Source: Owenia fusiformis
Lineage: Eukaryota > Annelida > Polychaeta > Sabellida > Oweniidae
Assembly (NCBI GenBank): GCA_903813345.2
Contig: CAIIXF020000004.1
Location: 17,655,513-17,719,512, forward strand
Reading direction: 5' to 3'
Length of the DNA stretch: 64,000 nt
Positions 1 through 64,000 of the stretch are shown piece by piece. A program made the translations under genes and the position numbers. A model generated the notes under the pieces. That model did not search any database and was not told where the DNA came from. It saw only the letters and a list, made by a program, of their open reading frames with translations. Each line of letters begins with the position of its first letter. Positions within the stretch are counted from its first letter, which is position 1.

Positions 1-1200
1 GCAATCACATAGCTATTTAGCAGTGCTTAATCTCAATAGAGCTTTGTCTAACTATTTTCAGAAATTAAGATTATATAGCAATTTACAAAGGCTTTACATG
101 AGTGCTCTAATATATTGTGTAAAGTTCATGTTGTTTATGTTACAGAGCTCCCCAATGTTATCAAAATGTTATAAAAATAGATTTTCAAGGATTTTTAGTA
201 AAACAAATTGTGAATTTATTTCATGAATAAAATTTTAATTGTCACACATGCACATACATGTCGTTTGTTAAGTAATAATATACACCAGAGACACATAAAC
301 CACCAACCCATTATGTGGCAAAAAATTAAGAAATTGGTTGATAAATTAGCAATAAATTAACTCATATTTAATTTTTTTTTATTGAATTCAAGCGTTTTAT
401 GTGCATCTTAGTGGTATCACAAACTTTTAAAAATGCTTAAAAACTTTATATAAGCATAAAATCATTGATTGACTAATTGAAAAACTATCAATTTTGCCTG
501 ATCGATAAAATAGAGAAGAGTGTTTTACAGTGTTGAGTGTTATATCTGATGATCTAAAAATCTAAACTTTTGTTTCTAAAATGGCTCAAGGAAATTCAAA
601 TATTAGAAAATTAGAAGATGAACAACTATTTTTTCCAAAGTCAGCTTCTTCAAAAAATGTTTCAAGCGGGTTTTCAAGTCATGAAAAGTAATATTTGAAT
701 GATTAAAGTATATATTCAAACTTTACACAGGGTCTTTAAGAAGTAAATCTTCCCCTCTTTTCAACTATATTTTAGGTTTCATTTAAGAGCTTTGTGAAAT
801 TTTATTTGTAGGATAATCCAAGTCTTGGAAACCTAGCTGTATTGTATACTATTGAATTCAAATATTGGTACAGTCCTATTCTAAAATTAGAAAAATGTAA
901 AAATAAGTAGAATTAGGAAGAAAGGAACACATTTTGAAACATGGACATGAAAGTTTATAAAAATGGCAGAAAACCTTATATTTTATAGTGCAGTTCCAGA
1001 GAATTGGACAAACAAATACAAAAGGGATGACACATAAAGCAAGGGATAACAATAAGGTCAGTTCTAATAAAGCTTACTGTAATTCTGTAACTGAAGGCCT
1101 GCAGTTAAATGTTACCATCAGTTGGACTTTCCTTGCTAAATAAATTGCTCTCTGGATTTCTGAATTGAATCAGTGCTACCAAAAGGAAAGAACAGACAAA
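1..1200. other. Left-edge non-coding stretch upstream of the first DHHC gene
   Basis: AT-rich sequence without a supported gene. A 36-codon reading frame starts at 581 with a good start context (A at -3, G at +4), but it resembles nothing I recognise and is not annotated as a gene. The last ~30 bases before 1201 are purine-rich and resemble the leader sequences of the two downstream DHHC copies. Confidence 0.5.
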
Positions 1201-2349
1201 ATGACAGAAGAGATATCCAAAGCAGAAAAGAAGTACAGTGAGAAAACCTTGGCTGAGAAGTATAACGAGGTCCTGAGCAAGAAAAAAAATTTCAAAGTCT
1301 CTCCTGAAGATGTCAATGGACTGGCACCAGTATGGTTCATCATAATAATGATTTGCGTGTTATATATAGGACAATTATACATTGTCCCTGTTGTGAATGC
1401 AACCTACCAGCTGTCTTTTAGTAGTGAGTGTTTCTTCTATTGGATTTTATACTCTGCATTCTTTGAGTTGCTGGTAAACTGGTATTATATACGCAATGTA
1501 GGAAATATATATGGACATGCACATGCAGTTAAAAAGGATGATAACCATGTGCATATTAGTGAGGTTAATGTATCTGATAAAGGTCAAAATCAATGGACAA
1601 TAGATGGCAGAGACATGGCACAGACAGAGAAACTTGAACCAACAGAGAAAAAAGATACTGAAAAGAATAAAGAATCATTGGTATATAAACGCTTTAAAGG
1701 AGATGGTCAGATCTATGCTGTGAAAATGCCTACAAATGGAGCTAAATCTAAACAAACAGTCATGTACTCATACTGGTCATGGAAGCCATGTTTAATATGC
1801 CAATATAATGTTCCACCAAGAGCTCATCACTGCCCACTGTGTAAAGTATGCATTCTGAAACATGATCACCATTGTTACTTCACAGGTCGATGCATTGGAC
1901 TGAACAACCAACGTCACTTTATTGTTTTTACATTCTGGGCAATACTTGGGAGTGCCATATACCTAGCATACACTCTGTTTTATTCATACATTATGATCTG
2001 CCACCTTGGAGAATTATCTTGGATTGATATCTTTCTACCTGCTACATTTGTCCGTTGGTGTATGGGATATACTGCATTCTGTCATGTGATCTTATATTTT
2101 GTGATTTATAGTTTAGTATTTTTTATAATCCTCTCTTTAAAGTATATAATATTTCAGCTGACATTTATAAGGAAAGGTGTAACTGCATTCGAATTTGAAT
2201 GCAACATCGAAATCAAGAATACAAATTCTTTTCACAAGGAACTTAAATCAGTATTTGGTGATCATGGATATATGAATTTTATTTTTCCTTGCCACAATAT
2301 CTTCCCGATTAAACAAAATGCTCTTGATTGGCCAAATATTAAACAATAA
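1201..2349 (+). CDS. DHHC palmitoyltransferase, ZDHHC24-like, tandem copy A
   Basis: Predicted protein S-acyltransferase of 382 aa, expected in an internal or plasma membrane, transferring palmitate to cysteines of client proteins. Hydrophobic segments lie near residues 44-63 and 76-94, then a charged cytosolic linker, then the cysteine-rich domain with CLIC, HHCPLC and intact DHHC at 222-225 (Cys225 is the expected acyl acceptor), followed by CIGLNNQRHF and at least two more membrane segments. The C-terminal block from about residue 335 (TAFE, NTNSF, DWPNIKQ) is shared with the two downstream copies. The start at 1201 is chosen over an upstream in-frame ATG at 1165 because it aligns with the N-termini of the paralogues (TLAEKY). 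The coding region has no intron. The ZDHHC24 assignment rests on the FTG-CIG-NN layout and the C-terminal block; the DHHC family itself is certain. Confidence 0.9.
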   Translation: MTEEISKAEKKYSEKTLAEKYNEVLSKKKNFKVSPEDVNGLAPVWFIIIMICVLYIGQLYIVPVVNATYQLSFSSECFFYWILYSAFFELLVNWYYIRNVGNIYGHAHAVKKDDNHVHISEVNVSDKGQNQWTIDGRDMAQTEKLEPTEKKDTEKNKESLVYKRFKGDGQIYAVKMPTNGAKSKQTVMYSYWSWKPCLICQYNVPPRAHHCPLCKVCILKHDHHCYFTGRCIGLNNQRHFIVFTFWAILGSAIYLAYTLFYSYIMICHLGELSWIDIFLPATFVRWCMGYTAFCHVILYFVIYSLVFFIILSLKYIIFQLTFIRKGVTAFEFECNIEIKNTNSFHKELKSVFGDHGYMNFIFPCHNIFPIKQNALDWPNIKQ

Positions 2350-2440
2350 AACAAGGACTAGTCTGAACTAGTCTGTCTATTACCAAACAATGAAACAAGG
2401 AACTAGTCTGTCTTTCATCAAACAATGAAACTAGGATATC
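2341..2440. repeat. Tandem copies of the DHHC-A stop-codon region in its 3' UTR
   Basis: The last codons and following bases (AAACAATAAAACAAGG) recur about 44 and 77 bases downstream as AAACAATGAAACAAGG and AAACAATGAAACTAGG, separated by ACTAGTCTG motifs. The repeats read TGA where copy A now has TAA; copies B and C also end AAACAATGA, so TGA looks ancestral. Confidence 0.7.
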
Positions 2441-4129
2441 ATTTGTTCAAATTTCGGACAATGAAATTAGGAAATATATAAAATAAAACCAAAATTTATA
2501 TCAAAGATTCATGACTGTATAATGCTCATAAAATGTTTTAATTGTGCTCTCAAACATGTACAGGTAGTAGTATGTAAGTACATCTTGGGACCTTGGCCAT
2601 AATAAGTTATCTTGCAACACACAACATGGCATGTGTAAATTCATTGGGTTTTAGCTAAGAGCTCTCAATTGGTTTTAAGGACCCAATTGGACTAATGAAA
2701 TACCATGAAGTACATGTATTTTGCCATATTCAGTAGAGCATTTTAATAGCTAGAGCTTGGCTAACTATTTTGAGAAATTCAGAATATCATAAATGTCATT
2801 CTATAGTACTATTGCACATGCATTTGTTAATCAGCAAACTTCAAATTACTAATCAAAGAACTCTCTCCAAGAATTCTTAGATATAGTAATAGGTTAATAA
2901 ATAGGTACAATTGCTCATGTTTTTTAAACTTAGTATTGTTTACTTTATTGTTTCATTCAATGTAATGTGGAATATATTGTGGTAAATACAAGATCAAAGG
3001 ACAATATTTGAAAGTACAAAAGTGACAAATCATAAGTTAGACTGAACGAGTTGAGTCTGCAATTTATTTTTAGTTTGATTTTATAGTTGTATAGTTCTGG
3101 TTATGAGAACATCTTATGAGCATTGATTCAAAAAGTGTATACTGTTAAAATAAAGAAGTTAATAGTGAATAACTGAATAAAGAAAAAAAAAATTGAATAA
3201 AGAAGAGTTTGAAGGTGATTTATTTCATTTTGTGTTAATTTACTATTTATCCAGTGAACATTTTGTCAATCCCATTTTCCTTTGACTCCGCTCCATTGAT
3301 TCCTATTTTCAAAAACAAAAACACAAATCATAAGTTCATAAATAAGGAATATTAAAAACACCTCATCAAACACATTTTGGCCAATCTGTGCTTAGTTATG
3401 AGAACATCACACGAGCAAATACTTCTCTTCTATAGTTTTAACAAAGGCAATCATATACACAAACATATATATTTAAAGGTTGTGTATTTATATTTAAATG
3501 TTACATGTTAAATGTTGTGTACATCACATTGATGTGATGTGGTTCCTCATGCACATATAGTAGTACTTCATCTGATCCAGTTTGCTTAATGAAGTGACTA
3601 ACCGCAAGTCAATGATTTAATATGTGAAATGCTTGAAATATAATATTTCTATTCATGTACTTTAATTATAGTAATAGTTACCATAATACATATTGGAAAG
3701 AAAATGCATTTGCACTTGACTGACTATCAGTGCCTCTATATCAAATCTTTTTTAACTTTGAAATCTTAAGAATATATTGATTAATTAAAAAATAAGTATA
3801 GAATAATTAAAAGAGATGGTTAATATCTCATTTTTTATTTTTATATTCTAAATGTTTTGAGAACCTGAGGATATCATTTTTATTTTGAGGATATCTCTAT
3901 ACACAGCCTTTAAGTAAAAAAGTCTACAAAAATGTCTAAGTGTTTAAAGTATCCAAAAGATGTCACTTCAGTATACTAGTTTGTTGTCATTAGCGACCAA
4001 TCAAATGTAAGCTGTAGATTGAATCTGTTTGAAAACCTTCATTCAATAGTTTGTTCAAACAAGCCAGCTTAACTTATATTGGTGCCACTATAATATGAAT
4101 AAATCCAATAATAGCCATTGAGAACTCAA

Positions 4130-4218
4130 AGACCTACATGTGTACATGTACCGGTGTATAACAGAAGTGAGAGAACAAACGAGAATATTGCAGTTTTGGG
4201 GCAAAAGAAACAGAAAAG
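4130..4218 (+). other. Probable non-coding leader exon of DHHC copy B
   Basis: The stretch ending GCAAAAGAAACAGAAAAG is followed by GTTAGT, a plausible 5' splice site, and matches the corresponding stretch ending at 8310 before copy C. An acceptor (AATATTCCAG) ends at 5590, six bases before the copy B start codon. The upstream exon limit and promoter are not defined; blocks around 4065-4095 and 8190-8215 also look related, suggesting a duplicated promoter. Inference from comparison of the two copies. Confidence 0.5.
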
Positions 4219-5117
4219 GTTAGTTATTACTTGTATAAAATACTTGTTTTGCACTGATATGTGCTGATAAGAAAACTTATGTATTTGCATGTTATTTTAA
4301 TATATCTCTTTATTACATTAATGATTTCAAATATGTGCTTTTATTTTCTGTGTTCTAGAAAGTTCTGCAAAACAGTAGGAATTTGCAACTATGTAAATGT
4401 AGTGATTTCATAGCTGATTAAGTTGCAGCATGCATTGTAACAATCCCGATGTAACAATAAGCCAAAAAGCACACCAGCAGTCAGTTTCTCTTAGTAAATA
4501 TGGCTCTTTATAAAAAAAGTAGACTCTCTCATGAAACCAAATGGCCTCTAATAAAATCTCAATTTCATTTTCAGGATCGAGCTTCCATAAGCACAAATAA
4601 TCTCTTGTACTGTTGGTCATTGGAGATGCAATCTATAGGGATATACCAATAGAAAGATGTATGGGTAGAGAGGGGTCCTTATGTTTTGATCCATCAATCT
4701 AAATATTTTTTAAGAATCAATTGGAATCACTATCCAGGGATTTTATTAATTTGTCAAAGCCAAAAAATGTTATGTTCTTGTATTTCATAGTAGCTATATA
4801 AGCCCTTGAACACTGTGTGAGAATTTAATTGTTTAGTAGAGGGGGGGGGGGGGGTCAAATAGGCTTGTAATTATCCCAGCTACCATTCCTTCATGACTTA
4901 GAATAGTAAAACAGTACCACTATGGTTCAACCCCAGCCAATTTTATATTCAATACTAAAAGTCCAAGAATATTATTTCCTGAAAAGGTCTTCCCTTGAAT
5001 TTACCATTTCACAAAACGGAGCAAAATCTATTATTCATCATGCAAGATATGACTCCATATACTCCAACTGCTACAGTATATCATCAATATATACTAATAT
5101 ATTAACAAATACTCTAT

Positions 5118-5225
5118 CTAGTACATACACAGGGACGTCAACCAGCAATTGTGAAGGGGGTGCAATTTTTGGGGTTCGGACCACTGCGAGCGAACCGAAC
5201 CCCAAAAAGGGCAGTCCATGCCAAG
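5118..5225. repeat. Short hairpin repeat fragment
   Basis: TTTTTGGGGTTCGG and CCGAACCCCAAAAA form an inverted repeat with a 15-base spacer near 5166-5209. It stands out by GC content from the surrounding AT-rich DNA and is probably a decayed miniature inverted-repeat element. Confidence 0.45.
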
Positions 5226-5595
5226 AATATTTTTAAAATTCACATTGTATATGGTGCATTCTGAGCATTTCAAACGATAATTTGTTATGTTCTTCAACAA
5301 ATTTTACTAAATTGCTTTTTCCTCTTTTATAGGGCTGGGTACTGACCTTCATGTAATACATACAAGTTTTATAATTGATACCTCCTGAGCTGAATTATTA
5401 ATGTAATACACGTGGCTCTGTATTTGGAACATTGTGAAAATACCATATTCTTGCCATCTCATTAATTATGTATTATGTGTTATACCACATTCTTAGTCAT
5501 ATTATATGGCAGCTCATGTATTGCATTTGATAATGATACTGCATTGTACCTTATTATTACAGCTCATACTCTATTATTTAAATATTCCAGGCAAA

Positions 5596-6702
5596 ATGGC
5601 TACTGAAGATAACAGGTCATTGGCTGAAAAGTACAAAGAACTCTATAACAAGAAAGACAAGTTCCAAATCACTCAAAAAGAAATAAACCAAATCTTGCCT
5701 ACGTGGTTGGTCCTAACAATGATAGGTGCGTGTTATTATGGACAACGTTATATCACTCCAGCAGTGCATTCAAGCTTTGAGGTGCCATTGATTATCGAAA
5801 TGGGCCTATATGGAATGATGTATGGGATATTTGGAGAGATGATCGTCAATTTGTGGTTTATACGATCAGTCAAAAGCACATTTGCGAAAGAGGAAGAAGA
5901 AATAGAGAGAGCGCCTACTCCTGAACCAGTGGAAGAGATGGATCGAGCTGCGGAAGTACCTTATAAAGCTCCAGTGAATCCTGAAGAAAATACTGATGAA
6001 AATGAAAATAAAGAATCAATGGTATGGATGCGTTACCGTGGTAACGGACAGATCTATGCAGTAACAATGAAAGAGAATGAGTCAAAAGATAGTATGGATC
6101 CTGCGAGGACTGTGATGTATCCTTACTGGTCATGGAAGCCATGTTTAATATGCCAGCATAGCAGACCCCCTAGGACACATCACTGCCCAATATGTAATGA
6201 ATGCATGCTAAGACGTGACTACCATTGCTTCTTCACTGGCAGATGCATAGGAATGAATAATCAACGTCACTTTATCGTCTTCTCATTTTGGTCAGTCATT
6301 GGCACCACCTGTAGTCTGATCTACTCTGGTCTCTACGTTTACGTCGCAATTTATGATCTTGGAATTCTTGAGTGGTACGACATCTTCCTCCCACAGACAT
6401 TCATTGATTGGCTATTCGGCAACACAGAGTTCTATAATGTTGTCATTTTCTTTCTCATTTACTCAGTATTCTTTTTCTGGCTGGCGTGCATCAGGTTCAG
6501 TCGGGAGCAATTTAGATCAATAAGAGCTGGAATGACTTCATTTGAGATGGAAAATAAGATTAAAATTCAGAATACAAACTCGTTCCTAGAGGAATTGGTG
6601 TCCATCTTTGGCCCATATTGGTACGCTAACTTCCTGTTCCCAATGCATCTGCAGTTTCCATTGGAAGGGAATGGGAAGGATTGGCCAAATATCAAACAAT
6701 GA
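5596..6702 (+). CDS. DHHC palmitoyltransferase-like, tandem copy B with DYHC active-site variant
   Basis: 368 aa paralogue of copy A, clearly closer to copy C. It has the same order: charged N-terminus (LAEKYKELYNKKDKFQ), two membrane segments, acidic linker, cysteine-rich domain, further membrane segments and the DWPNIKQ C-terminus. The catalytic motif at 208-211 reads DYHC: the first histidine is replaced by tyrosine (codon TAC) while the acceptor cysteine (Cys211) and the zinc-binding CLIC and HHCPIC motifs remain. DYHC-type variants occur in some active yeast enzymes, so loss of activity cannot be assumed. The ATG at 5596 is chosen because an acceptor ends at 5590; the longer in-frame extension to 5506 is intron sequence. 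No coding intron. AATAAA near 6854 is a likely polyadenylation signal. Confidence 0.9.
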   Translation: MATEDNRSLAEKYKELYNKKDKFQITQKEINQILPTWLVLTMIGACYYGQRYITPAVHSSFEVPLIIEMGLYGMMYGIFGEMIVNLWFIRSVKSTFAKEEEEIERAPTPEPVEEMDRAAEVPYKAPVNPEENTDENENKESMVWMRYRGNGQIYAVTMKENESKDSMDPARTVMYPYWSWKPCLICQHSRPPRTHHCPICNECMLRRDYHCFFTGRCIGMNNQRHFIVFSFWSVIGTTCSLIYSGLYVYVAIYDLGILEWYDIFLPQTFIDWLFGNTEFYNVVIFFLIYSVFFFWLACIRFSREQFRSIRAGMTSFEMENKIKIQNTNSFLEELVSIFGPYWYANFLFPMHLQFPLEGNGKDWPNIKQ

Positions 6703-7777
6703 TTTGAATGAACACAGGAAAGTACAAAACACAATGAAAGTAACATGAATTGGAGGAAAGTGACATGAACACAAGGAATGGTTACATGTATCTTAAATGC
6801 TCATCAATTAAATACTTGCATTATTTTCACCTTGTATTTTTTACATCAAATTGAATAAAACATGGTTTAGTACATTTTTAATTAAGTCTTCAGTTTGTTG
6901 ATATTTTGTATGAAAAACTAAGAATTATACCACAAATATATATATTAGTTTGTTATACATGTATATACCATTGGAAAGCACAGAGGCTCAATAGAGTAAA
7001 ATGAGGCACTGACATCCTGCAGTGACATCTGTTAGCTTTTGTTTTTTTATGTCACCATGAACATTCTGTACTTGATTCAAGTAACATATAGGCAGACATG
7101 AGCACTTTCTGACCATAACAAATGCAACAATATTATACCCTGTGTTAATTGTTAACTGAATGCTAATGCAAAGTTTTTTCATTTTATCCAGGTCTCATTA
7201 TCTAATCTACCATTATCCCTTGCAAAATTTTCAAAACGAATTATGTTTTGCACTCTTCGGCATGAGTCAGAGGGATTGAAGTGAAAGAATTTATCAATTA
7301 TTTAATTTGTGAAAAGTGCACTTGTTTAATTGCTAGCCTAAATATTCACCCTTACGACTCATGCTTAACTGCACATATAATTCACTCATGGATAGGCTCT
7401 TGAGCTTAATTCCTTGATTAATTTCATCAGTTTGCTTATTTCAAAGATCACTGAGTCATGATAATAATGATAATATAGACTGCAGAACAGGACATATACT
7501 ACATATAAGTGACCCTCTGATTGCAACACACATTTTTTAAACCCCCCATTCTTAATTCATCAATACAATATTCATCTGTATTACATACCTAGCGAAGCAT
7601 TTGTGTGGAAGTCAATGGGAAAGTTAGCGAGCTATATCCACCGATATTGCCCGATTACCCCGATATAGCCCGCTTACCTCGTTTTGATATTAGATTTCTT
7701 TAATAACCATGATAATATCATGACGTCACGTCATTGATACAAAGTAACCATGGGAACAAAGGCATGTAATACATCAG

Positions 7778-7888
7778 TTATGTCACTATGACGTGAAATA
7801 TGCCTTCGTTCTTGCCCAAATATAGAGCCTCCCAAGGTCGGCCTATATTGGGAGAACTCAGGCATATTTCACGTCATAGTGACATAAC
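7778..7888. repeat. Perfect hairpin / MITE-like palindrome
   Basis: Arms of 29 bases are near-perfect inverted copies (GTTATGTCACTATGACGTGA at the left end). The interior has a second pair of complementary segments around the CCCAATATAG motif. This is typical of a short non-autonomous DNA transposon; no target-site duplication was identified. Confidence 0.7.
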
Positions 7889-8234
7889 CTCTAAATAAAG
7901 CCTATAGATAGAAGCCTACAAATAGAGACAACAAATTACCAAAAATCAACTTTCAATCTTAGCTATAATTCATAGATTGTACAAATACCGAGTGATTCAA
8001 GAAATTCCACCTAAATGAGACAGAAATAAGTCTTTTTTCCTTCATTGAAAAAAGCCGAACTTTTTTTTTTGGCCTTTGGAGAAAGATTAACATGTACCTG
8101 TATATTTAATAAAACAAATGTTAGCTAAGTGTAAATAATGAATATTTGAAAATCTCTTCAATGACAAATACAAACATAATTTATAACCCAGCTAAGCTGA
8201 CATTAGTGAAGTTATAAGAGACTTTCAGACTGAT

Positions 8235-8310
8235 ATATTTACATACACTGCATTTCTGCACTATACAGAGATAATACATGTATGATATTTTGGCAAAGAA
8301 AAAAGAAAAG
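8235..8310 (+). other. Probable non-coding leader exon of DHHC copy C
   Basis: Ends GGCAAAGAAAAAAGAAAAG followed by GTAAGT at 8311, a consensus 5' splice site. The matching acceptor (TATATTCCAG) lies five bases before the ATG at 9709. It is homologous to the leader preceding copy B, so leader exon, intron and coding exon were duplicated together. The 5' limit is not defined. Confidence 0.55.
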
Positions 8311-8601
8311 GTAAGTTACTTTTTACATATGCAATATAATAACAAGGCACTAGATTTTCCATGAGACAGCGTTGCAGTATAATATAATATCTAGACATCT
8401 TAGACTACACTTTAAAGAAGCACTTAATCATAATCGGGTTTACAATTTCTAAATTTTGGTATTATGTTGATGGCGTTTGAATGTATTATCAAATGTGACA
8501 TAATGACTAAAATTCACCAAATACATTTGGAAATACAAACTACACTGAAGTAAATGCTGCTACACTGTATCTAATCAACACTTCATTTTAAAGTATCAAA
8601 T

Positions 8602-9055
8602 AAATTAAGATCTCTTTACAAAAACCAATGGCTTGCTCTAATCAACGATCACTCAAAAAAACCATGCCTGAGAACATATTCTTTATTCAAAGTTGAATTC
8701 AAAAAAATAGCCTTTACTTATGATAAAAAACAGCAAACTTAGAAACATATTATGCAAAATAAGGCTAAGTAACCACAAATTAGAAATTGAAATAGGTAGA
8801 CACAAAAAGAAAAATGGACAAAAGATACAACTAAAAGATAGACTATGTTTAAATTGCAACCTAAATCAAATAGAAGATGAACTACATTTAATATTTTACT
8901 GCCCTTCTTATACAAACCAGAGAGCAATATTCTTCAAAACACTAGCTGAAAATATTCCTATTAGCAACTTAATGCCTGAATTTTTAATAAAGGAGATCAT
9001 GAACTGCAAAATTAACATATTAAAATCTTTTGCCAAATTCCTCATAACAATGTAA
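8602..9055 (+). pseudogene. Non-LTR retrotransposon (LINE) ORF2 3' remnant
   Basis: Translation shows the typical tail of a LINE reverse-transcriptase protein: a KNQW...LRTYSLFK block (8602-8716), then CKIRLSNHKLEIEIGRH, a zinc-knuckle-like CLNCN...ELHLIFYCP pattern and a downstream hydrophobic helix. The two parts are in different frames, so there is a frameshift near 8717; no polymerase domain remains. A 3' tail may extend to about 9310. This is a dead, 5'-truncated insertion between DHHC copies B and C. The exact LINE clade cannot be told from the tail. Confidence 0.75.
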
Positions 9056-9708
9056 GAGCATTCATATCTAGTCTCTAACATTGTAAAAGTTTGTAACTTT
9101 TTGTATATTTAGTTTGTATCATAGAATGTACATTTTGTAGCAATTAGGTGTTTTCAGTCTGAATGTATATATCAACACTACATTGGAATCATGATGTAAT
9201 GATTTTTCTATTTTGCTTATGACTGTATATTTGTATATAAAACAAATGTAAATAACTGTATAGTGACCCATGTGTCGGAGAGACTGACATATATAAGAGT
9301 CAATAAAAGAATATATAGCTGCATGGTATAAGGTGTATTTCATACTTGGGTGAGTTTGGGGTAGATAAACACTTGGGAATAAATATCATATCTGAGGACT
9401 AGGCAGTAGGTATTAATTGTATATGTCCCTGCGGTCCTCCAGGGAGATATAAATTATCCTATATGAGGTTCAGGATATTGGGATTATCCTGAGGCTAATA
9501 TAATATATCTGCCCACTCAGCCAGGGTGTAAACCTGTATCCTGTCCGCTGATGAAAATACAACTCACAAACTATTCTTTATATACTGCAAACATGTCCAA
9601 GTATAGGATAAAATGGATAAATCCCCCACAATAAACCCTTTATTCAAAACCTCCTGGTACCCTTATTTATAAGTAAGCATGGCATATTTCCTATATATTC
9701 CAGGTAAA

Positions 9709-10821
9709 ATGGCAAGGGATGTCAAGAGGACTCTAGCTGAAAAGTACAAGGAACATTTCAACAAGGAAGACAAGTTCAAATTGACCATGAGAGATGTTAA
9801 CAATATTTTTCCCATATGGTTCATCCTAACCATGATTGGTGCATGTTACTATGGACACTGTTATGTGGCTCCAGTTGTGCATTTAAGCTTTGAGATCTCA
9901 TACACTGTTGAGATGGTCATGTATGGAGTGATGTATGACATCTTTGGAGAAATGATCGTCAACTGGTTATGTGTACGCATGGTGAAAAGCATATTTAAGG
10001 TTGAGGATGAAAAGAAGCTAGCTGATAGTATGCCCATACCTGAGTTACAGGAAATTACACGTGATGCAGAGTTACAAACTCCAGATAATGTAGAAAATAA
10101 ACAAGAAAATGAAAGGACAATTGAAAATGGAGAAACAATGGTGTGGAAGCGCTTCCGTGGCAACGGACAGATATATGCAGTAAAGATGAAAAAGAATGAC
10201 ACAAAAGGGAATATAGACCCTGAAAAAACTGTGATGTATCCTTACTGGTCCTGGAAACCATGTTTGATATGCCAGCATAGCCGACCCCCGAGAACACACC
10301 ATTGTCCACTTTGTCAAGCATGCATGTTAAAACGCGACCATCATTGTTTTTTCACAGGTTCTTGTATAGCAATGAACAACCAACGTCACTTCATCGTGTT
10401 TTCTTTCTGGTCTGTATTGGCAACCTCATTCAGCCTGATCTACTCATGTATCTACATCTACGTCATTGTATTTGATCTTGGAATTCTAGAATTGTACGAT
10501 ATATTCCTTCCACAATTATTTGTTGACTGGGTTGTGGGCAATACAGAGTTTTATCAAGTTATCATATTCTTTCTCATTTACTCAATAGTGTTTTTCTGGG
10601 TGACAAGTTTTAAGTTCCTTCACGATCAATATTCTCAAGTGATGGCTGGAGTGACATCTTTTGAGAAAGACAACAAGATTAAGATTCAGAATACAAATTC
10701 ATTTAAAGAAGAGTTGGAATCAATATTTGGCCCATTCTGGTACCTTAACTTCATAGTTCCTCTACACCTACTATTCCCTTTAAAGGACAATGGAAAGGAC
10801 TGGCCAAACATCAAACAATGA
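9709..10821 (+). CDS. DHHC palmitoyltransferase, ZDHHC24-like, tandem copy C
   Basis: 370 aa paralogue with intact DHHC at residues 210-213 (Cys213 as acyl acceptor). The zinc-ligand pattern CLIC, HHCPLC and C-x4-C is kept. Two substitutions stand out just after the active site: SCIAMNN where copies A and B read RCIG-NN, so an arginine and a normally conserved glycine are changed. Membrane segments flank the domain as in the other copies, and the C-terminus again ends DWPNIKQ. The ATG at 9709 follows an acceptor AG by a few bases and aligns with copy B; the ten extra in-frame residues upstream are intron sequence. The coding region is a single exon. An AATAAA overlaps the region just after the stop codon. 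Confidence 0.9.
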   Translation: MARDVKRTLAEKYKEHFNKEDKFKLTMRDVNNIFPIWFILTMIGACYYGHCYVAPVVHLSFEISYTVEMVMYGVMYDIFGEMIVNWLCVRMVKSIFKVEDEKKLADSMPIPELQEITRDAELQTPDNVENKQENERTIENGETMVWKRFRGNGQIYAVKMKKNDTKGNIDPEKTVMYPYWSWKPCLICQHSRPPRTHHCPLCQACMLKRDHHCFFTGSCIAMNNQRHFIVFSFWSVLATSFSLIYSCIYIYVIVFDLGILELYDIFLPQLFVDWVVGNTEFYQVIIFFLIYSIVFFWVTSFKFLHDQYSQVMAGVTSFEKDNKIKIQNTNSFKEELESIFGPFWYLNFIVPLHLLFPLKDNGKDWPNIKQ

Positions 10822-10877
10822 ACAATAAATTAAAAAATCAAAATGCACTTTTTATGATGAGCATTCATCATTCCACT

Positions 10878-10995
10878 TTTATGTCATCTGTGACACTTCC
10901 TAATATGGCTGAGTCATCTTTGACACTTCCTAATATGGCTAAGTCATCTGTGACACTCCCTAATATGGCTAGTCATCTGTGACACATTCTAATAT
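10878..10995. repeat. Tandem ~30 bp repeat in the DHHC-C 3' UTR
   Basis: Four imperfect units of about 30 bases, each with CTAATATGGCT and GTCATCTGTGACAC, start 57 bases after the stop codon. They probably lie in the 3' UTR. Confidence 0.7.
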
Positions 10996-11204
10996 GATCA
11001 AACACACACCAAATCACAAAGTTACAACATTCCCCTTTAAGGGAAGTAGAAAACATGTATCTTGTTTTGACATTATACATTTTCAAACGACCTAAAAAGT
11101 TCCTAATCCAGAAAAACTAAGGAAGTGTTGTCAAAGAAGGGTTTACCATTTATCAATGTTTCCTTACTTTGTCAAAACTTAAATAAGCATGAAATGTATA
11201 ATTA

Positions 11205-12309
11205 CAGTAAAACCTGCGTATAGTGAACAATTTTTTGCCAAGAAAAAATGTTCACTGTTGGTAGGTGTTCACTACAGCAATGATTTGATTTCGCGGCATT
11301 TTGCCGTATTATATAAAGAGACCAGCTATTAAAAGAGAGGAGGGAATATTTATTTATTTATTTATTAATTATTTATTTATTTAGATATACACTTTTTTAA
11401 CAGTGGCACTCTTACATTAAGGTGCATGTAATCGAAAAATATCCACAATTCCATGTTGGTTAAAACAGCACATTTTATCAAACTAAAATGAGTCTTAAAA
11501 AGAATTAAAACATATTTATATTTGAATAATAAATTTAAATTTTATTTTCTACCCATATTAACCCATGGCACTCAAGCGTTAAGTATTTATATTGTTATAT
11601 ATAGTTATATTGTTGTAATGCTATATACAAACTGACTTATTTTAGACTGACTGTCATCTGAATGGCTCATCCTTTCATTGTCAAATTTTTATCTCTATAT
11701 AATTCTTTTTATCTCATCAAGATGGTGCTTTAAATAGTGGAATTTTTGAGACATTTGAGTCAGTTAAAGGACTTTATTGAATTAGTTAAAGATGCAGTTA
11801 ATAGTGAAATGATCATGAATTAAAATTTTGATCCAATCGTTTTTTTAAATTGACGGGATGAGAAAAAAGATTAAGTTGGGACTTAGCAGATAGAGGTAAT
11901 AATAGTTAGCCAGATTATCTCCAAGCAATCAATCCCAGACGCATATCCTTTGTAACAAAAAAAGCTTATTAAGAATTATAATTAGCCACACCTGTTTCAA
12001 TAGAAGAGATCAAGATCTCAAATTGACCTTTTAATTATTTTTGGCAGGTAATATAAACATAAACTGCTTAACTCTGATAAGGCAGTTGCAGAAAATCCGC
12101 GAGAAATCTTACATCTGATTCAATGTTCACTAGAGACAGGATAATTCAATTGATTTTGCCAGGGTTTAGTGTTCACTGTTCATAGTTGGTAGGTGTTCAT
12201 TACACTTTAACATGGGAGTCAATGGGAGAAAAAGGTTTTGCCGAATAAAAACGTTCACTGTTAATAGGTGTTCATTAGAGAGATGTGTTCACTAACTCAG
12301 GTTTTACTG
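11205..12309. mobile_element. pogo/Tigger-like non-autonomous DNA transposon
   Basis: Ends are inverted copies of CAGTAAAACCTG, each flanked by TA (11203-11204 and 12310-12311), as expected for a Tc1/mariner-pogo insertion. Sub-terminal GTTCACT/AGTGAAC and GTTGGTAGGTGTTCA motifs recur at both ends. There is no transposase frame. A (TTTA)n microsatellite lies inside at about 11345-11388. Shorter relatives with related ends occur elsewhere in the window. Confidence 0.75.
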
Positions 12310-12743
12310 TATCATTGTTTATGTATTTTTCATTTCTATTAGTTATATGGTTATCTAAAAAACAACTCAAACACCATGTCTGTCTTATAAAGTATATATG
12401 TTATCTCAGTCAAAATTATAAAATAAAACATACAGTTTTGTGTATTATCAAGAATAATATAATGTTTGTTAGTTTCTTGACAGATGCTGTACATGTGTAG
12501 CAAATAAAATTCTCTGGAAACCTTGAATGACAAATACATCATATATATATATAGGTTATAATCAATTCAGGGCACCATGATAACTATGCCATAGTTGTCA
12601 AAAAATAAGCATGTGACATTTTTCCTGTGACAATATGCAATCTTTCAGGGATGAGACCTAGTCAAGTGTTTTTCTTGAATGCTGGCTAACATTCCCAGTG
12701 ACCATAAATATATTTTTCCTTATCAAATGAATAGTGTACTTAC

Positions 12744-15700
12744 TCAACTCCCAGCTTCTGCGTTATTAGGTCCTTATACTTGTAGGCTCCTCCTCCAGTT
12801 GCTTTGATGACCTTATTAGGAAAATGACAGCCGCCAATCACATCTTGCTGAATGAAATCTAGACACGCCTCTATGTACTTGGTCTCAAACTTGACAAAAT
12901 GGAGCTTGTACCCTATCTCATCAGTCTCGGATACTTTGTATATATGACTTCCTGGTTTGTCCTGAAAAGCAGAATTTAAGGCTATGTTCAGAGAGCAAAA
13001 AAAGACTGACTCAGAGCCTGTAAGTTTTCAATCTGGGCCATCTGAAATACAGTACAAGAAAAATGTTTTACTTCATTTAAGAATGCCACCCACAGGCACC
13101 AGAATGGTACTGCATACCAAGGAAAATCATCAGAATTTTCTGTTCAACATCAAACATAATTTTCTGAAAGGGGTTTAAGGCTACATACAGTTCTAAAACA
13201 TTCACTGGTCTACCCAAAGGATATTGATTATATCCTGATCAACAGTGTCAAGATATAGGGACAGAAAATATTGACATTTTAAAAGTACCGTTTTTTCGTT
13301 TTGTTATTATGGAAAGTCAAACATGACTATAGATGATGTTTTATGTAGGCATTTATGTATGATACTTAACCATACTCTACGAAGAATGGATGATTTTTGT
13401 AGGCATTTATGTAGGCATTCTTAAAACACGTTACTTTGCCTTAAAAACGTTACTTTATTGGACTTTAACTTTTCTCCTCGAAGAATGGATGATTTTATAT
13501 TAGCATTTTCAAAACACAGTACTTTGCCAATAAAACGTTACTTTATTGGACTTTAACTTTTCCCCACACATGCCAGAATGTATGATTTTTTATGAAGGCA
13601 TTCTTAAAACACGTTACTTTGCCTTAAAAACGTTACTTTATAGTCTAACTTTTCTCCTCGAAGAATGGATGATTTTTAGGTAAGCATTTTCAAAACACAG
13701 TACTTTGCCAATAAAACGTTACTTTATCGGACTTTAACTTCTCCCCACAAAGAATGTATGATTTTCTATGTAGGCATTCTTAAAACACGTTACTTTGCCT
13801 TAAAAACGTTACTTTATTGGACTTTAACTTTTCTCCTCGAAGAATGGATGATTTTTAGGTAGGCATTTTCAAAACACAGTACTTTGCCGATAAAACGTTA
13901 CTTTCGTGGACTCTAACTTTTCTCCTCGAAGAATGGATGATTTTTTAGGTAGGCATTTTCAAAACACAGTACTTTGCCGATAAAACGTTACTTTCGTTGA
14001 CTCGCGTGGACTCTAACTGTTTCCATGCCAAGTTGTTAAAACACGTTACTTGGCCAGTTTATTCCTTCAAGTGTCGAACATTTTAGCCTGGCATTTTTAA
14101 AAAGCGTAACTTTGGCCGATTTCCGTAACTTTCTTGTACTCTTAAGTTTTCCTCCATCGAGCGTTGGTAAATTTTAGGTAGGCATTTTCAAAAAGCGTTA
14201 CTTTGGCCCTTTTCCGTTACTTTCTTGGACTTAAACTTTTTTCGATGTGTAACTTGAAAATCTTGTCAGTGAGTGGTATTACTAATTGTAAAATATAAGA
14301 TGGACCATAGTGTAAAGAGAGGCTAGTAGTGTTTTTCCATCTATTAATTCACTTATTCCACCTTGAAAATCTTAAATTCTTGCAGAAACTTTTGTACAAT
14401 GCCTAACTTTTGTTTTGGTTTGTTTCGTAGTTCGATGATCTTCCATGTTATTTTCGAAATAATAACATGGATGAAACTCCCTAAATAGGTACAGCTTTAC
14501 TGCACGTTATACCTAACTATCTGTAATATACAATAGTCTTGTACGTATGTTTATATTTTTTTCATTTTCTGTTGCAATATGTTGGTTGCTTATTTAACGT
14601 TCAATGTACTCAATTAGGCGGTTAAAAGACCAAAGTGGATCCTTTTTCATGAATTACGTTAATTTATAGATTAGTTTAGCCGATAACAGTGTTGAATGAC
14701 TTCAGAGTTGCAATTTTAGCGATTCATACGATAAAAGATCGATTCATCCCAAACACCCACTTTACCGGAAGGCGCTCTCTGACGTCCGCGCCATTTAGGT
14801 CACTTATAACATGGCATTATTTTTCACTTCCCTTTATTAGTACGTTTGAATGCAACCATCTTAGACATTGATGCAGCAATTTTGACCATGATCATGATCA
14901 TGAAATGAAATGATCATGAACGAATAACAGATTGACAGATTGATATGTGAAAATTTGGAAGGTGTATTTTCTGATACTGAGCGACATCTTTATAAAACAC
15001 AGTTTTCAATCCGACTATAAGTATGAGTAATTCATAAAGATGTCGTTCGCTTCAACTACATCTCATAAACGTCGAACTAAATCACTAGTTTTCAAGAATT
15101 ATATACACATTGTATTATTCAAAACACGAGCTAACAAACAATACAATCGTTTGCATCAGAATATCAATGTATTTTTCCATTTAATATTGCACTGTTGTCT
15201 TTTGATTGCTTTTTATCGACTGACGGGGACAAAACTGAAGTTCGTCAAAATGCGATTCAAAATCATCTATTGAGTACTTTGAATTACAAAAATAAGCAAT
15301 CAAATAAACCATATTGCAACAATATTTGGAGAAATAGAAACCTATGTACAAGGCCTAACTTTAGTATTTCAGATAGTTACAGCAAACGTTTGGCATTCAG
15401 TAATTTATTGAGTTTCATCCATGTTAATTTTTCGTGTCGAAAATGTCATGGCAGAGAAGCATCGAAATATAAGAGGCCACACATATGATAGCTAACTACA
15501 AAACAAACCAAAATATACAAAAGTTAGGGCTCGTACAATTGTTTCTACTTTTACAAAATACTGTTCAATACCCGGGGGGTTCACTATATATAAACCTTGA
15601 CGGGGATCCTCGGCGCATGTGGGGTACCTTTTTCAACGTTTGGTATGGCAATGGACCCATATTTTAGGATTTGGTATGGGAATGCCCGGAAATTTCTGAC

Positions 15701-18700
15701 TTCTGAGGTATGGCAATGGTCGGACCTTTGCTCTTCTGGTATGAGAATGGTCGTTGTAGATATGTTACCTAACATTCGTGGTATGGCATTGGTCCAGTAG
15801 TTGCAAATTTGAAGTTGTTTTGGATCGTTTCCCGAAGTATCTTCTTTTCAAGGGCCTTCTTCAACTTTTGAATTTTATATGGTATGGCATTGGTCCTACA
15901 TTTTGACATTTGGTATGGCATTGGTCTCATAATTAGGCATTTGGTATGGCATTGGTCCTATATTTGGACATTTGGTATGGCATTGCTCCTATACTTGGAC
16001 ATTTGGTATGGCCTTCGGGCGTTATTTTGGTTGGTATGGGAAATTATTGAAGTTTGACAGATTGGTATGGGAACATATTGATATTTGAGGCTTCAGCCTA
16101 GGACCCCCGTCGAGTTTTATATACAGTGAACCCCCCGGGGTTCAATATCGTCCTTTGATTCCTTATTTTTTACATTCAAAATACTCAATCGGGCAAAAAA
16201 GTTTAAGTCCAAGAAAGTAACGGAAAAGGGCCAAAGTAACGCTTTTTGATGAAAATGCCTACCTAAATTTCACCAACGCTCGATGGAGGAAAACTAAGAG
16301 TACAAGAAAGTTACGGAAATCGGCCAAAGTAACGCTTTTTAAAAACACCAGGCTAAAATGTTCGACACTTGAAGGAATAAGGTTAAAAGTAACGTTTTAC
16401 TGGCAAAGTACTGTGTTTTTAGAATGCCTACATAAAAAATACGTAAAGGCTAGAGTACCGACAATTGTCGGTACTCTAGACTCTGATGTGGTGGCACGCT
16501 AGAGGACCGACAAATAAATTGTCGGTACGGGAGATATGCTGTGTTTACACGCTAGAGGACCGACAAATATTGATTTTCGAATTTTCTGGCGCATGCGCAA
16601 TGCGCGGGGGGATATTTCAGATATCATACGGATATTTTGGGAACAAGTGCAAAACCCGGGGAGGGCATTAGCCCCGGTTACCCGGGGATTACCAAACCCA
16701 GTCAAAAAATGGTAGCCCGGGAACAGGGAATGGTAGTAAACGTTGAAAACCCAATAAAAAGGAAGGGGCGTTTGTACCTGTGGTATCGTTCTAAATAACC
16801 CATAGTTGGCTTCTAGGGTACCTAGTATGCCACTATTTGGTATCAAAATAAAGAGGAGTTCAACTTTCATTTGAATTACGAAAATAGCGATGTAGGTCAA
16901 AATAGTTCCGAACGTGAGGATGTTTACTACGTGTTTGCCTGTCATATCAGAATTGAGGAAGTGGTAGCAAACGCGAGTTACAATAAACGGACGCTGATAT
17001 CTCAAAAAGTAACCTGACTCCATATAATTTGATGAAGGTCAATCGAACCCCTATATGGACAGGTGCATTTTGATATATAACACTATGGGGTGTAAGCGTT
17101 TCATAGTTGGTCACGAACGCCATATGTGCAAAGTATTGTTATGAATTTTCGAATTTGGTGTTGGATTACGGTACTCATACCTTATAGCACAATTTTTAAT
17201 GGAAGTTGCATTTGGCTCCCTTAGTTAATGGCCACGATTCCATCTCGCATGAGAGAGCTACCAAACGCAAAGTAAACAGTGATATATTCCAAATGAGATA
17301 TTTCTCCTGTGCCATGGCGTAGTAAGGGTAGAGGTCGACGGGGGCGAAAGCATCCCCTCCTAATTGTATATATCGACCCATTAGATAGAACAAGAAAAGA
17401 GCTTTAAAATGTTTTTTAATTGAAGCTTGTAGGACAATTTTGATGGAAGTTGAATCAATTTTTGTCGAAATAAATTATGGCTCACTACAAGTTAATGCCT
17501 GTACGATTCCATACCGCAAAAGAAGCACTATCGCCTCTCAAAAGAAAAAAGTAGGTCTTGCCGGGATTCGAACTCGGGACCGAGTGTGATCGAATCGTGC
17601 TCGCTAACCACTAGACTACCACTGATGAAGTTATCTGTGAAATTAAATGTAGTGAATTTATTTATGAAATTGTCGGCTCTCTATCAAAAACACGTAGCAG
17701 CCACTTGCGTACCGACAATTGTCGGTTCTCTATCTGACACTACTAGGTGACGATAGAGTGCCGACAATTGTCGGTACCCCAGCAAATACCCCTGGACAGT
17801 CTCCAGTACCGACAATTGTCGGTCCTGGAGCCACTCCGTAAAACGTAACCCATTATTCGAGGAGAAAAGTTAAATCCACGAAAGTAACGTTTTATCGGCA
17901 AAGTACTGTGTTTTGAAAATGCCTACCTAAAAAGCATCCATTCTTCGAGGAGAAAAGTTAAAATCCAATAAAGTAACGTTTTTGAGGCAAAGTACTGTGT
18001 TTTGAAAGTGCGTGCATAAAAATCATCCATTCTTCGTGGAGATCAGTTAAAGTACAATAAAGTAACGTTTTAAGGCAAAGTAACGTGTTTTGAAAATACC
18101 TGCATAAAAAATTATTCATTCTTCGTGGAGATCAGTTAAAGTCCAATAAAGTAACGATTTTAAGGCAAAGTAACGTGTTTTAAAAAGGCCCTACATAAAA
18201 AACCATCCATTCTTCGTGGAGTATGGTTAAAGTCGAATAAAGTAACGTTTTACTGACAAAGTACTGTGTTTTGAAAATGCCTAATATAAAGTCATCCATT
18301 CTTCGTGGAGATCAGTTAAAGTCCAATAAAGTAACGTTTTTAAGGCAAAGTAACGTGTTTTAAGAAGGCCCTACATAAAAAACCATCCATTCTTGGTGGA
18401 GTATGGTTAAAGTCGAATAAAGTAACGTTTTACTGACAAAGTACTGTGTTTTGAAAATGCCTAAAATCATCCATTCTTCGTGTAGATCAGTTAAAGTCCA
18501 ATAAAGTAACGTTTTTAAGGCAAAGTAACGTGTTTTGAAAAGACTACACAAAAATTCATCCATTCTTCGTGGAGAAAAGTTAAAGTCTAATAAAGTAACG
18601 TTTTTAAGGCAAAGTACTGTGTTTTGAAAATGCCTAATATAAAATCATCCATTCTTCGTGGAGATCAGTTAAAGTCCAATAAAGTAACGTTCTTAAGGCA

Positions 18701-21346
18701 AAGTAACGTGTTTTGAAAAGACTACACAAAAATTCATCCATTCTTCGTGGAGAAAAGTTAAAGTCTAATAAAGTAACGTTTTTAAGGCAAAGTACTGTGT
18801 TATTAAAATGCCTGCATAAAAAGCCATCCATTCTTCGTGGAGTATGGTTTAAGTTGAATAAAGTAACGTTTTACTGACAAAGTACTGTGTTTTGAAAAGA
18901 CTACACAAAAATTCATCCATTCTTCGTGGAGAAAAGTTTAAGTCCAATAAAGTAACGTTTTTAAGGCAAAGTACTGTGTTTTGAAAATGCCTGCATAAAA
19001 AGCCATCAGTTCTTCGTGGAGTATGGTTAAAGTTGAATAAAGTAACGTTTTACTGACAAAGTACTGTGTTTTGAAAATACCTAATATAAAATCATCCATT
19101 CTTCTTGGAGATCAGTTAAAGTCCAATATAGTAACGTTTTTAAGGCAAAGTAACGTGTTTGAAAATGCTTACATAAAATTCATCCATTCTTCGTGGAGTA
19201 TGGTTAAAATCGAATAAAGTAACGTTTTACTGTCAAAATACTGTGTTTTGAAATTGCCTACATATAAAAATCATCCATTCTTCGTGGAGATAAGTTAAAG
19301 TCCAATAAAGTAACGTTTTTAAGGCAAAGCACCGTGTTTTGAAAATGCTTACATAAAATTCATCCATTCTTCGTGGAGTATTGTTAAAGTCGAATAAAGT
19401 AACGTTTTACTGACAAAGTACTTTGTTTTGAAAATGGCCTACATAAAAAATCATCCATTCGTAGAGATCAGTTAAAGTCCACTAAAGTAACGTTTTTAAG
19501 GCAAAGTAACGTGTTTTAAGAATGCGTACATAAAAAGCATCCACTCTTATTAGAGAAAACTTAAAGTCTATTAAGGTAACGTTCTAAAGGCAAAGTAACG
19601 TGTTTTAGAAATGGCTACATAAAATATCATCCATTGACAATGAACGAACGTTTTAAAGGCAAAGTAACGTGTTTTAAAATGCCTGCATAAAACGTTCCTT
19701 AATTACTTTTCATAATAACAAAACGAAAAAAAAACGGTACTTTTAAAATGTCAATATTTTTTGTCCCTATATCGTGACATGTATAATCCTGATGTAAATA
19801 AATCACATTTTTTATATCAACAACTGACCCAAGCATGATTTGAAGTTGGAGCTTACCCCCATCCAACCAAGTTTAGAGACCAAGACAAACAGATCACTAT
19901 ACTTAAATATGCAATTCTTACTGCATATGTATTATACAGTCCAGACAAGTTTATTCAGTAAAGTAACACCTACCTCCACTAGATCTTCATCTGAGACAAG
20001 ACTTCTCTTCTTCTTCACAGTAGAATAGTATGCCAGCTTACATAATGAACCTCCTGGAATAGATACGTACATGTAGATATATGAAGAGAACCATCTGAAA
20101 GCATTTAATTACAGCCGAAATGTGGATGTATGCACATTGCTATCACCCTCTACAAGAAAAACATCTTGCTGTCATCTATGAAAATATTATTTATGTTCTT
20201 ATTTTGTACCCGATTTTGAATCTCATATAAAGAGCCTATGGAAAGGGGGTTTTGTCATGTAATCACGTCAGGTGGTAATACTTTTTCATGTCACACGTTA
20301 CTAATCAGAATTACTTTCACGTTTCATGTCCTTGATCATCAAAATATTACATTCGCGTTTCACAAAGATCAAATATGATGGTATTACTGTTACAACTCTC
20401 TTATGTTAATCTTTGTCGCATTTTGTAACTGGTGTTCTGATTGGCTAAAAACAGAAAAGTTTAGAAATAGGAACTAATTACATTTGAGTTTACAAAAGTC
20501 GACAAATAAGGTGTATCACAAAAGCGAACGTAGTATCAAATGTATTCTCGCCGAACGAAATGTTAAAAAGATAAACATTAGAGAGGTGTAATACCATCGG
20601 GATATTAATATTTTAACTTCTTTTCTTCTACATGTATTTTGATTGGTCGAGAATAACGACTTAGTAGAAATTCAACCAATAGCAAGCCAATCCGGCGAAT
20701 ACAAAGATCGACCTGATATACTGAGATATCTGGACTATGCGACCATCGTCTGGACTTTGCAAGTTTTGCAAGCAAAATGGAGAGTGATTTCGCTGAGTCT
20801 GTGTTTCACCATTGGACGGTTTGGCGATTTATTTAACGCCTGTGACACTGTGAAACATCAATGTAATGATTGATATTTGATCTTCGTGAAACGTGAATGT
20901 AATATTTTGATGATCAAGGACGTGAAATGTGAAAGTAATTCTGATTAGTAACGTGCATCGTGAAAACGTATTACCACCTGATGTGATTACGTGACAAAAC
21001 CCCCTTCCCATAGGCTTTTACCACGGTCATGACAGGCCTTGCAATATATAGCATTGTCAAGGTTATACCATGTTTTCACGATAACAATACCACGGTCATG
21101 GCAGGATCCTTGCGAAACTAAAAACACTTAATAACATGGCGACGGCTGTGCCAGGCATAAGTCTTGCAATAGATAGCATGCGAGGAAAATGGAAACAATC
21201 TCATCTGGGCGATAATATGTGAAAATAACATTCTTACCAATATCGATAGCGAATCGCTTGGCACTTTTCAGATTCTTGAACACCAAATCGTTTGGTATTT
21301 CAATACTCTTCGAATAGCTAGAATCTGTCATCGTTTCAATACACAA
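12744..21346 (-). CDS. PANK4: PANK4 5' part (three N-terminal coding exons; rest outside window)
   Basis: Coding exons on the minus strand: 21238-21346, 19974-20053, 12744-12961, joined by GT/AG splice sites with matching phases. They encode about 135 N-terminal residues of the pantothenate-kinase-like domain: [13 protein letters not shown], then RFAIDIGGSL-KLAYYS spanning the first junction (nucleotide-loop region), and in exon 3 [16 protein letters not shown] and [12 protein letters not shown]. These fit the PANK4 branch better than PANK1-3, which read differently around ATGGGA. In animals PANK4 pairs a degenerate kinase domain with a C-terminal DUF89 phosphatase that removes phosphate from 4'-phosphopantetheine and so limits CoA synthesis; that half is not visible here. 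Translation may start at Met1 (21346) or Met6. Exon 3 ends at a good donor (GTAAGT), but no further exon is found down to base 1, so intron 3 exceeds 12.7 kb or the gene is interrupted. Confidence 0.9.
15571..16139. mobile_element. 569 bp nested transposon with 8 bp target-site duplication
   Basis: Perfect terminal inverted repeats begin CCCGGGGGGTTCACT and continue, with changes, for about 40 bases. The element is flanked by identical GTTCAATA (15563-15570 and 16140-16147), an 8 bp duplication as made by hAT or MULE-type transposases. The interior holds about eight degenerate copies of a ~30 base unit with TTGGTATGGCATTGGTCC. It has no coding capacity. It is inserted in the centre of the foldback element, so it is younger. 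Confidence 0.85.
16448..17843. mobile_element. ~1.4 kb nested element with repeated ACCGACAATTGTCGGT palindromes
   Basis: Ends are inverted relatives of GGCT-AG-ACCGACAATTGTCGG. The 16-base palindrome or its 14-base core occurs at 16457-16472, 17711-17726, 17761-17774 and 17808-17823, and degenerate forms with ACCGACAAAT lie near 16505 and 16560, several preceded by GCTAGAG or ATAGAGT. A GC-rich CCCGGG-containing block (16655-16715) and a tRNA-like sequence (17554-17627) are inside. It interrupts the right arm of the foldback array, whose units resume after 17843. No recognisable protein. Confidence 0.65.
17554..17627 (-). pseudogene. tRNA-like sequence (pseudo-tRNA or SINE head)
   Basis: On the minus strand a good A box (TAGTCTAGTGG, as in tRNA-Asp/Glu types) is followed about 35 bases later by a near-perfect B box (GAGTTCGAATCCC). 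The acceptor stem does not pair and the D and anticodon stems are poor, so a working tRNA is unlikely. It may be a tRNA-derived SINE head or a captured tRNA inside the nested transposon; the internal Pol III promoter could still be read. Confidence 0.55.
20234..21016. mobile_element. ~780 bp non-autonomous element with ~140 bp inverted repeats
   Basis: Left end AGCCTATGGAAAGGGGGTTT and right end AAACCCCCTTCCCATAGGCT are inverted copies. The arms continue with GTGATTACGTGACA, TTACCACCTGA, AATTCTGATTAGTAACG and a ...GATCAAGGAC... segment for about 140 bases each. It lies in PANK4 intron 1. I could not define a clean target-site duplication. Confidence 0.75.
21018..21190. repeat. Degenerate ~55-85 bp tandem repeat next to PANK4 exon 1
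   Basis: ACCACGGTCATG-CAGG occurs twice, and a third related block (GGCTGTGCCAGGCATAAG) carries CTTGCAATAGATAGCAT, matching CTTGCAATATATAGCAT of the first. All lie just inside intron 1 of PANK4. Confidence 0.5.
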
Positions 21347-21667
21347 GCATGACGTTATGGAACGCTAAAACAATATTTCAAGTTCAAAAATCTTCCCGGA
21401 ATGTTTTTGAGAAGTTCAATGTTAGTGCAAATTTTGGCGACGTAAAGTTACCACCTCATTGAACTGCCAATGAAATGAAATTCCACACCTAAAAGGGAAC
21501 TCCAAGATATAGATATTCGATTTTATTCACTAAAATTGTAAAATTCTCATGAAAAACTATATTTATTTGTGTGATTTGTTCTTGCTTTGAACTTCTCAAA
21601 ACAAAAAGTAAAAAAAATCTTGAAATCTTTTGGGGACAAATCTGTCCAAATTCATTGACTTTTAGAA
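21347..21667. promoter_or_regulatory. Candidate bidirectional promoter between PANK4 and ATG3
   Basis: Only 321 bases separate the divergent start codons of PANK4 (minus) and ATG3 (plus), so both 5' UTRs and any shared core promoter must fit here unless leader exons lie elsewhere. No TATA box is placed convincingly and no factor site is claimed. Confidence 0.5.
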
Positions 21668-24600
21668 ATGCAGAACATCATAAATTCTGTCAAGGGGACA
21701 GCTCTTGGTGTTGCAGAATACTTGACTCCTGTTTTGAAGGTAAATTTTTAGTTTATGTTTGAAAATCAAACAACCTGAGCTTGAGGCAACTTCCTGATGG
21801 AGTCAGTCAGTCAGACTGTCTGTCACAGTGATGCTCTGTCATGGCTGTCAAGTGTCATGCAAGAAACCAAAGTGATATTGAACTTCCCTGCTGATTGCCC
21901 TGGAATTTTTTCTCAAGTGGGTGCAAAATTCTCATTTTCGCAAATTCAGACCAAAATTTGTCAAAAATAGGTCCACTTTTCATGATTCTGCTCATTTTCA
22001 AGTTGGTGCAAATAGATTTTGAGGTGGGTGCAAGCCTGTTTTAAAAATTTCAGGTGATTGCTGGGCCCACTTGCCTTAGAGTTATCGTATCCTACCGACC
22101 ACTTTAGATTATGGTTGTACGCCCGATTCATTGGTAAGCCTGTCTTTCTACAATGTCGAAGAGATTTTAGTTTTTACATCGGAAATATGTCAGCAATTTT
22201 CAAAATGTCGGAAGGGGAATTCCCCAGGGATTTCCCTTATGACTGGTGCATGCCGGGAACTGAATGGAGGAATTTGACGGTTGAAATAAGTTAAATATTA
22301 CACGCAAATATTGCTATCAAAAACGAAAATATCTATGTTCTGCCGATAAACCCATACAGTTGGCGATCTAACAACATAAAAAGAATTCTAAAATACTCTG
22401 GAATGTATCGAGGTAGGTCATTTAATAGTGCAATGCGTAGTTCATTCTCCGACATTGTAGAAAGACAGGCTTACCAATGAATCGGGCGTACGACCACAAT
22501 CTAAAGGGGTCGTAGGATGCGATAACCTAAGAGTTGGGGAGATCACTTACGCCTCTGAGCTAGCTTTAAACCAACCAGATCAATAATTATGTTAACTGAT
22601 ATCTTGGTTCAAAAAATGTTTGAAATCCAGCATGGTTTTGTCATTTCCTGTTTTGTCATTTTCTGTTAAGTATCATGAGACCTTTATCCATTTAGACTCA
22701 GACTCAGAGGTTACTTTATAACTAAAAACACACACATGCTCTCTCATTCTTTTCGCCTTTGGGGGATACATGTATTTTAGTATTTATTCACATGTATACA
22801 ATAAGGTACTTAAGATACTATGATATTGCCCATTTTCTTAACATTATTGCCAAATGGTGACATTTATCAATATACAATGTATGTATATGCATGAACCAGT
22901 TTGTAATAATCATTACACTTCTTGGGCGAATTCTTATCAATTTTATTATTAAAGTGATATTCCTTGCCAGACCATCTCTCTCCTTATATGTTAGCTACCA
23001 ATTTTGACTATATAAAAAAGTTTCCAGTGTTTTGCTAAATTAGCCTAACCATCGCGTAAGCAGGCGTCACCGTACAGCGTCAAAAAATACAGTAGTACAG
23101 TTTTCTGTACGGTGACGAAAATTAACTGAGTTGAAGCAAAAACTATAATGAGGGTTTTAAATAGATTAATTCTATGAAAATAAATACAATTTCGGGTGTA
23201 ATAAAAACAGCATTCTCTTAGGAATGGTTTTAACTTTCTAATTATGATAAAAGTTTTTCGAGCACTGCTCAGATTTTTTCTGACTGGATTGGCCCACATA
23301 ATCGACTCGAGGGAAAATGTTGTTTTTTCACTTTTTGTTTGGTTATTATTTTCCCTGTCGTCTGAGAGTATGGATTATTTTTATGAGAATATGTATTGGT
23401 TATCAACACATTTTAGAACAGATGAATATTCGGCAAATAATCATTCAGTGTATTTATTTAAAAAAGATCAGAACTATACGGTGACGCATCAGCTGTATGG
23501 TGACGATTCCTTAGATTTTATGAAGTGCTCTAAGCTTACTGTTCGAACAAGAGGTAAAGAAGCGTCAGATCTACATGTACATTATCACTGGTAAGTATCA
23601 AGCGAAGGTTACAGCCGTCACCTTTGCATTTAAGATGGCGGACAGGAATTATTAATTTCGATATTTTTAGTTTTCATGGAATTAACTATTTGAAAGTTGA
23701 CGTAATGCTTTGGTATCATTTGAACTAAACCAGGCTTTTCTCATATGACTAACAAAGATAGCCTACACAGCCATCTTTACCCCATGCAAGATATTGCATC
23801 TTTCACTTCTAAAAAGTCACGCGTGCAAGATGAGATTTACTTGTGACATCCCTTGTTTTAAAACATAAATAACATAGCAACAAGAGAGTTTTTGATTTCA
23901 TGATCTTTACCGTATCATACATTTCCAGTAACCTTCCATTAAGCGGTGGAAGATATCGTTGAACTGTAGCGCCCATGCACTATATATGAACAAATGATCA
24001 TACTCCAGAGTTTCCATTTCATACAATCTTAGTCTCATTTAGTTCATCAAAGCATAGCATCACCATACAGCTGGTGCGTCACTGTACAAATTTGATCTTT
24101 TTTAAATATACATAATGAATGGTTGTTTGCTGAATTTTCGCCCGTTCTAAAATGTGTAGTCAACAAATACATATTCTCATAATAATAATCCATACTTTCA
24201 GACGGCAGGGAAAATAATAACCAAACGAAATGTGAAAAAACAACCTTTTTTCACTTGGGTCGATTATGTGGGCCGATTCACTCAGAAAAAATCCGAACAG
24301 TGCTCGTAAAACGTTTATCATAATCAGAAAGTTAAAACCATTTCTAAGAGAATGCTGTTTTTATTTCACATGAAATCGTATTTGTTTTCATCAAATTAGT
24401 ATTTTTAAACCCATGTCATAGTTTTGCTTCAAAGCAGTTAATTTGCGTTACCATACAGAAAACTGTACTCCGCTATTTTTTGACGCTGTATGGTGACGCC
24501 TGCTTACGCGATGGTAAGGCGTGAAATATGGAAAGTAATATGTATAGGATAATAGCTGTCATATCAGGAAAGTCCCTTAAACTCAGGAAACAAGGGCTTG

Positions 24601-27600
24601 ATGAAAGTCTTAATTAGGCATTGTGCCCATTGTCCTGTCTTATTATTAGTGAGCATATTATTTCAAGACATAACATGGTTACAGGACTGCATCTTTTCAT
24701 ATATTACAGGACTCTGTCTTATATATTTTAGGAATCCAAATTCAGAGAGACAGGAGTTATAACACCAGAAGAGGTGAGTCTTTTCTGATTTTAATTAATT
24801 TAAAGTATATTTCAAGTGCAGTACTATTTTATTGAAGCTTGTAGAAATATACAATTATTGATTTCAAAGAATACAAAGAATACAATACAATAATACATGT
24901 GTAAGTGGCTGTACTTTGAGCATTATTAGCCACGTTGTGATCTATGAAAATTGAAAATCTATGTGTAACTAGTAAGTGGATGATGCATCCACTTGAGGTT
25001 TTTAAGGGCCTTGGAACCTTTATACATACCCCATTGTGATTTTTACTTGAAAAGGCTAGTAAGCATTTGAAACAGGCATAATTTGTGACAGTTTTGGGCA
25101 TCTATCCCATCCCACTTACAATGCATTCTAAGATGATGCATTGAATCATAATAAATAATTTTTGACTCTCTGATTAAGTTTGCTATAATTGTTTTTTAGT
25201 TTGTGGCTGCTGGAGAGAATATAGTTCACCATTGTCCAACTTGGCAGTGGGCGAGTGGAGATGAGTCTAAAATAAAACCATATCTACCTAAAGACAAACA
25301 ATTTCTCATCACTAGAAATGGTAAGTACAGTAAAATCTCTAAAGTGGATCACCTCTGTACGTGAACCTGGCCTCCATAAGTGGAACACTTCAGAGTCCGC
25401 ATACATATTGACTTAATTTAAAATGATAAGTGAAAGAGCTCCCAAATTGAACAAAATATTGGTGCATGAAATTTTTCAAAGGATGTGCCTTCATCTGAAA
25501 AATTAAACATCTGTGTCATGTGCCATTTTTTTAAATTAGGGGGGGGGGGGAATAATCCCAGGATTCAAAGACATAAGTCTATAATTTAAATCTGTATTGA
25601 GAAGACATCTTTACTGATTAGTCAAATTGACAGACAAACAATGGTGTCTGTAACAAATGGCGGGTTGTGACATTTTGCATGTTAATGCTTAATTTTTATC
25701 TTGTACAATAGATTAGAACAGTGCCTGGTCACCATTTTTAAAAATGTATTGCCAACAGACAATTGACCTAAAATGGCCTAATTCAGTTACTGAGATTTCC
25801 TAGTTTGTTTTGTATTGACTTAATAATGTTGTACCAACCTTGTTTAAAGTAATTCTTTTTCCTTGTAGTTCCCTGTTATAAACGTGTAAAAGCCTTGGAT
25901 AACCAAAAGGAAGAATATGAAAAGGTGATTGAGGAAGATGAGGATGGTGGTTGGGTAGATACGCATCACTACGCTGAACCCTCAGTTACACAAGCCCAAG
26001 AGGGGGTGGCTGAAATGACATTAGACTCAAAGGTATGTACATATAGTGTTTTGGAACATTCAGTTACACAATAAGTCAAATAATTTCCTGTCCAGTCAGA
26101 ACTCATTTTCTGAGCTAATCCTGTTCATGAAGCTGTGTTATAGTTTAATGATTCAAAAAAAATGCAATGTATTAGACTAAAATATGTTATAAATTGTCTA
26201 TAAATGCAATGTATGTCAGTTTCCAGCTAATAGGAGCACACAACCTGTAACCTGAAGTCAATATCCAGATAGATAGTATTCAAATGGTTCTCATTATATG
26301 CTAATACTACTTTCCAGGGCGCATCAAGCCGTGTAGCTGATGATGACAATGACGATGATGATGATGATGATGACGAGGAAGCTGAAGACATGGAAGCTTT
26401 TGAAGAGAGTGGGATGTTGGAGGAAGACAATGTAAGTCTACTTGAGTTTATTGGTGAAGCTGTGATGATCATGCTTGAGAACTTTGGTGAGATCACTATG
26501 GCTGTATCTGAGTGGTGAGGTCACAATATTTATGTTTGGTTACACTGGTAAGTCACAGTGGTCATGTTTGAGTACATTGGTGAGGTTAGAATGGCCGTGT
26601 TTGAGAACATGGTTAGGTTACAATATTAAAGGTGCAATAATAAATGCAGAGGGGTCATTCAACAACGATCATGGACCAGTGTCAAAAAATATTTAAGTTT
26701 GGATATTTCATCAAGACTAACATCTATTTTTATTATCTACAAAGAAACCCCCTAGATAAACATTATATTAGCTGATATTCCTCTTGAAACATGGTGGATC
26801 TTAAAAATATAAAAGTGGAAGTCCCCTTTTTGAAGCTTTGAACTAAATTTACACTTCTTAATGCTAAAATTGATAATTTATCCATACATTTTAAGAAAAT
26901 AGGAATGTCAAAGAAGATGTTAAACCAAATGTTGCCTTGATAGCTCAGAAAAAATGAAAAAACTTTCCTATTTTCTCTTTCTCTACAGTCCTTATTGCCC
27001 CTTTAATTAGAACAGAAAAAAGGAAGAAATACAGATATCTAACAATCTACATGACATATTTCTTTCAAATATTGTTTCAGTTTTGCTGTTCAGATATTCT
27101 ATTGCACCATATTATTCACTTTTGTATGTCATTATTGCAGAATTTCAATTGTACACTGTTTCTTACTTTCAGGCAACATTAGACACCAAAAAGGTTACAA
27201 AGGAGGACTCTGACACTGCAGTAGGTGGAGACACAGGGGTCCTGGCTACAAGAACTTATGATTTGAACATCACATATGACAAATATTACCAAACACCAAG
27301 ACTTTGGCTCTATGGATATGATGAGGTGAGATCCTTAAAAATAATCTGGTGGAAATACTGTAAAACATACTGTATTCACGAGAGCAATTTCCATGGACTT
27401 GTACATTTGTCATGTATTTTATGTTTTCATGATTTTTGCAACAGCGTCAATTTATATCATGTGTTCAAGTAAAATCTGCGGTATACTGAATTAACGATTT
27501 TACACACTTACGCAAATTCAAGATATCTGTAAATTTAATGTGAAATACAGTATTTTGGATGCAAAAATAGGGAAGTAAGCATGCATTGAAGTAAACTATC

Positions 27601-28456
27601 AGGCCTGTAGCCAGCTTTTCCCAAGGGAGGTTCTCTTTTCATAAATTCCAGGAGGTTCACATTAGAAAAATTTTGCCCAAAATCACTTGAAAAGTACTTG
27701 AAATGATGTAAAACTGCAAGATTTTGATAGAATTTTTTGGCCAGGAGAAGTTCGCTTGAACCTCTGAGCCGCCCCCCCCCCCCCTCTGTCTACAGGCCTG
27801 ACTGTGCTATCCTATCAAAGCATGTAGATAATTCTAAATATTGTGCAAAATTGCAGAGCAATGAGTCAGTACATTCAAATGCAAGAAATAATGCATTTTT
27901 ATGACATATTGTTTAGGATTGTAAGGGTTTATTTTCTTCTTGTTATACAGAACAGAAAGCCCCTCACTGTGGACCAGATGTACGCAGACTTCAGCCAGGA
28001 CCATGCTAAGAAAACTGTCACAATGGAGCATCACCCCCATTTACCTGGGCCCCCTATGGCATCAGTCCATCCTTGCAAGTAAGTGTCCCCTCGTCCCCAT
28101 CTACCTGGGGCCCCTATAATATCAGTTCACCTTATGACACGGGAGATAACTGTACAGACAGTTGCTTGACAATTGAATTTGCACATACATGAATTTAAAG
28201 AGATCTTCAACTTTTGAAAAGCTTGTTTACAACATGTGCATTTTTATTTTTCTCATAATTTTTATTTGATGATTTTTTAATAATATGCTGAATGTGATAT
28301 TTCAGACACGCTGATGTTATGAAAAAGATCATAGAGACAGTGGCCGAGGGAGGGGGAGAACTGAGAGTGCACATGTACCTAATGATATTTCTCAAGTTTG
28401 TCCAAGCCATCATTCCAACTATAGAGTATGACTACACGCAACATTTTACAATGTAG
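21668..28456 (+). CDS. ATG3: ATG3, E2-like enzyme for Atg8/LC3 lipidation (complete, 8 exons)
   Basis: Coding exons: 21668-21739, 24732-24773, 25200-25320, 25869-26032, 26318-26431, 27173-27325, 27951-28078, 28306-28456; all junctions are GT/AG and phases match. The product is 314 aa, the same length as human ATG3. It has the N-terminal amphipathic segment ([19 protein letters not shown]), HHCPTWQW, the flexible acidic region rich in aspartate (exon 5), and the E2-like core with [19 protein letters not shown]. The HPC motif places the catalytic cysteine at 264. ATG3 takes Atg8/LC3/GABARAP from ATG7 and conjugates it to phosphatidylethanolamine on the forming autophagosome. The C-terminal FTM ending is as in other animals. 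Intron 1 holds two transposons and intron 6 one. The gene looks intact and functional. Confidence 0.97.
22062..22543. mobile_element. ~480 bp inverted-repeat element in ATG3 intron 1
   Basis: Arms of about 100 bases are inverted copies, sharing GCCCGATTCATTGGTAAGCC and TGTCTTTCTACAATGTCG. The centre has no coding potential. The outermost ~15 bases differ between ends, so exact borders and target-site duplication are uncertain. Confidence 0.75.
23049..24514. mobile_element. 1,466 bp PIF/Harbinger-like element with long inverted repeats
   Basis: Ends are inverted copies starting CCATCGCGTAAGCAGGCGTC and flanked by TAA on both sides (23046-23048 and 24515-24517), a three-base TWA-type duplication typical of PIF/Harbinger. 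The arms extend about 370 bases, and a second inverted pair with CAGCTG and GGTGACG lies further in (around 23480 and 24060-24095). There is no transposase, so it is a large non-autonomous element within ATG3 intron 1. Confidence 0.75.
25328..25410. repeat. Single-ended fragment of the CAGTAAAACCT element family
   Basis: CAGTAAAATCTCTAAAGTGG followed by CCATAAGTGGAACACTTC in ATG3 intron 3 matches the left part of the 34164-34317 element. No partner end is found. A poly-G run of about 10 follows near 25541. The rest of the intron (to 25868) shows nothing else. Confidence 0.5.
26440..26630. repeat. ~35 bp tandem repeat in ATG3 intron 5
   Basis: About five imperfect units built on GGTGAGGT-A-AATGG and GTTTGAGAACATT. 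Several carry GGTGAG, a 5' splice-site-like hexamer, just downstream of the real donor of exon 5. The remainder of intron 5 (to 27172) shows no other feature. Confidence 0.6.
27600..27800. mobile_element. ~200 bp MITE with CAGGCCTGTAG ends (copy 1)
   Basis: Inverted ends CAGGCCTGTAG at 27600 and CTACAGGCCTG at 27790-27800, a poly-C run before the right end, and an interior related to the 44268-44474 copy. Flanking ACTAT and ACTGT differ at one of five bases, consistent with an old 5 bp target-site duplication. It lies in ATG3 intron 6. Confidence 0.7.
28030..28135. repeat. Tandem copy of the ATG3 exon 7 3' edge in intron 7
   Basis: The exon segment with CCCCCATTTACCTGGG...CATCAGTCCATCC recurs 60 bases later, beyond the donor, as TCCCCATCTACCTGGG...TATCAGTTCACC. 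The repeat crosses the exon-intron junction; the copied donor position is not a good splice site. Confidence 0.75.
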
Positions 28457-29844
28457 GATAACCCAGAAGAAACTTAGTACCATGATGGTCATGCGATTGT
28501 AGAATACATTATAGAGCAGGCAGAGTGTATGTAAGAGATTTAAGACCTTCTGATCAAAATTTAATTGAATTGAGGACCAGATCAGGCCAGTAGCCGGGGT
28601 GGGGGGGGGGGTTGGGAATTAAAGCAACAGTATGATTGACTCAATGTACAGCCTAAATGCTCATGGTATTTTGTGTAAATTGAATGGGTTAAGCAATCCA
28701 GCTTGACATTTTGCATTTACAATGCATAGGAGATTGAAATCTGTATATCTGTGAAATGTGAAAATATAAATTTAATTCATATGAATGTATAAGGGTTGTA
28801 TATTAAATTTAATGTTAAGATAATAAGAAAAGAAACAAAGGCCAACCCAACTCCTTAAAAAGCATAAAAAACATCTGTGCACATGTGTTTCAACATGAGT
28901 CTCAAAAGTGGTCATATATTTGTTAAAAACCCTGCATGAATGAAGGTATATCTATTGGAAGACTAATGCACTGGTTTTTTTTTGTAATCAGGGGTGATCA
29001 TATATTGTACTGACGTCCCTGAGAGCGTAAAATCTTTTTGTGACTGCTAGACTTAAAAGTTCACCATAGACATGAGTGCAATATTAAATTTTTAGGTAAA
29101 TGTTTTTTTCATTTCTTTTTGTTTGAATGATACCATTTGGCTGTTACTAGACAGCATAGAAGGCAGTGGGCTATTGTGTTTGATTTACTTATTTCCATGG
29201 CAAAAACACAAAATTGACAACTGCAATGATGTCAAATTCATATATCAAAATTAAGGAGAGCAATTTTTGAAAGAGTGGAGTACACACACTGTCAGTTCAT
29301 AGTCAGGAATGAAGAATAGCCCACTGGTGAATATTATTCCATCTACATGAAAATCACAAAACTAGTGATGACTACATCAATTTAATTCAATGTACCATAA
29401 AGCCACGTCTCTCCTCTTTGCAATGATATGTCATTCATTCACATGTGGTAATGGTTGTGTGAAAAATCCTTCCATTTGCACAGTGGGTCAAAATCGGCTC
29501 TGCTCCAAGTTTTAGATATTGCAAAAATCAGTACAAGGGCGAAGTGCCAATGGAAGTTCCCCTGACTTGAATTGTTCTGACTTTTTCTTTTGGAGCTATC
29601 TCAGGAGCATCTGTGCTCACATGTCCTCCACCAGATATTGCAAAACCTCAAGAAATAATTGCCTATGGGCTGCTTTTCTCTGGTTTAACCCACAGATGAC
29701 TCAGGGCTGAACCATGCATGACATGAACAGATGAGCGCATCTTTATGTGTAAGGAAGTGGTGGCAATTTGGAGGTGTTATAGGATGTATTCTTGCAAGAG
29801 TATGAGTATGGAGACTTTACTGTCTATGCCACACCTGTCACACC

Positions 29845-30260
29845 TTCTTCCAATATTGCCCCTATGCCCCTTGTACTGACTTTTGCATTGTTTAAAACTT
29901 AGGTCCGAGCTGAATTTTGCCCCACTTTGCAAAATTAATGATTATTTGGCCAGTCATGACTCCCTTTTAATGAATGATATTCCATTGTAAAGAGGAGTAA
30001 TTTGGCTTTTTGGTACATTGAATGAAAAGGATGCAGTCAGCATTGGTTTTATGTTTTATTCCAATATTGCATCGGACTTTTGCGATGTTTATAACTTGGT
30101 CCAAAGCTAATATTGGCCCACTTTGCAAATGGAATGATTACTCGCCCAACCATGACCAAATATCAATGAATGATATATCATTGTAAAGAGGAGACACGTG
30201 GCTTTATGGTGCATTGAATGAAATCAATGCTGTTATCACTGGTTTTGTGCTGTTCCGAGA
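29845..30260. repeat. Two-copy ~215 bp direct repeat
   Basis: Blocks with GGCCCACTTTGCAAA-type cores, GAATGATAT-CATTGTAAAGAGGAG and GCATTGAATGAAA occur twice in the same orientation (about 29850-30050 and 30060-30260). Confidence 0.6.
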
Positions 30261-31904
30261 TAACAATCTGTTGCGTTTTTTTTGATACGCACCATATATT
30301 GTATATGGTGTGTCATATCATTCATTGAGTTTGGTTTTTATGTACTTTGCAATTACATTCTAGAGTACATGTACATGTATTCTTTTCTTTCCATTACAGC
30401 TTACATAATACTAAATGGGTAAATAGTATATCATTAGTGTTGAACCATATTCCAGTTTGTTTCTAAAAATATGCACTTCAATCATTTTGAAGATCACTGA
30501 TTCAGCAAATGACTAGTGAAAATGAATCTGAAATTCTATGTTTTAGGACTAACATTCAATTGTTTTGTGTAAACCTGGACATGAAGAATGGCTCATTTGA
30601 TTGTTTAAGAGCCCCTTCATTATATTTTTTAAATCTAAACCAAGCGTGTACTTCAATGGTCTTAATACATGGCATGTATACATGTATATTTGCAATTTAG
30701 AGTTTGTAAAGTCATTTATACATGTAATGTTACTGCTGTTATTAAGATTAATTTTGAAACAATGAAACATGAAAAAACCACAAGTTGTATACAATACTTT
30801 CAGTTTGAATATCATTATATTATGAAGGAGGATTGTGTTTGAATTGCACCAAATACATGTAATATTACCAAGTTTAATATGCAGTATTAAATATATATAA
30901 TTGTGTATTTCTAATGTGATAGAAAAATACAAGGAAATATACCAATCAAAATTGATTTTTGTGTTTAAGCAGGTTGTGTAAAGATAGTTTTCAAATATTT
31001 AATTCTATTGAGGTGAATACCTGAGGATATTTTACACGTGTTACTTCATGAATCCTGTAGGAATAGTGGAATATCATCTTGTGAAAGTGTCACCGAAAAG
31101 AGAATTAAATATTTGTTTTATTATTCACTGTTATATTCCTCACTCACATTAATGGAATAACAAACTATTGAATTCGAGTGACTTCCTTTGAATAGCACTT
31201 CTTGTACCATTGCGGTGGCCATACATCCCTGAAATCTCTACTCGGTATAGGATAAAGCAATTATGTATGGTCAGTAGTTTTTATGTCATCATCATATTGT
31301 GTTGTCATATTGTTATAGTCTCCAACTTTTTGGTGCTTGGTGGTGATCAATGTCTGTAACAAATGGCAGGTAGTGACATTTTGTATGCCTTGTTAAATTT
31401 TGGCTGCATCTGATTTCTGTACTTAAACATTACAATTTTTATTATTTAAATACTATCCACGTCAGCAATATATTTGTTTCTTGTCCCCATCCATTCAATC
31501 ATTAACATCAACTGTTAAAGTGACGAGAAAAAATTCAGGTATTTCGCTTCAGTGAAGATGAGAATTGCAAATTCGCAAAAGTAAAGCGAGTCCCAAGTTA
31601 CTATATTAAGGAGTGGATGAAATTATAAGATTGAAAATAGTAACATTCTCAATTTCTAAAGTCATTCCCAAAGTAAGTCACCTAAATAAAAATGTTGACT
31701 AATAAGTGATTTTTACATTTAATTATTTTATTGTATATAAGCAATATAGAGTACAAGTACATGCAACATGTAAATAAGATTACATCTGTTAAATATGGGA
31801 GTGCAAAAGTCCAACAGTGTGTAGAACAGGCCCTTCATTTACACTTAAAACAAACCTCTATAAGTGGAACACCTCCCAAGTAGAACACTACTTCTTATAG
31901 CACA

Positions 31905-32825
31905 GGTTTTTGTAACAAAATGATGGACGCAACCCAAAGAAATCGCGATATCTTGGAAAATACTAATCCAATTATGTTCATATTTTCAGGAAAGAAAGAA
32001 GAGACGGTGTATGTATAGCCCCTGTTGTTAGCTAGTTGTAAAACATGATGTCTTGGACACTTGCTCAAAAGACAGTTGTACTAGCAAAATACGAAAAACG
32101 TGAATGGAAAATAACTATATCTGGGAAAATACTAATTCAATTATGTTTATTTTTCAGGAAAAGAAAGAAGAGACTGTGTATGTATAGCTCCTGTTGTCAG
32201 TAAGTTGTAAAACATGATGCCTTGGACACCTGCTCAAATGACAGTTGTACTTGGAAAATATGAAAATGCAGTCAGAGGTGACTGCCACAGCAATAAAACC
32301 AAATAACTTTCTAAACATGGTGTTTTGGCACTTCAGATTTGGCACAAATTATCCTCATTCAATGTGTGCTGAATTTGTGGAGTTTCATCAAAATCACTCC
32401 AGGGACTTTATAGTCATGGTCAAAATGCCTTCTTAAAGTCCCTGAACCAGGGCGTTTGACTGCGATTTGAAAGCATTTCAACCATGACAGTGAAGTCCCT
32501 GAAGTGACTTTGATTTCACTCTACAGATTTATCATACAGTGAATGAAGATGGTTTGTGCCAAATTTAAAGAGCCAAAACACTATGGTTAGGAAGTTATTT
32601 AAATTTTTTGCGGTTCCAGTCACCCCTGACTGTGTTTTTCGCATTTTGCAAGTACAACTGTCTTTTGAGCAGGTGCCCAAGGCATCATGTTTTACAACTA
32701 ACCACTGACAGGAGCTATACATACACAGTCTCTTCTTTATTTCCTGAAAATATGAACATAATAGAACCAGTATTTTTCAAGATATAGCAATTTCTTTGGG
32801 TTGCATTTTTTTTGAACACCCTGTA
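31905..32825. mobile_element. ~920 bp mariner-like inverted-repeat element
   Basis: The two halves are inverted copies over roughly 400 bases each, sharing CAACCCAAAGAAAT, CAGGAAA-AAAGAAGAGAC, AAAACATGATG and a later GGCAC-AATT-T-CATTC block. The right end GGGTGTTCAAAAAAAATGCA (reverse complement at 32800-32825) resembles mariner-type ends. The left half also carries an internal direct duplication (31930-32080 and 32105-32240). No transposase frame. Confidence 0.6.
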
Positions 32826-33605
32826 CACATGAAAGAAAGTACTGTTTATCTCTTGACACAGCCCCAAGGATCTTCTTAAGTAATCTTACTACCCCCACCA
32901 TATAAATATTTAAAGTAAAACTATAAATTAGTGAATAAAATGTATAAATAAAATATTGCAACAGTGTTTTAAAAATAAGCCAACAATACTTGGATATACA
33001 AATAAAATATCCAAGATTCAGAAATAAAGTTCAACTGAGTCCAAGAAAATGTTAAGAGCCTGAATATGAACTTAATTTTGCAGTAAATATTAAAAGTACA
33101 CATTAAATGAATTGTAATTGTGGAGTATGATTAATATGTAAAACAGGCTGTACAATTTGCTCAATAAACCAATGTGGTTCCCCCTTAACCAAAGTGATAA
33201 TCTGAGTGAGGGGGCATCTCAAATGTAACCCTACATATAGTTAACAAAATAAAAGCAGTCATTAGGCCTATATCAATAAGAGCATAAAGCAAATACATTT
33301 GTATTGAAAATAAATTAAATAATATGAGTACATAACATCATTATATAATATACCATGATAACAAACCACTAAATGTACCTCCATCTAATAAATAAAGTTA
33401 AGTGGCATCTATATAATATTTATGCACATTTTAAAAATGAAAATCATTTATTACATTTATATAGAGTTCATTTACATTACATGTACAATATATTTTGGCA
33501 ATTGATGGTCCATTTTAGGCACATTATTACACATTATATTTACAGATAACTATATACCATTTTACAGCCAGTATCGGCTGAGTTCACACACCAGTTGACA
33601 ACTCT

Positions 33606-33910
33606 ATAAGTTATTGAATGATTTTAAGTGCAATACAGGATATATTCTGCTCGGGAAATTCTGTATTGGAACTCAAGTGCCAATATCGAATATAGAATAT
33701 CCAGAGCAGAATATATCCTATATTGCACTTCAAATCATTCTATAACGTTTTTATCGTATGATCTTGGGCGAATACATTTTACTTAGGAGATAATGCCTTG
33801 GAAATATTCTGCATTCTCTGTATTGCTACTGAGAATGTCCCCTCCGTACCAATATTTTCTGTATTGCTACGGAGATGATCAATGGGGACAATCTCAGTAG
33901 CAATACACAT
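33606..33910. repeat. Two adjacent palindromic segments
   Basis: 33609-33652 and 33704-33746 are inverted copies (AGTGCAATA-AGGATATATTCTGCTC type arms). Next to them 33819-33843 and 33884-33909 form a second pair (TGTATTGCTACTGAGA arms). Both look like decayed MITEs. Confidence 0.65.
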
Positions 33911-34163
33911 TGGTACAGCACAAGAACTAAACAATCAGAGGGCTTCATTTTACAGATCATACAATAAAATAAAATATTATTACTGCTCTCGAGTCATCAA
34001 CCTCCAAATGCAGCTGTCCGATCCAGAACTCATCCAATAGTTAAATTAATTGAGCATTAGGAGGATGCTTTTCCATAATACTTAAAAATACTTTGCAACA
34101 TCTTCAATTTATATACATGCATGTTATTTAAGTGCCCTTCTCAAGGGTTTCACTATGACTGTA

Positions 34164-34317
34164 CAGTAAAACCTGTATGGTTGGACACCTTTGTAAGTGG
34201 AACACGTCCTTAAGTGGAACACTTTTCAAAGTCCTGCAGCCTTATTGTTGCATAAATCTCCTAAGTGGAACACCTTTTAGAGATACCTAAGGTGTTCCAC
34301 TTATACAGGTTTTACTG
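34164..34317. mobile_element. 154 bp pogo-like MITE
   Basis: Ends CAGTAAAACCTGTAT and ATACAGGTTTTACTG with flanking TA on both sides. The interior repeats AAGTGGAACAC several times. This is the best-preserved short member of a family seen also near 25328, 31850, 41172, 46693 and 50460. Confidence 0.8.
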
Positions 34318-34717
34318 TACTTCCATACCATTTATTAGTCTTGCTTCAAGACCCTTACCCCCTTATTTACTACAACAACAGTTGTTGAAGTAGGGGAGGG
34401 GGGTCTCGAAGCAAGATGTAACATTATATATTCTCTCATATATCATTTTTAACTGGCCCATTTAATGAGAAGATTAAATAATGAAGTCAGACAAACTGTA
34501 AAACATCAGTACAAGTCAGAGAGACAAAATGGTCAAATGATCAGATTGACCTAACATGTCTTTCAGCAGCATAGATTTCCCTCGTGTTTAAATAGGAGGG
34601 TGTTGCATCCACTTGAAATTGTAATGCATGCTATCACTTTAACATGAGAAACTCATGAGTTTGATGGAGTTATTTTCACCCACTTGGAAAACTCATGGGG
34701 TACCGAATATTGGGATG

Positions 34718-37169
34718 TTACAACTCTCTATATTTAGAGACATATTCCACATAGCTCTCAGCAAACTTGACCTTGTTCTCATCTAGCTTTCTCCTGATAT
34801 CAACCGCAGTCTCATCTAACCCTTTCATGGTATTCAGGGACATATTCTTTCTATCCTGCTCCCAGTTTGTGATCACAAAACAACCAAAAAATTCTCGCCA
34901 AAAGTTTCGATTCAGACCCCGAACATCACAGAGGTGTGTCAGATGAGTAAATTGGTCGTATGTGAGATAGCCATCCATTTCGTGCAACATCTGGAAGATA
35001 AGTCGGGAATCAGGTTGTGGAGAACTCAGTTCAGATTCAATTTGAGGGATTAAACTGTTTGGGATATTGTTTGTTTCCAGAATGGTCTCCATGGCAACTG
35101 TCTCTAGATGGTTGAATTCTCTCTGTTGTTGCTTTGGTTTTATCTGGGTTGCTGGCCTCATTTTCAAAGTGCTCTCTATGGGCTCTAATTGTTCTATTAA
35201 ATCTGACATATCCATGTTTGGGTTTGTATAAGAATCAACCTGGCCCTGAACTCTGGATTGACCTAGAATAGTGAGAACTCTAAGCTCCGCCTCTTTCCAC
35301 TTTGACATTATCTCATCAACACTCTCTAGTGACTTCACAGCATCACATAGCGATTTACAGGTCTCTAAGGCTAGACGCAATTTTTGAAGCTCTACTTTAC
35401 GAGCATCAAAATCATTAATAACAATCCCTCTTCGAGTTTTGACACTGTCCAAAATTTCAGTTTCCTTACTATGAATTTCACTCACAATAGAATCCACCCT
35501 TTGTTTTATGTCATCAGTTGCCATGACAACACTAGCATCAACTTTCTCAATTGTACGATTAATGTGTGATAATGCATCAATGTTATCTTTCAGCGCATTG
35601 TCGATGCTAGCGATTTTCTTGTCAATGTTTCTGAGTGTCATCTTGTGGGCTGTTGCGATTGGTTGAAAGTTGTGGTTGAGTTTTCGACAGTAAAGCGTCT
35701 CACATGTTGCACAAACAGACCTGGAAGTAGATTAAACAAATATTATTTAATGAGAGGAATGAAATATTGGTGTTACTTCAATATGATATTAACCATAGGC
35801 TTTCAATTATCAAGTTGAAAGCCCTGCATGTATTAACTAATAATGTAATTAGTGACTAGTAATGTAATCAAGGACTTAAGCTTGAATGACCATTGAATTT
35901 GTTTAAGTTACAGCGTAAAAAAGCTTCTTAACACAGAATTTTTGAGGGGATACACAGTAGGCCTTTTGTCAAAAGTCTAACAAAGCAATTTAACACTGCT
36001 GTACAATACATTTTTACCATTATCTATGATAACAACTTTCTGGGAACATTTATCACTAGTAATCATTAACCTAAACGTCACATCAATGAGAATGTCCACA
36101 TGTTGTTTTTGAGTATTTTATTTTCTAGCTGTTATCTTAATTATCTCAGTGATTAAATGTTTATAATGAAAATATTGGAGTTCAATTGGATCTCATCAAA
36201 TAAATAGAACATGATCATCAAATAATAGTCTAGGGTGAAAACTGTACATTTATTTATCATATCCTTCTGCACCTGTTTAAAAAGCATAATTATAAATCCT
36301 TTATGGGAAATATACCCATGATTCTTACACATTTCTTATATTTTTTTGAATAAGTCATATTTTAAGACTCAACGGCAAGATAATTTTCTCATTTTTATAT
36401 CCATAATAAACAAATCAAAATACAAACAAATGTTGAACATAGAATTGATCACTCTATCTTTATGTCAAAAAATGATTTTATTATAATTAATTGTTATTGA
36501 TAACTGATTACATTTTACAAAGTTTTACACTTAAACACCAATGCAATACTGATATCAATAACGGTCTAAAGATAAAATATAATTATGTCAACCAACTGTT
36601 TCTTTGTTATAAATACTGATCATTTTGAAAGAACATAAATATTGCCCCAATATTTTAATGTATATATCTTAACAAAATTATTTTTAATTTCCATGATACT
36701 TCAATACATTAGTCGAGCCTAAATGCAGGACTTCAATCAAGTTGTTATAATTAACTTAATTGATAACTTAATTAATGGTTACAAGCAACAAACAATCAAA
36801 CAACATTAAAACAAATTGTTTTTACCTTGTGCATTCCTCACAGAAATCTACAAGTAACACCCCGGGATGTATTCCGCATTCCTGTTTTCTCATTCTCTCA
36901 CCAGAAACACCTTTCTTGGAGGAACTAGATGAGCTATCTGGTAACTGGCTCATGATATAAAAGTTCGTCTGGAGGTTCTTGATATCTTCTGAGCATAGAT
37001 TATGTGCTTTTCGACATACAGGGCAATTCACTTTGCTCCCTCTGCTTGTTAGGTTCTGGATACACTCTATGCAGAAAGAATGGTGACATGGCAAGAGTTT
37101 AGGTTGCCTGCCAGGAGTGTACTCTTCAAAACATACTTGACAGGTGAATATGTCCTCAGCATCACACAT
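34718..37169 (-). CDS. TRIM/RBCC-type RING E3 ligase-like protein
   Basis: Two coding exons, 36826-37169 and 34718-35720, joined GT/AG in phase, give 448 aa. RING C3HC4: C10, C13, C28, H30, C33, C36, C49, C52. A serine run (79-84) follows. The B-box is formed across the junction: C98, H101, C110, C113, then C118, C121 and histidines at 131 and 140, spaced more widely than usual. A long charged helical stretch follows, likely the coiled coil (about 142-260). The C-terminus (about 320-448, with FWREFFGCFVITNWE) matches no B30.2/SPRY or NHL repeat that I recognise. Family members are ubiquitin ligases, often in innate immunity or cytoskeletal control; no substrate can be inferred. The ATG at 37169 follows an acceptor (TAATTTTCAG) by seven bases, so a non-coding leader exon is expected upstream. 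Confidence 0.88.
35721..36825 (-). other. Intron of the TRIM-like gene
   Basis: About 1.1 kb of AT-rich sequence with a GTAAAA donor at the 36825 side and a CTTCCAG acceptor at the 35721 side. No repeat or gene seen. Confidence 0.7.
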
Positions 37170-37204
37170 GGTGAACTGAAAATTAGAAAACATGTACCAA
37201 GTGA

Positions 37205-37450
37205 GGTGGAAAAATATTGAAGTAGAGGTGGGCAGATTTGGATGAGAAAATATAGGTTAAGGAGGGCAGATTTGGAAGGAAAATATAAATTAAGGAGGGC
37301 AGAGTTAGTTGGAAAAATATAAGTTAAGGAGAAATTGGAAAAATATTGAAGTTGAGAAGGACAGATTTGGAAGGAATATTTGAGTTAAGGAGGGCAGATT
37401 TGGAGGGAAATGGTGAGTTAAGGAGGGCAGAGATGGATGTAAGGTTCAGG
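37205..37450. repeat. ~35-45 bp tandem repeat upstream of the TRIM coding start
   Basis: About six degenerate units with TTAAGGAGGGCAGATTTGGA and AAAATAT. It lies in the presumed leader intron of the TRIM-like gene. Confidence 0.7.
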
Positions 37451-37679
37451 AGGACTGAGTTGGAGGAAAAGAGTTTGATGTTAATAAGAGTTTAAGGTAA
37501 ACTAGGGTATATATAAGAAATGAGTTAAGGATTTGAATAAAAAGAGTTAAGCACAAAGAACATAAGAGTTGGATGAGAAAATAATCACTAGATTAATATA
37601 ATAGTATGTCAATTTCAGATTAAGGTAGGCAAAGTTGGATGTAATTAGATTATATCTAAGAATTGTGATATCAAGGACA

Positions 37680-37925
37680 CACCATTGGTCGACATCTGAA
37701 TCCCATTTGTACGAATACCAATCGTCCAGATCCCAATGGTCCGAATCCCATTGGGATCTGAATCCCAATAGTCCATGTCCAAATGGTCCGAATCTCAATG
37801 GTCTGAATCGCAACCGTCTATATATCATTCATCCTAATCCCAATGGTCTGAATCCCATTCATCCTAATTCCAATGGTCCGAATTCCAAGCATCCGAATCC
37901 CCATGGTCAGAATTCGAAAATAAAG
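37680..37925. repeat. ~15 bp tandem repeat (CCCAATGGTCTGAAT type)
   Basis: Roughly fifteen degenerate units with CCAATGGTC-GAATCCCA. Some adjacent units are inverted (CATTGGGATCTGAATCCCAAT). Related motifs reappear at 38360-38440 (GGGATTCAGACAAATGGGA). Confidence 0.7.
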
Positions 37926-39035
37926 AAACGTCAATATAATATTTAATTTAAATATCATGATAAAAAGACTTAATGCATAACATTTTCTCTAAATGTATCC
38001 AAAACCTGCATTTAATTCCTTTGATGAAATCTGTATGTATAATGTTTCTCTCTTTAAGTGCAGATACATGTAGGGGTATGGCTAACATGAAAATGAGGCT
38101 TTTGTATGTTGAATATATGCATCTAATTTTAACATTCAAATTAAAGAATCAGTAAGTCCGTAAATTTACAATTAAATGAGGCACTTTTCTGTTGAATATG
38201 AAGAATACAAAGTGTAAAATGCTATATGTAATATTTCCAATAAACATGGCTAAACGGGCAATCTATTTTATTCAATAATCACAAATCAACATGATGTTTT
38301 ATATTCCACATTCACACATTTCTTGCATCTTTATCTTGATTTAAAATAAAGCGTTAATAGATTTGGATGAATGGGATTCTGACAAATGGGATTCAGACAA
38401 ATGGGACTCAGACTATTGAGATTTGGATAAAATTGGAATTTGGACGAAAGATTTATGAGGATTTCTTAGGATTTAAAAAAATTTGATCCCACAGACAAAT
38501 CTTTGGATCTGACCCTGAGAATATGATGCAAATATACTATAGATCTTTATATACATGGCTCAACATGCCCCAGATATGATATCTTTTGCTACTGATAACA
38601 AAAATAAAATTCTCCGGTCAACTAATATGTTTAAAGATAAAAAGTTAATATTTCCACTCACTGGCGGATCCAAGAGCCACATTACAATTAAGGAAAAAAT
38701 GTTAGGCCCGTTTGTGAAAATTTGGCCTAAAATAGGCCCAAAAGGCCAAGTTTTGCCCAATTTTTCTTTGAAGGACCTCAAATATGTGCCTTTTTTGGGG
38801 CCCTAATTTCTTTTTTGGGGCCCTAATTTTTTTTCTGGGCCGACCCAAGGGATCCTGCCACCAAGCTTATGAAAATAAAATCTTTTTGGGAAAAAGCTAA
38901 CAAATAACCAAGTCTTCAAACGTTTTATCAGAAAATAACATTGGCATGTGCCCCGACTGCATTCTAGTTTAAAAGGCTAGCCCATGATAAAACAAAAACT
39001 CCCTAAATATATAAAATGGTGTAAAATAATCCTAC

Positions 39036-39150
39036 CTTGGTACACTTTCTTCGTAAACAAATCTTATCACTCCACAATAGATGTACAGTATAAACGCCGT
39101 GCAGTAAACGAATCCCTGGAAATTCTCGTTCAACTCTAAACACTGCTATA
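39036..39150 (-). other. Possible non-coding leader exon of the TRIM-like gene
   Basis: On the minus strand GTACCAAG is followed by GTAGGA, a plausible 5' splice site, in a less AT-rich stretch about 1.9 kb upstream of the coding start acceptor. The exon's 5' limit is unknown. Weak inference. Confidence 0.3.
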
Positions 39151-41171
39151 ACGTTTTAATTGTAACCCAAATTATCAAGTTTATATTATTTTTGCTTATA
39201 TCTATTATTAATACATCTTCATACAATGCTGTCATTTCTCTCTTTGCGACCAGGCACTCGAAAAATTATTGCAAATCTGAATATCACTGAAATATTTTTG
39301 TTTATTTTTTTGCAAGTTGAGACGTGTTAGAAAATTATATTGACCGATCAACAAATTTTGGAATAGACGGTCGTCAATTTCGGCGAAATTTATCTTAATC
39401 TTGATTCAAAAATCCTTCTATCACTAAATGAGTATCACAAAGTCACATCACTTAGTTTATTTCTATTTTTATACTTCAATTATTTGCAAATTTAATAATG
39501 TTGATGGATTAGTAAACCTGTTCAATTTAGAAATTGCACTGCACGAAACAATGTTTGTTTACATTTTGTCCCGGGAAAGTTGACAGGCAAGGGCTTGTTC
39601 GACAACTATAAGCGTCTGGGAATGACTCATACATGGCAACTTAGGTCAAGTTGACATACACTAACAGTATTATAGAGCAAATCAAACTGCGAATCATTTA
39701 TAAACATATGTTAATTTTTCAATATACTCGCTGTATTATTTGCACCCATTAATATGACACAAAGGCATTTTAAAAAATACGTTGTCATTGTCAAAATATG
39801 AGATGAGTTTTAATAAAATTATTTTAATATTCCTCTCAATATTGTTCTCATGCTTATTTCAACTTACTTGATATTATATTAAATGTAACATATTTGATAT
39901 TGTATTTATAATGGAACACTTCAAATTCTAAAAAGCTTAAGTTGTGCATTTGATAGCATGCGATGATGTAATGTTAAAGGGGAGGGGGTCACAAAACTAC
40001 AATGAAGTTCAAGTGTTACCATAAACAAAAATATAACTTGAATGTATCTCAAAGATAATTGTACCATAATGTCGTGAAAAGTAGTTTATTTCAAGTAGAG
40101 TAGGGGATTTCTGTAGGAAGACAACTCCATGAAGCATAAAATATTCTCAAGGTCAGACCCTATTGCATTAGATAGATCTCATGAAAATGTATATTAACAG
40201 ACAAACAAATATAGTATTGCTTACTTTAGAATTTATTAATTAAATTTTTTCAGCCTACATTTATTTGTATAAAACTTTTCTTTCATTCATATGTTTTATT
40301 TAATGAGCATAATAGCAACCTAGGATGCAGAAAATAATTCTTTGAACTGACATGACAAATGGTATTCACTGGCCTTGGTTTACAGTTTCTGAAGACAATT
40401 TTCAAAGCCAATGTCTAAACATGTCAATAATTTCATGCAAATAAACAAAAGATTAGTCGCTACAATATATTCAACAGTTTTTCCAGGTACCTATATTTAC
40501 AATTCATAAGCCCAATATATACATGTACAAGCATCACCATGACAACACATATATACACAAATATTTGTTTTACGCACAACCTCAGAGTACAAGTGGTTTG
40601 CCATTACTATTAATTCAAGTAAACTATTCAAATTGAATTGAATAGTTTGTCAAAAGTATTAAATTCTCCAAAAACACCTACATAGAATACAACAGATACA
40701 GTCTTGTAAAAGAAACATGAAATCCAGATAAATTTCCCTGTTGCTCGAAAAACTGTAAACATTAAATCAAAGATTTAAGACTATAAAACATCACTTTCAA
40801 TAATCATTACATGTAATCAGCAATATGGCTACAACAGGCTTATAATTATGTATCATACTTTTTCCAGAGTGAAGCGATGAATTAAAATATAAATATTTGC
40901 CAAAGAATTAAGTTGACTCTATTTCAAGTTTGAAAAACTTTTATTTTATAGAAATGGCACAATAAAAATAATTTCTTTCGATGAAACTAAGTGAAAGTAG
41001 GGTGGTTACTTATTCTTTGACAAACAAAGATATTACGAAAATATTCATCAGTAACACACTGAATTCACAAAGGAACGTCATCTCTATTATTGGGGATAAT
41101 TAGCCATAAAATCCCTCACTTAATATGATTATCATAATTAACATTCGCAGAGATCATTGTAAACATTTCTA

Positions 41172-41268
41172 TAAAACCTGTCTAACTGGAACACTTTCGT
41201 ACCTCTAAAAATGTTCCACCAACAGAGGTGACCCACTTCGAGAGATGTTCCACTTTACAGGTTTCACT
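41172..41268. repeat. Decayed ~100 bp pogo-like MITE
   Basis: AAAACCTGT at left and ACAGGTTTCACT at right with GGAACACTT and TGTTCCAC motifs inside, a degenerate member of the 34164-34317 family. A second fragment with GTACAGTAAAATCTG lies near 41433. Confidence 0.55.
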
Positions 41269-42599
41269 TTTCTATCTTGTATATATTAAGATTTAATTTA
41301 TCTATCTCATTACAGGTGTCTATGATTTTATAGATTTTACAATACATCAATGTCTTAAATAAAAGAGATAGTATGCCACGTAAATATATAATACACTTTT
41401 CATCATTCTTACATAATATTTTCTCAGTACAGTAAAATCTGTTTAAGCAGACACTACATTGCAGTGATAAACGCAAGTTTTAATGTACTTGGAATGTTTC
41501 AGATAAGGCCAAGACATTGTTTGTTTTGCACCCAATCATATTTAGAGATAGAGCTAATATGATATAATATACATGTATGCTGCCATCTTTAGCAACTATG
41601 AGGAAAATACTGTTCACTAGAAATAGTTAAGTTCATATGCAAGAACAAGTCAATATTATTCATTTAAAAGCATATTTCACACACTTTTCTATCAATAAAT
41701 AATAATGATGGGATGTAAAACAAATTTCATCTTTGTCTTGGCCTCAGTTGAGTATAATCTATATAGTCATTGGTACATTGACACCTAGATCAGTAGATAT
41801 ACTTCAGACCATCATTTTCTCAACGTTAGAGAACACAGTCTTCTGTCAGTACCTTTCTTAGCAAGGCAAGGATGTTTGGAGTAGGCCTCAGAATGTCATT
41901 TTTGAGGCATTCATCTTTATTTGCTCTCAAATATATGTTTGTCCCTAGATTTGTCTTTAACCTCACTCTTAATACAACTTTGCACTCTAAATTACATCCA
42001 AATTACATCATTGCCAACCTATCTCTTTACTGTAATTAGAAACTCCAATAAAATTAAATTATCTGCATAAAAATGAATTACAAATGTGCACAGCAATTAC
42101 CAGTCATTTTCTCTACATTCAATGTTTTTAGGGACTGATTCAACTCCAGAAATGAAAACTGAATAAAACTGTATTGAAGAAACTACCCCAAATACAGTTT
42201 TTCTAAAAATATCCATCTGATGATCTGTCTTTTTAGAAAGATTAGGCTACAGAAAATTTTTTGACCTAAAAACCTACAAATAAAAGATGAAGCAACAGTA
42301 CTGTATATTTTACAAGTACATGTATCTTCCTGGAAAATGGCTTTCTTCAATACAGATAATTCTACTGTTATATCTTGCTATATTAGCTGTTAGTGTTTCA
42401 TGGGAATAAGCCTTCAGTAGTCTATAGTAATCCATTCATCATAGACCTTGTGAAGTCAGTGGTTTTACAATCATTTACATCAATGTTTAGTCATTATTAA
42501 CGTAATCACTTTGCACATTCTTGTTCATCATAAATAATATCAGCAATATTTACATTTAAAGTGCACTGTTATAATCAGTTCATGATTATGCATCACAGC

Positions 42600-43870
42600 T
42601 AGAAATTTCAATTGGCAAATTTCTGATGCAACTTTTTACAGATTTATTGTAACTATTAGGCTGTATTTTTGGAACTACACGTGGTGCGTTTGCTGGCGCA
42701 GAACTTAATGAGTCTTGCCAGCAGGTATCAAGAAAAAGAACAACAAGCTCCACAATGTAAATTACATGCTCACATGTTTTTAACAATAAAAGTTCATCCA
42801 ACGCACTTAAACCTTTTATACGGCAGTGCAAAATTTCCCAGTAGACTTGTTCCGGTGAATCACTGGTGCACCACAGGAGTACCATTGAAACAAACTTTGG
42901 TGTCTTAGTATGCTTGGATGAGTTGTTTTTGTTAAAAATATGCGACCATGCAATTCATACCGTCCATTGATCTTTTTCATGAAGATTCAAAAATACAACC
43001 TAAGGCTACTTTGACAGATTCTAATAAGCTAATCTTGAGATTTTTGGCATTCAACAGCCGTTTAATTTGGTGTATTTGGGCTAAGTTCAAGTTGATACAT
43101 GATATTAATACCAGCCACTATATGCACTATATGTCAGCAATATGATCTTCATTTTGTTCCCACAACCTTTGAGGCAATCAATTTTGAGCTTTGTACTGCG
43201 CTTTTGAATTGCCTGCCCGCGGCAGTGGTGCATTGTGTAACAGGTGATGAGATTTCCCCCAGTTATCAAGAAAGAACAAAAAGCCCCCGTAGTGCAAATT
43301 ACATGGTCGCTTGTTTTCAACAAAACAAAATGTGCACACTAACACTCACATAATTCTTTTGAAAGACATCATGGTTTATTGCAATCAATCTCCTGTGGTG
43401 CACTAGCAACAAGCTGGCGCGGCTGACACACGCGAGCATCCGAAAAGGTTGCCACAGCGTAATTAGCGGTTTAACCTCTTAAATACCAGCCTCTAAAAAG
43501 GGTTTGAAACCAGAGCATTTTTCATTTTTTGCCAGTTTTTTTTATATTTACATCTAAAAACGCAATAGTTGATGTTTGATTTCATAAGAATAGTAAACAT
43601 GGACCCATTACATTCATTTTAAAACATAATTTGTGAAGATTGGATAAAAATTGCCAAAATTAGAGCAGTTTTAGTGAAAAATTCTGTGACAGATATATCT
43701 GTCGCTCTGGGTCCCAAATGGGTTTCATTTGTGACGGATATATCCGTCACTCTGGGTATTCAAGAGGTTAAGTGGGCCTGAATGAACAGTTTTTGTTGAA
43801 AACATGTGAGCATGTAATTTGCAACGTATGGGTCCATTGTTCTTTTTCATGATACCTCGAGGGAATATTT
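42600..43870. repeat. Cluster of four related segments in alternating orientation
   Basis: A ~90 base block with GTATCA-GAAA-AGAACAA, AATTACATG-TC-C-TGTTTT and AACAAAA occurs near 42722-42800 and 43255-43335 in one orientation, and near 42905-42990 and 43785-43865 in the other. This suggests one inverted-repeat element inserted twice or duplicated. The TTAA element at 43475-43767 has inserted inside the cluster. Confidence 0.55.
43475..43767. mobile_element. 293 bp piggyBac-like MITE with TTAA target site
   Basis: Inverted ends CCTCTTAAATACC and GGTATTCAAGAGG are flanked by TTAA on both sides (43471-43474 and 43768-43771), the signature of piggyBac-type (or Kolobok-type) insertion. Two palindromes, ACAGATATATCTGT and GTGACGGATATATCCGTCAC, lie near the right end around the repeated CTCTGGGT. 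No coding capacity. Confidence 0.8.
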
Positions 43871-44267
43871 ATTAAATATTATGCAATGTACTTCCCTCGG
43901 GCAGTTCAAAAATGCACCCTTGATGTAAATTGTTATATTTGTCAAAATGAAGCAGGTACCAAATGAAGCAGTTACAGTATGTAAAATGAATACATTTACA
44001 ATACAAAGGCAGTATGTAGATATTGCACTTCAATACCCTATATAACAAACATTTATATTGCCTGCACACTTCAAAGCAGAAAATCAAACTTACCATGGTA
44101 ACAATTAAATAATAAAAATAAAAACAATTAAAAAAGAAAATTAAACTTACCATGGTAAAATAACATAATAAAAATTAAACTTAAAACATTCTAAATCCAC
44201 TTCTTGTGCCTCACTAAAAACTCTACAATAAATCACAGCATTATTACGGATAAACTATGACATGTAT

Positions 44268-44474
44268 CAGGCCTGTAGCCAGGATATTTGCCAAGGGGGG
44301 GGGGGGGGTCACTTTTGGAAAAATTCCAGTGGGTGTTCACTTTAGACAATTTTGGTCAAAAAATGGCCAAAATCATGTGAAAAGGGCTCAGAAAGGGGAA
44401 AAGCTACATGATTTTGAAAGAATTTTTGGCCGGGGGGGGATAAGCTGGAACCCATTGAACTGGCTACGGGCCTG
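44268..44474. mobile_element. 207 bp MITE with CAGGCCTGTAG ends (copy 2)
   Basis: Inverted ends CAGGCCTGTAGCCAG and CTGGCTACGGGCCTG, flanked by identical TGTAT (44263-44267 and 44475-44479). With the 27600-27800 copy this supports a 5 bp target-site duplication. The interior holds poly-G tracts and TTTTGG-CAAAA-ATGGCC motifs. Confidence 0.8.
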
Positions 44475-45199
44475 TGTATGACATAAACCTTTCCTGTAAA
44501 TATCAACAGCTGAGATTATTATGGTGAATTCACCAAAAACTCAAAGATCTCAGAACATGTTGGGTCACTTATTAGATTGCAACTTACTAGCAATTTTGCA
44601 AGATTACTTTTTGGGGGAGTTTTTTGTGAGGCAATGCTCGTGAACATTAAACTTAAAAAATGAATTAATTTTAAACAGTTTTTGTACAATACAAAATCAT
44701 AAGTTTAAAACCTGATGGGTGCATTATATGGAACCCATCAGATATCTATAACCCATAATAAAAAAACAAAACAATATGGCCATATTGGCTAAAACATAAC
44801 ATTAAATTAAATTCCAAAAATCATAAAGAAGACATAATGAGGGATCACTTAGATCTCTTTATCAATGATAAAATATCAAAACTATTTTGTTAAAATATGA
44901 CCCCACCCTGGGGATATCAACTTTGAGAAGTATTTTGTTAGAGACTATGTAATCCTATGTAGCCCTTTCTCCACTTGAATACCCTTTGAACACAATTGTA
45001 AATCCAGCCATTTTGCAAATGAATTTTCCTAAATATGGCTCATCCTAGTCATTATCATGTTAAAGATAATTAAGTACTTTGAACATTAGTTTCATTTGTT
45101 AGTTGTTATGTATTCCATTTCCATGTTGTTTTAAGATGAAGCCATCAGCATCAAACCTTTCGGAGGGCTTTTATGTAGGCATATACAGGATAGTAGATC

Positions 45200-48100
45200 T
45201 TAAGGATGTGCTACACGATGCACGTACTCTGGTGGGTGAAGGTTTCTCTCACTATGTTTAGATCTGTGCAACTCATTGCGGAAATATTCTATTGTCTTAT
45301 TTATACCCAACAGCATATCTACCTGAAAATATAATAAGGTTAAAGACATCAGGCACATAAAAGTTATTCCATCGATGTACATGTAGTTATTTACACTAAA
45401 CTCAAGAGTTGGAAATGTAGATAGATCATCACGAACATGTATTTCCCTTTTTAAATATTCTGGACCTAGATAAAAGTCCATTTTAAAATTGAAAACTTTC
45501 CTGCAATCTGAACAATTTCACTGGACTTCACAAATGAGTTAAACAGTACAGTGCTCGAAAATTACGAGCCATTACGGGCTTTGTTACGGGCATCATGCAG
45601 GTAAGTACAAGGCTAGAGAATTACGAGCTATTACGGGTCTCATTACAGGCGCCGTACAAGCAAGTATGGGGATCGAAAATTATAATTTATTACGGGGCTC
45701 GTTACAGGCACCGTATGGACAAGAACGTGGATTGAAAATTACGAGCTATTACGGGCCTTGTAATAACAAGCTATTACAAGGCTTGAAAATTATAAGCAAT
45801 TACGGGACTCGTAACGAGGCCTGTACAAGATTGTACAGGGCCTGTTGACTCAACGAGCCTCAGACCGGCTTGTACAGGATCCGATGTAATTTGCCTGTGT
45901 ATATACAGACCATAACTTTAGTGTCAATATGATGCATGATAACACTACAAGAGAAATACTGTATAAGTGGTATAAATCCAAGTGGTTTATTTGCCCAATG
46001 TTCAAATTTGATCATTTTCCTTATTTTAATTTTCTTAATGACAAGAAACAACCCATTGGATAACATTATGAAGACAATATTTCGGACATATAATTTTCTG
46101 AACCTGGCAAAATTTGTAAAAACAAGTTCTCTACTGCTCTGCTCTATTGTTAAACTACTCCTAATAAAATGAGTTACCTTTGGTTGCCAGTTTATGTATT
46201 TCTTTGCCCTGGATATGTCTGGCTTCCTTTTCTGTGGGTCATCAGTCATAGCAGGCTTGTTAACAATCTCACTATCACTCCCTGAAACATTAATAAACAT
46301 TACAGGCTCAAAAGCTTAAACTGTAAGTCATGTAGGGAGCGGGACTTAAGTAGGCTGGTTCTCTATCTTACTATCACTTCCTAAAACAATGGAGAAATTG
46401 AGAATGGTACAGGGAAAATCTGGGATGAAGGAAACTGATCCTTGTATATAACCATACGGGTAATATAATAGTTGCATGGATGCAATCAATCAATTTTAAT
46501 GAATAATGTTTCATACACAAAGAAAACTTGATTTCAAAGCTTAATATCAAGACAATAATTGGAACACTAATATTTCTTATTCATATCTTGTAAATGCTCA
46601 AACTGGTATATCACATAAATTGATATCACAATTACTGTTAAAAAAAACTTCAGAAAATAAAAATCATATTTTCAAAGTATGTTTTCAAATTACAGTAAAA
46701 CTTGTAAACAAATACAGAAGACTTTTGAAAGTCATGGTTTCCAATTTGGAAGATGAACACCTCCCATAAGGAACACTTTTTGGAGTTCTATAGGTGTTCT
46801 GCTTCTACAGGTTTATTAGATTGTCATAAACAGAAAATTTAGTCCATTAAAAGACATAGTGAAAGCTGTCAAAATAGAAACAAAAGGAGAAAGTTTGATC
46901 ATACTACTTGTAAGGCATAATATTACAACATGTAACCACCAGATTTACAACATGTCACTACCAGATTTACAACATGTCACCAACTGATTTACAACATGTC
47001 ACCAACTGATTTACAACATGTCACCAACTGATTTACAACATGTCACCACCTGATTTACAACATGTCACCACCTGATTTACAACATGTCACCAACTGATTT
47101 ACAACATGTCACCAACTGATTTACAACATGTCACCACCTGATTTACAACATGTCACCACCTGATTTACAACATGTCACCACCTGATTTACAACATGTCAC
47201 CACCTGATTTACAACATGTCACCAACTGATTTACAACATGTCACCAACTGATTTACAACATGTTACCACCAGATTTAAATTACAAAAGCATGATTTTACA
47301 ACTGGCACCAATAGCGATGCGGGTCACAAGAAATGGTAGTTCCAACAATATGTCAAAATTTCTTGTTGAAGCATGATATGGCATAAATGTCATCCTATGA
47401 AAAAAGCTCATTAGATTAGGTTTTTATTAGAATATGATTGTTGCAATGGAATATGTTATTTAACCATGGCATGATGATTCAGTGGTCAAGCCTTATATGG
47501 TATTCTAATACTTCAATCCTAAAATGTTGAATATTTCAGGCTCAAAATACTTAAGACTTGGTATATGTTATAAAAGGGGAATCAATGTCTTGAATGAGTT
47601 ACAGGTCAACATCTGATTTGCATGTTATGCAAAGAGGTATTATGCAGGATTGTTTATTAAATCGTAAAATAGTGAAAAGTACAGGATTTGGATTGTTATT
47701 TGGCAGGGGAAGTATGTTTACTTACTCTTGCCTGCACTGTCTGCAATATCATAATGTATAGTAATATGAAATGTCAATAGGGGCTTCTATGTAATATCAC
47801 TGGTATCCACTTGGTTATGAAGACGTTATGTCGTTATGGGAAATACTGAGAAATCTTATCATACTTGGAATGTTGTGCAATTTTAACATATCATGGATCG
47901 AATCTCGAACTATATGTGGTAAAATTTCCATATAATTTCATAAAGAATCGAATTATTTTCTTGAAGTAAAATCAATGCGACTGGGTACCATCGCTCGCTA
48001 AAATTTGGGCAATTAAATTAAAAAGGATGTAATTGCTAAAAAGGGCCCTTGCGACATCACAGGCTTGCAACATGCTTGCAATAGCTTGATGAATGACCCC

Positions 48101-51100
48101 TCAGGGCGTTAATGGGACAAAACGCAAAGCAACCAAGATGTTATGAAATTCACCAGATAACGTCCTGGTTCCTGAAGTGAGGAATTCTCACTCAATTAAT
48201 GGAGATGGTTGATATATTATCTCATGATTGACCAGATTTTCAGTAACATGATGTTACTATTAACACACGGTAAAATATTTGGATACGAATCGACCTCCTT
48301 CTTGGTGAAAATGATGAAAATTAAAATTTCCTCCAAAGGAAGGTCATCCATTTTGTTAAAAAGATGTAACGTCTCTATAACCAGGTGGCACCAGTGAATA
48401 TAATTGAGGGGAGGAAACATAATTAGGATGACATACATGTATCTTCAATTATATGACATGTTCTTACAAAATTCAAAATTTCAGAAAAGTATTTAAAATA
48501 TGGGATGGGGGAAAGTGAGAAGAGGAATAACCCAGAATTCCTAGATGGACCAATCTCCATCTCAAGAGATTTATCAATATGTACATGGAAATCCATCAAT
48601 GAATTCTGGGGTCTTTCCCCTCTTGGGAAAAGTTTGGCCTTCTGATGAGACAGATTCTGATGGGGAACATGGCACATATTTATTTCCAGTAACACAAGTC
48701 ATGTGAGTCGAATGAAGACCCATTCTGTTTAGTGCCTACTTTAACACCACAGGAACAATAACATTCAATAAAGAAACATAAATGAAGTATACTTACTTTC
48801 TAAATATTAATAATTTGAGCAATAACTAATACACTGTAATATAGTCTTACACTCACCTATTAATTTTTTAATAATTTGAGCAAATTCTATGATGGTGTGC
48901 TCATCTGGGTTTCCAATGTTAACAGGCAAGCTGAAGTTACCATTCATTAAAGCTACTAGGCCATCTACTAAGTCACTGACATACTGGAAGGATCTTGTCT
49001 GTTTCCCTTCTCCATATATCTACAGAGACAGAATAAAAATATACAGAATACAATATATACAAAAGAGAGTTAACAAAAGGATAAGAATTGTATAACACAG
49101 TACAGTTTTACCTTTTTTCCTCTTATCTGAGAGTTTCACTGTTAAGTATTTTTTCTCTTGGAGAGCTGAGTTTGAGTTATCTGGGTATGAATTTAAGTGA
49201 GTTGAGTTTCACTCGGGTTAAACATAAACTTGGTGGTATTTTGCATGGAGTTGAACTGAAGTTGAGATGACCCGTTACTGACATCCCGAACAAGTACATC
49301 TATTTATTTAAGCTTCTGCAGAGGTAAAAGGATGCAACAGGAGATGTAGTGGATACAAGAATCACTGTGATTGGTTCACTCATATTAGAATCACTGTGAT
49401 TGGTTCATTTTGTAAGCAATTGCAAAGGGAGATGAAGTGAATATTAGACTCACTGTGATTGGTTCATTTTGTAAGCAATAGACTAGATGCGAGTAGAAAA
49501 AATCTTGATTTACGCCATTAAATATTCAAAATTCAGTAAAAACGATGTTATATTTGAAATCTACATGTAAAAGTACATCTAGAAATATGGTTTCGAAAAT
49601 TGTTTATCAAGTTTGAAAATTTAATTATCTTTGAAAGTGTGACTTCTAGTTCGGGTTGATTCTCCATAGAGCCCATGTTACAAAATCACAAAAAGTGAAA
49701 TATCTTTTCTTGTATCGGTCAGATAGCATTTTCATTTACTGGACATATTTTTATTTGCATAACTATCAGATACATAAGGGTTATGTGAAAATTGAACCAC
49801 TAAAACAGATGTTATTTAAGTTAAAGGGAACTTTCTACTATACCAGCCATGTTATCTGACCCGAACGAGCCACCTGGTGGTGAAACTGGTAACTACCTAC
49901 TCGCATCTGCGTTATTGCAAAGGGAGATGAAGTGAATATTAGACTCACTGTGATTGGTTCATTTTGTAAGCACTTGCAAAGGGAGATGAAGTGAATATTA
50001 GACTCACTGTGATTGGTTCATTTTGTAAGCATTGTAATATGAAGTTGCTGACCACCCTGCCATCATTCATATGCATTCTAGGACCAAATGTGTTGAAGAT
50101 TCTGGCAACTCTCACCTCTACACCTTCCTGAAACAAGTAGACAGAGTTCAATAAACCCATTTTATATCTCAAAAACAATATACTCTGTCGTAAATATTGG
50201 AGGAGTCACAATTTGCACCACCTAAGCAATGACACTGTATTTGGTCTTTCACTAGTTGTTCAAAGAGAGATTTACTAAGTTGTTAACTCACTTGCTTCTG
50301 ATAAGCGTAACACATTGTTTCAGCAACTCTTTTCCCTTCATCATAGCATGCCCTGGGCCCTATAGGGTTAACATGGCCCCAGTATTCCTCATGCTGGGGA
50401 TGAATCTCCGGGTCTGTAAGAAAAATATAACAATGGTAAAAAAAGTGGAAACGGCAAAAAAGTGGAACACCTTGCAAGTGGAACACATTTAAGCGTTCCA
50501 CTAAGAAATCTTTTTTACTGATCATGCCATATAAGGCTCACATTTAAGGTTGGATTAATCCATGTATTAAATAAATGTATATGTTTTAGTATTATTTTGA
50601 ATAAAAATCAATTTTCAATATGATTAAAGCATAAAATATATTCAATATCATGTAAAAGTAAACAAAAAAGACCAATAAGAATAAGAGGTACCATGTACCA
50701 AGATGTTCTCTTTGAGCATTGAATTGTGGGTAATTATTAAAGAACACATTCCAATAATAACATAATTTGTGGGAGAATGTTCACTTTCTGTATTTTCATA
50801 ATTATGATAAATTCCATTTTTTATTAAATTATCAACATGTTTGTTGATAATCATGTTTTTATTTTTGAGTTATTTCTTTAAATCATCCATAAAAAGTACA
50901 AAATAAGATTTTCTTGGAATGTGTACATTCTCCAATTTTGAAAACCCAAAGGCAATGCTTATGTATGAAATATGGGAAGTTGCCTACGGGTGTCTACAAA
51001 ACAAAGACCTAAGACCTAAGACCTACAAAACTAAGACCCCCCACGTTATAAAACTAAGACCCTGTTATAAAACTAAGACCCCCCATGTAATAAAACTAAG

Positions 51101-54100
51101 ACCCTGTTATAAAACTAAGACCCCCCACGTTATAAAACTAAGACCCTGTTATAAAACTAAGACCCCCCACGTTATAAAACTAAGACCCTGTTATAAAACT
51201 AAGACCCCCCACGTTATAAAACTAAGACCCTGTTATAAAACTAAGACCCCCCACGTTATAAAACTAAGACCCTGTTATAAAACTAAGACCCCCCACGTTA
51301 TAAAACTAAGACCCTGTTATAAAACTAAGACCCCCCACGTTATAAAACTAAGACCCTGTTATAAAACTAAGACCCCCCACGTTATAAAACTAAGACCCCC
51401 CATGTAATAAAACTAAGACCCTGTTATAAAACTAAGACCCCCCACGTTATAAAACTAAGACCCTGTTATAAAACTAAGACCCCCCACGTTATAAAACTAA
51501 GACCCTGTTATAAAACTAAGACCCCCCACGTTATAAAACTAAGACCCTGTTATAAAACTAAGACCCTCCACGTTATAAAACTAAGACCCTGTTATAAAAC
51601 TAAGACCCCCCACGTTATAAAACTAAGACCCTGTTATAAAACTAAGACCCCCCACGTAATAAAACTAAGACCCTGTTATAAAACTAAGACCCCCCACGTT
51701 ATAAAACTAAGACCCTGTTATAAAACTAAGACCCCCCACGTTATAAAACTAAGACCCTGTTATAAAACTAAGACCCCCCACATTATAAAACTAAGACCCT
51801 GTTATAAAACTAAGACCCCCCACGTTATAAAACTAAGACCCTGTTATAAAACTAAGACCCCCCACGTTATAAAACTAAGACTCTGTTATAAGAATCAGTC
51901 ACCGTGCCTTGCTCTGCTCGCCACAAGGTAGTCTTGCCTCTTGGCCTTGTGTTCCCTAGTAACATACAGATTCTACAAAAGATAGTCTTGCTTCTGGTCC
52001 TTGTGTTCCCTTCTAATATACAGATTCTCCCCACTAACATAAAGATTCTACAAAAGGTAGTCTTGCTTCTGGTCCTTGTGTTCCCTTCTAATATACAGAT
52101 TCTCCCCACTAACTTAAAGATTCTACAAAAGGTAGTCTTGCTTCTGGTCCTTGTGTTCCCTTCTAATATACAGATTCTCCCCACTAACATTAAGATTCTA
52201 CACATGGTAGTCTTGCCTCTGGCCCTTGTTTACCCTAGTAACATACACATATGGTAGTCTTGCCACTGACCCTTGTTTTCCCTAGTAACATGGTGGTTCA
52301 AGATTTCAGACCCATCTTTCTCACATAGATTGCTGAACTTATTTTAGTTGAGAATTCCTAATAGAATTAAGAATTAATAATAGCTGAAACTGTTCTGTTT
52401 GTCCTAGCAAACAATATCCCAATATGCATTTGAAATTCATTTTTGTCTATATGTGTTGACAGTCTGTGATGTCATCATCAATCATCACAATGGGAATTAG
52501 GTGAATTCTATCTGTGACAGTGAGATTATCTATGATGTCACATAGTAGTTTGATTTCTAAGAAATGTGGCAGAGTTCTATCTATGACAGAGCTGCTTTGT
52601 GATGTCATCATGAATTATCTCGTTTCCATTGTGATGATTGATGATGTCATCAGAGTACTTTGTGATGTCATCGTGAATTACCTCATTTCTATTGTGATGA
52701 TTGATGATGACATCACAGACTGTCAACAAATAGACAGAAGAAGTTGAACTACAAGTTGGAAAATTGTTTGCTAGGGCAAAACAACTCAGTTTCAGCTAAT
52801 AATTCTTAATTCTATTAGGAATTCTTAACTAACAATGGTTCAGCAATCTGTGCCAGAATGATGGGTCTCAAATCTTGAACTACCATTAAACATCACTTCC
52901 AAAACAATACCAGCATAAAATGGAGTAGGGGAAGTCGTCCTATCATCGCACGGGTACTCAGGGAAACTACTGACGATTTCAAATATGATAACTTCAACTT
53001 ACTTTGAGAATATGAGACGAAAGATCAACCTTTCCTCTAAAATCTAAGTAGTGTTTGACATTTCTCAATCTCGGAACGCTAACACTTTAAGACCCCTTAG
53101 ACTCGCATGTGCGGTGGTCCTAATTATCGCACAGTCGTCCTAATTATCGCACAGTTATGTTTCAGATGTTATTTCACGATACTGTATACATTTCTCTGTT
53201 TAAAACAGATACATACATATGCTGTAATCATTTTTCTATCAGTTTTAGTGTAAAATATCAACAAAATATACATTATACACATACTTTTCTGTCTTTATTT
53301 GGAGGGGGTCAAAATTTGTCAGACGAATTTTACTTCTTGCGCAAAAGCATTTATGACAATGGCGGAAGTAAACAATTCTTAAAAAATGAAGAGATATTTC
53401 TAAATATATGAATAAATCATGAAGATTGGGAGTAATGGTGTTGAACTGTTTTTCGTAACACTGGTTTAAAAGATCTATTTAGCTATTTAGGACAATCGTG
53501 CGATAATTAGGACCGTGCGATAATTAGGACCACTTCCCCTGTCTCTTTTTATGCTCAGCATAAAATGGGACATCACTTTTTATGCTCAGCATAAAATGGG
53601 ACATCACTTTTTATGCCAGCATAAAATGGGATATCACTTTTTATGCCGGCATAAAATGGGACATCACTTTTTATGCCGGGCACAAAAAGTGATATCAAAA
53701 AATTACTTTTTTTAAAAATCAACAAATCCGGGTATTTATTACAGTCCATTTTTATATAATCCGCTGTTGTATGTTACTGGGGAACACAAGGCCCAGAGGC
53801 AAGACTACCTTGTGGCGAGCAGAGCAAGGCACGGTGACTGATTCTTATAGCAGGGTCTTAGTTTTATAACGTGGGAGGTCTTAGTTTTATAACAGGGTCT
53901 TAGTTTTATAACGTGGGGGGTCTTAGTTTTATAACAGGGTCTTAGTTTTATAACGTGGGGGGTCTTAGTTTTATAACATGGTCTTAGTTTTATAACGTGG
54001 GGAGTCTTAGTTTTATAACAGGGTCTTAGTTTTATAACGTGGGGGGTCTTAGTTTTATAACAGGGTCTTAGTTTTATAACGTGGGGGGTCTTAGTTTTAT

Positions 54101-57100
54101 AACAGGGTCTTAGTTTTATTACATGGGGGGTCTTAGTTTTATAACGTGGGGGGTCTTAGTTTTATAACAGGGTCTTAGTTTTATTATGTGGGGGGTCTTA
54201 GTTTTATAACAGGGTCTTAGTTTTATTACGTGGGGGGTCTTAGTTTTATAACAGGGTCTTAGTTTTATAACGTGGGGGGTCTTAGTTTTATAACAGGGTC
54301 TTAGTTTTATAACGTGGGGGGTCTTAGTTTTATAACAGGGTCTTAGTTTTATAACGTGGGGGGTCTTAGTTTTATAACAGGGTCTTAGTTTTATAACGTG
54401 GGGGGTCTTAGTTTTATAACGTGGGGGGTCTTAGTTTTATAACGTGGGGGGTCTTAGTTTTATAACAGGGTCTTAGTTTTATAACGTGGGGGGTCTTAGT
54501 TTTATAACAGGGTCTTAGTTTTATTACATGGGGGGTCTTAGTTTTATAACAGGGTCTTAGTTTTATAACGTGGGGGGTCTTAGTTTTATAACAGGGTCTT
54601 AGTTTTATAACGTGGGGGGTCTTAGTTTTATAACAGGGTCTTAGTTTTATTACGTGGGGGGTCTTAGTTTTATAACAGGGTCTTAGTTTTATAACGTGGG
54701 GGGTCTTAGTTTTATAACAGGGTCTTAGTTTTATAACGTGGGGGGGTCTTAGTTTTATAACAGGGTCTTAGTTTTATAACGTGGGGGGTCTTAGTTTTAT
54801 AACAGGGTCTTAGTTTTATAACGTGGGGGGTCTTAGTTTTATAACAGGGTCTTAGTTTTATAACGTGGGGGGTCTTAGTTTTATAACAGGGTCTTAGTTT
54901 TATAACGTGGGGGGTCTTAGTTTTATAACAGGGTCTTAGTTTTATTACATGGGGGGTCTTAGTTTTATAACAGGGTCTTAGTTTTATAACGTGGGGGGTC
55001 TTAGTTTTGTAGGTCTTAGGTCTTAGGTCTTTGTTTTGTAGACACCCAGTTGCCTACCCTTCTAGTTGAAAGCCCATGATTAATCTGAGTACATCCAAAA
55101 GTATTAAATCCTACATGTAAATATTTCAACAAATCAATCATCTACATAAGGCCTGCCTAAAGGTGGTAGCAAAGAATAGAGATGAGTGTAAAATGTAAGA
55201 AGCAAACATTATAAAAAGTTCAAAAGTTTAAAATGTTGAAAATGTTTTGAATGAAACGTTACCCTAAACTTGTCTCTGCACTTTTAATATGACTGCGATA
55301 AGCCTTGAGTCAAGTTAAATAACGGCCAATAAACCAAGAATCAGTAATATTGGTTTAAGTATTGAAAATCAACAATACAAGTTTGACCCCAAAAGGTTAA
55401 AAAACTTTTTTTATTGCCTTTTGTCTTATAGAGGACTTATTATACAGATGGATAAAAAGATGACATTAGTATTTTGGTTGGGGCAGTATACCATATTTTT
55501 ATATGGAGAAAACTGACAAAAGGATTGAAAAACAACAATACACTGTTTGTCCTGAAAGGTCTAAAAACAGATCAATTGCCTTTTGTCTACTAGAGGTCTT
55601 GTAATAATATGAATACACAAATGGCAGTAGTAATTTGGTTGGGCCAGTATACAATACCTTTATATGGAGAAACTGCCAAAAGTAGCTTCACTTTAATGCT
55701 ATTTCAAATGTATATAGCAAAGCCTCTATTATGTGAATATTGCTTGTAACTGACCTCCATAGACTTCTGATGTACTGGCTAAAAGCACCCTGGCCCTAAC
55801 ACGCCTGGCTAATCCCAACATGTTGATTGTTCCTATAGAGTTGGTCTTAATTGTCTTAATAGGGTTATACATGTAGAATGGCGGGGAGGCTGGGGATGCT
55901 AGATGGTAGATCTGGTCAACTGAAACAGAATAAATAGTCATTTCATTGACAAGACAGCGGAATATGTCCCACCACAGAGGATGCAATACATGGAAATGTA
56001 ATGAGGAATCAGATTAAATACTAGTGTGTTATATTATGTGGCTTCACATTTAGGGAGAGCTCTACTCAATCGGTAATTGAAGGAGAAAATGATCAAGGTG
56101 ACGAGGCATGTAATAAAATGAATATTGTTCAGAAATAAGCAGAAAGATCGTGGCTAAAATGTGGTGTTTTGTAAAGTGGGCACTAGCCTAGCCTGGGTCA
56201 ATCACAATTGCAATCCTGAAAGATGGCAAAATTACAGGTTTACAGAGAAACATCATCTTACCTTCTATAAATAAAGGATTAACTATATCATGATGTAAGA
56301 GCTCAAAGTTCTCATGGCCAATCCAGTGCTCAACATTGCGTTTCCTCCCAGTGAAGAAATTATCAACAACAGTCACTTCATGGCCCTGTAGCATGAGTTT
56401 GTCAACTAAATGAGATCCTACAAACCCTGCACCTCCAGTTACCTGAAAACAGAGTAAAAAATATTGAAATCATCAAAAACAGTCACTTCATGGCCCTCTA
56501 GCATGAGTTTGTCAACTAAATGAGACCCTACAAACCCTGCACCTCCAGTTACCTGAAAACAGAGTGAAAAATATTGAAATCATCAACAACAGTCACTTCA
56601 TGGCCCTATAGCATGAGTTTGTCAACTAAATGAGATCCTACAAACCCTGCACCTCCAGTTACCTGAAAACAGAGTGAAAAATATTGAAATCATCAACAAC
56701 AGTCACTTCATGGCCCTCTAGCATGAGTTTGTCAACTAAATGAGATCCTACAAACCCTGCACCTCCAGTTACCTGAAAACAGAGTGAAAAATATTGAAAT
56801 CATCCACAAAAGTGTCTTCATGGCCCTCTAGCATGAGTTTGTCAACTAAATAAAAGGCAATAACATGTACAATTTCACCACCTACCATTTGTTACATATA
56901 CCAACTGCCCAATGCTGAACACCAACTGTGGAACAACATCAAAAAAAAGCTAGAGACAATAACGATATGTCACCACTTCTGCACTTCTGGTGGTGACATA
57001 ATATTGATTGTTCAAAAAATTTGACTATTAAAAACATGTCTGACTGTCAAAACAAATTTGACTGTTAAAACATATTGCAACAATATATCTTACTGCAAAG

Positions 57101-60100
57101 TACACTTACCAAAATTCTTTTTCTATCTTTATAGTTGAGGAAATCCACTTCTGGATATGTCTTCTTACTACAAACAGCAAAAAAACACAATTAAGTGTAC
57201 ATTTTATCTGCCTGCCTCTTTGACAGAGGGACCATGTTATAAAACAAAACCGAAGGGTAGTACAGTATACAATTGTTGACCTCTCCAGAGGTCAACCGGC
57301 AAAATTGTATACCGAGGCTGTAAACCAAGGTTTACAGTTGAGGTATAAAATTAGTAAATTAATTTTAATTTTACGTTTCTATTTGTATTTTTGTTATACT
57401 TGTCGTCTAGTAAAGTCAAAATATTACTTTCATCAATGTTTACAAAACGTCCGTCTACCATGTTTTTTCTGTAAACATTATGACATCATTTATTTTTCAA
57501 AAGTAGCGGTCAACAGTACCTAGTAGTGGTCAACAGTATACAAATAGTGACTGCCATTGAGGGCAATAGTGTAAATTATTTCCCCGAGGGAATATCCTCT
57601 ACAATGTACTATTCCCGAAGCCGCAGGCTGAGGGAATAGTACATTGTAGAGGATATTCCCAAGGGGAAATCATTTACACTATTGCTCGAAATTAGGCAGT
57701 CACTATTTGTTTTATTATATACCCTATACTGACTCTTTTCCCGTTTCCTCTGCGAAGGCCAAAAAGTCTTAGAAAGCCCCCTCCCCGGGTCCATTGTTAG
57801 CATTATAAGCTGTGACGTCATCAGATGCTCAACAGAAATTTTTGCCTCTGAGACTCTCACTTGACAAATTCAATCGCGTTTAACACGCAGAATAAATTAC
57901 CATAACACTTGAAATTACACAGACGTATTGAGCTTATGGAACTTTATACACGTTGCTTATATTGTATCGTTCATGCACGTCTGTCATGGTGAACGGAGTT
58001 GATTTGTGTTTGTGCTCATCCTCCATTTTTCTGTTTTTCGTCTACGCAGTGATGATGCGCAGACGTTTCCAAGGGTAATAGAACTTGCAATTGTGACGTC
58101 AGCGGGCAATAGTTCAAATGTATATTCCCGCTGACGTCACATTTGAGGGAATATAACTTTCCGAGGGAAATAGTAAATCTATTTCGGAACACGTGACTAG
58201 GTATTGACCAATCAGGATTAGTGTTACATATTGGGTATATAATAATACATATTGTTGACCGCTAATCAACCAATCAGAATCGAGTATTTCAGTTGAGGTA
58301 CTAACAATATACAATTGCTGACCTCTCCAGAGGTCAACCGGCAAAATTGTATACCGAGACTGTAAACCGAGAAACTACTGTTGACAGAGACCGAAGGTCA
58401 AGTCAACAGTAGTTTCAAGGTTTCAAGTTTCAAGGACTGTAAACCGAGAAACTACTGTTGACAGAGACCGAAGGTCGAGGTCAACAGTAGTTTCAAGGTT
58501 TACAGCCGAGGTATATGGTTTTGACCGTTGACCGAATGGAGAGGTCTACAATTGTTTTGTTAGTCAGAAGAAACTAATAATACACATATAGATGACAGTC
58601 ATCAATCATGGCTTCATTTCACAATCTTCTCCGAACCACGCCAGCAATGATTTTTTAAGAAAATCTGAAGACAGTGGTAGCTAAACTCTCTGTTTTCGGC
58701 ACATCACTGCGTACTCACTAGTAAATTAATGTTAATTATACGTTTCTATTTGTATTTTTGCTATACTTGTCTAGCAAAGTCAAAATATCACTTTCATCAA
58801 CGTTTACGAAATGTCCATCTCCCATGTTTTTTTCTGTAAACATTATGACGTCATATTCCCCATAATTCACAAGTGTAGTACAGTAACATACGCGGTCAAT
58901 AATATGATATCCCATGATGCACAGGTGTGGTACAGGCAAAAATGTTGACTGCTAATTGACCAATCAGATGTGAGTGTTTACATTGAGGTACTAACAATAT
59001 ACAATTGTTGACCTCTCCAGAGGTCAACCGGCAAAATTGTATATCGAGACTGTAAACCGAGAAACTACTGTTGACTGAGACCGAAGGTCGAGGTCAACAG
59101 TAGTTTCAAGCTGTAGTCGAGGTATATGATTTTGACGGTTGACCGCATGGAGAGGTCTACAATTGTTTTGTTAGTCCGAAGAAACTAATAATACACATAT
59201 AGACGACAATCATCAATCGGCATGGCTTCATTTCACCATGGACTTCTAGCTTATTTGAAGTCCATGGTTTCACAATCTTTTCTCCGAACCACGCCAGCAA
59301 TGTGTACTCATTAGTAAATTAATGTTAATCTTACGTTTCTATTTGTATTTTTGCTATACTTGTCGTCTAGTAAAGTCAAAATATCACATTCATCAAACTT
59401 CAGTCTGCCATGTTTTTCTTTAAACATTGTGACGTCATATTCCCATAATTCACAAGTGTAGTACAGTAACAAATGCGGTCAACAATATGATATCCCATGA
59501 TGCACAGGTGGGGTACAGGCAAAAATGTTGACCGCTAATTGACCAATCAGATGCGAGTATTCACACTGAGGTACTAACAATACATATTATCATTTTTTAT
59601 TATTCAATTACGAGTATACTTTATCAATATGTTTGGTATAACATTTTCATTTTTGCTACTGTTGAGCAATCAAAATTACCGAATATTGATTTGTTTTTCA
59701 TACATTGCCCAAAGGCTTAACCATGCAGCTGATGAAACAAAAAGCCATTTCATTATAGAGATTGTAAGCAGACAGTGTTAATTAAACTTGTTTAACAATC
59801 AATTAACAACTCCATTTATATTAATATAAATGAGGTGTTGAAAAGGTCATACTATGACATGTAGATCTATACAATGTACATGTGTTGTATTTGTATTGTA
59901 TTGTATTGTATTGTATTGTATTGTATTGTGTTGTATCGTATTGTATTGTACTGCATTGTATTGTATTGTATTGTACATGTATGATTGTATATTATTTCAC
60001 CTAGCATCTTAAAATATGAAAATTCTATCTTATACTCAGACTTTAAGAGACAACAGACCATTACAGCAACAATTTCAAACATCATCAAATGTCAAGCTTA

Positions 60101-61468
60101 ATTTAAAAATAGCTTGTTCATTTTAAAGAAAACCATACATCTCATATTATAAAAATCAACGTAACATATACAGTGTATAGGCTATAGTGGTTATGAACCC
60201 CAGGAGGGAGTATTAAGTGCCACATAATGGTACACTTTTTAAAAATATGTATCATATACTGATTTTAGGTTACTTTTTTTATGCACATTTTCTGATTTTA
60301 ATTTCAAGTTTCAACAAGAAGTCAATTTCAAAATAGCAATAAAAGTGTAAACATTGAATTTATAATGTGAATAAAAAGTGACAGAAGGTTTTTGTTTTTG
60401 ATTTTTGTAATATTCCAATAATATCGTAACATCGTTCTTGTTAAATTATTTGTATTTGTTTTAATTAATGTTCTGATTGTTAATTGTTAAGCCCAGGCTG
60501 CATGATTGGTGGGCAATTTTAAGCATGGATGATACTAGACATGAGTGCATTAAATACCCAAATTCATTGAGTCAAGTGCTTAAATTATTTTCACACAATG
60601 CAAAAATTTGAATCTAAAAATAACCATTCTTAGATGAAAAATATAGAATGCATATTATATCATAGACTGTGCTCTGATTGGTTGAAATATGATATATCAT
60701 GCCTAGATGTTTATTTTTAACACAATAGTGGATGTATTCTTACCCATCTTCAAGTATCTGTATTCTCTTATGCAACTGTTTCAGTTCATTCTGTAGTATA
60801 TTGTCATTGTTCACGGAATACTGCATCCTGGATACACAAATGAAAAATTGAATATTTTAACTATATGTTTCCTTATATGGTTAATATTGTCATTGTTCAT
60901 GTCATATTGCATCCTGGGATACACAAATGAAAAATTGAATATTTTAACTATTTGTTTCCTTATATGGTTAATATTGTCATTGTTCATGTCATATTGCATC
61001 CTGGGATACACAAATGAAAAATCAACTGTTGAACTATATGTTTCATAATATTGTTAATATAGTCATTGTTCATGTCATACTGCTTCGTGGGATACACAAA
61101 TATTTCCAAATATGGTCATTTTATTTACATAATTGCAAGTACATGTATATATAAGCAGAACACTGATAATAAGGTAATGGAAGTTCTCATGGATCACGTT
61201 GTGCATGTTAAAATTGAATCAATTTTTCTTCTTTTAAATTTCATGATATATAATATACAAAAACAAAATGCAATAACACTTACCGTGTATCTAGAGAGTT
61301 TGACAGGCGACTGTAACCCACTAAAAAATACAAAACATAACAAAATGTCAGTACAGCCGCCATAATCCCCAATGTTAGAACTTTATGGCAGATATTCAAC
61401 TTCGTACAGTTTTTCAGTTTTAGTATTGTATGTTTGATCTTCCGTGTGACAGTCCTAGTGATATGCAT
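45200..61468 (-). CDS. UXS1: UXS1, UDP-glucuronate decarboxylase (complete, 10 exons)
   Basis: Coding exons in transcript order: 61284-61468, 60744-60827, 57110-57167, 56262-56442, 55755-55919, 50292-50413, 50008-50127, 48857-49019, 46178-46281, 45200-45322. All junctions are GT/AG with consistent phases; 434 aa. A cytosolic tail and a membrane anchor (about 30-51) give a type II Golgi topology, followed by a short helical stem. The NAD-binding motif [11 protein letters not shown] is at 111-121, LASPASPP at 176-183, STSEVYG at 218-224, and the catalytic pair Tyr248/Lys252 in [25 protein letters not shown] and [10 protein letters not shown] are typical of UXS1. The enzyme converts UDP-glucuronate to UDP-xylose, the donor that starts heparan and chondroitin sulfate chains. 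The reading frame is intact. Unusually, exons 2, 4, 7, 8 and 9 each have one edge tandemly copied into the adjoining intron. Confidence 0.97.
45540..45860. repeat. ~50-60 bp tandem repeat in UXS1 intron 9
   Basis: Six or so degenerate units with GAAAATTACGAGCTATTACG, CTCGTTACAGGC-CCGTA and CAAG. Bounded by exon 10 below and ordinary intron above. Confidence 0.75.
46250..46400. repeat. Copy of the UXS1 exon 9 acceptor edge in intron 8
   Basis: The exon 9 start with its acceptor (plus-strand AGCAGGCTTGTT through ACTATCACTCCCTGAAACA) recurs 99 bases further into the intron as AGTAGGCTGGTT through ACTATCACTTCCTAAAACA. The copy keeps an AG acceptor. Use of it would add 99 in-frame bases but meets a stop codon after about ten codons. 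Confidence 0.75.
46693..46815. repeat. Decayed pogo-like MITE in UXS1 intron 8
   Basis: CAGTAAAACTTGT at left and ACAGGTTTATTA at right with AGATGAACACCTCCCATAAG and GGTGTTCTGCTTCT inside, related to the 34164-34317 element. Confidence 0.6.
46930..47275. repeat. 22 bp minisatellite, about 16 units
   Basis: Unit ACAACATGTCACCAACTGAT plus TT, alternating between CAACTG and CACCTG variants in runs. Very homogeneous, so recently expanded. It lies in UXS1 intron 8. Confidence 0.9.
47290..48785. other. Remainder of UXS1 intron 8
   Basis: About 1.5 kb with no repeat, transposon or coding signal I can support. Confidence 0.6.
48791..48885. repeat. Degenerate copy of the UXS1 exon 8 donor edge in intron 8
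   Basis: The plus-strand TTAATAATTTGAGCAA at exon 8's 3' end (48868) recurs 61 bases into the intron (48807). A donor sits at the matching distance in both: GTGAGT in the real junction and GTAAGT in the copy. The sequence between is more diverged. Confidence 0.6.
49363..50060. repeat. 59 bp tandem array copying the UXS1 exon 7 donor edge
   Basis: Each unit contains the last ~24 bases of exon 7 (minus strand ...CAAAATGAACCAATCACA), the donor GTGAGT and about 35 bases of intron. The real junction is at 50007/50008; further units start 59 bases apart, with a 436 bp insertion splitting the second copy. Two copies keep GTGAGT (at about 49948 and 49453); the most distal ones read GTGATT. Period 59 is not a multiple of three. 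Confidence 0.9.
49480..49915. mobile_element. 436 bp insertion inside the exon 7 donor array
   Basis: The intact neighbouring units show GCAATTGCAAAGG, whereas this unit is split after GCAAT(A) and resumes ATTGCAAAGG. The insert ends are inverted AGATGCGAGTAG and CTACTCGCATCT. The empty-site comparison gives a 2-3 bp target duplication, so probably a small DNA transposon. Confidence 0.75.
50440..50520. repeat. Fragment of the AAGTGGAACAC element family
   Basis: GTGGAACACCTTGCAAGTGG and CGTTCCACTAAG match the interior of the pogo-like MITE at 34164-34317. No clean ends. Confidence 0.5.
51950..52265. repeat. ~75 bp direct repeats in the foldback centre
   Basis: About four units with GGTAGTCTTGC, CTTGTGTTCCC and AACATACAGATTCT-type motifs, the central two nearly identical. 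Confidence 0.7.
52296..52890. repeat. Inner inverted repeat of the foldback centre
   Basis: About 200-base arms at 52296-52500 and 52680-52890 are inverted relatives, sharing TAATAGAATTAAGAATTA, GACAGTCTGTGATGTCATCA and GAACCAC/TTGAACTACC motifs. Between them TTTGTGATGTCATC-TGAATTA units repeat directly. Confidence 0.65.
52928..53539. mobile_element. 612 bp nested element with GGGGAAGT ends
   Basis: GGGGAAGTCGTCCTATCATC at left and an inverted relative ending GGACCACTTCCCC at right. The motif TCCTAATTATCGCACAG is repeated near both sub-ends. No target-site duplication recognised and no protein. Confidence 0.65.
53545..53690. repeat. ~35 bp tandem repeat (TTTTTATGC..GCATAAAATGGGA)
   Basis: Four and a half units, each itself palindromic around TTTTATGC-GCATAAAA, just inside the right arm of the foldback element. 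Confidence 0.8.
55430..55690. repeat. Two-copy ~165 bp direct repeat in UXS1 intron 5
   Basis: Blocks with TTTGGTTGGG-CAGTATAC, TTTATATGGAGAAA and GCCTTTTGTCT occur twice in direct orientation between the foldback element and exon 5. Confidence 0.65.
56357..56851. repeat. 110 bp tandem array copying the UXS1 exon 4 acceptor edge
   Basis: Exactly 110 bases separate successive units (plus-strand TGGCCCT at 56381, 56491, 56601, 56711, 56821). The first is within real exon 4. Each full unit contains the first ~75 bases of exon 4, encoding the NAD-binding [11 protein letters not shown], and the acceptor TTTTCAG, then ~35 bases of intron-like sequence. Three extra acceptors are intact; the fifth unit is truncated before its acceptor. 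Copies are nearly identical, so the expansion is recent. Confidence 0.93.
57240..59585. repeat. Composite hairpin repeats in UXS1 intron 2
   Basis: Three copies of a module with ACAATTGTTGACCTCTCCAG, GGTCAACCGGCAAAATTGTA and an inverted pair GAAACTACTGTTGAC / GTCAACAGTAGTTTC lie near 57266, 58310 and 58996. A ~680 bp segment containing GTTTTGTTAGTC-GAAGAAAC, TATTTGTATTTTTGCTATAC and GACCAATCAGATG is tandemly duplicated (about 58310-58990 and 58996-59585). A hairpin with ~75-base arms occupies 57546-57708, and a smaller one (GTGACGTCAGCGGG arms) 58092-58130. Confidence 0.7.
59885..59985. repeat. (GTATT)n microsatellite
   Basis: About eighteen units of the pentamer GTATT with a few substitutions, in UXS1 intron 2. 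The rest of this intron up to exon 2 at 60744 shows no other feature. Confidence 0.9.
60795..61105. repeat. 86-87 bp tandem array copying the UXS1 exon 2 acceptor edge
   Basis: Four units at spacing 86, 87 and 86 bases. The first includes real exon 2 (60744-60827). The repeated part covers about 30 exon bases, the acceptor (TATCCAG) and ~50 bases of intron 1. Units 2 and 3 keep a TATCCCAG acceptor; unit 4 has lost the AG. Confidence 0.9.
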
Positions 61469-61609
61469 CCTACGTAATGGAACAAATGTTCATCATTTGA
61501 ACTTATTGAATGTTCATCATTTATTGATTTTAACCGTTAACTAGAAAGGCTGGATTCAGGAAATGTCTCTATTTATGATATTGGAGCTTCATTATGGCAA
61601 CTAGTTAAT

Positions 61610-61870
61610 TCAGTCCTAAGTCAACTTTGACCCCAGCAACTCAGATCCAAATCAAGATGGGATCCTATTCAACTCAGATGCTAGTCAACTCAGACTTTAG
61701 TTAACTGAAGCCCTAGTCAACTCTATACTGTTCAACCAATGTATTCCTTCAGTCATTGTAATACCTTGTTGGATCTCAAACTCTAGTCAAAATACCCAAT
61801 CCAAATCACCCCAGACCCTTGTCAACTCACACCCTTGTCAACTCAGACCTTTGTCAACTCAAGTCCTCGA
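61610..61870. repeat. Degenerate ~17 bp repeat (CTTGTCAACTCAGAC type)
   Basis: About ten scattered units with GTCAACTCAGACC-T, upstream of UXS1. Some motifs recur inverted near 62060 (TTAACGAAGATCTGAGTTGACTAG region). Confidence 0.65.
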
Positions 61871-63119
61871 TAAAAGTGATTTTATGATGTATGGACTGAA
61901 ACATTGATTTAATTTGTCAAATAAGTTATTTGTAAGTCTTTGAGCATTTGGTTAGATGTCTATATAATGGTAGGATGAAGAATCTAAATGATTCAAAGAT
62001 TGTTTCAACAACAACAAATATAAATGATTTTAATGAGTTAACCAAAATAATTCAAGTTAACGAAGATCTGAGTTGACTAGAATCCTCCATGACAAACATT
62101 GTGGCAAATAAATATACATTAATTGATTGAAGTCACTGTGACAATGTCACAATGGTAAGCAGGGTGCAACATAGAGCCAAAGCAAGTCACTGATCTATTT
62201 GGGCCTCAGCATCATTGAGCATCTATCAAATATGAGAGGTCGGAACTCCTTTTGATGTACCTTGATACTAAGTTACAATCAAGTAAACTTAACAGACTAT
62301 ATGTATTTCATTTTCTCATAATCATTTACTCAGTGCAATCAGTATGAGGCTAGCAGATTGGCAGAAGTCTACTCTAGATAATCCTTTCCGATTTGATCTC
62401 CAAGCACAAATGAAAATCGAGTGAAACCCTGTCAAGTGACACAAGCACACGAGCATCGGCAAACTGGACATATATATGTGATACTATATGTGATATGGCT
62501 AAACATGCTAAAAAGTCCAAGGGGTCTTGATTGTGGTTTCCTATTGCAACAACCCCCTTTAAACTGTTGACTCCAAGAGTCCCCCCTCCCTTCATCACCA
62601 CATATCCTGATTTGAGAGAATATATTTCATATCCTGTATCCGCCAAATTGAACCCATCCTTGTATGAAATATACCCTATTCATAATATGACCTCCCCAAA
62701 ATCCATAAGTTTATAATGCCAGATATTTCTGGTGTTCTGAAATAGATCATACTTTGGAAATACATCAAGTATTCCTTTTAATTCCCCTCTAAGGCTTTCA
62801 TTTGGAGAGAATACACAACGAACGGCCATTTATTCCTTTGTATTTTATACCAGGGTGTGACAAGAGCAGCATGGTATAATAGAGTATTGATGCTTTAGAG
62901 ATAATATCTACTCATGTAGCAAATGGTTGTATTAGGCCAAGCCAATAACAACCAGTGTTTTTTATAAACATTGACAATTTTTGATATCATAGAATCATCA
63001 ATGAATATTTATAAGACTATAGTTGAGGGTCTCGTTTCAATAAAAACCTGATGAATCACATCCAATACATGTATACAACACACCAAGAGGATAACTAGAC
63101 AACAGCAACGCCAAAGCGT

Positions 63120-63600
63120 AGCAAATCCCATCGAACAGCCATGGCTGGCATTTTTACAAAGTATATAGCAAAAATGGCAGCCATTTTTCAAAATGACCAC
63201 CTTAAAAATGTCATCACAGTGTGCCATGCTTATAGTATTCACATACCAAATATGAACAAAATCCCTCCGTTACTTTTCGAGTTATAGTAAAATACGTTAA
63301 AGTGGTGGCCATTTTTCAAAATGGCCACCTTCTACCAAAAGTGTCATTAGACAGTGTGCCATGCTTATGGTATTCACATACCAAATATGAACAAAATCGC
63401 TCTACTACTTTTTGAGTTGCTATTACAGTTTTACATATTGTACCTAAATTACTGTAAAATCGGCACTAAAATGGCCGCCATTTTTGAATGAGTGGCCATT
63501 TTGAAAATCGGCTTTAGAGCAGAACTTCTAACCCATGGGGTATATGTTTACAAAATATGAACAAAATCGGGCCAACGGTATTTGAGTTATTGCCCGGATG
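63120..63600. repeat. ~175 bp tandem repeat (AAATATGAACAAAATC type)
   Basis: Two full and one partial unit containing AGTGTGCCATGCTTAT, CACATACCAAATATGAACAA and a TT-GAGTTAT tail. The stretches between carry GGCCATTTTTCAAAATGGCC palindromes. Confidence 0.75.
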
Positions 63601-64000
63601 GATATAAATACAGGATGAACACTGACATTTCAATGACATGAATTCTGTAAAAAAATGTTAATATTGGTTAATGAAAACACAGATTTAAATCCTTAATTCA
63701 AAAAGCAAGTTTTTTAGAGTGATTATTTCCCACAGTTCAACAATACATGATTGTATTTTCTAAATTAAACACAATATATGAGTACATTGTAAATATAATG
63801 CATGAACATCGCACATGAGTTGTGAAAACATTGAAGGATAATCCATGTAGCTTCTTCTTGTGAAGTGGTTACTCTAATCTTGCAAGCATAGCTAAAAGTG
63901 AACTCTTGGAAATCAGAATGAGTTAAAATTTGGTGATGTATCTATTTGGATGGGATGTGGTAAAGAAAGCAGATTCAAATAACTAATAGATTAACATATC

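Follow-up and report, generated by a model that had tools for sequence, protein, structure and literature searches.

Short segments lying across the splice junctions of the UXS1 gene of Owenia fusiformis have been copied in tandem into the adjoining introns together with their splice sites, and the same structure recurs in unrelated genes of this genome, where arrays straddle splice junctions more often than simulated random births do. These arrays are most probably minisatellites of the type called mirages in amphioxus, born in the ordinary way, with a rate of duplication or retention roughly twofold higher for segments that contain exon than for intron.

The window is a stretch of 64,000 nucleotides, in which UXS1 occupies positions 45200-61468 of the minus strand. 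Its ten coding exons, delimited by the joined reading frame, the splice sites and a structure match, are located on that strand at 61284-61468 (exon 1), 60744-60827 (exon 2), 57110-57167 (exon 3), 56262-56442 (exon 4), 55755-55919 (exon 5), 50292-50413 (exon 6), 50008-50127 (exon 7), 48857-49019 (exon 8), 46178-46281 (exon 9) and 45200-45322 (exon 10). Joined, they give a frame of 434 amino acids, all nine introns are of the GT-AG type, and the best match of the protein is UDP-glucuronic acid decarboxylase 1 in structure 4gll (E 1.7e-176, residues 103-418), which we take to be the human enzyme. The repeated copies are intronic, and splicing the exons together yields the protein expected of UXS1, the intron positions being those of a single species. 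Intron 5 also harbors, at 50988-55047, an element of about 4 kb with long inverted arms and a 42-bp tandem array within each arm. The outermost 307 nt of the arms are 100% complementary and the remaining listed pairs 95-99%, and a possible flanking target duplication of 8-9 bp was seen by eye, so the element resembles a fold-back DNA transposon; if transcribed within UXS1, it could form a very long hairpin. Outside the gene, the window holds three tandem DHHC palmitoyltransferase paralogues on the plus strand (1144-2346, 5497-6699 and 9673-10818; single long frames of 382-401 aa), a pantothenate kinase-like stretch at 12743-13027 on the minus strand (Fumble, E 1.1e-14) and a RING-finger stretch at 36825-37256 on the minus strand (zf-RING_5, E 1.8e-10), perhaps of a TRIM-like protein. 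About 4 kb separate two tandem arrays, at 13406-13994 and 17850-19635, whose 89-90 bp units are alike and, as judged by eye, run in opposite directions.

Junction arrays of UXS1 are present at two acceptors (exons 2 and 4) and one donor (exon 7), all read on the minus strand. The exon 2 array repeats an 87-bp unit, composed of 30 bp of exon, the acceptor and the tail of the intron, in 3.5 copies over 60798-61101, while that of exon 4 repeats a 110-bp unit, 87 bp of which are exon, in 4.5 copies over 56356-56851. Both arrays agree with the initial annotation, which had read four units of 86-87 bp and five units of 110 bp, respectively. The donor array of exon 7 (49382-50031) has a 59-bp unit with 24 bp of exon and is interrupted by an insertion. 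It opens with two perfect units (49915-50031), which are followed, past the 441-bp insert, by about 1.6 units at 49382-49477 and by a further degenerate piece (85%) at 49333-49378, which bears out the roughly four units plus a partial described there earlier. The pattern had been extended to five exons by adding two units of 99 bp at the acceptor of exon 9 and two units of 61 bp at the donor of exon 8. For exon 9, a single decayed duplicate was found (46250-46388), in which 46349-46388 copies 46250-46289 at a spacing of 99 bp and with 80% identity over 40 bp; for exon 8 there is only a 16-bp match (48807-48883). When each of the 18 UXS1 splice junctions was scored against the adjoining intron and compared with 100 dinucleotide shuffles, the junctions of exons 2, 4, 7 and 9 reached 48, 114, 58 and 24, values attained by none of the 100 shuffles (the shuffle maximum for exon 9 was 12). 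The exon 9 duplicate is probably real but old. The donor of exon 8 scored 7, matched or beaten by 54 of 100 shuffles, and no duplicate is supported at this junction; it is one of the remaining 14 junctions, at each of which between 11 and 97 of the 100 shuffles attained the observed score. Four of the five proposed exons thus keep their junction copies, strongly so at exons 2, 4 and 7. It had also been pointed out that each array leaves the true exon intact at one end. This holds, but as a geometric necessity for every tandem array with a unit that crosses a single junction, rather than as a separate finding.

The description of UXS1 as a gene full of decoy splice sites is confirmed at the level of the sequence, where the copies score close or equal to the true sites. 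According to matrices trained on the sampled exons and those of UXS1, the copies keep splice sites of predicted working strength. The three decoy acceptors of exon 4 (56552, 56662 and 56772, minus strand), each in the back-to-back form CAG/GTAACT, score 8.6 as acceptors, against 9.1 for the true site, and 6.0 as donors. Of the exon 2 copies, two (60913 and 61000, minus strand) are intact acceptors and score 6.2 (true site 5.7), and the outermost copy has lost its AG. Among the exon 7 copies on the same strand, the decoy donors at 49948 and 49453 score 2.6, as does the true donor, and two weaker ones at 49394 and 49365 score -0.5. The back-to-back layout of acceptor and donor resembles recursive splice points, and the exon 4 copies could act as such. 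Ten alternative sites, nine of them array copies or pieces and the tenth a chance AG inside exon 2 (60820), were joined in silico, and each of the ten led to a premature stop. A role of the copies as functional decoys in the regulation of UXS1, for instance through unproductive splicing or through recursive splicing at the AG/GT of exon 4, would be in line with these stops and with decoy scores on a par with those of the true sites. However, unit lengths are not tuned to the frame (7 of 22 are divisible by three), such copies also occur in unrelated genes, one of the three exon 4 copies has an in-frame stop, and RT-PCR of amphioxus Adh3 and globin suggests, in the part of that report covering them, that mirages leave splicing undisturbed (PMC3087553). 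A regulatory role is therefore highly improbable, and the copies would more simply be silent.

With respect to their origin, DNA searches of the 498-Mb genome revealed no second locus for the units of exons 2, 4 and 7, although such a search skips very common words and an absent match is no proof of rarity. Being matched only at their own locus in these searches, the units look locally born and not like copies of a dispersed mobile element carrying a UXS1 exon edge. The sole dispersed part within the exon 7 array is the 441-bp insert at 49476-49916, a high-copy repeat for which the genome search gave 4399 first-look candidates; 40 further places were scored, 39 of them at 95-99% identity and one at 84%. 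By its size and its terminal inverted repeats, read by eye, it can be called MITE-like, and it was probably inserted after the array had formed, since matching units flank it on both sides.

Other genes were represented by a control sample of 42 regions (9 CCT, 15 myosin and 18 kinesin) located by Pfam exon matches, of which 53 of 60 were used for CCT, 70 of 92 for myosin and 73 of 144 for kinesin. The sample covers about 293 kb of the 498 Mb in one assembly and contains 394 anchored junctions. Exons were delimited by a small home-made gene finder anchored on the Pfam matches, with edges checked by eye at 22 junctions in or beside arrays and set by the gene finder alone elsewhere. Two edges were corrected (9294 to 9324 in region L004 and 7997 to 8093 in L009), exon 7805-7937 of L009 was removed from the counts as an array copy, and three "supported" exons were excluded as copies (L029 2563, L029 2749 and L031 1527). 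Arrays called by TRF straddle a junction in 12 of the 42 regions and at 17 of the 394 anchored junctions; the three of 18 in UXS1 represent a higher proportion, of borderline significance (Fisher P 0.05). The junction-crossing segments of the control genes are 28 to 260 bp long, one straddling unit having the full 260 bp, compared to 59 to 110 bp in UXS1. Examples are 20 units of 53 bp at a CCT donor, seven units of 83 to 89 bp at a CCT acceptor, and three junction arrays within a single kinesin gene. The kinesin region L047, which was fetched because of its array and stands outside all counts, holds 17.9 units of 159 bp with 97% matches (346-3189; C2:23266345-23269188). This array ends in the exon encoding the end of the motor domain, its copies lie upstream of the true exon, and 18 of 18 located acceptors keep their AG. 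Across ten scored arrays, every located splice site keeps its signal, although locating sites by similarity favors those that are kept; the exon 2 array of UXS1 offered too few located sites for this scoring. Coding constraint on the copies was considered and rejected, as differences from the true exon show no clear preference for third positions if the misaligned L023 case is left out, and the third-position bias of L047 stems from five shared sites. A different arrangement was seen at C9:37986009-37994334, starting in region L012, where one motor-domain exon of a myosin gene (Pfam positions about 25-81) recurs in roughly a dozen spaced copies, which may be alternative exons and not a tandem array.

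TRF called 47 arrays in the control sample, and 17 of them lie across a splice junction, while simulated births, placed at random in the real gene layouts and expanded, gave 6.8 ± 2.3 with a maximum of 12 in 150 runs. An analytic null based on the birth of a single unit leads to 6.4 expected arrays, or to 8.0 if the fractional copy is added to the unit, with gene-bootstrap intervals of the ratio of 1.80-3.73 and 1.42-2.84, respectively. If arrays are defined by BLAST, 18 of 54 straddle against 9.8 or 12.9 expected under the birth nulls, which corresponds to ratios of 1.84 (gene-bootstrap 1.27-2.41) or, with the most generous null, 1.40 (0.99-1.81). The excess is about twofold, and its size depends on the null and the array caller, ranging from 1.4 to 2.9 under birth nulls. 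A simulated twofold preference for junctions produced a mean of 10.4 straddling arrays and reached 17 in one of 150 runs. Before edge correction the count was 16 of 47 against 6.1, and several thresholds were tried in the analysis. The paralogue-supported exon set (560 junctions), in which one edge or more is doubtful (L023 3940) and which is secondary to the main count, gives 19 straddling arrays against 8.2 to 10.2 expected. If the two richest genes (L009 and L033) are left out, ratios of 1.8 to 2.5 are obtained with TRF arrays (P 0.007 to 0.06) and of 1.3 to 1.8 with BLAST arrays (P 0.05 to 0.26). Straddling and expected numbers are 8 and 3.1 for CCT, 7 and 3.5 for kinesin, and 2 and 1.5 for myosin, whereas UXS1 alone, with 3 against 0.7 to 1.3 (P 0.03 to 0.13), is weak. 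The excess is limited to straddling units and does not reflect a general pile-up near exons: 8 arrays are located 0-300 bp from an exon, with 12.7 to 13.4 expected. Among arrays that straddle or lie within 300 bp of an exon, 17 of 25 straddle (binomial P 0.0003 to 0.003), and within 100 bp this holds for 17 of 22 (P 0.006 to 0.03).

Pure chance would also put some arrays on junctions in a genome so rich in them, with no bias involved. Tandem arrays with units of at least 25 bp fill 22.6% of the UXS1 locus (44700-62500) and 8.5% of the 42 control regions. Local duplications cover 38% of intron points in UXS1, against 3 of 18 junctions, and 13.9% of intron points in the CCT and myosin sample, against 11 of 246 junctions. 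Placement of whole array footprints likewise yields no excess, with 17 of 55 BLAST arrays against 19.1 expected, 17 of 47 TRF arrays against 15.1, and 3 against 3.0 in UXS1. However, because all copies except the exon part of the terminal one lie in the intron, the event to be placed is one ancestral unit. In simulated random births the footprint null returns a ratio of 0.44 and the birth null 1.03 or 0.85; the former is therefore biased and hides an excess, while the latter is approximately calibrated. For this reason footprint shuffling was dropped as a null. Point coverage of junctions versus introns was dropped as a test as well, because a multi-copy intron array spans many points yet represents one event. 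The birth null was chosen post hoc, after the footprint result, which weakens its P values. The initial annotation had argued that random birth should not favor junctions, and had proposed a tandem-repeat scan against shuffled positions. In the 42 regions, that scan finds no excess when the biased footprints are shuffled, and does find one when the 17 arrays are set against the 6.8 of simulated births, so the argument stands for the sample and only weakly for UXS1 by itself. Given the calibrated comparison, we regard chance alone as rather unlikely.

As for the process, a short segment across one splice junction would be tandemly duplicated in place, with breakpoints that look random, and the duplicated units would then be multiplied and homogenised on the intron side through ordinary local duplication and unequal exchange. 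Because only one junction is crossed, the terminal unit would stay joined to the rest of the exon, and the coding sequence would therefore be left untouched, with the copies persisting as silent decoys in the intron. The likeliest cause of the excess would be that segments containing exon duplicate more readily, or that their arrays persist longer.

Signs of selection can be seen in what the sample lacks. Among the 47 arrays, 3.0 to 3.7 should be wholly exonic and none is (P 0.02 to 0.05); arrays over more than one anchored junction, of which 0.8 to 1.5 are expected, are likewise missing. Both absences agree with the prediction for selection. They fit the suggestion, made at the outset, that the pattern is partly a survivor effect, but such a filter creates no excess, since simulated births with wholly exonic and multi-junction cases removed give 6.8 straddling arrays and unfiltered ones 6.6. 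A somewhat doubtful alternative is that junction arrays arise no more frequently than others but persist for longer, with selection on the exon forbidding the deletions that would remove an array and keeping the exon copy from decay. The absence of wholly exonic and multi-junction arrays is what purifying selection predicts in this case too, and identity is a poor clock for arrays, because their copies homogenise, so it cannot cleanly tell birth from retention. On the other hand, straddling arrays do not appear older than the others (median identity 95% versus 89%, P 0.13), their copy number is similar (4.2 versus 4.7, P 0.85), and the excess does not shrink if the count is restricted to arrays with 90% identity or more and 2.5 copies or more (10 of 23, with 2.7 to 3.4 expected). 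Much less probable is a mechanism linked to splicing or transcription, such as R-loops or the reintegration of splicing intermediates, which had been proposed to target the boundaries. It finds its sole support in the junction excess itself, whereas the units hold unspliced intron joined to exon, the breakpoints are spread over the unit instead of coinciding with the splice site or the branch point, and neither side of the exon is preferred, with 9 acceptors and 8 donors in the sample. The exon share of the unit varies from 0.12 to 1, the value of 1 coming from the doubtful L023 edge, and is consistent with a uniform distribution (KS P 0.28, n = 22, with 19 units from the sample and three from UXS1). 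With donors matching acceptors and uniform-looking breakpoints, nothing points to the splicing machinery; a process bound to the splice site, the branch point or the spliced product should have left a different pattern. Errors of read joining in the assembly are the least credible source of the repeated units, as the copies differ by substitutions, a separate high-copy element sits inside the exon 7 array of UXS1, and the same pattern is seen in genes on several contigs. Exon GC was also tried as a cause of the excess and set aside, as 38 intron arrays have 35.0% GC against 33.3% in matched intron (P 0.21), a difference that leaves room for a composition effect.

Ordinary birth of mirage-type minisatellites, with a preference for segments that include exon, thus accounts best for the observations. 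In a stronger form, offered tentatively, the birth rate of tandem duplications could be two to four times higher for segments that include exon than for intron, making exon edges a mutational hot zone for minisatellites; mirages would then represent the visible and tolerated fringe of a larger number of exonic duplications that selection otherwise eliminates, and would keep supplying spare splice sites for the gain of introns and exons. Mirages have so far been reported gene by gene in amphioxus, as far as the published descriptions at hand extend, while here they are present at about 4% of the sampled conserved-gene junctions (17 of 394). Two questions thereby become testable: whether tandem duplication has its hot spots in exons, and how the spliceosome passes over a splice site that is repeated up to about twenty times beside the real one. 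Such arrays are also a trap for gene prediction and read mapping, and could feed new introns and alternative exons.

Amphioxus mirages were described as minisatellites that duplicate an exon-intron boundary (PMC3087553). In the sections of the two amphioxus reports that characterize them, they occur on both donor and acceptor sides, with units of 10-160 bp and the authentic exon at one end, and many copies keep their AG or GT, with 81-100% identity in BflGb6 (PMC3087553, PMC3902484); PGBD5 and troponin C also carry them (PMC3902484). Length polymorphism, somatic instability and RNA are reported there as well. The UXS1 arrays likewise cross one junction, are found on both sides and have the authentic exon in the terminal position. 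Their units of 59, 87 and 110 bp fall inside the amphioxus range and, for the three exons tested (2, 4 and 7), are local and not dispersed. They show every mirage feature that could be tested, and their kind is therefore already known. What is new is the presence of mirages in this genome, their frequency and their excess over random birth; no genome-scale count of them was found in the literature, among the matches listed. Compared to the amphioxus cases as described, several arrays can occur here in one gene, units reach 260 bp and copies 20, and frequency and excess have been measured over 394 junctions. The amphioxus genome also differs from the present one in GC and in contig sizes; the present genome has 34.6% GC in the sample and contigs C1-C12 of 32 to 62 Mb.

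Related structures have been presented in other organisms. Duplications of exon 4 in earthworm metallothionein concern one gene family, and the description consulted mentions no boundary-crossing arrays. In human segmental duplications, variable internal tandem repeats are located at exon-intron boundaries and alter splicing in some paralogues (PMC2812944). These are minisatellites at boundaries, as in UXS1, but as far as that account goes their units average 30 bp and they belong to recent paralogues with changed transcripts, whereas the arrays studied here reside in conserved genes and are known from DNA alone. A further related case is a form of intron gain in which tandem genomic duplication of AGGT-containing exon segments copies splice-site-like sequence (PMC3443670), as the duplications in UXS1 do. 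There, as outlined in the source, the duplication takes place inside an exon and gives rise to a new intron, while in UXS1 an existing junction is crossed and the copies come to lie in the intron.
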